Assembly: GCA_964017235.1 (NCBI GenBank)
Contig: OZ024936.1
Span: forward strand, 37,098,040 to 37,162,039
Length of the DNA stretch: 64,000 nucleotides
Origin: Sabellastarte sp. h YS-2021
Taxonomy: Eukaryota > Annelida > Polychaeta > Sabellida > Sabellidae
Direction of reading: 5' to 3'
This document shows positions 1-64,000 of the stretch, in pieces. Both the position numbers and the translations under genes were made by a program. The notes under the pieces were generated by a model. It was not told the origin of the DNA. It was given only the letters and a program-made list of their open reading frames with translations, and ran no database searches. How positions within the stretch are numbered: the stretch's first letter is position 1; each line of letters opens with the position of its first letter.

Positions 1-94
1 ATGCAATACTTTTCAAGTTATAAGTGATTTAGTGCATGATTTCATGAATTTTAATCCATTAAAAATTATTTTAAAAATATATAAACAAGAGGAG

Positions 95-114
95 AGTGCC
101 CGTGAACGGGCACT
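95..114. other. 9-bp-arm hairpin followed by palindrome
   Basis: AGTGCCCGT and ACGGGCACT are perfect inverted arms around a two-base GA spacer. Three bases later GTCAGCTGAC (117-126) is a perfect 10-bp palindrome, and CTGA ends 11 bases after the hairpin stem start of the spacer region (126-129). The same structure recurs at 1456-1475 in copy 2. A GC-rich hairpin close to a CTRR tetranucleotide resembles a Helitron-type 3' end, but no defined insertion boundary is visible. Confidence 0.5.
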
Positions 115-369
115 GTGTCAGCTGACTGAGTGTTTTTGATTTGTGAAGGTGATTAGAGGACAGAATAATTATCAGGAAAAGGGCTGTACAGAAATACAGT
201 AAATGGTAACTGAACAGCAAGTTCGAAAGAAATTCCGAAGCTGACAGAAGAAAAGGATAAAAAAATTGTGCCCTGTAAATGGTATTATGAAGGAAAATAA
301 CAAGGTAATTGTTTAAGTGTAAAAAATAGGTTAAAACATATTTAAAGAAATACTACAAATGCAATAGCC

Positions 370-950
370 TCGTTCGACCTTGAAGAAGGGGTCCAAGGTC
401 AAATCTAACCACACAAATACATTCCCAGCCCATGATTTCCTATGGTTTACCATTCCAAACCTCTAGGACCAATTATAAATGAGTTATAAGCACTTTTAAG
501 CTTGGCTGTCCTCATTTGACCTTGAAGGAGGGGTCCAAAGGTCAAATCTGACCATACCAAAAGATTCCGAGCCAATGATTTCCTATGGGATGGTTTACCA
601 TCCCAAATCTCTGTCACCAATAATAAGCGAGTTGTAGGCACTTTCAATTTTCGCTATCCTCATTTGACCTTGAAGGAGGGTTCCTAGGTCAAATCGGACC
701 ATATCAACAGATTCACAGCCCATGATTTCCTGTCTGTTTACCATCCCAAACCTCTGGGACCAATAATAAGCGAGTTATAAGCACTTTTAAGTTTGGCTAT
801 CCTTCTTTGACCTTGAAGGAGGGGTCATTGAAGGTCAAATCTGACCACACCAAAAGATTCCCACCCCATGATTTCCTACAGGTTGGTTTATCATCCCAAA
901 CCTCTAGGATCAATAATAAGGGAGATATAAGCACTTTTCATGACTGACAA
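370..950. repeat. ~145-bp tandem array, four units (copy 1)
   Basis: Four units start with GACCTTGAAG at about 376, 519, 665 and 808. Each continues with a GGTCAAATC-(T)GACC block, a CATGATTTCCTA block, a TTTACCATCCCAAA block and AGTTATAAGCACTTTTAA. Units differ by roughly 10-20 percent. No open frame is conserved between units, so this is non-coding satellite-like DNA. Confidence 0.85.
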
Positions 951-1730
951 AAAACACCTGTGGCGGCCATCTTGTTTCTCAAAATGAGGCCAAAAATATT
1001 CCCAGACAACATTTTATGGTTATTAATATATACTGCAAACTTAAGAAAGCTACCTATTATATTTTTTTATCAGAGCAGTAATGGTGAAATCTCTCTCTAC
1101 ACACTGTGGCTATCCAGTGGATACAATGATTTACTCAACAGTGAGAACCTCAAAGTAGCTATTACTCAGCTATGCAATGAGCTACAGGTCTCTAAATGCA
1201 ATAGTTTTCAAGTTACAATTGGTTTTACTCATTATGGAAGTTACTGAAAAGTCAAAAAGTAGCTACTACTCGCTTAGCTATTGTTATAGACTCCCAAGTT
1301 ACTCACCAGGTTGTAGCTATAGAAAAGGGAGCTGAACAACATATTTTAAAAAATGTTCTAAATGCAATACTTTTCAAGTTATAAGTGATTTAGTGCATGA
1401 TTTCATGAATTTTAATCCATTAAAAATTATTTTAAAAATATATAAACAAGAGGAGAGTGCCCGTGAACGGGCACTGTGTCAGCTGACTGAGTGTTTTTGA
1501 TTTGTGAAGGTGATTAGAGGACAGAATAATTATCAGGAAAAGGGCTGTACAGAAATACAGTAAATGGTAACTGAACAGCAAGTTCGAAAGAAATTCCGAA
1601 GCTGACAGAAGAAAAGGATAAAAAAATTGTGCCCTGTAAATGGTATTATGAAGGAAAATAACAAGGTAATTGTTTAAGTGTAAAAAATAGGTTAAACATA
1701 TTTAAAGAAATACTACAAATGCAATAGCCT

Positions 1731-2311
1731 CGTTCGACCTTGAAGAAGGGGGTCCAAGGTCAAATCTAACCACACAAATACATTCCCAGCCCATAATTTC
1801 CTATGGTTTACCATTCCAAACCTCTAGGACCAATTATAAATGAGTTATAAGCACTTTTAAGCTTGGCTGTCCTCATTTGACCTTGAAGGAGGGGTCCAAA
1901 GGTCAAATCTGACCATACCAAAAGATTCCGAGCCAATGATTTCCTATGGGATGGTTTACCATCCCAAATCTCTGTCACCAATAATAAACGAGTTGTAGGC
2001 ACTTTCAATTTTCGCTATCCTCATTTGACCTTGAAGGAGGGTTCCAAGGTCAAATCGGACCATATCAACAGATTCACAGCCCATGATTTCCTGTCTGTTT
2101 ACCATCCCAAACCTCTGCGACCAATAATAAGTGAGTTATAAGCACTTTTAAGTTTGGCTATCCTTCTTTGACCTTGAAGGAGGGGTCATTGAAGGTCAAA
2201 TCTGACCACACCAAAAGATTCCCACCCCATGATTTCCTACAGGTTGGTTTATCATCCCAAACCTCTAGGATCAATAATAAGGGAGATATAAGCACTTTTC
2301 ATGACTGACAA
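1731..2311. repeat. ~145-bp tandem array, four units (copy 2)
   Basis: This is the same four-unit array carried by the second copy of the 1,361-bp duplication. Units start with GACCTTGAAG near 1737, 1880, 2026 and 2169. It keeps the unit order of copy 1, which shows that the whole block, not single monomers, was duplicated. Confidence 0.85.
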
Positions 2312-2642
2312 AAAACACCTGTGGCGGCCATCTTGTTTCTCAAAATGAGGCCAAAAATATTCCCAGACAACATTTTATGGTTATTAATATATACTGCAAA
2401 CTTAAGAAAGCTAGCTATAATATTTTTTTATCAGAGCAGTAATGGTGAAATCTCTCTCTACACACTGCGGCTATCCAGTGGATACAATGATTTACTCAAC
2501 AGTGAGAACCTGAAAGTAGCTATTGCTCAGCTATGCCATGACATAGAGGTCTGCAATTTCACTATGTTATAGCTGACCAAAAATTCTGTGAATAACATAT
2601 TTAACAAATTACTCTAAATGTAATAGTTTTCAAGTTACAAAT

Positions 2643-4060
2643 GATTTACTCAACAGTGAGAACCTCAAAGGAACTATTACTCAGCTATGCAATGAGCTAC
2701 ATGTCTGAAATTTTACTATGTTATAGCTAACCCAAAAGTAGGTGAACAACATATTTAAGCAAACTACTGTAAATGCAATAGTTTTCAAGCTACAACTGAT
2801 TTACTCAATAGTGAGAACCTGAAAATAGCTATTGCTCCGCTATGCCATGAGCTATAGGTCTGTAATTCCACTATGTTATAGCTGACCCAAAAGTAGGTGA
2901 ACAATATATTTTAACAAAATACTCCAAATGCAATATTTTTCAAGTTATAGCTGATTTACTCAACAGTCAGTACCTGAGAATAGCTATTGCTCAGTTGTGC
3001 CATGAGCTATAGGTCTATAATTTCACTATGTTATAGCTGACCCAAAAGTAGCTGAATAACATATTTGCACAAATTTCTGTAAATGCAATAGTTTTCCAAT
3101 TATAACTGATTTACTCAACAGTGAGAACTTCAAAGTAGCTATTACTCAGTTATGAAATGAGCCACAGGTCTGAAACTTCACTATGTTATAGCTGACCCCA
3201 AAATAGGTGAATAACATATTGAAACAAAATACTCTAAATGCAATAGTTTTCAAGTTATAAGTGATTTACTCAACAGTGATAACCTAAAAGTAGCTATTAC
3301 TCAGCTATGCCATGAGCTACAGGTCTGAAATTTTACTATGTTATAGCTGGCCCAAAAGTAGCTGAATAACATATTTATACGAAATTCTCTAAATGCAATA
3401 GTTTTTAAGTTACAAGTGATTTTACTCATTATGGAAGTTACTGAAAAGCCCAAAAGTAGCTATTACTCACTTAGCTATTGAGACAGACACCCAACTTACT
3501 CACCATATTGTAGCTATGAAAAAAGTAGCTGAATAACATATTTTAACAAAATGCTCTAAATGCAACACTTTTCAAGTTATAAGTGATTTACTCAACAGTG
3601 ATAACCTAAAAGTAGCTATTACTCAGCTATGCCATGAGCTACAGGTCTGAAATTTTACTATGTTATAGCTGACCCAAAAGTAGCTGAATAACATATTTAT
3701 ACGAAATTCTCTAAATGCAATAGTTTTCAAGTTATAAGCGATTTACTCAACAGTGATAACCTAAAAGTAGCTATTACTCAGCTATGCCATGAGCTACAGG
3801 TCTGAAATTTCACTATGTTATAGCTGGCCCAAAAGTAGCTGAATATCATATTTATACGAAATTCTCTAAATGCAATAGTTTTTAAGTTACAAGTGATTTT
3901 ACTCATAATGGAAGTTACTGAAAAGCCCAAAAGTAGCTATTACTCACTTAGCTATTGAGACAGACACCCAACTTACTCACCATATTGTAGCTATGAAAAA
4001 AGTAGCTGAACAACATATTTTCACAAAATGCTGTAAATGCAACACTTTTGAAGTTATAAG
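2643..4060. repeat. 155-bp satellite array with higher-order structure
   Basis: Monomers begin with GATTTACTCAACAG at 2643, 2798, 2953, 3108, 3263, 3418, 3584, 3740 and 3894, a spacing of 154-156 bp with one 166-bp unit. A shared core contains AGCTATTACTCAGCTATG, a TATGTTATAGCTG block and AAATGCAATAGTTTTCAAG. Two monomer types alternate: type A (CTCAACAG) and type B (CTCATTATGG, with CAGACACCCAACTTACTC). The order from 3263 is A-B-A-A-B, and 3263-3583 is nearly identical to 3740-4060. The 155-bp length matches what is reported for bivalve pearl/DTE repeats; that link is an inference. Confidence 0.9.
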
Positions 4061-4500
4061 TGATTTAGTGCATGATTTCATGAATTTTAATGCATTAAAA
4101 ATTATTTAAAAAATTTATTAAAAAAAAAGTAAGACAGATCCAGGTCTCATACTCACACAAGAGAATCTACCTCTGGCCTAGTACATATATGCAAGATATG
4201 AGAGAAATCCCTGAAATAGTCACTGAGAAAATTGTGATAAAAAGTTGAAATTTTCACACTTTTGGTGGGGGTACCCCCCTTGTAATGTCTCTAGCAAACA
4301 GACGAACAGACATATTTGCATGCCTTGAACAATTTTTCATCCTCGATAGATAAGGTATCTTTTAAAAAAAACAGCATGTCTCTAGGCCTTGTAGTTTTGG
4401 AGAAGAAGTTGTTCACGCGTACGCGGACGCCCACGCCGCAGAGTGATGACATAATGTCAGCTGACATAAAAACAAGATCGAAAGGGGTTTCGGTCCCCTA
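4060..4500. repeat. Dispersed repeat flanking the satellite (copy 1)
   Basis: After the last 155-bp unit comes a lysine-codon-like A-rich bridge, then AGACAGATCCAGG, GAGAAATCCCTG, TTGAAATTTTCAC, CATCCTCGATAGATAAG, TTTTGGAGAAG and GTCAGCTGACATAAAA blocks. The same block order recurs at 5155-5475 and, more diverged and again next to 155-bp units, at 23690-23910. The short open frame inside (about 4316-4501) is not conserved between copies and is not called a gene. Confidence 0.8.
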
Positions 4501-5154
4501 GAGCGAGCGCAAAGCCATCAGAAACACGAGTAGTGCACTGAAGCAGTAACCCATACCAGTACTAACGTAGTCCATCGCCGTATAACTTCTGTAAAACACA
4601 GTCATTGTGGACATGCCACAACTTCTGTTAAAGACAGACAGTCTTTGTGGCCATGCCACAATTCATGACATTTATTATTTTCTATGTAGGAAAAGAATTG
4701 AAATGATGATAAAGCACTAGAAACTACAAATGCCAGCATTTTATTGTTAAAGGAAAGTGTCCTATGTAATATGCCACTAGAGCACCGGCAGACATGTCCC
4801 CTGTCCCAATTAATATTACAAGGATATGAAGATACCTGTAAAGACTGTAGAAAAGGAGATATACATGGCAGGGTGACAAAAGGACATATGCCCGGAAATG
4901 AAATGTGTAATTATTGGATGCCAGAAGGACATATGTATGGCAAAAAGCCAAAAGGACATGTGTTCTTGTAGCTATAGTGGGTACTCATGCAGGTTTGGCA
5001 ACATTGCTTGTATATTAATCCAGTGAAAGAGAGAGGATCGATTGGAGAGCAAGGGAGGGAAATTTAGAATCCTCAGGTGTTGTCAATTTCATCAAAGTCC
5101 AGCGACAAAAAAAAAAGTGATCTGTAGAAGAGTGAGCTCTAGTAAGGCTAAAAA
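4501..5154. other. Non-coding spacer with short direct repeats
   Basis: No gene seen. A ~45-bp motif, TAACTTCTGT...CATGCCACAA, is repeated at about 4577-4622 and 4619-4664, and GGACATATG-like words recur between 4880 and 4970. Overlapping short open frames on both strands here look like chance. Confidence 0.5.
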
Positions 5155-5475
5155 TTAAGAAAGATCCAGGCCTGATACTCACACAAAGGAACTACTTGAG
5201 GCATAGTACATATGTGCAAGACAAGAGAGAAATCCCTGCAATAGTCAATGAGAAAATTGTGATAAAGTGTTGAAATTTTCACTTAGGGTGGGAGGTACCT
5301 CACTTGTAATGACTAACAAACAGATCTGCATGTCTTGAACAATTTTTCATCCTCGATAGATAAGATATCTTTTAAAAAAGATAGTTTTGGAGAAGTCGTT
5401 CACGTGGACGCATATGCGGACGCCCACGCCGCAGAGTGACAACATAATGTCAGCTGTCATAAAAAGATATATTGA
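5155..5475. repeat. Dispersed repeat (copy 2)
   Basis: This is a second copy of the 4130-4480 sequence, sharing GATCCAGG, GAGAAATCCCTGCAATAGTC, CATCCTCGATAGATAAG, TTTTGGAGAAG and CGCCCACGCCGCAGAGTGA. Small deletions remove parts present in copy 1. It is not preceded by 155-bp satellite units, so this part also travels alone. Confidence 0.8.
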
Positions 5476-6118
5476 TTTTGGGTATTTACTGGTAGATTGC
5501 CAGTACTGTACATGTGTAAAAGGGTCAGAACAGGTTTGACTGGCCTGTTCTGTTACAATCCAGACTACTGTCAGTGACATTTTTTTCCTACCTCCATTTT
5601 TGATGTAATCATCTACTGCACATTATTTTTATGCTTTGGGTGTAATATACCTAAAAATTGTCTGTAGCACATAATATATTTGAGTTCTTTCACACATGCA
5701 AACAATTACGAAACCACATTGTCAACAAGCGTTATTTGAAACATGTTTCGGCGGAAAGATCAAAACCTCGGCAAACTCTCAATCCGTGCAGTATTTTGAT
5801 TTTCTATATCACTCATCTTTTTGCTTTATATATTTGCCACATCGCCTTGTGAATGTTCTTATATAATTTTATCACTGCACACTTCAATAAAATCCACATT
5901 TGTAGGTGAATTAATGCGCTATCACGCGTAAAACGCATCCTAGAAGCAACACCTACTGTATTGTAGTGCATGTCATTTGACACTTTGGTCATAGAAGAAT
6001 ATAGTATAAAGCTATTTATAAAAATATTAGTCACAGCATGGGCGCTTATTGGTAGAATGCCACTACAATACTGTAGGGATTGTTCATGCAGCACATACAA
6101 CTGAACAGATTCGGGAAT

Positions 6119-6350
6119 ATTTATTTATTTGGGGTTTTACATCGCTTTCAACACTGTACAGGTCATGTCACGACGGGTAGTTGGAAGGGCAGAGGAAACC
6201 AGTACATACAGGTGGTCAAGGTTCTGTACTGTAAACTACCAACCAACGGCAAGCAACTACCAGCTTTCCCACTTAAGGCCATGCCAGGAACCGAACCCCG
6301 GCCTTAGAAGTGGGAGGCGAGAGTGTTACAACTCTGCCACCATGACCCCT
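6119..6350 (-). mobile_element. tRNA-derived SINE, minus strand
   Basis: On the minus strand the element starts at 6350 with a tRNA-like head: box A TGGCAGAGTTG and box B GGTTCGGTTCC. It ends with AGCGATGTAAAACCCC and a TAAATAAATAAA tail. The flanks AGATTCGGGAAT (6107-6118) and AGATTCAGGAAT (6351-6362) form a 12-bp target-site duplication with one mismatch. The body (PROTECTED second part with ACTACCAACC...GTACTGTAAAC) is shared with the copy at 15913-16127. It has no coding capacity. Confidence 0.9.
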
Positions 6351-6474
6351 AGATTCAGGAATGCATTGGTGCTCTAATGCTCATATATGTATGGTACGTT
6401 TCTTGAGTAGGAGTAGCTATAACCACACATAGTATCTACTAGTACCGAGTACCTGTTGTACTCTACTGCTTCTA

Positions 6475-6681
6475 GGCATAACTTGGCCGCAGACATAACT
6501 TGGCCACCATCATCATATTTTTAAATTTCTATAAATCTAAAGCCCTGTATCATTCTTGAATGGTCTATTATAATAAGATTTATAATAAGTACCACTTTTA
6601 AACACTGTGCAACGACACATTTGTCTGTTTGACACATTCAAATGAGTGGTGGCCAAGTTACCCCTGCGGCCAAGTTATGCC
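6475..6681. mobile_element. 207-bp MITE with 34-bp TIRs and TA flanks
   Basis: The left arm 6475-6508 and right arm 6648-6681 are inverted repeats with about three mismatches, starting GGCATAACTTGGCC. TA lies directly outside both ends (6473-6474, 6682-6683), consistent with a TA target duplication as in Tc1/mariner-type elements. Each arm contains a CATAACTTGGCC-type word twice. There is no open frame of note. Confidence 0.75.
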
Positions 6682-6747
6682 TACTGAACAGAATAGTAGA
6701 ATAAGAATGAGTAGAAGCAGTACAGCAGTACTGACCCAGCAGGCATG

Positions 6748-7190
6748 CAACTTTGAAATCTGGTTGAATCCAACATAGAAATCTGGTAGAAATACGTGTA
6801 GATTTTGCAAATCGTTTTTGGTTAGATCCAACCGGTGAAATCATGTTGAAACCAATGTTGAAATCAGGTTGAATTCAAAGGGTGAAATCTGGTTGAAATA
6901 CATGACAGTTTGCAAACCGTTTTTGGTTAGAGCCAACCGGTGAAATCATGTTGACACCAACGATGAAATCAGGTTGAATTCAAAGGGTGAAATCTGGTTG
7001 AAATAGATTTTGCAAACCATTTATGGTTGGATCCAACCACTGAAATCAGGTTGAAACCAATGTTGAATTCAATGGGCGAAATCAGGTTGAAATACGTGTT
7101 TTTGGATTTTGCAAACTGTTTTTGGTTGAATCCAATGTATGAAATAGGGTTGAATTCAATGGGTGAAATCAGGTTGTTTACACTGTCTTC
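6748..7190. repeat. GTTGAAATC minisatellite inside copy A
   Basis: Units combine TGAAATCAGGTTGAA, TTCAATGGGTGAAATC, GATTTTGCAAACCGTTTTTGG and GGATCCAACC. Roughly 120-130 bp makes one higher unit, repeated about four times with drift. The matching reverse-complement array lies at 36030-36480 in copy B. Confidence 0.85.
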
Positions 7191-8502
7191 TGTATTTGAA
7201 TCATTGTAGCTTGTGTGTCATAATTATAGCTTTTTAATAATATTATACAACTATCCATATACATATTTTACAATTTGGATACAACTTCAAAGTAATTAAT
7301 TTTTTCCAAGATGACATGTTTTCATGAATCATTATTTATTTAATATTCTATTTCTGTTGACATTGTAATGACACATAATTTTGTATCAGCTTTCAAATAT
7401 AATTGCTCAAGATATGTAAATCCATTTTTTCCAACTAGACATCCATTTTTATGTTATTAATAGGACCGGTATTATTCAATGTCTTCAATTGAAATTCTTT
7501 TGTGAAATTTTAAAATAAATTTATATTTTTTTCTTTGTAAAAAACAAACAATTGTGACATTATTTATATCTTCAGTATTTTATCCAATCAGTTTCTTTTA
7601 AATGTTTTGTTAAGTTGGCTGTAATTTTTCTGTAATTATAAAGAAGCTATAATCATGTAGCAAAGCCACAATGCTCACTTCAGATGCTTGTGTCTGCTAC
7701 AACTTTGCCATATAAACTGAAAAAAAACCCCACAAGAATAGCCACATTTGTAGAACTCCACCCATTACTCCCCACCTTACTTAATTGTCAGTTCTGACCC
7801 CCAAAACAGACCTAAAGAAGTAAACACCATGCATGCAATTGGGCAAGGGTAAACCTCCACCTCTGCTGTGTTATCTAATTACTTTTAGTCACAGCCCTAA
7901 TGTTCTGTGTAGCAGGTTACAGATAAGAAAAACCAGGAACCCCCATGACCTCAATAATGTGTGATAAAATGTTATAGCTTATTTTCTCTGTAAAGAGAAG
8001 TTTTCAGTGTAAACTTACAAACTGAAAACTAGTTAATTGAGCATGGGAGCATTTGAGAAACAAAGTCATTACTAAGTTTTGATAAATAAGTTTGAATTTA
8101 TCTTTTTTTATTTAAGAAAACTTTGACTTCAAAACATTTTTTTAATTATCAGGAATTGCATTAATCAAAATATAATTATAAATTATAACAATTATATTTG
8201 GGTGCATCAGTTTTGTTGTTGCTATAAATTAATAAGGAGAATTAATGGACACAAATGTATAAGTACATGCACGCATAATCTTTATCATCTTTATAATCTT
8301 AAGTTTAAAAATTAGTCTTTGCTTTACAAATACCTACAAATTCAAAAACTATTGCAATAATAGTTCTTTCGAAAAGTTAGACTTAATCACTATATCTCCC
8401 TCTAGAAAAAGAATTTTCAATCAACGATCACTAGTCATTCATTTCCCAACATTCAACCTGTTTTCTGTTCAATAACATGACTAAGATTTCATGTCGGAAA
8501 AC

Positions 8503-8994
8503 TAGACCGAGTTTCTGTCCCATCGCCAATTGCTATTGAAATACTGATGGACGCAATGGCGAGGGACAGAGCTCACATGTACTTGTTTTCTGTGTAAATC
8601 TTGAAGTACATATATCTGTTCTAGTGGCCAATTATTCTTGTTCCTTTGAATTAGTTGTAGGTGAAAAAATTATAATATAAATATATTTAGAAAACATTTC
8701 AGACATTACTATAACATACATTTATGGCAGCAGAAAAGGTTGGAGAAGTTAGTTTACATTTCATAAATATGTAGAAATTTATTCATGGCAGCTGGATAGG
8801 CATTAAATATTAGTGAATGGCACATATATGTACCTCAAAGAATGAAAATAATACTTTATATTTGTGCCAATATGTGTACAAATATGCCGTTCAAGATTTA
8901 CACAGAAAACAAGTACATGTGAGCTCTGTCCCTCGCCACTGCGTACCATCAGAAGTATCAACAGCAATTGGCGATGGGACAGAAACTCGGTCTA
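8503..8994. mobile_element. 492-bp long-TIR MITE, copy 1
   Basis: Inverted arms of about 110 bp begin TAGACCGAGTTTCTGTCCC at 8503 and end with the complement at 8994. The flanks GTCGGAAAAC (8493-8502 and 8995-9004) form a 10-bp direct repeat. The uninterrupted sister sequence at about 34730-34745 carries only one copy of this site (as GTCGAAAAAC on the opposite strand), so the target-site duplication is shown directly. Long TIRs with a 9-10 bp duplication are typical of Mutator-like elements; that assignment is an inference. It has no coding capacity. Confidence 0.92.
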
Positions 8995-9261
8995 GTCGGA
9001 AAACCTAACTTGATTAAGTGTTGATTTTTTTTATGAAGTATCACTACTTTTTCCAGTCATTGAAATAGTGTTGAAATTGTGTCAGTGTCAATTTTTCAAC
9101 CAAAAATCACCATGATTTCTGGTCAAAATATCACTACTTTTTCATGTCAGAAAACTACTGTAACTTAGCTTTAGCAGTTGATAATGTGGATTTCAACGTC
9201 AGGACCTGTTTTCAACTCTAGTCACTAAATCAACGACATTTCAAGGCGTGTGCCTACTGGG

Positions 9262-9751
9262 TAGACCGAGTTTCTGTCCCATCGCCAATTGCTATTGATA
9301 TACTGATGGACACAATGGCGAGGGACAGAGCTCACATGTACCTGTTTTCTGTGCAAATTTTGAACGGCATATTTCTACACATATTGCCACAAATATAAAG
9401 TGTTATTTGCATTCTTTGAGGTGTGTATGTGTGCTGTTCACTAATATTTAATGCATATGTTATTGGTATGTGTATATTTCCAACACATTTTTAAAACGTC
9501 AACAAACTTCACCACTGGTATGTTATGTACAAAAGCAATTTCTGGCATGCAAAATCAGCTTAATGTAACAACATATGTATTATAAACTGGATGTATGTGT
9601 ATAGTAATAGCAAGGGCATTGTTAGTTAAATGCAAAAATTGTCTGCCGTTCAAAGTTTACACAGGAAACAGGTACATGTGAGCTCTGTCCCTCGCCATTG
9701 TGTCCATCAGTATATCAATAGCAATTGGCAACGGGACAGAAACTCGGTCTA
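9262..9751. mobile_element. 490-bp long-TIR MITE, copy 2
   Basis: This has the same arms as the 8503-8994 copy (TAGACCGAG... / ...CTCGGTCTA) with a different AT-rich centre. The flanks GCCTACTGGG (9252-9261) and GCCTGCTGGG (9752-9761) are a 10-bp duplication with one mismatch. It landed in the terminal inverted repeat of the larger 2-kb transposon, splitting its last bases from the body. Confidence 0.92.
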
Positions 9752-9764
9752 GCCTGCTGGGGAG

Positions 9765-10427
9765 TGGTACGTATTGTCTCCAGGCAGAGTGGGCGATATT
9801 AGGATATATTTGCATACAGTGAAGAACATAAAATATGACACGCTACCTTGAACCAACAAACTTAACACAATATCACATTTAAAGATAAATTTCGGGAAAA
9901 AACGAAAAGGTTATCATATCCTGCGTATTTATTTTGGGGTACCGTTTTTGTTGCAGTAGATCCAGAAGAAAATATTGACATGATTACTTCTAAAACTCGG
10001 AATTTAGGGTGAAAGAATGTTGAAATATTATTTTTTCGAATTTACATTTTTAGTTGGATCCAATGTGGAAATCTATTTAATTCCAATGCAGATTTATTCT
10101 TTATGGAATCATGGCTTATATTATTACATTTCTCATTTATTGAATCGAACCATTAGTCCTGGTGTGACTATTTCGATTCACATGTGTGAACTGGATATTT
10201 TCCATGTCAGTCTAAATCACACACGCATAAGACGACTATAACCTCAGGCGAGATTTAACAAACACTCCGAGATTTGGGCACTACCATTTATTAATGTCTA
10301 TATTGGTTAGTTCTACATACATGATCACGAGATCTCACAATACGAGATTTCAACTTCATAATACTTCTAATCTCATTGACGAGACTCAGAATTACACACA
10401 CAATAAGCTCAAACCCAAACGGAGCAT
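9765..10427. other. Gene-free stretch, possible 3' flank of YR element
   Basis: No gene seen. Between 10250 and 10400 the word CGAGATTT or a close relative occurs several times (for example about 10249, 10269, 10329, 10341). This lies directly 3' of the recombinase ORF, so it may belong to the retroelement's terminal region. I searched by eye for the split direct repeats expected of Ngaro elements and could not define them. Confidence 0.35.
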
Positions 10428-11444
10428 TTATGAAAAAGTAATGTTAACCAGGCGTTGGAATGTAAGGGGAACTTGTAAAGCTTGTGAGGTGTTGTCAGAA
10501 ATGTAACACCAAACCGCATCACTACTCCATAAGCCATGAGATTTGATTGCAGACAGTGAAGCATTAGCATCATATGCTATTGTAGCTGCAGAGCGACGGA
10601 ATGTGTGAAATCCATGAGCTTGTAACGGAACTCCCATAGTGCAAAGGAATGTGGCCAGGCGAGACCTCAAGTTAGATTGTGTTAACAAGTGATAATCGTC
10701 TAAAACCAGAAGAGGATCGTCTGGCTGCAAACAAAATTTCTTCAACAGTGCTGCTAACGTCTTGACAGGGCATATATTTAGTACGCGGATAGTTGGGAGT
10801 TTAACAAAGTGTATCTTTTCAGGGGCCTGTATATTTTTTCCCCATTTGATCTTTATATGTACACCCGGAGGGGCAAATGTAATGTCAGACCGAAGAAGAT
10901 GATGTTTCTTGTCAAATTGGGTAGAAGAAACTGGTGCCAAATTAGAAATGCGGAAAAGGCCATAGAATGCCAATAAATATGCAGCTCGGTATGTCAAAGA
11001 GCTCTCAAAGGATTCACACAATTGCGAGATCTCATGGATTTGGTTTAGCGAGAACAAACCTTTTGGTCGGGGATTAGGGGGTACTGTATACTGAAGTCCA
11101 CGCAGGAATTTCCTAACTAATGGTGACTCAAAAACATCAATTCCCCAAGAATATCTGGCAAAGTGGTGCTTCAATGCTGACATATAATTATTAATCACCC
11201 TAAATGTTAATGCATTGGCTGCAAGGAACTCCAAGAAACATAATACTGATGAGACAGAGTCCCATTTTTCACATTTATATTGTAACATAAATGCTACAAA
11301 TAGTTTGAACTGCTTGATATACTGAGCTCTGGTATGTGGACGAAGTCCTTTCTGAACTGTTCCCATGGCTTGATAAAACCACCTGCCCAAGGCATTGGGG
11401 ATATCTAAAAAACAGCAAGCAAATGATGAGGGACAATATCCCAT
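10428..11444 (-). CDS. Tyrosine recombinase of Ngaro-like retrotransposon
   Basis: This 338-residue protein would integrate a circular DNA copy of the element by site-specific recombination instead of a DDE integrase. An N-terminal SAM-like DNA-binding region (about 30-115) precedes the catalytic domain. The catalytic set is visible: R165 in FYGLFRISNL, H280-x-x-R283 in HTFRRS, H303/W306 in SHGLW, and the nucleophile candidate Y314. All are present and the frame is open. It overlaps the end of the upstream RT-RNase H frame by 40 bp in another frame, so it is probably expressed by frameshifting or re-initiation. It is the last gene in the element. The YR assignment is firm; Ngaro rather than another DIRS-order clade rests on the absence of a methyltransferase domain and on gene order. 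Confidence 0.9.
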   Translation of the reverse strand: MGYCPSSFACCFLDIPNALGRWFYQAMGTVQKGLRPHTRAQYIKQFKLFVAFMLQYKCEKWDSVSSVLCFLEFLAANALTFRVINNYMSALKHHFARYSWGIDVFESPLVRKFLRGLQYTVPPNPRPKGLFSLNQIHEISQLCESFESSLTYRAAYLLAFYGLFRISNLAPVSSTQFDKKHHLLRSDITFAPPGVHIKIKWGKNIQAPEKIHFVKLPTIRVLNICPVKTLAALLKKFCLQPDDPLLVLDDYHLLTQSNLRSRLATFLCTMGVPLQAHGFHTFRRSAATIAYDANASLSAIKSHGLWSSDAVWCYISDNTSQALQVPLTFQRLVNITFS

Positions 11445-13552
11445 TGTACCTCCCCAAGATTGTTATATTTGCCTCTAGACAGTGAATCAGCCATAGCATT
11501 ATCTATTCCTCTGACATGCTGTAACCTAAGACCTATGTTATGTAGTGCACACAACATTGCTAACTGTCGAATACACATATCTAAGAAAGCGTCCTTCGTT
11601 TTTCCTGAGTTAATGACTGTAACCGCGCTCTGATTGTCACAATGTACACATACAGTTTTGTTTGCTAGGTCTGAAGCCCAAAGATGAATAGCTAAGAGGA
11701 CATTATATAATTCATATTGAGTAATAGATCTTTCACCAATTATTTCAACTGGGATGACAGTCGAATAAACTCGTGAACCCCCGGTGCCCCCGAGATACTT
11801 CAGACTTGCATCTACATAAATGTGATGTTGGATGGGAGGTTTCTTAAAGTAAACCACTCCATTGAACGAATGCATGAAGGTAAGGAACCATGCCAAACTC
11901 TCGTATGTTCCCTGATCTAGTGTGACCCTAGCTTTATCCGTGTGATTCCTAAGAGTTATCAATAGTCGATTGAGAAAAATTCTCGATGATTTCACGCAAC
12001 GAGATATGTATAACAACTTTCCCAATAACGACTGAAAATCTCGTTTTGAAACCACATCTCGCAGAAAAGTCTGTACACAAATTGCTCTAATCTCGTCCAA
12101 TTTCGCTTTATCAATACTGAAGGAAGCTGTGTTTACATCCACTACAATTCCCATAATGGTTAATGAAGTGGTAGGCGAAAATACCTTCTGAGGATTCATG
12201 GGCAGGCCAACTTCTGTAATGACCGAGATGAGACTTTGAAAAGCATGTTTAGCTGTGTCAACATGACAACATGCATAGATATCATCTATGTAATTGAAAA
12301 CGTGAATTCCTTGTTTTGCCAAGATAAACCGTATGAAGTCCGTTATTCTCTGAAATATTGCTGTTCCATGTACTGCCCCAAAGGCTAGGAACTTGTCGAT
12401 ATAATACTTGTTTCTCCACTTCATTCCCAAGTGAATTGCGTCCCCTGGATCAATAGGGACATGCCTAAAAGCACGAGCTATATCAATTTTAAAAACTCGA
12501 GCTTCACTTCCCAAAGACTGGAGTGTGGGTATTAAAGCGTCTAACGTAGGTAAGGTCAAGTTAAACGACATACCATCATAACAGGTCTTATCTGTATGGT
12601 TATTAACAGAATGGTCGCCATAAGTCAGATCCAATATTACTCGCCTTCCTGTTCCTTTAGGTCTGGTCATCAATGGTGCCCACGTAAACGCAGGGTGAGG
12701 TTCCTCCTCAAATGGGCCAAATAACGCACCTTCTTCCAATTCCTTCTTAAAGAAGGCATCAATCTCCTCTCCATATTCATTTGCAGATGCATGGTTGTCC
12801 TGCGCATTATTTGTAATTTGGTCCCTTGAAGCGATGTTCAGTGGGAAACCAAACTTTAGATAATCCAGCAACCTACCATCATGATATGAACCTATGTGCT
12901 GTTGTAGGTAGCTCCAGTTGAAAACAGAAGGAAGTGGAACGCGAACGGAACGATAATTGGGCAGACCAGATGCCAATACATCTGACACCAATGCCAGGTA
13001 AGCTTTATGATCTTTCATATTAATAGGTGTGCTATTGAAGGCAATATTTTGCTTAGATGGTTGTGTAACAAAACCAAGATCATAGTTAAATTGCTCAACT
13101 TTATTTACAGAACCACAATGTCTTTGTAACTCAATAGCAGGATCTTTAGTAACTGATAACTGACCACCGCATGATTCAGTCTTTACTGATATCACTGATT
13201 CACTAAAGTTTGTTGGAACAACACTTTCAGGTACACATCTTGTTATCCGAGATCTGAGATTTAAACTCTCGTTGGCCTTGTCTACAAACAAATGTTCTTC
13301 CAGCTTATGACAATTACAGTAAGCTAGTAATGGGCTACCAATAAAGTTAGCCACTGAACGATCTCGCAAGTTACCATAAGGACCTTTACTATGCATGTAA
13401 TTAATATGTACAAAGTTGGCAGATACATCATCCAGACACTCCACAGATTCAACACACGGGGAGAACCCCTTTAAATTACACCCAACACCACTTTTATGAC
13501 AATAAGCATACTGAGTAAAGTTACAATTAACAGAATTATACATATGTGACAA
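11405..13552 (-). CDS. Reverse transcriptase-RNase H of Ngaro-like retrotransposon
   Basis: This 715-residue polyprotein copies the element's RNA into DNA and degrades the template. The first ~250 residues are cysteine-rich and not recognised. The RT lies at about 255-520 with the first catalytic aspartate in KIDIARAFRHVP (D357) and the YIDD box at 421-424. RNase H lies at about 575-695 with D581 (YVDAS), E614 (YELYN), D639 (CDNQSA) and D689 (ADSLSR). All expected catalytic residues are present and no stop interrupts the frame. It sits 27 bp downstream of the gag-like ORF and overlaps the recombinase ORF by 40 bp, so the three genes form one transcript. No protease or integrase follows, as expected for the DIRS order. 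Confidence 0.92.
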   Translation of the reverse strand: MSHMYNSVNCNFTQYAYCHKSGVGCNLKGFSPCVESVECLDDVSANFVHINYMHSKGPYGNLRDRSVANFIGSPLLAYCNCHKLEEHLFVDKANESLNLRSRITRCVPESVVPTNFSESVISVKTESCGGQLSVTKDPAIELQRHCGSVNKVEQFNYDLGFVTQPSKQNIAFNSTPINMKDHKAYLALVSDVLASGLPNYRSVRVPLPSVFNWSYLQQHIGSYHDGRLLDYLKFGFPLNIASRDQITNNAQDNHASANEYGEEIDAFFKKELEEGALFGPFEEEPHPAFTWAPLMTRPKGTGRRVILDLTYGDHSVNNHTDKTCYDGMSFNLTLPTLDALIPTLQSLGSEARVFKIDIARAFRHVPIDPGDAIHLGMKWRNKYYIDKFLAFGAVHGTAIFQRITDFIRFILAKQGIHVFNYIDDIYACCHVDTAKHAFQSLISVITEVGLPMNPQKVFSPTTSLTIMGIVVDVNTASFSIDKAKLDEIRAICVQTFLRDVVSKRDFQSLLGKLLYISRCVKSSRIFLNRLLITLRNHTDKARVTLDQGTYESLAWFLTFMHSFNGVVYFKKPPIQHHIYVDASLKYLGGTGGSRVYSTVIPVEIIGERSITQYELYNVLLAIHLWASDLANKTVCVHCDNQSAVTVINSGKTKDAFLDMCIRQLAMLCALHNIGLRLQHVRGIDNAMADSLSRGKYNNLGEVQWDIVPHHLLAVF

Positions 13553-13579
13553 GCAGTCAAAGTTACAACCAATGTTTCC

Positions 13580-15142
13580 CTAGTCCATACCAGTTTTCTT
13601 CTTGTTGAAGCAGTCAGCTTCCACGTGAACATTATTGCGTTTCAGAGTCTTAAAACAATAAAGGCATACATGTCGAAATAACGTCGTACCCGTTATATCC
13701 AGGTGATCTGCTGAATGAGGACACGTGCCCTCGTTAAACCACTTGCATGCAATTTTCTTAATCGATCCATTGCCAGGGGTTGTCTGTTGGATGCGAGGCG
13801 ACATTGTTGTTGATCCTGAGAATACGGCGGATTGAGAGTAAGTGAGACGATGGTCCGCGAGAGTTCTGGAATCAGCCCATGTAATTCCTTCGTCTTCAAT
13901 TTTGAGCATCGAAGCAGCAAAGGCACCCCTGGCAATGGGCCAAGAAATGTTTTCCGCCAACTTAACCGTCTCAACTAACTCGTTCAGCATGTTCTTCATA
14001 GTGGGTATGTGCTGCGTATCAAGTGCATTAGTTACCAATCCTATGACAAATTGCCCCAACGTGAGTTCATCAAAGGTCGTCCGTTTCCTAGCTGTGCCGA
14101 TGACACAAGATTCATTTGGCCATCTTAAGTGTGGTGTTGAATGTGGGGTGTCCGAAATGTTGTATCTGCCACTTTTTCTGCGTCGCGACATACCCCCTTG
14201 CAATTCAAGTTTCATCTTCGCTTCTAACAGCGCCATCCGCTCCTCCACCATTTGCTGAATTAGTGGGTTCGATCTCAGCATATTTATATTCGATACAGGT
14301 CCGGCATCAACAGTTATGGGATGCTCCGTGACTGGAACAAATGTATCACGTACTTCGGGAACTGCCTCAGCTGGACCTTGCACTCTCACAGGATTGCCAA
14401 ACTGGTCCACATGTCCAAACAGAATGTTTTGATTACAGTCCTGGACAACAGGTTGCTTTGTCTGAAGTCCACTATCAGGTGGTTGCTGCACGATATCTTG
14501 TGGTGTGGTCCAGATCTGCGTAGGTGGATCCTGTGGTTGTGCAACAGTCTCAGCTAAAGGTTGAGAAACTGTCTGAGATGTAACAGTTGAAGTCACGCGT
14601 GCTGTGGCCGTCTGCATGAGAGGTGTACAGCCCAAGTCTTTGGTTGCCTTATGTTTCTTTGGACGTACTGGTGTAGGTTTAATGGCCACTGCCGTGTCCG
14701 CGAATACTTGAGAGTAAGCTGTGCCTCCCTCCTGTATAACTGCATGAGCAGCCACTGGTGAACTAAACAGTGCTTCTTCTTTATCAGGAGTTCCCCGTCG
14801 TTTGACTTGTTCTCGGGAACAAGATTTCCTTGTAGAAGGTTTTACAGCCGGGGTATCAATACGTGCTGTCAACCCCGATATTCTTTCATCCATACCAGCC
14901 AGTTTCTCAGTAACGGAGTTCATAGTGTGTAACATCATATCCATCATCTTCTTGTGAGAGTCAGCTGGCTTTCCCCGTGGTGTTTTCTTTACAGTCTCGC
15001 GACTGAGATCATGTTTCTCTTCTTTCACATTCTTAAGTTTCTCGCACTTATTTCCAATGGGTTTCTCATGCTCGCTATTGCATTTCTTACAGAATCCAAG
15101 TGCGGGTTTAGGTAACGTATCCGTAGAAGTATTAGCAGCCAT
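13580..15142 (-). CDS. Gag-like nucleic-acid-binding protein of Ngaro-like element
   Basis: A 520-residue ORF1 protein. The N-terminus carries C-x2-C-x3-H-x3-P-x-G-x2-C (about residues 18-33), which recurs in the second element at 60.4 kb. A lysine-rich stretch and a short coiled-coil-like segment with METHIONINE/leucine heptads follow (about 60-95), then a low-complexity Gln/Pro/Thr region. Near the C-terminus is a CCHC/CCCH-like cluster starting CKWFNEGTC and continuing H-x2-C-x2-C. By position and composition it is the structural protein that packages the RNA. The start Met is followed by a plausible N-terminus and no upstream in-frame ATG was seen. Function is inferred from position and zinc-binding motifs. 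Confidence 0.8.
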   Translation of the reverse strand: MAANTSTDTLPKPALGFCKKCNSEHEKPIGNKCEKLKNVKEEKHDLSRETVKKTPRGKPADSHKKMMDMMLHTMNSVTEKLAGMDERISGLTARIDTPAVKPSTRKSCSREQVKRRGTPDKEEALFSSPVAAHAVIQEGGTAYSQVFADTAVAIKPTPVRPKKHKATKDLGCTPLMQTATARVTSTVTSQTVSQPLAETVAQPQDPPTQIWTTPQDIVQQPPDSGLQTKQPVVQDCNQNILFGHVDQFGNPVRVQGPAEAVPEVRDTFVPVTEHPITVDAGPVSNINMLRSNPLIQQMVEERMALLEAKMKLELQGGMSRRRKSGRYNISDTPHSTPHLRWPNESCVIGTARKRTTFDELTLGQFVIGLVTNALDTQHIPTMKNMLNELVETVKLAENISWPIARGAFAASMLKIEDEGITWADSRTLADHRLTYSQSAVFSGSTTMSPRIQQTTPGNGSIKKIACKWFNEGTCPHSADHLDITGTTLFRHVCLYCFKTLKRNNVHVEADCFNKKKTGMD

Positions 15143-15330
15143 AATCCAGTATATAATGTCAGTTTAAAAGCATTAATTTAAAACATGTTACTTGTTCAGG
15201 TATCAGAACACAAATGATGAGATACAAGCTCTTCAGCCACGCCACAACCATAGAAGGCTTCTGATTGGCCGGGTTTAGAAGGAGGACTATGATTGGCTAG
15301 AGACATCAGGGTAAGTGCAAAATGCGTAGA
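15143..15330 (-). promoter_or_regulatory. Candidate promoter region of the Ngaro-like element
   Basis: Upstream of the gag ORF on the minus strand lie two CCAAT boxes, AGCCAATCA (about 15292-15300) and GGCCAATCA (about 15264-15272), spaced about 28 bp, roughly 125-155 bp before the start codon. ATTATATACT sits at about 15149-15158, too close to the ATG to be a usual TATA box. This is a motif-level observation only. Confidence 0.35.
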
Positions 15331-15904
15331 CCAGTTCATTACGACTGAAATGCAACCCTATGGGGGGTTTGCCGTTAAATTCATGTACATGCAATGACAT
15401 GTTTATTTAAAATAGTCGTTGAAATGTCTGTTCATAATTTTTTATGAGCAGACAAAGTTCATTGCTCAGTATTTGTATATATATTCTGATCCTTTTATAT
15501 CTAACTAAACCTTTAGAATCTATTTTTGGTAAAGTTTTTGAATGAAATATTGAGGATTTGCCATTTTATTATGCATTGATGGAACTGCCATTTTTGCCCA
15601 GTGTTTCAATATCCACCCTTAAAAGTCTGCACAAGCTTGCTATTTAACACCAGTCAATTTTTACAACAGATAAAATGTATAAATGTCTTTATGTGGGGAT
15701 CCTTAATATATTGGTTCATACTTATCTTTGTACACTTCTTGCTATAATACTTCTTAGTAAAGTATGCCTGACAGATTGTTTTTATAGGCTCCATCTGTTT
15801 GACTATACACCAATCAAAAAAGTATGTTTACCACAACCTTGCTTATGATGCACTAAAAATATAGAATAACTTGCTTGATGACAGATCGAAATAAAAATCC
15901 TACC
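15331..15904. other. Gene-free AT-rich stretch
   Basis: No gene, RNA or repeat structure recognised here. Confidence 0.5.
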
Positions 15905-15912
15905 TGTTCTCC

Positions 15913-16127
15913 CAAGTGGGGCCATGCTGGCAGAGTGGTAGCACTCTCGCCATCGATTCCCAGCCCAACTTCAAGTGGGAAAGCTGGTAGTTGCTTACCA
16001 TTGGTCAGCAGATTACAATACAGAACCTTGACAAACTGTATGTACTGGTTTCCTCTGCCCATAAAACTACCCGTCATCATATACAATGTGTTGAAAGCGA
16101 TGCTAAAACCCAAATAAATAAATAAAA
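15913..16127 (+). mobile_element. tRNA-derived SINE, plus strand
   Basis: The head has box A TGGCAGAGTGG (about 15930) and a shortened region leading to TCGATTCCCAG, a degenerate box B; part of the tRNA-like centre is deleted. The body matches the 6119-6350 copy (AAAGCTGGTAGTTGCTTACC, ACTGGTTTCCTCTGCC) and it ends AGCGATGCTAAAACCC plus a TAAATAAATAAA tail. TGTTCTCC flanks both sides (15905-15912 and 16128-16135), an 8-bp target-site duplication. Confidence 0.9.
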
Positions 16128-16135
16128 TGTTCTCC

Positions 16136-16597
16136 AAAACTTATTCACCTTAGCGTTTGTTCTTTAAAGTTTTCTTTCAACTCACTTCCTCAAAAGTCCT
16201 CTAAAATTCGCATATTATTTATATAATACCCTGAGTTAAAATGTTTGCATGAACCAAAAGGACTACAACATTTAAATTAATTTAATTTCAAGAAATTCAA
16301 GTATATAATTGGAAAACATCCTGTCAGTACAATACAAAACTATTACCAATGAAGATAGCAATATATGAGGGCTCAGCATGATTATTATAGTGTTAATCTT
16401 CATGAGTGATATATTTTTGGTATATGTCTAATAAGGGGTATCTCACTTTCATTATATCCACCATTAATAGAATCACAGTCTTTGCCCTTAAGGTCATGAA
16501 GCTGTTCAGAGTCTCTTTGTTTCAACATTATTTACTATTTTAGACTGTCCCTTGAATACATGTGCATGCATTAAATTGTTCATATCATAATTGCCAA
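16136..16597. other. Gene-free stretch 3' of Gypsy remnant
   Basis: This is where a 3' LTR of the Gypsy remnant would be expected. I found no match to the 5' flank at 28630-29040 by eye, so no LTR is called. Confidence 0.4.
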
Positions 16598-18541
16598 TTA
16601 CCATTCATTAATGAGTCTTTTGGTTGGTCTGGTCTCACGTGGTGATCTTCTGGGTTCACTCAATCCAGGTTGGCTGTTGTCTGCAATCTTAACACTTTTG
16701 TGACTATTTTTTCTTGGTGGTTTGTTGCTACAATCAATAGTGCCACCATTGTCTGTACACACACTTTTGTTTGGCATTTTGGAGATAAACCTTCTGTTTC
16801 TTCTGCAGCGAGTGCCTTCTGTGGTTTGTATTATGTATGAGCCTGCTTTTTCTGTTGCTGAGACAATAGTAACAGGGGACCAATCTAGATCATGTGATTG
16901 TACCATGACGGTCTCACCAGGTTTAAGTGGTGCTAATTCCTTGGTGTCATGGTCATAATAGGCTTTTATGTAAGCTTGCATCTGAGCAAGCACAGACTTT
17001 GTACTTTCTAATTCTGGTTTGTACTTTGTAGCAGACGGTAGTACAGATCAAACAGGTCTGTTATACAATAGTTCTGCAGGTGATGGTAGAGAATTAGACA
17101 CTGGTGTAGAAGGAAGTAATAGAAAAGCTAGATCTGGGTCACACTTTCCCAGGGTGCATTTCTTCAAGGTAGCCTTTGCAGTATGGACAAGTGATTCAGC
17201 AAATCCATTATATTCTGAGGGAAGTGAGGACTTGAGGTGACATGTTGGAACCCATATCTCAGAGAGAATTGACGGAATTCCTCACTGCTGTAATATGGAC
17301 GGTTATCAGAGTAGAGTATGCGAGGTATACTATGTTCCTAGAAGATTTGCTTCAAGTGTTGTGCTATGAGCTTTGTATTTTCACCATTCAATCTCCTCAA
17401 GATAGGAAATTTGCTGTAGTAGTCACCGACTATAAGGTATTTCTGGCCATTGTAATCAAATAGACCAGTTCCCAGTATTTCCCAAGGTGAACTTGGCAGA
17501 TCTCTTTCATGCATTGGTTCTGGTGGGAGACTGTCGGCATATGTGTTGCAAATTGTACAATTTCCAAGATTTTCAATATCTTTGTCAATGTATGGCCAGT
17601 AAACACATTTTCGTCCTTGGAATCTTGTTTCTGATATACCTTGGTGTGAGTGGTTGTGCAACTGATTCAGCACATCTCCTTGCAGTTTCGGTGGTATTAT
17701 GATTCTTTTGCCTTTGTGTAAGATTCCATCATCTATACTTATAAAGTCTTTAACTGACCGGAAGGGTTTCAGAGAAGAGGGTAACAGGGAACACTGGTTG
17801 GGCCATCCAGAAGTGCCCATGTGAAGTAGTCCACTGAGAGTAAACAGTCTGCACTTGTTTCCTGTTTCAGCTGTGCAAGCTTCTGTTTGCTCCATCGTAT
17901 AGAATGTATGGTAAGATCTAGTGGTATTTTCCTGTCGCTCTTTTGTGAACAATGGCGGGATAGAAAGTCAGCAAGCTGTAGTTTTGAGCCTTTGCGATAT
18001 TTAATACAGATATTGTATGGCTGAAGTCTGAGCATGATATGTTGTTATCTTGGAGGAGCTTGTGCAATACTTTTAAGGTGAATAGCCCCAAGTGGCTTAT
18101 GCTCAGATTCAACAATGATTTCCTTTGACCCAAAGATGTATGGATGGAACTTTTCAGCCCCAAACACCACAGCCAAGAATTCTCTTTCTATGTTTGCATT
18201 GTGTTTCTGTCTCTTTAGCTTTTGGCTGCAAAAGAAACTATGTGTTCTGTGTTTAGTTGCTTTGGATCAATTTGGATCAATGCTGCTCCAAGGGCTTTGC
18301 GACTTGCATAAACTTGAATTTTCGTCTCCAGTGTCGGGTTAAAGTAATTGAGTGTCACCAAATCAGTGATGCTATCCTTCAATGCTTGAAATGACTCTGT
18401 GTGTGATGCAGTTCATTTAAACTCAGCATCCTTTTTCAGCAGATTTCACAGGGATCTGTCTGGTCCGAAAGTTTTGGAATGAAGCGTGCCATGCACTGAA
18501 TCATCTCCAAGAAAGTCTGCAGCTCCTGCTTTGTGGTAGGA
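16598..18541 (-). pseudogene. Gypsy-type pol remnant: RNase H and integrase
   Basis: Read on the minus strand from 18541, the fragment begins in the RT thumb/connection (KQELQTF...ARFIPKLS), passes through RNase H pieces (ASRKALGAAL, IVESEHKPLGAI, YRKGSKLQLADFLSRH) and an H2C2 integrase zinc-binding region (HNHSHQGISETR ... CTICNTY, about 17740-17560), and enters the integrase core (GLFDYNGQKYLIVGDYYSKF; second Asp in YSDNRPYYSS). It ends in a basic C-terminal part with a last open piece at 16993-16598. Several stops and frameshifts break the frame, so it is dead. It is the downstream half of the element whose upstream half lies at 26567-28625; an 8-kb LINE separates them. Confidence 0.88.
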
Positions 18542-18551
18542 GTAGGTAAGG

Positions 18552-18555
<4 letters not shown>
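18542..18555. repeat. LINE target-site duplication, left copy
   Basis: GTAGGTAAGGCTTT here matches 26567-26580 exactly. Joining the two flanks at this word restores the continuity of the Gypsy pol coding order (end of RT to its connection region). Confidence 0.9.
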
Positions 18556-18584
<29 letters not shown>

Positions 18585-18835
18585 TTCTCCACACCAGTCA
18601 CATTAGAAACATACATATATTCAATACAAAAGGAATACATACATACAACATATACTTATTCAAAACAGTGTAATTACAGAACCAGATTTACTATTGTAAG
18701 AAATATTAATTTTTTTTTTTAATATTGTCAAGAGAAAACAGAAAAGAAGACATTTTAGGCCAAACAGTTTTTACATTGAATAGCACAGTATGACACAGGA
18801 GGGGGGGAAACAAGAAAGAGGCTGTGCTGTGGTTC

Positions 18836-21137
18836 TTAACACAAACATACCCTAACAGGGTCCCATTTTTCATTGAATCGTGTTACAGTCACATCTTTTT
18901 TAATTACTATATTATATTCAATTTCCATAACCTCCTTTATCAAGTGCATAGCCTCAGGTAAATTAAGTCTTTTTGACAGAAATTTAGTTACATAAATATA
19001 TTTTTTACATATACTGAATATATTATTTATTAAATCTTTCTTATTTTTGTTTAATACTCCTAAAATAATACACTTTGCATTCAAAAAACTATCCAGGTCT
19101 AGCTTACCGAGAAAATTTTTCCTAACTTGTTCCCAGAACTTTTTAACAATTGGACATCCCCAAAATAAGTGTTCTATAGTTTCACATTCTATGCCACAAA
19201 AGCTGCATTTATCATTATCCTTGATCTTACAGATCTTCAAAAATTTATTAGTTGTTAATATTCTCTGGAGTATTTTAAATTGAAAACTCCTCAATTTCGA
19301 GTCAATTGTACTAGTTAGGTTGGCAACAAAATATTTTTGTAAGGTTTCATATGATATATTCTCATTGAGAGTATTGCTCCATTTCTGTTCAGTGGTTCTA
19401 CGTTTAGTATTATATAGTTTCATAAAGGTCCAATATGTTCTCTTGCAAACTTTATCAAATTTTAATAGGTCTAGTAGCACTTTCTGTGGCATGTTGTGGT
19501 CATCCAATTTTTTTTTAAATTCTGAAATTTCTAAACGCCATGGTCTTGGGAGAGAGTGAATAAGTGAATAAAAATCTACAAAGTTAATTCTAACATTGAA
19601 TTTTTGCACAAAGTCTGAGTAGCCAAGTATATTTCCAGACTCATCAAGCAAGTTATTTATATATTTGATACCCTGTTTTTGTAATTCTTTTTTCTTCAAA
19701 ATTAGGTTTGGATGTACCAAGTAAAAAGTATTCCAAAGGGGGTAGGTTCGAACATCTATTTCTTTTTCAAAATTAAGCTTATACTTTTTCCAGGCTATGA
19801 GAACCTCTTCCCAAAATAAATTGCCCATTCTTTTAGTCATATACTCCAGAGAATAGCAATCTAGTTCCCAAATCTGATTTTTGTCCATATCACTCAATTT
19901 TTCAAAAATGGTTTGCCAATCACCACATTTTATAAAAGTCCGTTTGATCCATGCTAGCTTTAAGGCATCATTTAAGCAGAACAGATTTGTCAACTTTAGT
20001 CCCCCTTCAACAAAATCCTGCTCTAATTGTGACAGTGTCATTCTCGGTTTTGATGTACCCCAAATGAACTTTCTAAAGAGTTTGTGTAATAAATTGAGTA
20101 TTTCTTCTGATGGTTTTGGGAGGACCGACATTGGATATACAAGTTTAGGGATGGCCAAAGACTTAATAACTGTTATTTTGCCCACAAGTGAAATTTTTCT
20201 TTTTGCATAAGAATTTAAAAGTTTTTCAATGTTAGCTAACCTGGGTTGATAGTTTTTATCCATCATTAATTCTATATTATTGGTAAATTCGATCCCAAGA
20301 AGCTTGAAGTGTTTTACCCAGTTTAGGTTTAAATCTGGACATAGATTGTTATTTGCATTCTTCAGGAAACCAATCCAAGCTACTTGGGTCTTTTGCATGT
20401 TCATTTTAAGACCTGAACATTGGAAAAATTTCTCAAAAATGGTTATACTTTCCCTGAGAGAATTTTCTGATCCATCTAAAAGTAAAAAAGTATCATCAGC
20501 ATATTGCCCAATTTTGTACTGATCACTCCTTATCTTTATACCTTGGATATTGTTATTATTTTTTACCGTCATAGCTAATGGTTCTATAGCTAGAATAAAT
20601 ATATATGGACTCAGAGGATCTCCTTGTCTGCAACCCCTGCCCAAATGAAACTGCTCTGAAAGGTATCCATTATTTATAACACATGAACAGGAGTCTGTGT
20701 AGAGAATTTTAAACCACTTTATGAAACTGCTACCAAAATTATAAGCTCTTAAAATTTTGGTCATGTACTCCCACTCTATGGAGTCAAAGGCCTTTTCAAA
20801 ATCAATTAGTAGAATAAGTCCTTCTTTTCCTTTCTTTTTTAATATGCTAATGATGTCATACACCAAACGAATATTTTCACCTATGTATCTGTCTTTTAGG
20901 AATCCCTTTTGAGAACTGCTTATGATATGTGGTAAAACTCTTCTCATTCTCATAGCCAAAATTCCTGACAATATTTTATAGTCCACATTCAAAAGTGTGA
21001 TTGGACGCAAGTTCTTCATGAATTCTTGGGATTTTTCACCCTTTGGAAGACAGGTCAGAATTCCTAGTCTTTGGGTTATTGATAATTTTGATTTTGTAAA
21101 TGCTTCATTTAGACTGTCAATTAAGAATTTTCCTAAG

Positions 21138-21168
<31 letters not shown>

Positions 21169-22648
21169 GGAAGCCATCACTTCCCGGTACTTTGCCGTTT
21201 TTCATATTTTTTAAAACCTCTTTTGCCTCAGCTTCAGTTATTAGACCTTCACATTTATTTTGGTCATTTTCGGACAACTTTGTAATATTTTTCCTGTCTA
21301 AGAAAAAGTTTGCATCTGTTGAACTTAAGCATTTTGAACTATAGAGGTCATTGTAGAATGATCTCATTTCCCTTAATATGTCTTTCTGATTATAGATTAG
21401 CTGGCCGTTGACATTCAATTTTGAAACAGACTTACTTGAAGAATTTCTCTTTTCTATATTACAGAAGAATTTTGTTGGCTTTTCCCCCTCTTCATAATAT
21501 TGAACTTTACTTCTCATGACTATTGCCCTAATTTTCCGTTGACGCAGGGCTTCCAGGTCATTTTGAAGAGTCCTTAGGTCTGTTTCAATTTGATGCAATA
21601 TATGCTTAGAAACATTCCTCTGCTGGGTGCAGACAAGTAGATCTCTGAGCTTAAGAATGTTATTTTCCATAGTTTGTTCCTGTTTTTTTTCACATTTTGC
21701 TTTATACGAAGAATATGATATTGTTTTACCCCTAACATTTAGCTTGATCATTTCAAAGATCATTTGATTGTCCATAACTGTAGTAGTATGATCAGACTTT
21801 ATGTCTGAAATTGTATTTTGGATCTCTGTTTTTACCATTTCAACATACTGTATATCTTGTAATAGAGAGGTATTCAATTTCCAATAGCTCCTTCCACGTG
21901 TTATATTAAAATTTTCTAGGTATAAATATATAAAGGAGTGATCAGTCCTATATCCATGATACATCCCAACTTTAGATATGTTTAATTGAATGTCAGGGGT
22001 AACCAAATAAAAATCCAGTCTAGCCATTTGCCTTGGTGACTTTGTACTAAACCAAGTATATTTTTTAAGGTCTTGGTTGGCTGTTCTCCAAGGGTCTGTG
22101 AGGTCAAGAATTGTTTTTATATATTCCACCTTGGATTGAGCACTTTTATTATTTTCATGGACATATCCAAAGGTGTCAAGCTGATAATTTTGAACCAAGT
22201 TCCAATCGCCACAGATGACAATTGATGAGATATCTGATTCTAAAAGTTTTTGTTTCATATTAATGTAAAAGTTGGGATCATCTCTGTTTGGACCATATAT
22301 GGTTACTAATAGAAATTCAAAATGTTTTGAAACCAAAAGCTTCACAATGGTAAGATTACCATCATTTTGTTTGTAAATCGATTTAATTTCAAAATCTAGG
22401 GTTGCAGAAAAGAGAATTGCAACACCTCTACTGGCGGAGGAGTTGGAGTTCAAAATGCATTTCCCACCCCAATCATCCATAAACTGTTCTTCAGTAGCAG
22501 AATCCGAATGTGTGTCTTGACAATAAATATCCATTTTTTTACTCTTTATCCAGTCAAAAACGTCTTGTCTTTTTTTCGTATTTGCTAAACCCCTGACATT
22601 CATACTACCTATTCTCAAGCAGCCGTTTATAGCTTGTACATTATGCAT
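18836..22648 (-). CDS. LINE ORF2: endonuclease-reverse transcriptase
   Basis: A 1,270-residue protein that nicks the target and primes reverse transcription there. An APE-like endonuclease spans about 10-245: N17 in SMNVRG, QDTH (44-47, Asp where Glu is usual), YGPN (118-121), GDWN (147-150), ARLDFYL (D212) and DH (236-237). The RT spans about 480-760 with LIDFEKAFD (614-622), RQGDPLSP (674-681) and QYADD (715-719). A C-terminal C-x2-C-x8-H-x4-C zinc knuckle starts at C1148. There is no stop or frameshift over 3.8 kb, which suggests a recent insertion. ORF order, RT motifs and the terminal CCHC place it in the L1/Tx1 group; the exact clade is not resolved. Confidence 0.95.
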
Positions 22649-24682
22649 TTATTGCTGAAGCATTCACACAGCATGCTAATTACGTACATCAGTAAACATA
22701 TATTTTTATATGATATTTGGTGAGAGCTTAACATAGATCTAAATGTGACTTGGAATTGGAGATTATAGATGAACAAAAACAACATTAATATTAATAATAT
22801 TAGTACAACAATACAGTAATACAGTACAGTGAAAAACAAAAAAAAACAAAAAAAATCAAAAGAAATGAATCAGTTATAAGGTTTCTGATATTTGTTTTAT
22901 ATATGGCGGGTATTAAATAACACATACTCCAGAACTGTAAATGGAAAAACTAACCCAATAACCTTTTTCAGAAGATTATGCTGGGAGTACTTTTAGTAGA
23001 AGTAATATACATTTGTTATTATATTACATGATAGTCTCCATAATAGTCTCAAAAGACCTATGCTAACTGGAACAGCAGAATTGTCTACTTGTTTTTGTCA
23101 CTTGTATTGTTTTTAATTGGTGAGAAGAGTAAACACTCAAATAATGATCAGAGATATTCTACCAAATTTTTAATACCATTTTACTCTTAATGCAATAGTT
23201 TTGAAGTTACAACAATTTACACAACAGTGGTAATCTTAAAGTAGCTATTACTCCGCTATACAATAAGGCTACATGTCTGCAATTTTGCCGAAAAACATAC
23301 TTGTACAAACTTCTCTAAGTTCAAAAGCTTTCAAGTTACAAATGTTTTTAGTTATTATTGATGGTACTGAAAAAGTCAAGAAGAAGCAATTGCTCACAGA
23401 AAATATGTGTACAAATTTCTCTTAATGTGAAGCTTTCAAAGTACAAGTGTTTTTAGTTATTATTCAAGGTACTGAAAAAGTCAAGAAGAAGCAATTGCTC
23501 ACCGAGCTATTGGGGGAGACACCCTAGTTACTCACCATGTTGTAGCTATGGAAAAAGTAGCTGAATAACATATTATAACTAAAGGCTCTAAATGCTATAC
23601 TTTTCAAATTACAAGTGATTAAAAGCATGATTTCATGAATTTTAACACATTTAAAAAAAATTTTTTTTTTTTAAATTAAGACAGATCAATCCCACAAGAC
23701 CATCTATCAGTGACCTAGTACATAAATGTATATGCATGTTAAAAGAGAAGACCCTGCAATAGTCCATGAGAAAAATTGTGATCAACTGTTGAAATTCTCT
23801 TGCTTTGGGTTAGAGTACCTCACTTGCTCTGTCTCTGGGCCTTGCACTTTTGGAGAAGTTGTACATGCAGACACTAGAGTGATGCCATGTAATGAGCTGA
23901 CTTAAAAAGGTAGTGGTATGTCTGATCCACACAGTAATGATACACACCAAATCAAGAAACAGTTGACATACATATATTCTTAAATTCAATTCTCACATCT
24001 TTTTACGCCAAAAATTAACCATGCGTCTTATTAAGAATTAAGTAGAATTGTAGGGCAATGTAATATAATTGTATTCTATTTAGCAGTACCATTACTCACA
24101 AACATGAATCGCAAATTATGAACAAATATTGCAAAGCACCTCTTCAATATCAATATGAAATATGCCAATATAAAATTTACTAAAAGAAGATATCTTATCA
24201 TAATTGATAGACTTTTCAGGGTTTAGTTTTGTACAAAAATTTATTACATTTTGTTAAAGACCAATAGATGTGACATACATTCTTAAATTCAATTTGCATA
24301 TCTTTTTATGCCAGAAATTAAACCATGCGTCTTACATTACATTACAATGCGTCAACATTACTCACAAACATAAAACACAAATTATGAAACAAATACGGCA
24401 AAGCACCTCTTCAATATCAATATAAAATATAATAATATACTACAGACAATTATCTTGTCAAAAGGGTTAACAATTTTTAACTAAAATAAACCTGTTACAC
24501 ATAGTGTGTATTTTCTTAGTTCATGAGAAAAGTTTCCTAAAATATATGACATATAGGACACTTATATCATACTATAGGATAGCATAGTTTGAAAACAAAT
24601 GTTATTCCAGTACTGTCTAATTTATCCACCACAAGAAATTACTATATCAGGACATCAGTTTTCATAAAAAGTCTATTTCAAT
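22649..24682. repeat. Satellite-bearing insertion between LINE ORF1 and ORF2
   Basis: This 2-kb stretch has no gene. 23180-23600 carries diverged 155-bp satellite units (TTTTCAAGTTACAA, AGCTATTACTC, GTTGTAGCTATGGAAAAAGTAGCTG). 23600-23920 repeats the flanking sequence seen at 4060-4480 (GATTTCATGAATTTTAA, AGACAGATC, GAGAAAATTGTGAT, TTTTGGAGAAG). The rest includes a direct repeat starting at 23964 and 24272. Insertion ends were not resolved; 22649-22900 and 24480-24682 are probably LINE sequence. Confidence 0.75.
23964..24440. repeat. ~308-bp direct repeat, two diverged units
   Basis: GACATACAT...TCTTAAATTCAATT, ACCATGCGTCTTA, ATTACTCACAAACAT and GCAAAGCACCTCTTCAATATC occur at 23964-24190 and again at 24272-24440, in the same order. 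They lie directly after the satellite-flank sequence inside the LINE. Confidence 0.8.
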
Positions 24683-26182
24683 TTACAAGTTTGATCTAAG
24701 TTCCATGAGAAGTTTCCCCAATTGATTCTTTCCTGGCCATTTATTGATATCTTTAATTTTTGGATCAGATGAGCTAAGACCGCAAGACCAAAACTGGTCG
24801 TACTTGTTGGCTTCAATGATTCTTCTTTGTTCTGTACGGAACAGAAATTGCTTGAAGTACGGTTTGGAGAACTTTGCAGACAAACCTGTACGCATCACCT
24901 GAACTGCCTGTGTTGTGTACCACTCTGTATTAGATGACTTGAGCTGATCTCCAAGGCTCTTCATATTAACTGGATCTTTTGCAAGAAGAATTTTCTGCAC
25001 AATGTCTCTTCTTTTGGCAAAGATAGCACGTTGCGCTTGATAATATTGTTCTACACAGTTGTAGGTAACACCCTCTATGTCAAACACTGCTGGATGGAAG
25101 TTACTAAGTGGAGAGAACCTCCCATAGAAAGCGACATGTTCTCCAGACATTACCATACTAAGAGCTGCAGTATCCAGATCAAGCTTGCTTATTTCATCCA
25201 AACTGTATTTTTGGCCTTTATAATAGAGTTTATCCCCGGTTATATATGAATCTTTGTCCTTTTGCTTGGCAATTTTCAACACAGGTGCCAGAATACGTCT
25301 AGCTAGTCGTACATTGTCTGTGTAATCATGGTTGATCCATATTTTGTGGGTGCTTCCTTCTTCCAGTTGCTCGTTTGATGCCTTTGAAGAAAGTAGTGAT
25401 CTTCTAGACATAATTTCTTCTTTATGTGCGTAGTTAATAACACGTGCAATGATTGGACGAGGTTTTGGATGCTCTGATACGGCTCCAGCAAAAGTCAGAG
25501 TTTTCTTCTTTCCAACTCGGTGCACTCGTGAAAATTGTATTCTTTTCCTTGCATCCTGGATTAACAACTTTTCTGTAAGTAGGTCAAAGATCACCTCAAA
25601 ACAGTTTTCATTTTGAGATTCTTTTAGACCTTCAAAAATGATATTTTCTCTTCTCGAGTATTCCTCCAGCCTTGTTAATGAAGATTCCAGTGAATCACAT
25701 CTTACTTTCCATAAGTTGTTATTATAGCACTCACCACCCTTACTTTTAGTTTCTTCACTTAGTGTGTGTAAGTCTGTTTTCACTTTTACAATAGTGGCAT
25801 TTGAAATTTCAAGGCTTTTTTCCACATCATTGATCCTAGATTCCTGTTCACCAACTCTTTTTTCTAGTGTCGCAAACTTTTCAGTTAACATTTTCATGTT
25901 CTGACTCATCTCATCAATAGGCTTTATTTTTTCTATTATGAAATCTAGTTTTGCCTCAATATTTGAGTTTGATGTGACACTGTCTGTCTTAGTTTTTCCT
26001 TTATTAGCACACAGTTTCTCTGCCATTTTCAAGCTGTGTATACCCTTATCACTACAAGTGAAATCTACAAGTGTTTTTTGTTTTTTTATCTCTGGACTTA
26101 CTTTCTGGTTATTCCCACTTTTCCTATGTTTTCTTTTCCAAGGTTTAGGTGACATTTCAAAAACATAAGCACAAATTTCCAT
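24683..26182 (-). CDS. LINE ORF1 protein with C-terminal NADAR domain
   Basis: A 499-residue ORF1 protein. Residues 11-40 are lysine/arginine-rich. About 75-180 is coiled coil (heptads through the MKMLTEKFATLEKRVGEQ region). About 178-335 resembles the L1 ORF1 RRM plus C-terminal domain (RRENIIFEGLKES, RVHRVGKKK, RPIIARVINYAHKEEI). About 350-497 is a complete NADAR domain (minus-strand bases 25135-24692): FYGRFSPLSNFHP, VEQYYQAQRA with E378, DPVNMKSLGDQ, W421, FWSCGL (W465, G468) and GKNQLGKLLMELR. The first part is the usual RNA-binding chaperone of LINEs. NADAR enzymes cleave N-glycosidic bonds on ADP-ribose-related substrates, including ADP-ribosylated guanine. A NADAR domain is not a usual part of LINE ORF1. 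Met10 (26155) is an alternative start. The frame is fully open. Confidence 0.92.
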   Translation of the reverse strand: MEICAYVFEMSPKPWKRKHRKSGNNQKVSPEIKKQKTLVDFTCSDKGIHSLKMAEKLCANKGKTKTDSVTSNSNIEAKLDFIIEKIKPIDEMSQNMKMLTEKFATLEKRVGEQESRINDVEKSLEISNATIVKVKTDLHTLSEETKSKGGECYNNNLWKVRCDSLESSLTRLEEYSRRENIIFEGLKESQNENCFEVIFDLLTEKLLIQDARKRIQFSRVHRVGKKKTLTFAGAVSEHPKPRPIIARVINYAHKEEIMSRRSLLSSKASNEQLEEGSTHKIWINHDYTDNVRLARRILAPVLKIAKQKDKDSYITGDKLYYKGQKYSLDEISKLDLDTAALSMVMSGEHVAFYGRFSPLSNFHPAVFDIEGVTYNCVEQYYQAQRAIFAKRRDIVQKILLAKDPVNMKSLGDQLKSSNTEWYTTQAVQVMRTGLSAKFSKPYFKQFLFRTEQRRIIEANKYDQFWSCGLSSSDPKIKDINKWPGKNQLGKLLMELRSNL

Positions 26183-26350
26183 TCATATTGCCAAAACACA
26201 CATAGATGTCTGATTAAAAAGTTTTTGTTTTATCTCTGGACTAACTTTATGGTTATTTACATTTTTCCTATATTTTCTTTTCCAAGATTTAGGTGGCATT
26301 TCAAAACGCATAACACACATTTCCATACATATTGCCAAACCACACCTAAA
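26041..26350 (-). repeat. 144-bp tandem duplication of the ORF1 start region
   Basis: About 26088-26200 and 26232-26345 are ~85 percent identical at an offset of 144 bp. The upstream copy encodes a variant of the first ~36 ORF1 residues (PPKSWKRKYRK against SPKPWKRKHRK) and then runs into a stop after passing the junction (open to 26183). It is a partial, non-functional second ORF1 start in the 5' region. Confidence 0.85.
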
Positions 26351-26566
26351 ACAACTGATCTGAAAGTGCAGAGTAATTGAAAACATTTATCCCAAAAGCT
26401 TCTGAGTGCTAATTTCCAAGTTGGGGGAATACACCTGTTTAACCTTTAATATGGCTTTTTTCTGCCAAAGTTTCTATTCTGCACACCAAAGTCCAAATGC
26501 TGTCTTGTTGATATCCTTTTATGGAAATAAATGTGTCACCTTTCAATATGACTCTGATGTGCCCTT

Positions 26567-27730
26567 GTAGGTAAGGCTTTGATTTCTTGTATGCCACATT
26601 CGGGACAAACACCATCTTTACTGTATGTCATGCTGAAGAAGTTTTTTTGTGGGACTTTCACAAAACACTCTTCTGGGTTCAAGACAAACCCATTTTCCAC
26701 TGCTTTCTCCATGAATTTTTGCATGTTCACATCATGATCTTTTCCATCTTCATCAAAAATGCATATATCATCAGCTATACTAATGACTCCATGGAGACCA
26801 GAGGTAATGTGATCCATGCTTCCTTGGAAAAGATCTTGGCTCACATTGATGCCAAAGGGCAATCTGTTGAACTTGTACCTTTGATTTGATGCTGGTGAAT
26901 TAAATGTTGTGAGCATGCTGGATGGTTCATCCAAGACAATGATCCAGTAGTCATTCTTTGCATCAAGTTTGGAGAAGACAGTGGCTCCAGTTAATTTGTG
27001 GCTGATTTCTTCAACAGTTGGAGCTCTGTGGTAAGTGTGTTGAAGATTAGCATTGAGTTCTCTTGGGTCAAGGTAGATACAGAATTTGTTGTTTGGTTTT
27101 CTGGCATAAACTAGATTTGACAGACATGCAGTAGAGACACTTTATGGGACTTTGCTGATTATGCCTTGCTTTTCCATGTCATCTAGAGAAGATTGGATTT
27201 CACTTTTTAGATTAATTGGACAGCGTCTTGGGCTTTGTACCACAGGTGCGTGATCTTCTTTCAAGTGGAGGGTTGCTTTATTTGGAAATTTACCAAGACT
27301 TTCAAAAGCTTTGGGGTATTTAGAAATTAAGTCTGTTTTGTTCTTTATTGGCTCTTGAGATATGTTGACAACAGACACTGTGACTTCAGTTGCCGATTTA
27401 TTGATATTGATGAGCTCCAGTCTGCAACTATCCTCTAATCCAAGGATGATTGAACCATCAGATTCACACACAAAGAACTGCAGTGGTGTATAATTTATAC
27501 CATTAACAGAGCATAAAATTTCAGTTGTCCCATAGTGTGGTATTTCTTTCCCATCATATGATGTTAAGTTAGAAAGTGGTTGTGGGCATAACACAGTAGA
27601 ACTGGTATCAGGTTTTACAATGGCTAAGATGTACTGCGGGTATATCTGTTTGAAGCAGTGGCTTGGAAGAACATTGGTGCCTGCCCCAGTATCAACCTTG
27701 GCAACCAGAGTGTTTCAAGTTAAGTTTCAC
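26567..27730 (-). pseudogene. Gypsy-type pol remnant: protease and reverse transcriptase
   Basis: On the minus strand a retropepsin is visible: active-site DTGAG at about 27691-27677 and ILGLED near 27460. RT follows: KQGIISKVP, YLDPRELN, first Asp in FSKLDAKNDYW, RLPFGI, and an IADD box in place of the usual (Y/V)xDD. A TAA stop at about 27140 and an earlier frame change near 27595-27730 break the frame. It ends at the LINE insertion point and continues beyond the LINE at 18541. RT architecture is Ty3/Gypsy. Confidence 0.88.
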
Positions 27731-27879
27731 TTCAAGCGAAGTTGCTTTTAAGAGTTCAACTGTGAAAATGGCAAGCTCTGTGTCATCTTCAGCTATCTTG
27801 TGCACAGGTTTGTTTTTGATGTCTCGTTTACACCATGGTCTTCTAGATCGCTTTCATTGATGTTTTTTTCTTGATTACT

Positions 27880-28625
27880 GATGTTTCAGCACGTCTTCAC
27901 ATTGTTTTTCCCAGTAATTTTTTCCTTTGCATTTCCTGCATGTTGATCCATATGTGGGACATTCACCCTTGATCACGGCCACAGAAGTAAGAGTCCTTGT
28001 AAAATTTTACACTATGAACTTGAGAAGTAGGAGGGTTTTCATGTTTGAAAGCTGACATGGTACGCATTTGCAACTTGGAAAGGTCATGACAGTGGGCAAT
28101 CTCAACTGCACAGTCCAGGGTTAGGTCAGAACCTTCAAAGACAAGTTTCTCTCTGATGGCTGGAGAATTGATGCTGAAAACTATCTTATCTCTAACCATT
28201 TCTTCAGGTTCTTGATAGTTGCACTCTTGTACGAGTAGTTTAAGATCAGTGACAAAGCTATCAAAAGTGTCAGCACTACCTTCGACGAGGTCTTATAATT
28301 TGTATCAAGAAAACACAATGTTAGTCTATGGCTGTGCATATTGTTCAAAATTGTCATAGTAAGTTTTGAGTTTGTTCCTTTTCAGATCTGTGATATCAGT
28401 AAAGGTATTGCAGATGTCATGACCTGTTTCCCCGATCCAAATGAGAAAATAGTTCACTTTAACATCTTCAGTTTTTGACTTGAGTGGGCCATTAAACATG
28501 AGATCTACTAGCTGTTTAAAGTTTTTCCATGCCTGTGGAAGGTTTGGAGAATCCCAATCAATAGAAGGGTTAGGTAGTAAGGAAGCAATTTTTCTACTGA
28601 GTGATGAAGAAATAGACTTATACAA
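27880..28625 (-). pseudogene. Gypsy-type gag remnant
   Basis: Two open pieces (28625-28326 and 28199-27963) encode gag-like sequence (PQAWKNFKQLVDLMFNGPL; VRDKIVFSINSPAIREKL; HCHDLSKLQM), separated by a frameshift near 28300. A nucleocapsid-type knuckle near 27920 reads C-x2-C-x4-Y-x4-C, with Tyr where His is expected, reached through another frameshift. It precedes the protease in the usual gag-pol order. Confidence 0.8.
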
Positions 28626-29459
28626 ATTACATCAGTGTAGTTAATGTTCTCATAAACAGCAGTAGTGTGCAGTCACAAGCCAGACAGACATTTGTCTAGC
28701 TGAGTGAGCACTGTAGAAGAGTCAGTATAGAGTATCATGAGAGTCCGTGGTTAGTCATCGAGAGTCCATGGTTTATTCATCGGAGTGGAGTTTTAATAGT
28801 TACTGTTGTTGAGAAACTGGCATTCCAGGATATTTAAGTGGTAATTCATACAGAGTTTACTTTAAGCATGTCTCATACAACTACCTTGCTGCCACCATGA
28901 TATATTATGGGGCTATTGCACTAAAAGGAGTAACATGTCCAATACCAGATGTTTTTATTGAGAGAGAGAGTGTTTCACTTCTGCTGTTATTGAACACAAA
29001 CTGTTAAGATCAGGAGTAATAATATAACAATAAGGTATTAGGCGAGATGTAAAACACTATACAAATAAATAAATAAATGAATAAAACCAGAAATCCTCTT
29101 AACAGGAGTACCAAATTAATTCAATTAATGAAATGCTTGACCAGTGTTCTTATGTACAAGATGGACATATGGTGTCAACTGCGTACAAGTGGATTTTTAT
29201 GTATCTCTTGATGACTCTTCTAACTAGGGTTGTGTGCAGGAAGAACACAACCCACAATCCAGTCCAAAAGTTCCAAAAATACCAATAATTTGTCAAATGA
29301 CCTAGCAAGGGTCTAAGGTCAAGTTATTATTTTTCTCAACCGACTTCAAATCCCAACATCCCACATTAAATTAACTCAATTGTATAGATTTTTCAAACCA
29401 GATGAGGAGTTTTGAATGATCCGGTAAGGGGTAAAACATCAAATTACTTTCATTAAAAG
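28626..29459. other. 5' flank of Gypsy remnant; SINE-like tail
   Basis: No gene seen. 28626-29040 is where a 5' LTR would be, but I could not match it to the 3' side. GCGAGATGTAAAACACTATACAAATAAATAAATAAA at about 29043-29080 looks like an isolated SINE 3' tail of the family at 15913-16127. Confidence 0.4.
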
Positions 29460-30430
29460 ATGGAGTACTTGGACATTAGTTGGGGTATAGGTGTGCAACA
29501 TCATGGTGTGACCTTGTTTTAACCTTTGACTTCGACCTAGTGACCTTGAGTTTGAAAATCTTGCTTAGCCTATATTTCAGAAACTACAAGGTGTAGAAAG
29601 TTAATACTCCATAGCGACATTGGTTGGGGATGTACCTGTGCAAGGTCATGGTGTGACCTTAATTTGACTTTTGACCTTGTACAGTGACCTTGACATTAAA
29701 ATTTTGTCCGTTAGGTGTAGGAATTTGATACTTGGTAGGGACATTCATCAGCTTTGTAGCTGTGCAACATCATGGTGTGACCTTGATTTGACCTTTCACC
29801 TTGCCGCAGTGACCTTGACCTTTAAAGTTTTTCCAGGCTATATCTTGGAAATTGTAAGGTGTAGCAAGTTGATACTTAGTAGGAACATTGGTTTGGGGAT
29901 GTAGGTGTGCAACATCGTGATAGTAACTTGATTTTAACCCTTTGACATTGCCTAAGTGACCTTGACCTTTAAAATCTTGCCTGGGCTATATCTCGGAAAC
30001 CAAAAGGTGTAGGAATTTGATACTTGTTGTGAGCATTGATTTGGTGCTGTTGGAATGCAATGTCATGGTGTAACCTTGATTTGACCTTTAATCTTGTTGA
30101 CGTGACCTTGACCTTTAAAATCTTGTTCAGGCTATATCACACAAACCATAAGTTGTAGGAAATTGATACTTGGTAGGGACATTCATCTGGGTTGTAGCTA
30201 TAGCAATTGCTTGATAGGGACATTAGTTAAAGTGTGTAGGTGCGCAACATGATGGTGCAACCTTGATGTAATCTTTGACCTTGCCATAGTAAAATTGACC
30301 TTTAAATTTTGTCTTAACCATATCTCAGAAGCTGTAAGGCATAGGTAGTTGATTTTTGGATGGGCCATTGATTGGGGAGTGTAGGTATGCTAAATCATGG
30401 TGACATTTAACCTTGGCTTTGCCAAAGTGT
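29460..30430. repeat. ~140-bp tandem array rich in TGACCTTGA
   Basis: About seven diverged units carry GCAACATCATGGTGTGACCTTG, TTTGACCTTTGACCTTG, GTGACCTTGACCTTTAAAATCTTG, GGCTATATCTCGGAAAC, AAGGTGTAGGAAGTTGATACTT and GGTAGGGACATTG. Unit phases fall near 29498, 29643, 29768, 29909, 30058, 30245 and 30388, so spacing is irregular (about 125-185 bp). It is non-coding. Confidence 0.85.
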
Positions 30431-31183
30431 GTTAACCTGCCATATTTGAGACATATTTCTCTTATTTGTTTTCAAAAACCTTTTTTTAAACTCTTAAGGC
30501 AACACAATTTCAGCAGTTATGTTATGTTTTGTGAAAAGCTAATTATCTGCTGCTTGTTGTGCCTTTGACAGATTGAAAATCGATGCGATATGCATTACGA
30601 TATTAACTCTTTAAGTTTGCCCATTTTAAAACAATTTTCTTCAAAATCAATAATAATCAATTTGGTGGCAGTTTTTTGCCGGAAGTAAGAGGCTGATGTC
30701 CATTCAAGCCTAATATATACTATTTCTATGATCTGTTAATTCCGCTTGTCCTCAACAGACTGGTATTGTGTATGTAGTTTCATACCCAGTTAACAATACT
30801 TTACTATCAGTGTTCTGGATTCTGAATATCTCATGGCAACCAGTGTCATTTCAACACCAAAGAAATATAACTGGGTATTGTAACAGTCATTTGAACACTC
30901 GAATGACTGTAAACTATGCAAGTTTAATGTGCAAATAACAAATCTCAAATCAGTTCGTTATTGTATGACACAACTCTACCCAGTAGTGTTTCTATGTACC
31001 CTTTATCTTTATTATGTTTTAGGTTTTGAAATATGCATTTAACTAAAATATAACTGTTCTGTAGGTTTCAAACAAAATTTTCCAATCATTTAAATACAGT
31101 TTAACATTAAATATCTATTTGTAAGAATGTTCACATTGGGTTGACATTACAGATGGATTATTTTACAGAATAGATTTTATTAT
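30431..31183. other. Gene-free stretch
   Basis: AT-rich sequence with no gene, RNA or clear repeat recognised. Confidence 0.5.
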
Positions 31184-32406
31184 AGGAATAAAAGACATAT
31201 TCGAGTGCTTTATGATGGTTTTAAACTATCGATCGGCTGAATATTAAAGTCACGAAGCCCGAAGGGCTGAGTGCTTTAAAGGCCTAGTAGCGTCAAATCT
31301 AGCATACTAATATTTTAGGCTTAAAACATTGCACTGATCATCCTGTTTACATAAATACCACTCTTTTTAAAAACAATCCAGTATTCATGATTCTACAGCT
31401 GATTTATTTACTCTAAATTAGCCATTTCTCCTGTCAAAACCTCCCCTTGAGAAACTGTGTGTACTACGTCAACTATGTGCACAACAAATATGCTTGTACT
31501 GTGAATGCTCTGTGTGTGTATACAGAAACACACAGTTTCAGTGTGGTGTGTTTTGTTTTTTTTCTCAATTGTGTGTGTAGATAATCAAACTGGCTGACAT
31601 CATTTATCAAAGATATATCTGATGAAAATAATTTTAAAAGTTATTTGATTTTGATGATAATAATAGTGTACCAAGTAACAAAAATGATGGAGAGAACACA
31701 GACCTTACCAGATAGGATTGATAGGAATATACAAGAATTAAACCTTATAACTTTGAGGACTGTATATCTGATTATGAAAGTAGTAATAAGAAGGATAATT
31801 TGGACCAAACTTATTCATCTTAACTTCATTGGTAAGACAGTATTGACAACATTTGAATGTGTAACGGTGAGATATATACTTCATTATCATATTGGGCAAT
31901 AATATAACATTTTATATCTGGAGCCTGTGAGAATCTTAAAAATGTGCAATATCTCACATCTGGTTTTATAGGTTCTGGGTGATTGTGAGGATATGGGACA
32001 TCTGGGTTGGGAAATTGAAAATCAGGGGTTAGATTTAACCTTTAACCTTTACAAATGAAACATTACCATAGATTTATCTGAATTTTCTCATTTCTATCAA
32101 AACAGTACTATTCCACTTTTTAGAATGATATAAATAAACCTTTAAAAATAATCGTTTTCTTAATTTTCTCAGTATTCTTTAAAAAAGCAAAGTAGATTAT
32201 AATGTTAATGAGGAGCCATGGTGGCGCAGTGGTAACACACTCGCCTCCCACCTCTGAGGTCTAGGGTTAAAAATAATTACTGGGATGTGTGTATGTTACT
32301 TGAATATTTGAGACAAAGTTGTATGTTAAGTGCTACTAGGCCTTTAATACAGCCGATCGATAGTTTAAAACCATCATAAAGCACGAGAATTTGTCTTTTA
32401 TTCCTA
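31184..32406. mobile_element. Inverted-repeat element, ~1.2 kb, non-coding
   Basis: The left arm 31184-31291 and right arm 32332-32406 are inverted copies: AGGAATAAAAGAC, GTGCTTTATGATGGTTTTAAACTATCGATCGGCTG, and AAAGGCCTAGTAGC. The left arm carries ~30 extra bases including the palindrome GCCCGAAGGGC. There is no transposase frame. A truncated SINE head (about 32212-32275) lies inside, close to the right arm. Confidence 0.7.
32212..32275 (+). mobile_element. SINE head fragment
   Basis: CATGGTGGCGCAGTGG (box A) followed by TAACACACTCGCCTCCCAC and GGTCTAGGGTT matches the tRNA-like head of the SINEs at 6.1 and 15.9 kb. Box B is degenerate and the body and A-rich tail are missing. Confidence 0.65.
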
Positions 32407-34474
32407 TTCTAAAATGGTTACATTGATATTTGTCCAAAATAAGAGGTAAACCTTACGCAAAAATCAAAAATCCAACGCCATGTTGGCTCTTTCATCAATG
32501 AAACATACATAGTGATATGTAAGGTAAAAAAGTAAGTATTTTTGTCACTCTATTCTCATAGAATTTGTTATGAAATATACGCAAATTCACAGTTTCAGAT
32601 GCCTCGTTTTCGCAAACGGCCTTGAAAGGTGAAGTGGGTAAAAACAAACAGAAGAACCAGGAAGTGGCGAAAATATAATTTATGTGAATGCTATATATAT
32701 ATATATACGCATGTTTATCATAAAAATTATAATGGAGATAGTGTAATAAATTATATAAATTAGTTCTATTTACAAAATGAAATTTATCTGAAACATTTGA
32801 AGCAATTTTTATAAGAATCACTTATTTTCGCCCAGTTGTAATGTTAAAGCTTTAAAAATTTGCCAATAAGGGTTGATTTTTCGTTGGTAGTTCTGAAGCT
32901 GTTACATCTATAATATGTTGTATACATTTTTTTCAGAAAGGCATTATTACAGGGATTCTTTCTCGTTTGTTTTGCATTAAAATCCATGGAGAAATGGATG
33001 AAAAACCATAACTTAAGAATACTCCTCTGTTTACATTCATTTGCACCCCCATATGATATATTTTTTGGTGTTATTTTTCTAAACTGAAATATTTTATTAT
33101 TCAAACATAATGGTGGAAAAGAAAAGCAAAACATGCCTTATGCCAAAAATACTCTTTTATAGCACTTAATATCCAGTCAAAAGATAAACAATATCAAATA
33201 ATAACAACCTCGGGAGACCCCGTATATAATTTTATGAACCTGTGGATAATCTCCATCTATAATAATACATATCTTATATTTGAATCAGAATATGTTTGAG
33301 TTATAATATTTAATATTTTTATATACATGATTTGATGAGTATATAAATGTTGGATATTTATTTACTATTTTCTATATATTTAAAAATAATAGCAATTTTT
33401 ATTAGTTCACTAACATACAGGTATATGTCAGTAGGGTTTAATTCCTAGGGAAAAGGTTTTAGTTTGCTCATGGTTTTAACTGTATTCTTTCAATTTTAAT
33501 CATAATGATGCCATTAAAGTTATTATTTTTTGAAGGATTTCTTCTAATTCTTCTCACAAGTAATATTGGAGGTGTTGGGCCTTGGCGGAGGTATGTGCAT
33601 TCTGAGTACTCTTACATGGTCAGTTATTGGCACCCTTAGGCCAACATATTGGGTCTTCTGTGGCTTTCTAACCACTGTTTAGGCTGCATATCTCTACATT
33701 TGACCTCTATTGGTCCAAGGTTGCAATACTCCTACCTAATTGCGACTGAGTTCTGGGCCAGGTATGGGCCAATACATTGTGAGTCCGATATAGGCAGGTA
33801 TGGACCTATACATAGGGAGTCAGATGATACTGTCACAATATTTTTTAATGTGAAAAAAATTCTTGTATGATATATTATTGATGCACTTTGCCTTCAGCAA
33901 TCTGTCTTATACAGTAGTTATTTTTTTACTTATTGTACTGGTATGCAAAGCTACAGGGGACATTAGTTTGAAGTATCCAGGTAAACAAGGAATAAGTATT
34001 CACAATCTTCCAGATTTCTTCCTCATATAAACGATTCCTGGTGATTATAAAATAATTTTTTTTCTGCCACATAAGGTGACCATACTGATATACTAATGGA
34101 GTAAAAGTACCTTCAAAATCGAGGTTTTGTGACTTTTATCATAAAACAAATGCAATATTATTTTTTCCAGTAAACACACTTGAGAGAATACGGATTTACA
34201 TCATGTTTTTTTGTATTTAATGATAGTGAAGTCGATATTTAAAATTTAAAGATTGAATTATATAGGGGCACCAAGAAATATTTAATTTTTTTTACTTGCT
34301 TTTTAACTTACTTTTTAAAATTTTTTTCAACTTTTAAAAATTTTTTTTTACTTGCCATATTTGGATGGATTTAAATGCAAGAAAAAACAAGCAGACGTTC
34401 TGTTTAACTACTTTTCTAGTGATGCATATAACATATCTATAGCTTACCGAGTTTCCAAGATATTAAACCAATAA
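32407..34474. other. Gene-free AT-rich stretch
   Basis: No gene recognised. There is a short (TA)n run at about 32691-32706. A segment at 32590-32640 (AAGTGGGTAAAAACAAAC, GAAGTG) is matched in inverted orientation at about 36680-36740 outside copy B of the 2-kb transposon. 33640-33830 has loosely repeated GGTATGG/CCTATA words. Confidence 0.45.
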
Positions 34475-36489
34475 CTACCCAGCAGGCACACGCCTTGAAA
34501 TGTCGTTGATTTAGAGTTGAAAACAGGTCCTGACGTTGAAATGCACATTACCAACTACTAAATCTAAGTTAGTTTTCTGACATGAAAAAGTAGTGATATT
34601 TTGACCAGAAATCATGGTGATTTTTGGTTGAAAAACTGACATTGACACAATTTCAACACTTTTTCAAAGCTGGATTTCTGACTGGAAAAAGTAGTGATAC
34701 TTCATAAAAAATCACCACTAAATCAAGTTAGGTTTTTCGACATGAAATCTTAGTCATGTTATTGAACAGAAAACAGGTTGAATATTGGGAAATGAATGAC
34801 TGGTTGATTGAAAATTCATTTTCTAGAGGGTGATATAGTGATTAAGTCTAACTTTTTGAAAGACCTATTATTGCAATTGTTTTTGAATTTGTAGGTATTT
34901 GTAAAGCAAAGACTAATTTTTAAAGATTATAAAGATGATAAAGATTATGTGTGCATGTACTTGTACATTTTTATCCATTCTCCTTATTAATTAACTGATG
35001 CATCCAAATATAATTTTTATAATTTATAATTATATTTTAATTAATACAATTCCCGATAATTAAAAAAGAAAACATTTTGAAGTCAAACTTATCTTAAATA
35101 AAAAAAAAGATAAATTCAAACTTATTCATCAAAACTTAGTAATTAGAATTTGTTTCTCAAAATTCTCCCATACACGAAGAACTAGATTTCAGTTTGTAAG
35201 TTTACACTAAAAACTTCTCTATACAGAGAACCTAAGCTGTAACATTTTATCACACAACAGTGAGGTTGGGGGGTTCCTGGTTTTTCTTATCTGTACCCTG
35301 CTACACAGAACACTGGACCTGTGACTGAAGTAATTAGATAACACAGCAGGGGTGGAGGTGGGGGTTTACCCTTGCTCAATTGCATGCATGGTGTTTACTT
35401 CTTTAAGTCTGTTTTTTGTGGTCAGCACTGACAACTAATTAAGGTGGGAAGTAATGGGTGGAGTTCTAATAATGTGGCTATTCTTGTGTTTTTTTCTCAG
35501 TTTATATGCCAAAGTTGTATGAGACACAAGCATCTGAACTGAGCATTGTGGCTTTGCTACATGATTATAGCTTCTTTATAATTACAACATAATTATAGCC
35601 AACTTAATAAAACATTTAACAGAAACTGATTGGATAAAATGCTGAAGATATAAATAATGTCACAATTGTTTGTTTTTTACAAAGAAAAAAAAATTTTAAA
35701 TTTTAAGAATTTCAATTAAAGACATTGAATAATACTGGTCCTAATAAAAACATAAAAATGGATACCTAGTTGGATAATATGGATTTACATATCTTGAGCA
35801 ATTATGATTATATTTGATGCAAAATTATGTATCATTACAATGTCATCAGAAATAGAATATTGAATATAAAATGATTCATGAATACATGTCATCTTGGAAA
35901 GAATTAATTACTTTGAGTTGCATCCAAAGTGTAAAATATGCATATGGATAGTTATTGTATAATATAATTAAGAAGCTATAATTATGACACACAAGCTACA
36001 ATGATTCAAATAAAGAAGACAATGTAAATAACCTGATTTTACCCATTGAATTTAACCCTATTTCATACATTGGATCCAACCAAAACCTGTTTGCAAAATC
36101 TACATGTATTTCAACCAGATTTCACACATAAATACAACCAGATTTCAACAGTTGGTTTCAACATGATTTCACCGGTTGGATCCAACCAAAAACGGTTTGC
36201 AAAATCTACATGTATTTCAACCTGATTTCACCCATTGATTTCAACCAGATTTCAACAGTTGGTTTCAACATGATTTCACCGGTTGGATCCAACCATAAAC
36301 GGTTTGCAAAATCTACACGTATTTCAACCTGATTTCACCCATTGAATTCCACCAGATTTCAACTGTTGGTTTCAACATAATTTCACCGGTTGGATCCAAC
36401 TAAAAACGGTTTGCAAAATCTACACGTATTTCAACCAGATTTCACCGTTGGATTCAACCTGATTTCAAAGTTGCGCGCCTGCTGGGTAG
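34475..36489 (+). mobile_element. 2-kb non-coding DNA transposon, copy B (uninterrupted)
   Basis: It begins CTACCCAGCAGGC and ends GCCTGCTGGGTAG, a perfect 13-bp terminal inverted repeat. It is the reverse complement of the 6731-9764 element with both MITE insertions absent: the site at about 34730-34745 shows the pre-insertion sequence of the first MITE, and the start at 34475 shows the intact terminus hit by the second. The GATTTCAACC-type array occupies about 36030-36480. No open frame longer than chance; no clear target-site duplication. Confidence 0.88.
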
Positions 36490-37231
36490 CACTTGTTTAT
36501 TGGATTTGTAATTCTGTTGACCCCTATTTTCGCCCAACTTAGATGGCGTAAAACAATATTTTAAAATATCTTTTACTGGTGGTAAAACACCATTTCGTAG
36601 ATCCATATGTATATTTGTAATAAAAATTTACTTTAATGTGTGTTATGCAAGGAAACATATATTATTGTCATTTTTCACCATTTAAAAATCACTTCCCGGT
36701 TTTGTTTCCTACGTTTGTTTTTACCCACTTGACCCTTCAAGGACGTATGCTGGAGCATGCGCAGACAAAACCGTGATTTGGCTTATTGAGAGACTGTCAC
36801 TGTAGATGCTTTCAATTTGTTGCAAGCTTGAAAACGATATTCTATTTATTAAAATCAAGCAAGAATTGACAATTTTATGAATATTTTAACAACTAATTTT
36901 ACATGTCTAAGGTCACTGCGCAGCGTACCATTTTAGAATATTATTGTAGAAATAATCCACTCATGATCATGGTTTGTATACGGCATTTAACCATGGCACT
37001 TCTGGTAATAATTTTACGAAGCTTCGGCTATTACTGTTCTAACATGACATCTAAGATTATTTAAGAGACTTTTTTCATTTACTTTTAACTTTTACATGGA
37101 ATAAATTGTTTTACGTAGGAATATTTTATATAAATATAATATCTAATATTTAATATTCAATAAATATATTTCATATTCAGTGAAATATAAATAAAAAATA
37201 ACATAACAACATTACTACTAAAACCAAACCA
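36490..37231. other. Gene-free stretch
   Basis: No gene seen. 36680-36740 contains the inverted match to 32590-32640 noted there. Confidence 0.45.
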
Positions 37232-37575
37232 CAAAATTGCAAATTTAATAAGTAAATTAAATTTTTATAAGTTAATACCCTATCCAATGGACAATTGCTT
37301 TACCTGTCAGTGCGACTGGTCCCGCCAAACGCCAGAAAAAGACGTCCTGTATAGAATACGGGCAGGACCGGCCAGGAGAGTGCATTCGCCAGGTGGCGCA
37401 TCGTACTTCCTCTTCCTGTCTAGACATCGTGACATCATAGCATCTTCGTGTCTAGTCCTAGTAAGACCCCTAGTAAGCTGATAGCGGGGCCGGTTGGGTG
37501 GGCCTTGCCTGTCCATTGGATAGGGTATTAACTTATAAAAATTTAATTTACTTATTAAATTTGCAATTTTATTGC
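37232..37575. repeat. Foldback at 3' end of DIRS1-like element
   Basis: Arms of about 64 bp (37232-37295 and 37509-37575) are inverted repeats: CAAAATTGCAAATTTAATAA...ACCCTATCCAATGGACAA. They enclose the 3' inverted terminal repeat (37353-37446). The word CTATCCAATGGACAATTGCT recurs in direct orientation at about 37590. This arrangement fits the inverted terminal and internal complementary repeats of DIRS1-type elements. Confidence 0.8.
37353..37446. repeat. DIRS1-like inverted terminal repeat (3' side)
   Basis: AGAATAC(G/C)GGCAGGACCGGCC, GTGCATTCGCCAGGTGGCGCATC and CTTCCTCTTCCTGTCTAGACATC are inverted at 43616-43710 with only a few mismatches over ~90 bp. They define the outer limits of the 6.3-kb element. 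Confidence 0.9.
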
Positions 37576-37984
37576 GTTAATACATCCTATCCAATGGACA
37601 ATTGCTGAATAACTACCACTTGGTTGGCGGGTAAGCAGCTAGGGACTTATGTGAACTCATAACAAAACAAAATAGTACAGGCCCATTTGACCTAGGGTCA
37701 GAGAACCCTGACAGATCAAGGCCGGCCACCAACTCACCGGTTAACCGGGAGTCTACCGACATTGCCCCCCCTTTTTCTTTCCTTCCAGAGTTGGTTTGAG
37801 AAGGGAAAGATAGAGAGAGAGGGGCTGAGTTCTGTCCCAGAAGAATAAACTTCCCAAGGGAAGCAAGTCACAGTTTTGTTTTTTTTTTTTGTTTTTTTTT
37901 AATATATGTACATTCAACATATTTACATTATGTACATATCTAACATTTATAATATGTACATATTTACATATATACAATATCTCC
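37576..37984. other. 3' untranslated part of DIRS1-like element
   Basis: No gene. It contains a T-run at about 37877-37900 and ACATATTTACATTATGTACATAT-type AT-rich repeats (37905-37980). Confidence 0.5.
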
Positions 37985-38900
37985 TCACTTCTGAGCCTGG
38001 TGGTGCACCTGCTGGGCAGCCACTACAGGTCCCAGGTGGAAAAGCTCTGAGTCAGCCCAGGCAACATCCTTCAAATAGAATTGGGTGAAGGTGTTGTGAG
38101 ATTTCCAGTGGCAGGCTGACAAGATCTGATCTAAGGAGATCCCTGATTGGAAAGGCTTAGAGGCAGCAAAGGCCCTAACATCATGGGCTTTAACCTGATG
38201 TAAGGTGAGGGCCTCCTGGTCAGAGAGCTCATAGCACAGAATCACAGTCTGTTTGATCCATGAGGAGATGGTGGCAGGTGAGATGTCTTTGTCAAAACCC
38301 TACTTGAAGGAGACAAAGACAACTCCTTATTCTGCCTGAGATCTGCAGTCCTGTCCAAGTAGTAGCGCAGGGTTCTAACTGGACATAGGGACCTGTCACC
38401 CTTGAGTGACCTATCCAGAGATGGTGCCAGGGCTGGAATGACCACTGGAGCCACACTATCTGGACCTTCCTTAGCCAGCTGGTTCTTGGATAGGAAGCTG
38501 GGTGAGGGGTACAAAGACACCTTGGACCAGTCCGCCTGGTGTCTGATGTTCTTATGTAACCAAGCATGGATCTCACTCCTGCGTTTACCTGAACCTAAGG
38601 CCAGCAAGAAAACAGTCTTGAAAGTTAGATGTTTCAAGGAGGCCTCTTTTAGGGGTTCAAAGGGAGCCTTTGTGAGCTGGTGTAGAACCAGGGAAAGGTT
38701 CCAGGAGGGGATGCCCCTCCTGCCCTTAGGTCTGTCTCTATGGAAACTATCCAGGAGACGAGTGAGATTCTCATCGTTGCTGACATTAATGGTGGAATTG
38801 CCCAGTAGCCATCAATAGTGCCTGGTTGTAACTTCTTGTCCTGAAACAAGTGCAGGAGGAAGTCAGCAATGGCTTTCAGAGGTGGTGCCCTGAAGTCCAC
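37985..38900 (-). pseudogene. Tyrosine recombinase of DIRS1-like element (broken)
   Basis: Three frames carry successive parts of one YR. The N-terminal part (VDFRAPPLKAIADFLLHLF...GTIDGYW) is followed after a frameshift near 38815 by SFHRDRPKGRR and KHLTFKTVFLLALGSGKRRSEIHAW (catalytic Arg region). Another frameshift near 38320 and an in-frame TAG near 38305 come before the C-terminal box KAHDVRAFA (H-x-x-R), CHWKS and FYLKDV (Tyr nucleophile). All catalytic positions survive but the frame is broken at least three times. It follows the RT-RNase H as in DIRS1 elements. Confidence 0.88.
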
Positions 38901-41815
38901 CTGATTACTGAGGCACCACTTTGTAAAAATGGTCTACTTTGCCTCATAGACAGATCTTGTTGATCTTCTTTGAGGAGCCTCAATTCGTGCTGCCACTGCC
39001 TCAGAGAAGCCTTGATCCTTGATTGCTGAGGCTCTAGGAGCCAGGCATGCAGGTTCAGATTCGACAGGTTCCTGTGAAGGACCTGGTTGCATGGCTGAGA
39101 CACTAGGTTGGGTATACTGGGCAGACACAGCGGAATCTGGCTTGACATTGCTACCAGGTCCCAAAACCAGGGCATGTTGGGCCACCCTGGAGCAATCAGA
39201 ATTATTCTGTTGCAGGGGTAGTCCTGGAGCTTCTCCACCACTTTGCCCAAGATGACTGCCGGTGGGAAGGCGTATGGGTCCAGGTTCTCCCAGGAGAGGC
39301 TGAGTGCATCCACTGCCCAAGCCTGGGGGTCTGGTACCGGTGATACAAACTGTGGCAGTTTGTTGTTGAACCTTGTGGCAAACAGGTCCACTTGTGGCTA
39401 GTGCCACCTGGAGCATACAGCTTGGAACACTTCTGGATGAAGTGACACAGCTTGGAACACTTCTGGATGAAGTGACCACTCTGTTTGAATGGTCTGGCCA
39501 AGCCTGGATAGCTTGTCTGCTATCACGTTCAGCCGGCCGGGGATGTGACGTGCCCTGAGAGTTACTTGCTGCCTGGTACACCAGGACAGTATTCTCCACA
39601 GTAGGGCACACAGGGAGCCCGATTTCATCCCCCCCTCTTTGTTGATATAGGCCACCACTGTTGTGTTGTCTGTAGCTATCAACACTGTCTTGTTGAGGAC
39701 GAGGGTTCGAAACTCCTTTAGAGCTAGAAATACTGCTTTCAGCTCCAAGTGGTTTATGTGCAACTTGCTCTCTGGTAGGGACCAAGTTCCCCTTGCAGTG
39801 TGCTCGTCTAAGTGAGTGCCCCACCCTTCTTTTGATGCGTCTGTAAAGATTTGCAGAGCATGTTTTAGAGGGTGTAATGGTTGACCTAGTAACACATTGC
39901 CTTCCTCCAGCCACCACCTTAGATGAGGGTGGAGGGATTTGGGAACAGGGATCACCTTTTCTAGTGATTCTGGGACCCTCCAGTTGTTTTTCAAGTGCCA
40001 CTGTATGAGTCTCATGTGTAGTCGCCCTAAGTGGACTTGTTTTTCTGTTGCTGTGAGTAGACCTATGAGGGACATGAATTTTCGGACCGGGCATACCGGA
40101 TTTGACAGTATTGATCTGATCTTGTCTGTCAAGGTCTGCCAACGTTCCTCTGTTGGTCTGACCTTGCCCTCCTTCAGGTTGAACTGGTAACCTACAAAGT
40201 TGAAGACCTGCTGTGGGACCAGTTCTGACTTTTCCCTGTTCACCAGCGACCCTAGTTCCTGGCACAGTGTGACTAGGGTTTGAGTATGCTGGAGACAGGT
40301 GTCGTGGGTAGAGGCTCTCACCAGCCAGTCGTCTAGGTACTGGTGGATCCTTATACCTTTCTGAAGTGCCATGAGTTTGACCTCTTTGGCCACCACTGTG
40401 AACTCCATGGGGGCTGTGGACAGGCCAAAGGGAAGGGCTTTGAACTGGTAGGACCTACCCTGGAGGTGAAAACGCATGTACTTCCTGGACTGACTGTGAA
40501 TTGGTATGTGGAAGTATGTGTCTTTGAAATCTATGGATGTGACCCACTCCCCTGCCTGTAGGGAGGTTCTTATTGTCTCTGGGGTCTCCATCTTGAACGA
40601 CCCTGTGTTTAAAAAGGTGTTCAAGGTGCTTAGGTCTAGGATCGGTCTCCACTGGTTGTTGGGTTTGGGCACCAAAAATAGCCGGTTGTAAAACCCCAGT
40701 GAGTTTGGATTTTCCACCGGTTCGACTGCATTTTTGTTTATCAGCTGATACAGTGCCTCTAAAAGGAAGGACTGTTTGGCTGGATTGTGGTAGTTGCTTA
40801 TTACAGTCGGTGACCTTGTCAAGTGGGGTCTGAACCGGAAGGGGAGTGTGTAACCCTCCCTCAATATGTTTACCACTTTTGGACTTGAACCCAGGGTTTC
40901 CCATTTCTCCCAACACTGGTTTAACCTCACCCCTACAGGAGGATCTAAAACAGCATGTTGGGCATTGGTGACAAGATTTACAGAATGCAAGTGACCTACA
41001 CAAAAAACATCTTTCACATATTTTATTTTTGTGTACAATTGAGGATTGGGATTTACGCCTTTCCTTTGCGGCAACCCGGTGACAATATGAGCATTTGCAA
41101 CATGAGAGTCTACATTTAAAGTCACTTTGCTGGTCTCTGCTGCCACAGGTACTGAGTCCAAGTCTCCCTGACCGGTAACACATACAGAGATCATCTGACC
41201 GGTCACAGAATTTACAGAGTAATTGTCATTTATGAGACTTGGACCCCTTAGCCGGCTTCTGGGAGAATGTGGAGGCTTTGCCACGACCTCTGGTCGCTTG
41301 CTGCTTGTCTTTGATTTGTTTCCAAGCAGGGACGTTCTTCTTGTCGGTGTGATGGCTAGTCGACTTGTCACTTGCTGCATATGGGTGAAAGCGACCTTGT
41401 TGTCGGTGTGAAGTACCGAAGAACACCTCTCCTCACTCTTACCGACTTCCTCTTCAGCTTTTGCTATAAGCTGGTCCGGGAATAAAGCATTCAGATGAAC
41501 TGGAGACGTTCTCAAGGCGTGCACAGTGTCTTGCTTCACCCCAGCATGTAAATAGTCCAAGTAACTATCCCTGCAAGCAAGGGTGAAGTTGGCCATGTTG
41601 ATAAAAACTGCATCTGAAAGATCTTGCATAGTCCTGGCCATTGCTTGAGATACTGACCGGTTGAAAGTGGTCAAATACTCCAGTTCACTAACAGCTTGCT
41701 TCACCTTCTCAGATGACTTCCCCTTACTGTCCAGATGCAGGGTTTTTAAGTGAGAGTTCATATAGTCTTGGACCCTGGTCAAACACCTTGACAAACCAGC
41801 AGCCTGGTTGCACAT
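38876..41815 (-). pseudogene. RT-RNase H of DIRS1-like element with in-frame TAG
   Basis: The 805-residue open part (41815-39398) starts in the gag-RT linker, has RT at about 300-560 (WVTSIDFKDTYFHIPI; LPFGLSTAP; YLDD at 493-496) and RNase H at about 600-770 (FTDASKEGWG; ELKAV; TDNTTVV; ADKLSR). A 30-bp tandem duplication (39420-39479) repeats ten residues, SLHPEVFQAV. It stops at TAG (39400-39398), but the same frame continues as DLFATRFNNKLPQFVSP to 38876, the usual C-terminal extension. The N-terminal end is in the same frame as the gag ORF upstream, separated by another TAG at 41863-41861. Confidence 0.9.
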
Positions 41816-41860
41816 TATTGTCTGTTCACGAGCTGCCCTCTCCCAGCGTCTGAGGAGATC

Positions 41861-43497
41861 CTAACTGAAAGCTCGGGAGGGTGGAGCAGAAGGCAAATTT
41901 CTTCTGGCAACCCTGCTGAAAGAGTGGTTGAGTTTAACCAGATCCGGTGACCAGATACGAACTGCAGAACTCTCACTGTCTTTTTCAGCATGCATCCCAT
42001 ACCATCTAGAAGGTCTAGGGGTTTTGATTAACTGATCCCGGAGGAAGCCGGTGTTGTCAGTGTTTCTGGTGGGGTAGCCTTCTTTGATTGTGAGGTTAAG
42101 ACTGGACATCTTCCTGCACAACCAGTCGTCCACAGGAAGTTTCACAGTGACTTTACCGGTTGGCTGGACACGTGTACTGGCAAAGTGGTTGTCATCTGCA
42201 GTAGAGGCCACAGTTTCGAACTCAGGAACCCTGTGCCAGTTCATGAAACTTCTCACACCCCTCATGGTTTCCCTGTAGTTAGCCTCCTCAGTGGGTTCAG
42301 TCTCAGGGTCATCTCTGGAGGCATCCTTGTGGCCTAGCGGGTAACACACTTGTCTAGGAACTCAGAGGACGTGGGTTCAATCCCAGGTACAGGCAGATAC
42401 ATAGTGGCTCGGATGACCACTTAAAATGGCGGTCCTCTGTCATTGGGTCCTATCCCCAGTGGCAGGTTAAAGAACCTCAAGGACGTTGATAAATGGTCAT
42501 CCTTGAGCCTCTCTCTTCCAGTTAGGGGAATGTCAGTTACTTGTGAGTTGGGGCTGTACCTGTACAGTTCGATTGGTTAAATAGCGCTTTGAGTCCTGTA
42601 GTATATGGAGATATTGCGCTGAGTATAAATACACAATACAATACAATACAATACAATACAATCCTTGTCTGCTGACCGGTCCCGGTGGATGTCACCATCC
42701 AGGGAACCGGTTTCGCTGCACTGGTCAGCTTCACTGTCAGAGGCTGTACTCAGATCTACTTCACCGGTGGGCTGAACCTCTGGGAATGAACCGGGGGCCT
42801 GAACTGGCTGGGTTGCTATCCCTGCACCGGGAGCCCCAAGGGGCTGGGTGGCAGTCTGCATCTCCTCTACAGCAATACCGGTAGCCTGGTCAAGGCAGGG
42901 ACCGGATTTCTCTACTGGCAGACTGTTCTCCACAGGAAGACTGCTGGTGGAGGCACCAGGGTCAAAAAATGGCTTCTGAGTGGGAGTCACATCTGAAGCT
43001 GGCTTCACAACCGGTTCAACCGGCACTGTGAACGTCTTGGCCAATAACATCGCCTCAAGTCTGGAAAACCTCTCTGCCCACTTATCATCCAGTTTATTAA
43101 GATCTTCAGTTGATGGTCTACTGCTTGAAGATCTCTTCTTGCTGGCAGACGGCTTGGGAGACTCACTACGTTTCGTCTTCTTGGTAGGGGTCGACTGCAC
43201 AGCCTTGACCTTTTCCACTTTACCCAGTACGCTAACGTGTGCTGGGTCCACAAGAGTGGGGGTGGATGACGTCGTAGAATGGGTGGTCGTCTTCTTCTCT
43301 TTTCTATCTCTGTAAGTTGGTGTAGCCAACTGAAGGGTCTGCTCAGGGGTAAACCCTTTACAGATTACGCATTCCTTCTTCAGGATGCAGGGGTCGCCGC
43401 CTAGCCCTTTGTCCCTACAACGTGCACACTTGGAGTGGGTGTCGAACCCAGCCATAGCGTGTCCGCATGAACCTCTTCTTTGTCCTGGTGATGACAT
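41861..43497 (-). pseudogene. Gag of DIRS1-like element, split by a SINE
   Basis: Two open parts, 43497-42661 and 42330-41861, form one gag frame once the SINE and one copy of its 8-bp duplication are ignored. The N-terminus is Cys/His-rich (CGHAMAGFDTHSKCARCRDK then CVICKGFTPEQ), typical of DIRS1 gag. A Ser/Lys-rich linker follows (SASKKRSSSSRPS). The C-terminal half has VTVKLPVDDWLCRKMSSLN. It ends at TAG (41863-41861), after which the same frame runs into the RT ORF. Inactivated by the insertion. Confidence 0.85.
42331..42660 (+). mobile_element. SINE with (CAATA)n tail, inserted in DIRS gag
   Basis: The tRNA-like head has box A TGGCCTAGCGG and box B GGGTTCAATCCC (about 42371-42382). A non-tRNA body follows (TATCCCCAGTGGCAGGTTAAAGAACC, TAAATAGCGCTTTGAG) and it ends in tandem CAATA/ATACA units. 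ATCCTTGT flanks it at 42323-42330 and 42661-42668. This is a different SINE family from those at 6.1 and 15.9 kb, in body and tail. Confidence 0.92.
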
Positions 43498-43615
43498 AGT
43501 TGTAGATAATACTTCTAAACTACTTCAAAGATGAAATAAAGCAGTTGAGTTTGGTATAAAACCAAAAATTCCTTGTCGTTGAAAACATGTCTTCACTCTC
43601 CACGCGCCAAACGAA

Positions 43616-43710
43616 AAAGATGCTATGACGTCACGATGTCTAGACAGGAAGAGGAAGTATGATGCGCCACCTGGCGAATGCACTCTCCTGGCCGGTCCTG
43701 CCGGTATTCT
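43616..43710. repeat. DIRS1-like inverted terminal repeat (5' side)
   Basis: This is the inverted partner of 37353-37446, about 95 bp upstream of nothing coding and ~120 bp 5' of the gag start on the minus strand. It marks the left end of the element's transcription unit. Confidence 0.9.
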
Positions 43711-44479
43711 TTCCACATAACATTTAACATGTAAAGGTCACCTTAAACTCACAAAAATGGGGTATTCATCATGAACCTATGGATTTATTTTGTTAAAATT
43801 TTCAGATAATCCTAATATTTGCGTAAGTAACAAGTGATTAAATTTTGGAGGTGCCACTGCCGCCAATACATTTTGCATCTGGCCACAGAAGCCCCCTTAG
43901 TCTAGTTTCAAAATAGTCTAAGTGGCTTTTTCATTATTAAGGACCATCCAGAAAGGAGCGCCAGTTCTACTACCCATGGATTGGATGAACACCTGTTGTT
44001 ATCGGGAGATCAGTGGAGAGTAGCAAGCATGTCAGATTTCTTTTTAAAATGTCCTCAACAGTCCTCGGTGTACAACTGTTCTATGGCGCCATAAGCCCAG
44101 TGACACTCTACTGTGACAAAGATGAGTGAGGAGGTCTGGCAGGCAATTATCAATGAATATCAACATAAATGGTTCAAGCTGGCACAACAACATGGATGGC
44201 TACATGGCTCGTGGTCTGGCTCCTAGATCTTCCAGCAGTCCAAGCTGAGGGATAAGTTTGAAAACGGCTCAATTCAATACCCCATCCCCAGGAAATTGCC
44301 TCTACTGCCCTTATTTTTTGTGCCTTCCCCTTCAAGTATTGGCCTATGAAACCCTTCTCCCACTCAGGCCACTGGGGAGCCGCATCTACTACAAGGAGAT
44401 ACCCATGTCCAGCCCAGGTCAACCCAGACAAGAAACGCCTAAGACCACAGGTTCAGTATACATTTTGGGTTTTGTAAAC
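43711..44479. other. Gene-free stretch
   Basis: Base composition is less AT-rich than the surroundings from 43860 to 44460 and short frames occur on both strands, but none shows recognisable motifs. It may be a decayed mobile element; nothing supports a call. Confidence 0.4.
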
Positions 44480-44910
44480 GTTTGAAAGGAAGCGAAGGTT
44501 AAAAAATGATGGGTAGGAAAATCATTTATAATCGAATGTTGTCAAAATGTTTTATATATACCATTTATTAAATGTTTAGTGTCAATTGTTAGAAAAACAT
44601 TACAAATGAACATAATAATGTCTCAACAATAATCGGATCAGAGGTCAAATTCAGTATCTTTTTAAGTTGCTCACAAATGAAAATATTATTTATATGTCTA
44701 AAATTGTAAGACAATGGCTTAAAAATTGTGCCACCTTTCAATTCTTACTTTTAGAAATTACACGTGGTGCAATTTTGCACAAATTCCTCTGAAGTCCCCA
44801 TTATTGCTTACCGCCATCTTTGTTTGGAAATGCTTGAAGGTAAGCATTTAAAACACATTCTAAAAATACGGGTATAAAAACGTTTTTGTCACAATGTTTT
44901 CAAAACATAA
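44480..44910 (+). repeat. Dispersed repeat, copy 1 of pair
   Basis: It shares GAACATAATAATGTCT, AGAGGTCAAATTCA(A/G)TATCTTTTT, AATGAAAATATTATTT, CGCCATCTTTGTTTG and AAAACGTTTTT blocks in the same order with 50775-51182. The two copies are about 80 percent alike with small indels. It is non-coding. Confidence 0.8.
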
Positions 44911-46085
44911 GATAGAAAACATTTCAAAAATGTTTTAAAAATGATGGGTGTGAAAAGCAGTTGCTATTAAACTTTATAAGACATTTTCAGAGCAAACATT
45001 TACAAAACAAGAGTCTGAAGTCCTGTAAAGGACGATAAAACTATTGACCCCTTTTAGGGCTACCCTATTCTTCCCAAAACAATTAATGTAGCTGTGATGA
45101 AAAAAAAAACAAATTTAAAAACCCCTCAGCAGTATGTACAAACTGCCGCAACGTGAAACTTATCTCACTCATAGTTAATGAAAAAAATCACAGCTCAAAA
45201 TCCTTACTTACTCTTGCCTCACGCAAGAAATACATGAATGGTTGGCTAATAAGATCTCTAACCTTGTATGGAAAAAAGTCGTCGCTTTTTCCATCTTCTG
45301 ATTTCATTCTGTAATAGACTACTTAAGGAAAACTGAAAGTTGTGTTTAAGCTTGTGTTTAAGCTCTGATATATTACCTACATAGAGCCTAGACTTTAAAG
45401 GAAGTAGATCTCTCATTTTTATTTCCATCCAGCAGAAGAATTCTGTGACATTGTATTGTTGGTCCAAATTATGCAGGCTTGCCATTAGAAGGCTCATACC
45501 CTTTTTTTTACTTCAAGAACCTGACTTGGACAGATGATGATGATGACTCAATGGATTAATTGCAGATTGTAGTAGCACAAGACAGAAAACCACATTTTCT
45601 TTGTAAGAACAAATCTAAGGACAAAAAAAAATGAATATCTACTCCAATAACTTATTTTGCATTCGACATCATCAATTAGAATAGAAATATGTTTTGAGAC
45701 TAACAAAAGAGACTAATATTTCATGTGCATGTATAGTGTGTGCATGTAATTATTTGCGATTCTCTAATGTGCATTTTGAATTAACTCATTGTTATTGTAC
45801 CAATTTAAAATAGTTATTACAGAGTTATTACACTTGGCAAATTATCACTTGATTGGTTTATGTCAGCATTTCATGTTGAAGACTCATCCTATTAGGACTT
45901 TGTTACCAAGAATCACATTATTTCTTTTATGTAGTAGAATTATACACTGAAATCAATTTCTATTCTACGCAAATACCCATATCCTAATTGATTAACGTGA
46001 GAAATTTAACATTGGACACATTTTTGTGGCCAGGGTAGGCTTATCATTAAGAATAGCTTCCGAAGAGAATTAGTTCTTTACAACG
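44911..46085. other. Gene-free region upstream of LRR gene
   Basis: No gene recognised. The segment next to 46086 should contain the promoter of the LRR-PAN gene, but I see no convincing TATA or initiator. Confidence 0.45.
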
Positions 46086-48066
46086 ATGGAAGACAGCAAG
46101 TCTATCAAAACACTAACCTACTTGGGGAAAGTTTTTACTATGATTATTTTTCAATTGTGTTATTTGGACTTGATTTCGGTGATATATGCTTCTGAAATAT
46201 CTTTTGAAAATCAGTTATTGACTAAAATACCCGATGTTTTTGTTGAAATACCAGGTGATACAACTGTTCTCAAATTGTCAAAAAACAGCATACAAAACAC
46301 TTCGTCACAAGATTTTAATGGACTGAATAGCTTGAAAGTGTTAAGAATAGACAAAAATTCGTTGACACGTTTTCCTGATTTGATTCATGTATCAGAAACA
46401 CTAGAGGAATTACACCTACAATATAATGGAATTACACAGATATCAGACCATGAATTAGATATTCTCATTCATCTGCAGTATCTGAACATGGACTCGAATC
46501 AGCTGACAACATTCCCTGACTGCCAGGGTCCATCTCAAACTTTGCATACTCTATTGTTAAGTGGGAATCTGATGGAGGAATTCCCCAGCTTCAACAGACT
46601 TGGGAAATCACTTATTCGACTAGATCTTCAGTACAATAAGTTACAGAATATACAGCTGGAGAGCACATATGGGTTAGACAGCCTCAGGTATCTGATTCTG
46701 CTGGGTAACCAGTTAACAGTGTTTCCAGATGTCACCTATATGTCGGACACATTGGTTGTGCTTGATCTGTTTGAAAATGCTATCAGTGAGGTCCCTGAGT
46801 CCCACTTCCTGTTTGCTGGTGAACACAAGGCCCTTGTTATAAACCTTGAGAGTAACCAGTTGACCAGCGTGCCGTCTCCAGGCTGTCTGCCCCACAACAT
46901 GCATATCAGACTGCAGGATAACCCCCTGCACTGTGATGACAGGCTGGCCTGGCTGCTGACCACCACTGGTATCAGGTACATCTTCTACACATACCCATAT
47001 GAGGACTATGAATTCAATGACACTGATCCTCAGTACTACAACACACTGGAACATGCCACCTGCCTGACCCCTGCCATCCTCACTGGAAAGAGTCTCACAG
47101 AACTTACATACACTGATCTGGGCATCACAGGTACAGATACACCATACTTTCTACTAACTCGCTTTTTATAAGTAGAATGAATAGCTTGAATTCTTAATTT
47201 ATAACATAAGGGTGATGTCAAGGAACAAACGAGGTCATTGGCGGCCTAACGGCTACCAATTTGGCATCAAATAAGTGACTTTCACTGCTGTGTGGGTTCC
47301 ACTCAAACCAGCGGTTAACTGGTAAAACAAAACACTTTTACTTCAAGAAAAACTAAATATTAATAAAAATTTTTTGATTTTTTCGTTGCTTGAAAAGACA
47401 ATTTAATCTCTAACTTAATACAATGGCAAAATACTAGGGAAATACAAATAAATAATGTTTCTTTCATTTAAAATGTATTTACATCAAAATAAGAAATTAT
47501 ATATATCAATTTATTCTGGCACATTTGATAAATTTCAAAGGCTTGTTTTAGGCAAATCAGGAATACACAATTTTGTAAACTTTCTGAGGTTAAACTTTTG
47601 CAACCTGAGTTGACAGAACTGAAAATCATTCAACTAAAGTTTTACACAGAGCAGATGCTGTCAATTTAAATATTCTGATGTAAAATTACTCTAATCTTGG
47701 CATTTTTTAGGCTTCGGAGTTTGAATCAACTATTTTATAGGCATGTCATGCATATATTAAAATTGGCCTGAAATATCTAACCACATCTATTTTTGTACAG
47801 CCCAAGGAGAAGCTCTGAGCTTTGAGTCGATGTCTGCCACCATCAAGGCTGATGTATACATGTTGGGAATGCCCATCTCTAGGGCAGAAGTACTGAGTCG
47901 TGTGGAGTGCCAGTCTGTGTGTATTGAGACGCCTGGCTGCAGGTTTTACAACCTGAGACTGGATGAAGAGAGTATTCAGTGTCATTACTCAGATCCTCTA
48001 CATGGAATTGAGTATGAGCAGCAACCAGATGGCGGTATTGGGTGGACAGCTTACAGTAGTAACTGA
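46086..48066 (+). CDS. Secreted LRR and PAN/Apple-like protein, two exons
   Basis: Exon 1 is 46086-47130 and exon 2 is 47801-48066; the 670-bp intron has CAG|GTACAG at the donor and TTTTGTACAG at the acceptor. The splice is phase 1 and keeps one frame of 433 residues. Residues 15-35 are a hydrophobic signal peptide (cleavage likely near A35). About ten leucine-rich repeats fill 57-285 (LxxLxLxxN pattern, e.g. LEELHLQYN, LIRLDLQYN), closed by an LRR C-terminal cap with NPLHC and a later Cys (about 283-345). Exon 2 encodes a PAN/Apple-like module with Cys spacing ECQSVC...GC...QC. The start has a good context (A at -3, G at +4). No membrane anchor follows, so it is predicted to be secreted, perhaps a recognition or adhesion protein. 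It is the only host gene in the window. Confidence 0.85.
47131..47800 (+). other. Intron of the LRR-PAN gene
   Basis: GT (47131-47132) and AG (47799-47800) bound it, and the polypyrimidine-like tract TATTTTTGTACAG precedes exon 2. At 47236-47310 a GGCGGCCTAACGGCT...GTGGGTTCCACTC pattern vaguely resembles a decayed tRNA-type SINE head. Confidence 0.8.
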
Positions 48067-48426
48067 CACACATCTACAACTAGCATGCTCTTATCATGTT
48101 ATATAGTATACTACTGACATTCAAACTTATGTTTTTGTACAGTCTTTGATTCAGATCGAGTGTAAGAAGTTGTTGTGAGATATATCAGTGTGTATGGTAA
48201 ACTCACTCAGTGATGATGAGTTCAAAGGGAACACAAACTTGAGAAAGTAAAATTGCAACATTTCAAAGAAGTTTAATATTTCCTTTGAAAAATGTATGTC
48301 ATCAACAGATTATTTTGAAATGTAACCCTCGCATAAACCATGTTTCTCTGACATGTAAGAGCAATTTTGTCCTGAAAAGTAACAAAAAGGAAGTAAATTG
48401 TTTAATCATAAAGAGGAGGTTCGAAT

Positions 48427-48432
48427 AATAAA
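48427..48432 (+). terminator. Candidate poly(A) signal, LRR-PAN gene
   Basis: AATAAA lies 361 bp after the stop codon, the first canonical hexamer seen downstream. No cleavage site can be shown from sequence. Confidence 0.4.
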
Positions 48433-48722
48433 ACTATTTGTTATTCTGTGGTATTAATATAACATCTGCATGGTCCTTATTCAAGTAAGGAAAACTATTT
48501 CTTAGTTTCAACCTGATCTTGTCGAATATTCATCTGAGCAAACCATGCATTAAAATACAGAAATTCAAGACTTGTACAATATATTCGTTCACTCTGAACA
48601 CCAATTAATTGTTACATAAAATATAGATTTATTTCTTATCACAAATTTTCGAGTCTAAATTATAAATTTTGGATCATTTCACCACGACTCAAGTGTACTG
48701 GAGATGTGTGTGACACACAAAC

Positions 48723-49610
48723 AGTGGTACTGTTGGGCGCAAAGTGCCGATCCGCGCCATCTCGAGATGGTACTTGCGCGATCTCGTCATCAAAAGATTG
48801 CGCGCCCATCTCGAGATTGCTCAAACAATCTCGAGATGGAGCTGCTCCAACTCACAATGATTTCTATCACAGAATCTTGATGTGATTGGCTGTATTTATT
48901 TTTGAGGTGGTCACTGATTGGCCAATTTTATAACACACTATATTAGGACATCAAAGGATCTTAAGATCCCAGCCCATGTTAAGGTCTTACAGTTTAATCT
49001 ATTGTTCTGCCTAATACTGACTGATCAGAGGCCTTCAAGGATTAATCAACTTATCACTGTTAAGAAAGTAGCAAATCAGCATGAAAGGAATGACTTTAAC
49101 ATGAGACTTTAACATGGGACTGGGGACACAAGGCTTCCTATGATTAGTTCCTAATTAATTAATTGCAATTTCTAAGGCCTTATCATTCGAGCCCTCCCCT
49201 GCAACTGGGCTCTGGTTAAACTCAATTCCAAGGCTAGATGGTGACAAAGTTATTCTAATTGTAATAACAGGCTGCTTCTTCTTAGGCAGGGCCATATTGA
49301 TTCACTCCACAATCCCCCATAACCACCACTAGTAAATTGTACGTACAACTACCCACTTATATATAATAATATAATAAGTATACCTGCTACTTATTCCAGC
49401 AAAGCTTTGAGCTTCTGATATTATTTATGGCTATACTAAATCAAAGACCTTTTCAAAGGCAAAAATTAAAAATCATCCTTAGTTGGAGCAGCTCCATCTC
49501 GAGATTGTTTGAGCAATCTCGAGATGGGCGCGCGATCTTTTGATGACAAGATCGCGCAAGTACCATCTCGAGATGGCGCGGATCGGCACTTTGCGCCCAA
49601 CAGTACCACT
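48723..49610. mobile_element. 888-bp foldback element with ATCTCGAGAT-rich TIRs
   Basis: The 130-bp arms 48723-48852 and 49481-49610 are near-perfect inverted repeats starting AGTGGTACTGTTGGGCGC. Each arm contains ATCTCGAGAT three times plus GCGCGATC/GCGCGC words, so palindromes are nested in the inverted repeat. The 630-bp centre is AT-rich and non-coding. No target-site duplication could be defined; the CAGTGG end is hAT-like but not conclusive. Confidence 0.88.
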
Positions 49611-50774
49611 CTATTGTAACATGTGGCATTACCATAAAACCTAGGTGGCTTTTCCAGTAGACTAGTCTCATATTCCCAAAACCCATATCGCATAGGTTAA
49701 TGAAGTTTCATGGGATTCAAAGCTGTTTATTTCTAGATACAATTATAAGAAATTAATTTTGGTGTCCCAATTTGAAATTGAGTGGGACAAATTTGAAATT
49801 TGATAGGCGTTTGGCATCTTAGGCCATGGTTTCCTATGATCTCGCAATTTATTTCCAAAACCCAATAAAAGAGATATTTGGTATTTCACAAATTTCTTCT
49901 TTTGGACAGATCTAGAGCTCTCCCAAGTTTCTGAAAGAGATCTTTGGAAATTATAAGTCACATTATTAAAACAATCTGGTCCAAAAATAACCAGGAAGTG
50001 ATATTTTGAATAGTCAAAAATTTTGTTACATACCACGCAGTGAACTTTATTTTATAAAAATAGAACAGGGGATGCCTGTACCCCACAGCCTGGGGGAAAA
50101 GGCTATGACACCATGAGATATAGAAGAAGTGAAATAGTACGAAATCATCAAACTTTTAAATAGTACGAAATCATCAAACTTTTAGAGCAAACAGTATAAG
50201 TTATGTGCAGGTCCAAGTAATGTTTAAGCAGAGAAAATAACATTTAAGAGAGAGAAAATGTATGTAAAGATAAAGTATGTGGTAGTAGTAGTATGAAGCA
50301 GTAATCATAAAATTCTTAAGCTGTAAAATTTATTAACTGTAATACAGCTGTCAATGGAAATGGAAATTAAGCAAAAGTAAATCAGTTGCAGCAATCCATA
50401 TATCTTTGTGATAAGAGAAATAATTCTCATTTGTAGCAGGTGAACACACTTGGCACACAGCCAAGATTAGTCATGCCATCAGTGAGCATACCTACACTCC
50501 CCAACCAATAACTCATCCAAGAATTAACTGTCTATACACCTTACAATTTCTAAGATACAGCCACGACTAAGTCAAATCAAGGCCACATCATGATGTTGTT
50601 CAAATGATACATATATTACAAATCTGTGGGTAAATTCACTTTAAACAATTATTTGAAAGACATCGGCTTCTGTACACATTCCATTTTTTAGAAATTTTAT
50701 GACAAAAAGAGTAACAGGGATTAGAACTCCGTAAAGGTGAATAACTTTTATAATTATCAACAAATATCCAGTTT
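49611..50774. other. Gene-free stretch with a 26-bp duplication
   Basis: No gene. AATAGTACGAAATCATCAAACTTTTA is repeated in tandem at about 50132-50184. Otherwise AT-rich sequence without recognised features. Confidence 0.5.
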
Positions 50775-51182
50775 TTGAAAGGAAACTTTTGGTAAAGGTT
50801 AAAAATGCAGGGTACAAAAACCATTTATAATAGAACGTTTTTAAAATGTTTTGTGTATACTGATTATTAAACGTTTAATGATAAATGTAAGAAAAATGTT
50901 ACAGATGAACATAATAATGTCTGAATAATAATAGAGTCAGAGGTCAAATTCAATATCTTTTTGAGGTTGCTCACTAATGAAAATATTATTTTTATCTCTA
51001 AAACTGTAAGATAGTGACCCCATTTTAGGGATTGCATGTGGGGCAATTTTTGACAAAGTCCTCTAAAATCCCCTATTATTGCTCACTGCCATCTTTGTTT
51101 GAACATGTTTGACGGTAAAGGTTAATAAGCATTCTGAAAATATGGGTTTAGAAAACGTTTTTTGACAGAATGTTTTTCAAAC
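50775..51182 (+). repeat. Dispersed repeat, copy 2 of pair
   Basis: This is the direct partner of 44480-44910. It is followed to 51510 by a stretch dense in AAACGTTT/AAACATTT words (for example near 51380-51430 and 51465-51490), a short-period, partly palindromic region. Confidence 0.8.
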
Positions 51183-51510
51183 ATTTGATTAATAATGTTG
51201 TTTAAACATTTTATGTGTATTGTTTGTCAACCATTTTATGATGAATGTTTCAAAAACATTTCCAGCATAACCTTCATTTCTTTAGCTATTTTGTAAATGT
51301 TTTAAAAACATTTCCAGTCAAAACCTAGTTATTTAGAAACATTTAATAAACGTTTTCAGCAAAAATAGAGAATGTCTAGAGAACGTTTATAAAACGTTTT
51401 TTAAACATTACAGCGTAAATGTTTACTTGGAAACGTTTAGAAACCATGAGAGAGGGTTGAAATAGGTTTTAAAAACGTTTAGACCATTTCAAAACGTTTC
51501 AAATGTTTAT

Positions 51511-52660
51511 TGGGTAGCTCATATAAAATGAAATACGCTCTTACTCTAATATTATTCAAAAATCTTACCGAAAATATGTGAAAATCGTGAGAAATAGCTA
51601 ATTCATTCTTACATCTCGACCTTTTAGGCCACAAAAGAGCTGAAGGATTCACTATGTGAATTTTGTAACATTGAATCCGTGTTTATTTCTTCAAAAGTAG
51701 ACTTTTCTCCCAAAATCGTTTGTGCTAGAATTATGTTCATAACTTTATTTTAAATATTCTTGTTCATTTGACCTGTATTCCCACTTTTTCCAGAAATAAA
51801 ACATTTCTTTTCATTTGATTCCAAACACTTTTTTTATCACATCTTCCGTTTGTGGACTATTTCATTCTAAACCAGCCTGTCAATATAGCTGTAACACGGT
51901 TACATTTATTATTGAATTATTATTGTATAATTGTTATTATTATTATTGCTTCAACTGTAAGGGGCGGATATGAAAATTAAAGGTGGATATTGTAATTAAT
52001 TATCAAATGAAGGTTCTAAAATTGATTTAGGCTAAATTGGGGTAGATTACAATACGTTTTTCAATTAAAAGGTAGGATAAGTTTTACAGTCATGTTTTGA
52101 CATTAAGCGAGGACACAGTCTTTTGAAAATAGAGTGTTGACCAGTGCAAGGCAATAAAATTGGAAGTTTTAGAGGACACTGAAAACAAAGAAATTGCATG
52201 TTAAAGCTATATTAGAAGTTGTTTTGAAATTATATGTAAATTAAGGGAAATTGTGAAATACCCTGTGCTGATGTAAGCTGGTATTCCAAGTTCAGCCAAT
52301 CAAAATTAAGAAGTTAGGGATTTTCTAGAAATTTGAGTGTCATTTTGATGTCATAATTAGTATATAAACTCATGCTTGAGCCCAAATTGTCAGATTACCT
52401 ACAGAGCTACCTGCTATTTGAATCCTTCAGATCAAGGAACCTGAAGTTGGGGAAAACACTTAGAAATATTATTGAACTTGGAAAATATTATTAAATTTTG
52501 GGGGAAATCATTTTAAACACAATGCGAAGTACTTGAATAGTGGAAGTTTTAGAAAACCAATATATATATGTCAAAGCTTAAATAGTACATACAATTTGCT
52601 GAAAGGAGATCAACACAAGAAAAGTCAACAATAAAAGGACAACTGAAAATTAATGAAATT
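51511..52660. other. Gene-free stretch
   Basis: No gene recognised. TATCACATCTTCCGTTTGTGGACTATTT (51836-51863, shortened here) recurs at 52849-52876, linking this stretch to the repeat pair that follows. Confidence 0.45.
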
Positions 52661-52694
52661 GTTGTTTCAATTCTGCCTATAAGTGCTGCCACTG

Positions 52695-53015
52695 TTACAT
52701 AGCGTATTATATTTTATGTGATAAAAAACCAATATAATAGCCAAAATCAAATAGCCAAATTCAAATATCAGAGTGAGGATTTTCACAACCCATTCAACAG
52801 CCAAGGTTATATTTTTTACAACCCATTCAACAGCCAAGGTTATATTTTTTATCACATCTTCCGTTTGTGGACTATTTTAATCTAAACCAGCCTGTTAATA
52901 TAGCGTATTATATTTTATGTGATAAAAACCAATACAACAGCCAAATTCAAATAGCCAAATTCAAATATCAGAGTTAGGATTTTCACAACCCATTCAACAG
53001 CCAAGGTTGTATTGG
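52695..53015. repeat. ~205-bp direct repeat pair
   Basis: AAATAGCCAAATTCAAATATC, GGATTTTCACAACCCATTCAACAGCCAAGG and TAGCGTATTATATTTTATGTGATAAAAA occur twice in the same order. Inside the first unit a 37-bp segment (ACAACCCATTCAACAGCCAAGGTTATATTTTTT, in parts) is itself duplicated. Non-coding. Confidence 0.8.
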
Positions 53016-53109
53016 GATGTGCCCTAAGCATTATGAGAACAAATTTCAAATTGATATGTATCATGGTCAGTGATGATCAGGAGGTAGGTTATAAAACTTG
53101 GAACCGGAT

Positions 53110-53610
53110 TCGGAACTGGATTTTTTCCCGGATCGCACCTCTTAACGCATCTCTTTATCACACCTCTATATGAGGTCACAAGTTTCAGTGGGATTTCAGT
53201 AAGGCTGCTTGAAGTTCAAATACTTTAAACTTACGGCCATAGCACCCAAATCATTAATATTTATTGGTAGATATAAGGTAGGGGATTTCGTTTGGGTTCT
53301 CTAACAACATTTTATGTATAATAAGACTGCTTGAAGATCAAATACTTTAAATTCACGGCCATGGCACCCAACTCATTAATATTCATGAGATATGAGGTCA
53401 CAAATTTCTTTGGGGTTTGCTAAAAATGTTTTATACATAGTAAGTGTGATTGAAGATCAAATATTTTAAACTCACATCCACAGCACCCAACTCATTAATA
53501 TTAACGAGACGTGATGTCACGGATTTCTTGGGCGGGGAGGTTCTAACGATATTTTACACGTAGTAAGGCTGCTAAAAAGGATCAAATGCTTTAAACCCAC
53601 GGCAATAGCT
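53110..53610. repeat. ~120-bp tandem array, four units
   Basis: Units with (A/G)CTGCTTGAAG(A/T)TCAAATACTTTAAA, CACGGCCATAGCACCCAA, TCATTAATATT and GAGGTCACAAATTTC start near 53204, 53325, 53445 and 53564. The word GACTTGGGTGCTATGGCCGTGAG at 55795-55817, and a variant at 61203, are inverted or single copies of the same unit, flanking the second YR element. Confidence 0.8.
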
Positions 53611-54679
53611 ACCCTCCTTAGCACCAGTGATGCTGTAGCACCACAGGAGATCCGGCACTTGGATGAGAGCACAATGACTCCATAAATACCTTCCAGTTTA
53701 TTAAAATTTGTCATGCACTCATACAAATATCAGCTTTGCAGTGGTGCTATGAGAGTGTTTATCAGATATATATGGGAGGTAGATTTTTTTTACTGCAAAC
53801 TCGAAGTTGATATATACATTTAATTATAGGATTGTCATATACTTCAAACTCAATGTGTATGCTTAATTGCTGCACATTGTTATTCTACCGATCTTATGGC
53901 ACCATTATCAATCCAAGAATTATATGGTTGGATGGTGATACACTTACAACACCCATATAAAATTGCATCAATAGTACCCACTGTAGTACCAGTGAGATCT
54001 GAGACTTGGGTGAACTCATAATGGCTCCACAAAGGATAGAGAAAAGACAAGCTGTACTTACTCAGTTATAAGGAAATATGAGACAATTCCCATTTCATCC
54101 CAACTACTGGTACTAATAGAAGAAGACTGTTGACAATAGGTTTTAAGCTTGTGTCATCAATAAACAATACTGGGGATTTCATCCTTTGTTGATAACTTGG
54201 TTTGTAAACACACTAGTTCTAATATCAAAATCAATAATTTATGACCATATATTACAGGGACATATATTACAATGACAGTGAGGTCAAATACCTTATGAAG
54301 GTCTATAAATATGTAAAGTTGCGACTACATAAGATTTGAACAGTGACCCTATAAGTATAGAATTGTATCTCCTGCAGGAGTTTAAAAATAAATCTTCACC
54401 ACAAAAAAAAAGCAAAAAAAAACAACACAGTGCCTTTCAGAGACCAGTCATGAATGTAGCAGTAAATTTTTATTGTCATGACAATAAAAAGGTCATTTAC
54501 GCACAAGATCAGTAATAGTTTATGCCCCCTGATACATAATAGAGCCTCTTGGCGTTCTAATCTTGTGGATTTCCGTAAAACATTTGACCCAAAAGAAGGT
54601 CTGTTAAAGCTAACAGGTGGAGTGCAAAAGTATACTATCATATACCCATACAATTCTCGGATTAATAATCCAATTATCA
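53611..54679. other. Gene-free repetitive stretch
   Basis: No gene. CACCAGTGAT/AGCACC and GAGATC(T/C)G(A/G)GACTTGG words recur at 53620-53660, 53985-54030 and 55725-55765, so this belongs to a low-copy dispersed family around the second YR element. Confidence 0.45.
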
Positions 54680-54689
54680 ATACTATCCG

Positions 54690-55530
54690 TGTCAAAATTT
54701 CATGTTCATAAATAAATTAAAACTGAACCCTGACAAACCCGAGTTTATATTGATAGGCTCCAAAAACAATCATTCAAACAACTCATTCCTCACTTTCCAA
54801 TCAATATTTTTGGTAATCAGGTCTCACCAGCACAAAGTGTCAAGAACCTGAGAGTGGTGTTTGATTCTGACTTCACTCAGACCATGTGTCACAGGTCATA
54901 AAGTCTGCCAGAGTTCATGCCAGAGACTTCTACAGAATTCGTCCCCTTCTAGACCTTAAAACATCAGTTCTTTTATCAAATGCTTTGGTGCACAGCAGAT
55001 TGGACTATTGCAATTCCCTGTTCGTATCACTCACTGTTTGAGTTAAGGAGATTGCAGGGGGTCCAAAACTCACTGTGCAGGGTTGTCACCTGTTCCTCTA
55101 AATTCTCACACATTACCCTCAATTGAAAAAAACTTCATTGGCTCCAAGTCAGGTACAGGGTAAAATTTAAAACAGGACTCATTTCATACAAAATTCACCC
55201 CTACACCTCTTCCGGAAATTCAAGGCGAAGCACCCCCAAACTTAAGTTCCTTCATACCTCCACTTTTGACCATAGAGTTTATAAATCAAACACTTTTCTA
55301 ATTCTTTCAGTCACTAGGCCCCATTTCTTTGGAACTCTTTCCCCTTCCAAATAAGAAATAGCCCCTCTGTCACATCATTCAGGAAACACCTCAAAACCCA
55401 CCTCTTCAACTCCAATTTCCCAACCTAGTCTCCTTCCCTTTTGGACACACCCATAACTCCGGATCACTGACCTTGATTGCCACTTGACTCTCCTTATGAT
55501 AAATGAATTTTGTTAAGTAGCGCACTGAGC
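54690..55530 (+). pseudogene. LINE reverse-transcriptase 3' remnant
   Basis: Conceptual plus-strand translation over several frames shows the C-terminal part of a LINE RT: LNPDKPEFILIGS, SAKS/VKNLRVVFDSDFT, LDYCNSL-type sequence, LRRLQGVQNS, and KLHWLQVRYRVKFK. Stops and frameshifts are frequent. The segment is 5'-truncated and starts after the YxDD region. Similar tails are found in Rex1/CR1/L2-type LINEs, but the clade cannot be fixed. Confidence 0.8.
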
Positions 55531-56026
55531 TCCCCCTCCAAATCTGAAAACTGTGCATGACACACTTCTATAGCACCACTGCATATCCGAGCATTATATG
55601 GGTGCATGATGTAAATATTGTATCTGTATATGTTACTTTGGTATACCTTTAGAAAGTTGTTATACAACTATAACATATTAAATACTCTTGAAATAATAAA
55701 TAACATTCACCTAACCCTCTGTAGCACCAGTGATTCTGCAGCAACACAAGAGATCTGGGACTTGGATGAGTGCATAACAACTCCATAAATGACTTGGGTG
55801 CTATGGCCGTGAGTTCTTCAGTCATAGCCCAAGAAGTTAAGTAAGTTAAGGTGAGTTCACAGTGATCCGTATGACACAGGCATTGAAGACAATCTCTAGA
55901 ATTGGGACAGAGCCTTTATTTACAAGACATGATACACATACATACTACTTGACATTACAATTTTTAAAGTTAAGAGTTAGTGAGATTAATTACTATACAT
56001 AAAAGGACAAAAAGGCCCCAAACCCA
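55531..56026. other. 3' flank of second YR element
   Basis: No gene. It contains dispersed repeat words (CACCAGTGATTCTGCAGC; ATGACTTGGGTGCTATGGCC) and probably the terminal region of the YR element from about 55850. Split repeats could not be defined. Confidence 0.4.
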
Positions 56027-57028
56027 TTATGATTGTAGGATATGTTGAAAAGTAGTGGCTACAGTGGAAGAAGCTTTAGGAGTGTGTTTTAGGTAGGACC
56101 AGCCCCCATGGGCCTTGAGGTTTTGAAGAGGGACATTGTGATCCACAGCCCATGAGACAGCTGATCTTCTGAAAGCATGAAAGCCATAATAAGAAGGATT
56201 AAGTTTGAGTGAAATAAGAATTTTGGTGAGGGTGGAGGAGATCATAGGAGCAGAGACGGGAAAATTACCAGAAGGGGAGGGGACGAGGAAAAGGGGGGCA
56301 GAAGAAGGGGCTTTAATATGGGAGATAAGGGATTTGAGAGCTGACACAGGGCACAAAGGGGAAGGGGAAAGAAGGGGAAGTTGGACCACTTGGTGTTTAT
56401 TTGAATGTTGCATTGCTTTAGCCCATTTCACAATAACGTGAGCCCCAGGGGACCCAAAGATAACATCACCCACTAAGAAATGACGGGAAGGATCAAATGC
56501 AGAAGAAGAGGAAGGAGCCATATTAGAAAGGCGAAGGAAGCCAAAATACGCCATCAAGAAGATGGCTTTGTAGAAGAAACCGAAATTGAGGAGGTCACAA
56601 GCTTTAACAATTTTTGTAAGGATAGGAATGGTGATGTTAGCTTTGTGCCTAGGAAGATATGGTGCGTTCATGCTCACAGATTTTATAAACAAATGTACTT
56701 TCCTGTGATCCAGGGGTAAAGTTTGTATATCATATAATTTAAGAAAGTGTCTCAACACTGACACATAACTAGCCAAAGAGTGAGCATGAGTGCCATTCTG
56801 TGTGAGGAACTCTAGGAACCCCAATATAGTATCGACATGTGACAGAGGAAACTGGAACCAAGTGACAAAGGCTAGGAACAGCCGGAATTTTGACTGATAT
56901 GCTGATGATGTACGAGGTCTTAGGGCAGTGTGAACTCTGGTGTAAGCTTTGGTGACCAACCGTGAGCCCAGATCTGAAATTACACAAATATATTCGGGTA
57001 AAAACTTGAACCATGAACTGGCCACCAC
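56027..57028 (-). pseudogene. Tyrosine recombinase of second Ngaro-like element, active site deleted
   Basis: The 333-residue open frame is homologous along its length to the recombinase at 10428-11444: LRPRTSSAYQSKFRLFLAFV, AYFGFLRLSNMAPSS (catalytic Arg), HAFRRSAVSW (H-x-x-R) and AHGGW. In the intact element eight positions separate that Trp from the nucleophile Tyr; here only two do (HGGWSY), with TFQHIL following in register. About six residues before the nucleophile are missing, which should disturb the active site. The frame is open but I class it as probably non-functional. Confidence 0.8.
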
Positions 57029-59130
57029 ACATAGACTTCAAAGAGATTCAATTGATTCTGATTGACGCCACATTCAAATACTCTAGACAGAATATCAGCT
57101 TTTGTATTATCTTTGCCTGCAATATGCACAAAATCCATATTAATGTCCTTTGAAGCAGCTACTGACCAAATAGACCTGGCAATACTTTGCATAACCTTAT
57201 CCTTAATTTTTCCATACTTCAGTGCATACACGGCAGCTTTATTGTCAATGTTTATAACCACAGATTCATTGGCCCACATGGCCCCGAATGTCCTAAGTGC
57301 AATTAACACGTTTAGCATCTCTAATTGGGTTATGCTAAAGTTACATGTAGCCGACACATGTCTTGTAACTGCATATGCATTTAGTCCCAACAAGCTCTCA
57401 TGCCTGACAAGGAAGCATCTACATACACTTGAAACGTATGCCTTACGTTTTGAAACATGACAATACCATTAAACTTGGTTAAAAATTTCACAAACCAGTC
57501 TAAATCCTGTTTCATGTCCATAGTAATTGCAATACGATTTTCACACCTTCTAAGGTTGTTCAACAACCTGTTTACAAAAATACGCGCTGGTACCACACAC
57601 CTGTGCACAAACAACAGCTTTCCTAACAAACTTTGAAGTTGTTTCTTAGAAATAAATTTTTTGTTAATGAACAGTCTGCACAAATCCAGAACTTCTAAGA
57701 GTTTTTCTTGGGGAATGGACAAATTTTGTTCCTCTAGGTCCACTTTAATACCCATACATGTAAGGGAACAACTGGGGGACCACTTTCTTGGGGTTTATAG
57801 GGATTCCAAGGAATTCAAAGAGAGAATACAAAATTTCAAACTCTGTGTCAGCATTCTGATGCCTGTGAACACATATTACATCATCAATATAGTTGAACGT
57901 ACGTACACCACGTGACGTCATGACATGACGCAAGACATCCGTGGTGCGTTGACACAGGGCACTGCCCGTTTTCATGCCCATGGGCACACTTACGTCCAAG
58001 TATGACGCACCTTTCCAACTGAGACCCAGCAGATCAAAGTCACCAGGGTCGACGCGTAAGTTTCTAAAAGCCCTGCTAACATCTATTTTTGATAAAAGCA
58101 CATCAGGGCCAAGTTCATGAATTGCTTCTACAATATTGTCCACAGATGGATATTTTAAGTTAAAATCAGCACCATCATATACTGCGTTACTTATTCTATC
58201 ATTGACCGAGTCGCCATAAGGGAAACTAAGATTAACTATAATCCTGCGAGTGTCATCAGGTTTTGGTCTACTAAGAAGGGGGGAATAGTGAACAGGAAAA
58301 GGGAAGGCAGGGCAGGGCCCCACAATGGCTTTATGCTTTAGTTCCTTTTCAAAATAGATGTCTACATCATGTGGGAATTGAATTGCAGAGGGATGATTGG
58401 TGACACTTTCATTGTGAATGAAATTACTCCTGTTAACACAGAGGGGAAAGCCATATTCTAAGTAGTCCAATAAAATCTGGTCTTGAAAATTGCCACAAAG
58501 GGCCCGCCAATTGTCAATATTCAATTCTGTTGGCACTTTGATGCGAGCTACTTGATAATTGGGACGTTTAGTGGCTGAAACAATAGTATGGGCCTCAAAC
58601 ACCCATTGTATTAAATTATCACAGTCTAGGACCCGACCCGGGGAAAACAGGGGAGGAGGAGGGTACACTTCACACCTGAAGCCAAAATCATTTGATTTGG
58701 TGACAGAACACACTTTCATAGTATTGACCACATTTTGAATAAAACACCATGTGCCAATAGAAGTATTACAAGTACAGAGATCCTCCAACAACCTGGACTC
58801 CCTACGAGCCCTGTTAAATACTGACATGCTTTGACTTTCAGATAGTATTGACCAGTTCATTAATGATGTTATTTCAAAGTCCACAACAGTACTAACTTCC
58901 ATGGATAATTCTTCACCAAAATTATTATTTTTACACTTAATATGTTCATATGTGTCCTGAAGTCCCCAATCATGAAGATCAACGTTGTCCCAGCATGGGA
59001 GATTCCCATCAGAATCACCCCAAATAGAACTGTCCCCCATGTAACTATTACACGACGAAGCCAACAAGCACAGTGTACTGTTTCTACTGTAAACTAGACC
59101 CCTACCACGCGATGATGTCGAGGTGACCAT
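56980..59130 (-). pseudogene. RT-RNase H of second Ngaro-like element (frameshifted)
   Basis: Three overlapping frames cover one protein. 59130-57745 holds an unrecognised N-terminus and RT with KIDVSRAFRNLRVDPGD and the YIDD box in FNYIDDV. 57755-57381 continues through QLQSLLGKLLFVHRC and the RNase H start YVDASLSG. 57393-56980 finishes RNase H with ITQLEMLNV, NIDNKAAVYAL and KADILSRVF. The frame changes at about 57750 and 57385 disable the gene unless both are sequencing errors. It shares order and motifs with 11405-13552 but is a distinct family by sequence. Confidence 0.88.
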
Positions 59131-59169
59131 CCTGTTCGTGTTGGTGGAACGGGGGCCTAAGCTGAAGCC

Positions 59170-60419
59170 TCAACTGTTTTTGGAATTGTCCTTTTCCGCG
59201 TCAGGTGCGCGCCGCCGGATGCAATCTTGCAGCTTATGATAGAATAGCTTACCCACTTGCTTGTGAGAGTAAGAACATGCGTGCTTCATAATCTGTCCGT
59301 CAACGATGTGGTCCAAGGCGAATTTGCATGTATTTGTGTTGAAGTCGAAACAGACCTTGTCCTTGCTGGATGTCTTTGCAGTTTTAGGCGTGGTCCCATT
59401 CTTCTGACTAATCACCCTCACTGTGTTCCTAATTCTAATTTTCTCAATTTGGTCTTTCCTTCGCCACGAGCATTTGCCACGTTCAATATCTTGAAGTAAT
59501 ATGAGATGGGCATGTCTGGCAGTTGCCCAGTTCGTTTCCAAAGCGTTCTGGAGCAATGTCTGCCGTACTCTAGCATGTTAGACCGAACTGTATTGCTGTG
59601 TTCTTGCTGAATACAGCCCATGAAACCAATCATGAACTGAATGGGCGACAATTCCTTGTAATCTGGTAAGTTTCCCCCTTGACCCGGAAAGCAATGATGG
59701 TGGGGCCACGGAATTTCGACTTTTATGGCGTTGTCCCCAGCCCTATGAAGCCCAGATTTAATTGTCTTGTTACCTGAGTTTGTTGCTCCTCTCGGTTGCC
59801 TTTGTAGCCTCTCAAGTTGTTTTTGCACTTTCTTCTGAATTTTTTCCTCCTCCTTGAGGAACTGAAGAGATGGCATTTCCTTGGAGGTCTCGTTATCTGA
59901 TAGTGCTGACATTTGAGTACTGGAAGCCCGAGGCTGGCTAAAATCCGTGAGGTCCTCATCAGACGAGTCATCCCCTGACACCTGTTTCCCTGAGTGCACC
60001 ACCCTTCTTTTTCTGTGGAAGCCAGGATCACATTTAGCTGAATCCCTGAGTGACCGTTTAGGTGAGCTGTGACTGGGTCGTGGCTTCGACCCAGCAGACA
60101 CGCTCTGTTCATCCAACCTTTTCTCCAGTCTAGAGTTTTTATTTTCCAGTTCGTGCATTTTTTGTAAGATAAGATCAAGTTTAGACTCAACTTGTGACAC
60201 TGGGTCCTTGGTAGAGCTGGACGCTGAAGTGGCAACGTTGCTACTTGCCTGCTGTAGAATTGAACCCTGGTCCTGCTGCTGGTCAACCCCCAGGCTATCA
60301 CTGAAGACTGGGGCACTCACATTAAGGTTTCTCTTACAATGTGCACCCACTGGTCGAGGATGCTTAGTACCACATCTAGTGCAGTGCGCTATGCTACTAC
60401 CTTGAGCTGGCTTTGACAT
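59170..60419 (-). pseudogene. Gag-like protein of second Ngaro-like element (frameshifted)
   Basis: The N-terminal frame (60419-59418) begins with C-x2-C-x3-H-x2-P-x-G-x2-C (CTRCGTKHPRPVGAHC), the same motif as the gag at 15142, then a coiled-coil segment (LDLILQKMHELENKNSRLEKRL) in parts, and a basic Ser-rich linker. The C-terminal frame (59556-59170) has the CFDFNTNTCKF ... HACSYSH zinc-binding cluster. A frameshift in about 59440-59500 separates the two. The paired motifs confirm both elements belong to one group. Confidence 0.82.
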
Positions 60420-61200
60420 GTTCCTCTATTACAGAAATTTTTGTATATCCTGAGTAAGACAACTCCATACACTAAAATGTTACTAAAATCTATTATTTTT
60501 AACTTTAAAATTCCGTGTAAAATGTCTTGTGATCATGTAATCCAGGAGTTGGTTTAGAGAGCGTTTGTTACCTCCAGTTGCAAATTTAAAAGTGAAGCCA
60601 CTGATGGGGTAGGGGCTTGACCCAGTAAAAAAAAAAGGCGGGAAACAGATGACACCCCTCATTGAGATGTGGCCACTGCAGTTTGCTTAGTACTAATATC
60701 ACGCTTGTTGACACTGTTGTTGACACTACATGTGTTGACACTTTTACAATATGAATGGTGAGAAACCCACACCATGACATAATTAACTTGTCGTTTGCTA
60801 TAACAACACGAGTAATAATTAGCAATAACTGGCATTGTTTAAGGTGTTGATACCACATTCACACAATAGCAATAATGAGAGGGTGGGGGGAGGCCCCACC
60901 CCAAGACAATAGAAGCTTGAATTGGCTGTATACATTGTGAAACACTTGGCTATAACTGAAAAGTTGTGCCTAGCATCAACCAATAGAGTTTAAAGTATAA
61001 GATCTTCGGTGACGCTTCCATTTGATAAAATATTGCTAGAAAACCCAATTTTTTACCCTAATTTTACTATATTCTTTTATTAATAATAGTATTTTTTGTT
61101 TATGTACAGCACTTAGAGCTTTGTTTTTAAGAATAGGTGATATATAAATGTATGATAATAATAATAATAATAAAATCTGTTACCTCATATCTTCTCATGA
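60420..61200. other. 5' flank of second YR element
   Basis: No gene seen. A short (ATA)n run sits at about 61153-61174, preceded by GTACAGCACTTAGAGC...GATATATAAATGTA, which looks like the 3' tail of a LINE or SINE. Confidence 0.45.
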
Positions 61201-61211
61201 ATGACTTGGGT

Positions 61212-61912
61212 GCTATGACCATGCATTGTACCCCATCTCACCTCGTCCCACCCCATCACACCTCTCAAATAGCACCTCCGGAAGTCCGGGTTTTATAATG
61301 AACCTTATTAGGAACACATTATTTTACATTGTTGCGAAAAATCAGCTGTCAGATGAAACCATTAAAAGAATGATAGACAAATTGGACCTCTACCAACTCC
61401 GCGGTTACAGGGTCGGCTCCAGTGGAAGTATCAATCTTATAAATTTTATAGGACTGATTTTACTGTTTTTTACTAATTTTATTATATAGTAAAATCAGTA
61501 TTATGAGCGACTATTTTCTCTATCAACATATTGTGACTTAGTGGTGAGTATTGAACTCTTTCCCCCTTTGCTATGACCATGCATTGTACCCCATCTCACC
61601 TCGTCCCGCCCCATCACACCTCTCAAATAGCACCTCCGGAAGTCCGGGTTTTATAATGAACCTTATTAGGAACACATTATTTCACATTGTTGCGAAAAAT
61701 TAGCTGTCAGCTGAAACCATTAAAAGAATGATAGACAAATTGGACCTCTACCAAATCCGCAGTTACAGGGTCGGCTCCAGTGGAAGTATCAATCTTATAA
61801 ATTTTATAGGACTGATTTTACTGTTTTTACTAATTTTATTATATAGTAAAATCAGTATTATGAGCAACTATTTTCTCTATCAACATATTGTGACTTAGTG
61901 GTGAGTATGGGT
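61212..61912. repeat. 358-bp tandem duplication with internal hairpin
   Basis: GCTATGACCATGCATTG starts both units (61212, 61570) and the sequence matches almost exactly to GTGACTTAGTGGTGAGTAT. Each unit holds an inverted pair ACTGATTTTACT / AGTAAAATCAGT (61453-61499 and about 61810-61856) around an AT-rich loop. A short open frame in unit 1 (to 61489) is broken in unit 2, so it is not called a gene. Confidence 0.88.
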
Positions 61913-62125
61913 AACTCATTGCCTTGCTTTTTCATGAAGCATTATCTATTAAAGGTGACCCACTATAATATGGATAAAGTCATTCCTATATATTATAATT
62001 TTGTTTAAATGCTTAAATTAGATGTATCAATAGTTATATATGTGGTGCTATTAATCATCATAATAATACATAGGAATCAGGTAAGTCACTTTTATACATC
62101 ATAATATATATTAGTCTATATATAT
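61913..62125. other. AT-rich spacer before LINE
   Basis: No feature recognised; AT-rich with TATATA stretches near 62100-62130. Confidence 0.5.
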
Positions 62126-64000
62126 TATATATTACTCAAACACTGGTAATTTCTTTGGTCATTTGATTAGTAAAATTTACATCAATTCCCATGTTGATAT
62201 GTTTGTATTGGCAGGTGATTTCAATGCTAGGATCGGTTCGAAAGATGATTTTATTACTTATATAGACACTATACCTAAGTGTAACAGCATTGATAAAACT
62301 ACAAATGCATACTGTGATGTGTTTATTGACTTCTTAAAAGATATGAAATTGTGTACACTTAATGGCAGAATCACCCCAGAATTCGATAACTTTACATGCA
62401 TAAATACCATGGGGAACTCTGTGATTGACTACATTATTACTGAACATAGAAATATTAATCGTTGTTTTAAGTGTGTTGTTCATACTGTTAATGACATAAT
62501 TTCTGGGAGTGAAGAGTTGAAATCTTTGATTTCAAGTCAGTGTAAGGCCCCAGATCACTCTGTTGTGTCACTTGAACTTAAGATATCTAGTTATACGGAA
62601 GTTGCAGATAATTTGGCTAAAAGGTCAAAATCTATCAGAAAATATTCTTTTTATAATCCAAATGTGAACTTTTTAAATAATGCTGTGTGGAACTCTGCAG
62701 TCACAGAAACAATTAATCAGCTTGAGAACCAGATTCTTCTAAATACAGAATTTGACAAGTTGTATGATAACCTTGTTAAAATGATACTGAATGAAATGGA
62801 CAACTATTTAGAATTTAGAGATGTATCAAAATCAAATGCAAAGAAATATAAATGTTCCAAACCTTCCAAACGTAAAAAGTCGACTGAGGGTCGTGTTTCT
62901 CTCTGCACGTGAACACTTTGATAAACTGCTGCGAAAAAGTGAAAGGGAATATAACAAAAATGTTGTTATCAATATTGAAAATATGAGTAAACATAATCAC
63001 AGGGACTTTTGGAGAAAAATTAAAAGTCTGGGTCCAGGTAAATCAGAAATCCCTTTTAAAGTTATGCATAATGAAATTTTAACTACAGATACAGATATTG
63101 TATTGGATACTTGGAAAAATGATTTTCAAAAATTGTATAACCCTAATCTTGAAAACATGGATGTTGCCTTTGCTAATGAAATTGAAAAGCAAAAACATGA
63201 CCTTGAAAATGACAGGGAAGCAGAATTTCAAACTACCTTGAATACCCATATTTTACTGGAGGAGGTTGAAAAAGCTATAAGTCACTGTAAAAACAATAAA
63301 GCTCCAGGCATTGACCAAATCCCAAATGAAGTTATAAAAAACCCATCCATAACCAAATTATTACATACACTTTTTGTTTATTGCTTCAAAAATTCAGTGG
63401 TACCTAAAATGTGGTTGAGATCCTTAATCAAGCCAATACCTAAAAATTCCAATAAAAGCCCATTTTTGCCACAAAACTACAGAGGCATCAGCCTAATATC
63501 ATGCATTGCAAAGATATATTCTGGTATTCTGAACTCTCGGTTAACCTCCTTTCTTGAAGATAATAATACTCTAGTTGATGAGCAAAATGGATTTAGATGT
63601 TCAAGGTCATGCGAAGATCATGTTTTTGTCTTGTCCTCCGTAATTGACAGTCGGAAACATGAAGGGAAAAGTACTTTTGCTGCCTTTATTGACATGTCCA
63701 AGGCATTTGACTGCATTAATCGTAATATGCTCTATTTCAAACTGTTAAAAAATAAGATTAACGGCAATTTCTATAATGCAATTATAGCACTTTACAAAGA
63801 AACAGAATCATGTGTTCAAATAACTAATCTCACAACTACATGGTTTGGTACCTTACAGGGGGTACGCCAGGGTGATAACTTATCACCTACTTTATTTAAT
63901 ATATATCTCAATGACCTCGCGAAAGAGCTAAAAGAGTTGGAAAACTTGGAATCTCACTAGGAGACACTCAAATTTGCATTCTACTGTATGCAGATGACAT
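62126..64000 (+). pseudogene. LINE endonuclease-RT, 5'-truncated, runs off window
   Basis: The first frame (to 62912) carries the C-terminal half of an APE-like endonuclease: LAGDFNARIG, DYIIT and APDHSVVSLEL (terminal DH). A frame change at about 62870-62890 leads to the RT frame (to 63960): NKAPGIDQIPNEV, PQNYRGISLIS, EQNGFRCSRSCEDHV, FIDMSKAFDCINR and GVRQGDNLSPTLF. A second frame change near 63930 is needed to reach the catalytic LLYADD at the window end. The N-terminus of the endonuclease is missing. Neither clade nor full length can be judged here. Confidence 0.88.

Follow-up and report, generated by a model that had tools for sequence, protein, structure and literature searches.

The ORF1 protein (ORF1p) of a LINE retrotransposon in Sabellastarte sp. 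h YS-2021 carries a NADAR domain behind its L1-type RNA-binding parts and, judged by the selection acting on its codons, this domain is real and functional. The reading we favor, built on sequence comparison and given a probability of roughly 45%, is that of an ORF1p-borne NADAR hydrolase that would clean ADP-ribose off the RNA or cDNA of the LINE. The element lies in a stretch of 64,000 nucleotides (the window; contig OZ024936.1, positions 37,098,040 to 37,162,039), where ORF1 is a single unbroken frame of 499 codons plus a stop on the minus strand at 24683-26182. By hmmscan, residues 356-499 of ORF1 matched the NADAR profile PF08719 with an E-value of 2.4e-34 (119.4 bits against a cut-off of 35.1), and phmmer matched ORF1 to the solved NADARs 8bau (9.9e-12) and YbiA 2b3w (7.6e-9). 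A profile made from 27 rows, the window ORF1 and 26 homologues, gave 282 matches at E up to 1, and the best 60 of these included human L1 ORF1p (2ykp at 9e-18, 2yko at 1e-17; coiled coil, RRM and CTD, positions 83-243) as well as NADARs at 5.6e-34 and 1.1e-26, the rest of the 60 being mostly coiled coils by name. Given the matches to both NADARs and human L1 ORF1p, ORF1 encodes an L1-type ORF1p in which a NADAR follows the CTD. A preliminary description, made from the DNA letters, had proposed just such a fusion in an unbroken frame, with coiled coil and RRM-like parts. The matches bear out each of these points; the position it gave for the NADAR, 24692-25135, is right within about 20 bases of 24686-25117, and all four NADAR motifs that it quoted are found in ORF1. 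A chance match or a fusion made in assembly was considered, and is ruled out by the significance of the PF08719 match, six long-matching copies and the target-site duplication.

The bounds of the LINE, at about 18553-26566, follow from the 14 bases GTAGGTAAGGCTTT common to 18542 and 26567, which represent a target-site duplication of 11-14 bases, together with a run of 30 T from 18553 on the plus strand that is the poly-A of the element. The features are:

18553..26566, minus strand: LINE insertion (ORF1, 2-kb spacer, ORF2, poly-A), about 8.0 kb, slightly 5'-truncated
24683..26182, minus strand: ORF1, 499 aa, with coiled coil, RRM, CTD and NADAR (ORF reading and profile matches)
24686..25117, minus strand: NADAR domain, residues 356-499 (PF08719 at 2.4e-34 and alignment to 8bau)
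25148..25657, minus strand: RRM and CTD of an L1-type ORF1p, residues ~176-345, inner borders approximate (matches to 2ykp, 2yko, 2ldy and 2w7a)
25658..25975, minus strand: coiled coil, residues ~70-175 (the L1 ORF1 coiled coil 6fia at E 0.005, among many coiled-coil chains)
18836..22648, minus strand: ORF2, 1270 aa, with endonuclease (weak match), reverse transcriptase and zf-RVT (Pfam)
22649..24682, minus strand: ORF1-ORF2 spacer, 2 kb, without a large ORF (ORF scan); part of the mobile unit
18542..18555, plus strand: target-site duplication copy adjoining the poly-A end; its last 3 bases possibly belong to the T run
26567..26580, plus strand: target-site duplication copy at the element 5' end

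In ORF2, Pfam recorded RVT_1 (1e-35), zf-RVT (1.9e-7) and Exo_endo_phos (2.3e-4), the last at 21.4 bits, below the Pfam cut-off of 24.5, with the corresponding match in two other loci (L015 and L024) above it. The ORF1p domains, the ORF2 domains and the poly-A with target-site duplication are all present, as in a LINE with an L1-type (Type II) ORF1p; the name Tx1 for it follows the wording of PMC12477816 on oyster elements and not a reverse-transcriptase phylogeny. Among 20 loci of ~10 kb, six (L010, L011, L012, L013, L018 and L021) match the window across ORF1, spacer and ORF2 with 98.2-99.8% DNA identity, and this high identity, as far as sequence comparison goes, suggests recent movement. 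In a further locus, L009, ORF1 is 99.6% identical but the match goes no further than 22534, the 3' edge of the spacer. Because L010 and L011 share sequence that runs past 26566, the window copy is slightly truncated at its 5' end. The ORF scan of the 2-kb spacer gave a longest new ORF of 70 aa and none larger.

The spacer (22649-24682) is unusually long and holds internal duplications (23325/23430, 23970/24273 and 24121/24388); its segment 23182-23836 resembles sequence of L009, L013 and L022 outside their ORF1, and is perhaps a nested repeat. The first ~105 bases of ORF1 are repeated at 84% identity just upstream (26078-26204 against 26222-26348), and L011 has at 5605-7758 a 718-aa ORF1 frame with residues 208-431 in duplicate, reaching into the NADAR. 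The LINE stands between LTR-retrotransposon-like pieces (17338-17952 and 27142-27594), one with an Integrase_H2C2 match and the other, 27142-27594, protease/RT-like by eye with no Pfam match, and these two flanks suggest that the LINE landed in an older element. Elsewhere in the window, RVT_1 elements of DIRS-like look occur at 10428-15142 and 56027-60419, each beside a separate ORF of ~335 aa; that of the former has weak tyrosine-recombinase matches (Phage_integrase 1.9e-4, below cut-off) and that of the latter no Pfam match. Another retroelement, an 805-aa ORF with RVT_1 and RNase H-like domains, lies at 39398-41815, an apparently host-type gene for a 361-aa leucine-rich-repeat protein at 46086-47171 (plus strand), and a LINE-like piece with an RT frame and a weak, below-cut-off endonuclease match at 62163-63960.

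Selection on the NADAR was read from pairs of copies. Between the window and L014, ORF1 is 75% identical, with values of 84% for the NADAR, 86% for the RRM, 75% for the CTD and 61% for the coiled coil. The NADAR differences of this pair fall 22/8/71 on codon positions 1/2/3, and they make 25 amino-acid changes, relative to a mean of 67 and a minimum of 55 in 300 simulations without selection. Codon-position bias in the NADAR was found in four of six pairs at p between 8e-15 and 2e-7, the constraint being likewise present in window/L022, L039/L037 and L042/L045 (p 2e-9 to 2e-7). It was weaker for L044/L043 (p 0.04; dN/dS 0.14 at dS 0.115) and not significant for L038/L041 (p 0.58, dN/dS 0.30, 13 NADAR differences). 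NG86 values were calculated for eight pairs with overall dS of 0.05 to 1.6; window/L014 is not among these, and the evidence for that pair is the codon positions. IQ-TREE, which used 22 of 33 rows with 11 left out and gave tree lengths of 42-62 that indicate saturation, printed two values of omega for each part: 0.08/0.066 for the RRM, 0.10/0.083 for the NADAR, 0.12/0.124 for the CTD and 0.16/0.142 for the coiled coil, where the alignment holds rows with a broken or missing coiled coil (L012, L013, L019 and L020) and coiled-coil values that include them are unsound. As estimated from these alignments, purifying selection on the NADAR is close to the level seen for the RRM, and the check over the NADAR part that the preliminary description had called for thus came out in its favor, by codon positions as well as omega. 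By this selection, the NADAR is not a passenger.

The whole ORF1 was used as a query against the genome (1.786 Gb in 647 contigs), and the NADAR or its remains were found in all 86 match rows, the number scored of 2709 candidates. In 79 of these the match extends to residue 480 or beyond; in the other seven (L011, L018 and L077-L081) the NADAR is wholly or partly in frame, or in another frame, and that of L079 comprises only 49 residues within the piece fetched. Two of the 86 rows (339-487 and 358-498) match via the NADAR alone, and two are pieces of one place. Since the whole-ORF1 query contains the NADAR, it favors NADAR-bearing copies. When residues 172-345 alone served as the query, 150 of 686 candidates were scored as matches, and six further loci taken from the places new to that list, five with frames of 320-371 aa in which a NADAR seemed unlikely and one with a frame of 422 aa, all proved to have one: in frame in L086 and L087, in a shifted frame in three and interrupted in L085. 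Both searches score the best candidates only and could have overlooked a NADAR-less lineage that is more distant. Across 40 loci fetched, 20 of them picked from places mostly without stops, 32 have a frame open from residue 170 or earlier to residue 489 or later. Copies without the NADAR, or neutral decay confined to it, would by the preliminary description have spoken against its proposal; both were looked for, and neither was found in the copies examined.

In contrast, ORF1s without a NADAR are seen among database proteins. Residues 150-345 matched 41 of these; for 35 no Pfam domain is listed, and the sources named for them are Acropora, Montipora and Actinostola. Seven of the 35 were aligned: P0033 (Acropora), P0035, P0049, P0051 and P0053 end at the CTD, ~15-20 residues short of the NADAR start, whereas P0028 and P0029 stop earlier. 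P0028, considered as a NADAR-less ORF1, was rejected as it breaks off inside the CTD. Because the coral ORF1 and similar ones end at the CTD, the NADAR would seem, from these alignments, to have been added at the C-terminus of an ordinary ORF1p. In a midpoint-rooted tree of 78 NADAR rows the ORF1 NADARs fall together (58 against 20 rows, support 74/80), and by its support values this tree is too weak to say where the ORF1 NADAR came from. Two free-standing NADAR proteins, P0068 (211 aa) and P0069 (149 aa), are placed among the LINE NADARs with weak support; either may represent an animal or viral source of the domain.

We compared the residues of the ORF1 NADAR with those of the Phytophthora NADAR 8bau, in which E43 and E125 hold the distal ribose and K50 the phosphates (PMC11543638). 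By our own matching, E378, R385, E457, D462 and W465 occupy the positions of E43, K50, E125, D130 and W133. Their conservation was scored in 68 aligned rows (the window, 32 loci, P0001-P0027 and P0064-P0071), of which P0001 repeats the window and 64 are ORF1s or pieces of them, P0068-P0071 being the others. E457 is kept in 68/68, E378 in 67/68, D462 in 66/68 and W465 in 64/68, with F in three rows and G in one. Position 385 is basic in 60 of the 68 (K in 32, R in 28), with L in four, Y in three and Q in one. In the six later loci, position 465 is F in L082, L084 and L086 and Y in L087. According to PMC11543638, the glutamate at E125 is a mark of the YbiA subfamily, with Asp in DarT-linked and His in phage NADARs. 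The ORF1 domain has a profile match above cut-off, E457 at the E125 position and the basic R385 at the K50 position, as in that subfamily; the hallmark Asp of the DarTG1 antitoxin (BC4488-type) is absent, its place being taken by E457. The ORF1 NADAR is thus very probably an active enzyme. Two differences count against our favored reading: R79 of 8bau, which contacts the pyrophosphate, corresponds to D412 in ORF1, and a conserved Trp is, by our own reading, one residue off register (W421, Y422). Loss of the basic residue at 385 in eight rows, and of Trp at 465 in some rows and later loci, counts against it as well. The specificity of the ORF1 NADAR may differ from that of known NADARs, as judged from these positions. 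At the corresponding lysine of the C7 NADAR, the K95R mutant hydrolysed guanine-ADPr in vitro, which favors our reading, and did not rescue cells, which does not (PMC11543638).

The history of ORF1 was then compared with that of ORF2. Relative to the window element (family A), a second family, B, is 75-79% identical in ORF1 over the part present and only 31% identical in ORF2; its members L015, L016, L017, L019 and L020 have in common an intact ORF2 frame of 1257 aa, with L028 as a broken relative. Identity to the window is 38% in ORF1 and 49% in ORF2 for family C and, over partial lengths, 54% and 53% for D and 35% and 58% for E. At the DNA level, A and B resemble each other in ORF1, including a match to the repeat of the ORF1 start, and in a stretch of 34 bases near the 5' end; short matches aside, the similarity ends at the end of ORF1. 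The reverse-transcriptase tree splits A, C, D and E from B at 100/100, whereas A and B are nearest by branch length in the ORF1 tree, which has no fork at the starred support level. The identities, the extent of DNA similarity and the two trees together indicate that ORF1-NADAR and ORF2 differ in history. On this sequence evidence, the ORF1-NADAR block is one that has changed reverse-transcriptase partners. Transfer of a whole ORF1 is known in the Jockey superfamily (PMC4120745).

In the mechanism we propose, the ORF1p would be an L1-type RNA coat that ends in a NADAR hydrolase of YbiA type, predicted to be catalytically competent, and the coat would carry one NADAR per ORF1p onto the LINE RNA. 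During target-primed reverse transcription the NADAR would come near single-stranded cDNA and would cut the N-glycosidic bond that joins guanine to ADP-ribose, or act likewise on a related conjugate of ADP-ribose with nucleic acid; removal of the ADP-ribose would then unblock reverse transcription and translation of the LINE. A hydrolase of this kind, freeing the LINE RNA or cDNA of ADP-ribose, is the least costly reading. It brings together a NADAR fused to the coat, glutamates that are conserved, codons under selection, retention across the families seen, and the occurrence of NADARs in invertebrate RNA viruses, which include picornaviruses of annelids and bivalves (PMC9503650). Its components differ in strength: the odds seem even that the substrate is nucleic-acid-linked ADP-ribose, and a host defense as the source of the mark is put forward more tentatively. 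The two biochemical premises of the preliminary description have backing in print, in that eukaryotic NADARs retain guanine de-ADP-ribosylation (PMC11543638) and, for the shellfish enzymes it invoked, guanine-N2 ADP-ribosylating activity on DNA is reported from six edible clams (PMC11209040). Erasure of pierisin or CARP-1 marks by a NADAR is, in PMC11543638, an assumption. We searched the genome with profiles, intron-bearing genes being matched exon by exon. For DarT (PF14487) there were no matches in the 1.786-Gb genome, which counts against our favored reading, and one of 14 control genomes matched; the Scabin-like profile PF22596 gave none in the genome and, as it also gave none in the 14 controls, carries no weight either way. 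It is doubtful, though conceivable, that host cells defend themselves by ADP-ribosylating retroelement RNA or cDNA, with the ORF1-NADAR block spreading between reverse-transcriptase lineages by conferring resistance, in the manner of phage antitoxin mimics.

The same glutamates would also serve an enzyme whose substrate is not the LINE nucleic acid but soluble ADP-ribose or NAD derivatives, such as immune signals or by-products of RNA repair. Substrates of this kind were proposed for viral NADARs from their context in PMC9503650, where one section prefers soluble ADP-ribose derivatives and another macromolecular marks for RNA viruses, and riboflavin intermediates are further substrates of bacterial and plant NADARs (PMC9303266, PMC11125620). 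A soluble substrate would have no need of a fusion to an RNA coat, kept in the families seen, that puts the NADAR on the RNP, and we regard this alternative as rather unlikely. Less likely still is a NADAR that processes LINE RNA in a normal step (caps, 5' ends, a trans-splicing-like reaction or RNP maturation) rather than against a defense, in line with the suggestion in PMC12477816 that RNA intermediates are processed. The coral ORF1 and similar ones manage without a NADAR. Human and mouse L1 ORF1p also end after the CTD, which we count against a processing role.

The variable phosphate-contact positions (385, 412 and 465 in some rows) would suit a NADAR that has become a non-enzymatic reader of nucleic acid or ADP-ribose and adds affinity only. 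Against this, E457 never varies across the 68 rows and E378 does so only once, where identities among the 27 database rows fall as low as 22%, and a mere reader is accordingly improbable in our estimation. A chance or passenger fusion without function would find its one foothold in L038/L041, the pair in which constraint was not significant. With codon-position bias in four of six pairs, 32 of 40 frames open, and a NADAR in all 86 match rows and the six later loci, such a fusion is scarcely credible, and for the family it is, on the reading of selection given above, already refuted. Of these readings we prefer the hydrolase acting on ADP-ribosylated LINE RNA or cDNA. If the NADAR does erase guanine ADP-ribosylation, this would point to an ADP-ribosylation defense against retroelements in animals that is directed at nucleic acids, and would assign a function to part of the animal NADARs, whose roles are called unclear in PMC11125620. 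The LINEs offer a large natural set of variants of a single enzyme on a single scaffold, for which the NADAR-less ORF1s, from a coral and the like, form a natural control. Some proteins listed as mollusc NADARs may be LINE ORF1 proteins and not host genes.

The fusion of a NADAR to a LINE ORF1 is already in print, although the preliminary description was not aware of a report: a 2025 paper on Ectocarpus (PMC12477816) mentions a YbiA-family NADAR in Tx1 LINE ORF1s of Crassostrea gigas, with the wording 'appear to constitute'. Among 15 papers naming the NADAR domain, it was the one devoted to transposable elements, judged by title. A literature search, whose scope left out the supplement of that paper, bioRxiv and most subscription journals, returned no selection test, catalytic-residue analysis or change of ORF2 partner for LINE NADARs. 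What is new here is the evidence on NADAR retention, on the catalytic residues and on the change of partner. The Crassostrea gigas elements (Repbase, PMC12477816) are the closest known system, with a NADAR on a LINE ORF1 in both; they are mentioned there briefly, whereas the present analysis concerns another genome and covers whole elements, selection, catalytic residues and partner change. An LTR retrotransposon with a captured NADAR is likewise a case of capture by a retrotransposon, but on Pol instead of ORF1, and the LTR-element NADARs are described as retrieving almost only bacterial matches. The CR1/L2 LINEs (PMC3905857, PMC4120745) have in common with the present element an enzyme on the ORF1p and whole-ORF1 transfer between lineages, but their enzyme is an esterase, linked to lipids or membranes, in another LINE superfamily. 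DarT1-NADAR (DarTG1) and the Phytophthora protein 8bau share the NADAR fold and the glutamate/lysine region, and the guanine-ADPr activity of NADARs is described in PMC11543638; DarT-linked NADARs differ in having Asp where the ORF1 NADAR has Glu, and here the NADAR is fused to an ORF1p and no DarT match accompanies it. SNA-3 of nematodes (PMC9303266) is also an animal NADAR protein in an RNP, but it is described there as a host protein with three NADARs, and that account mentions no ORF1p part.
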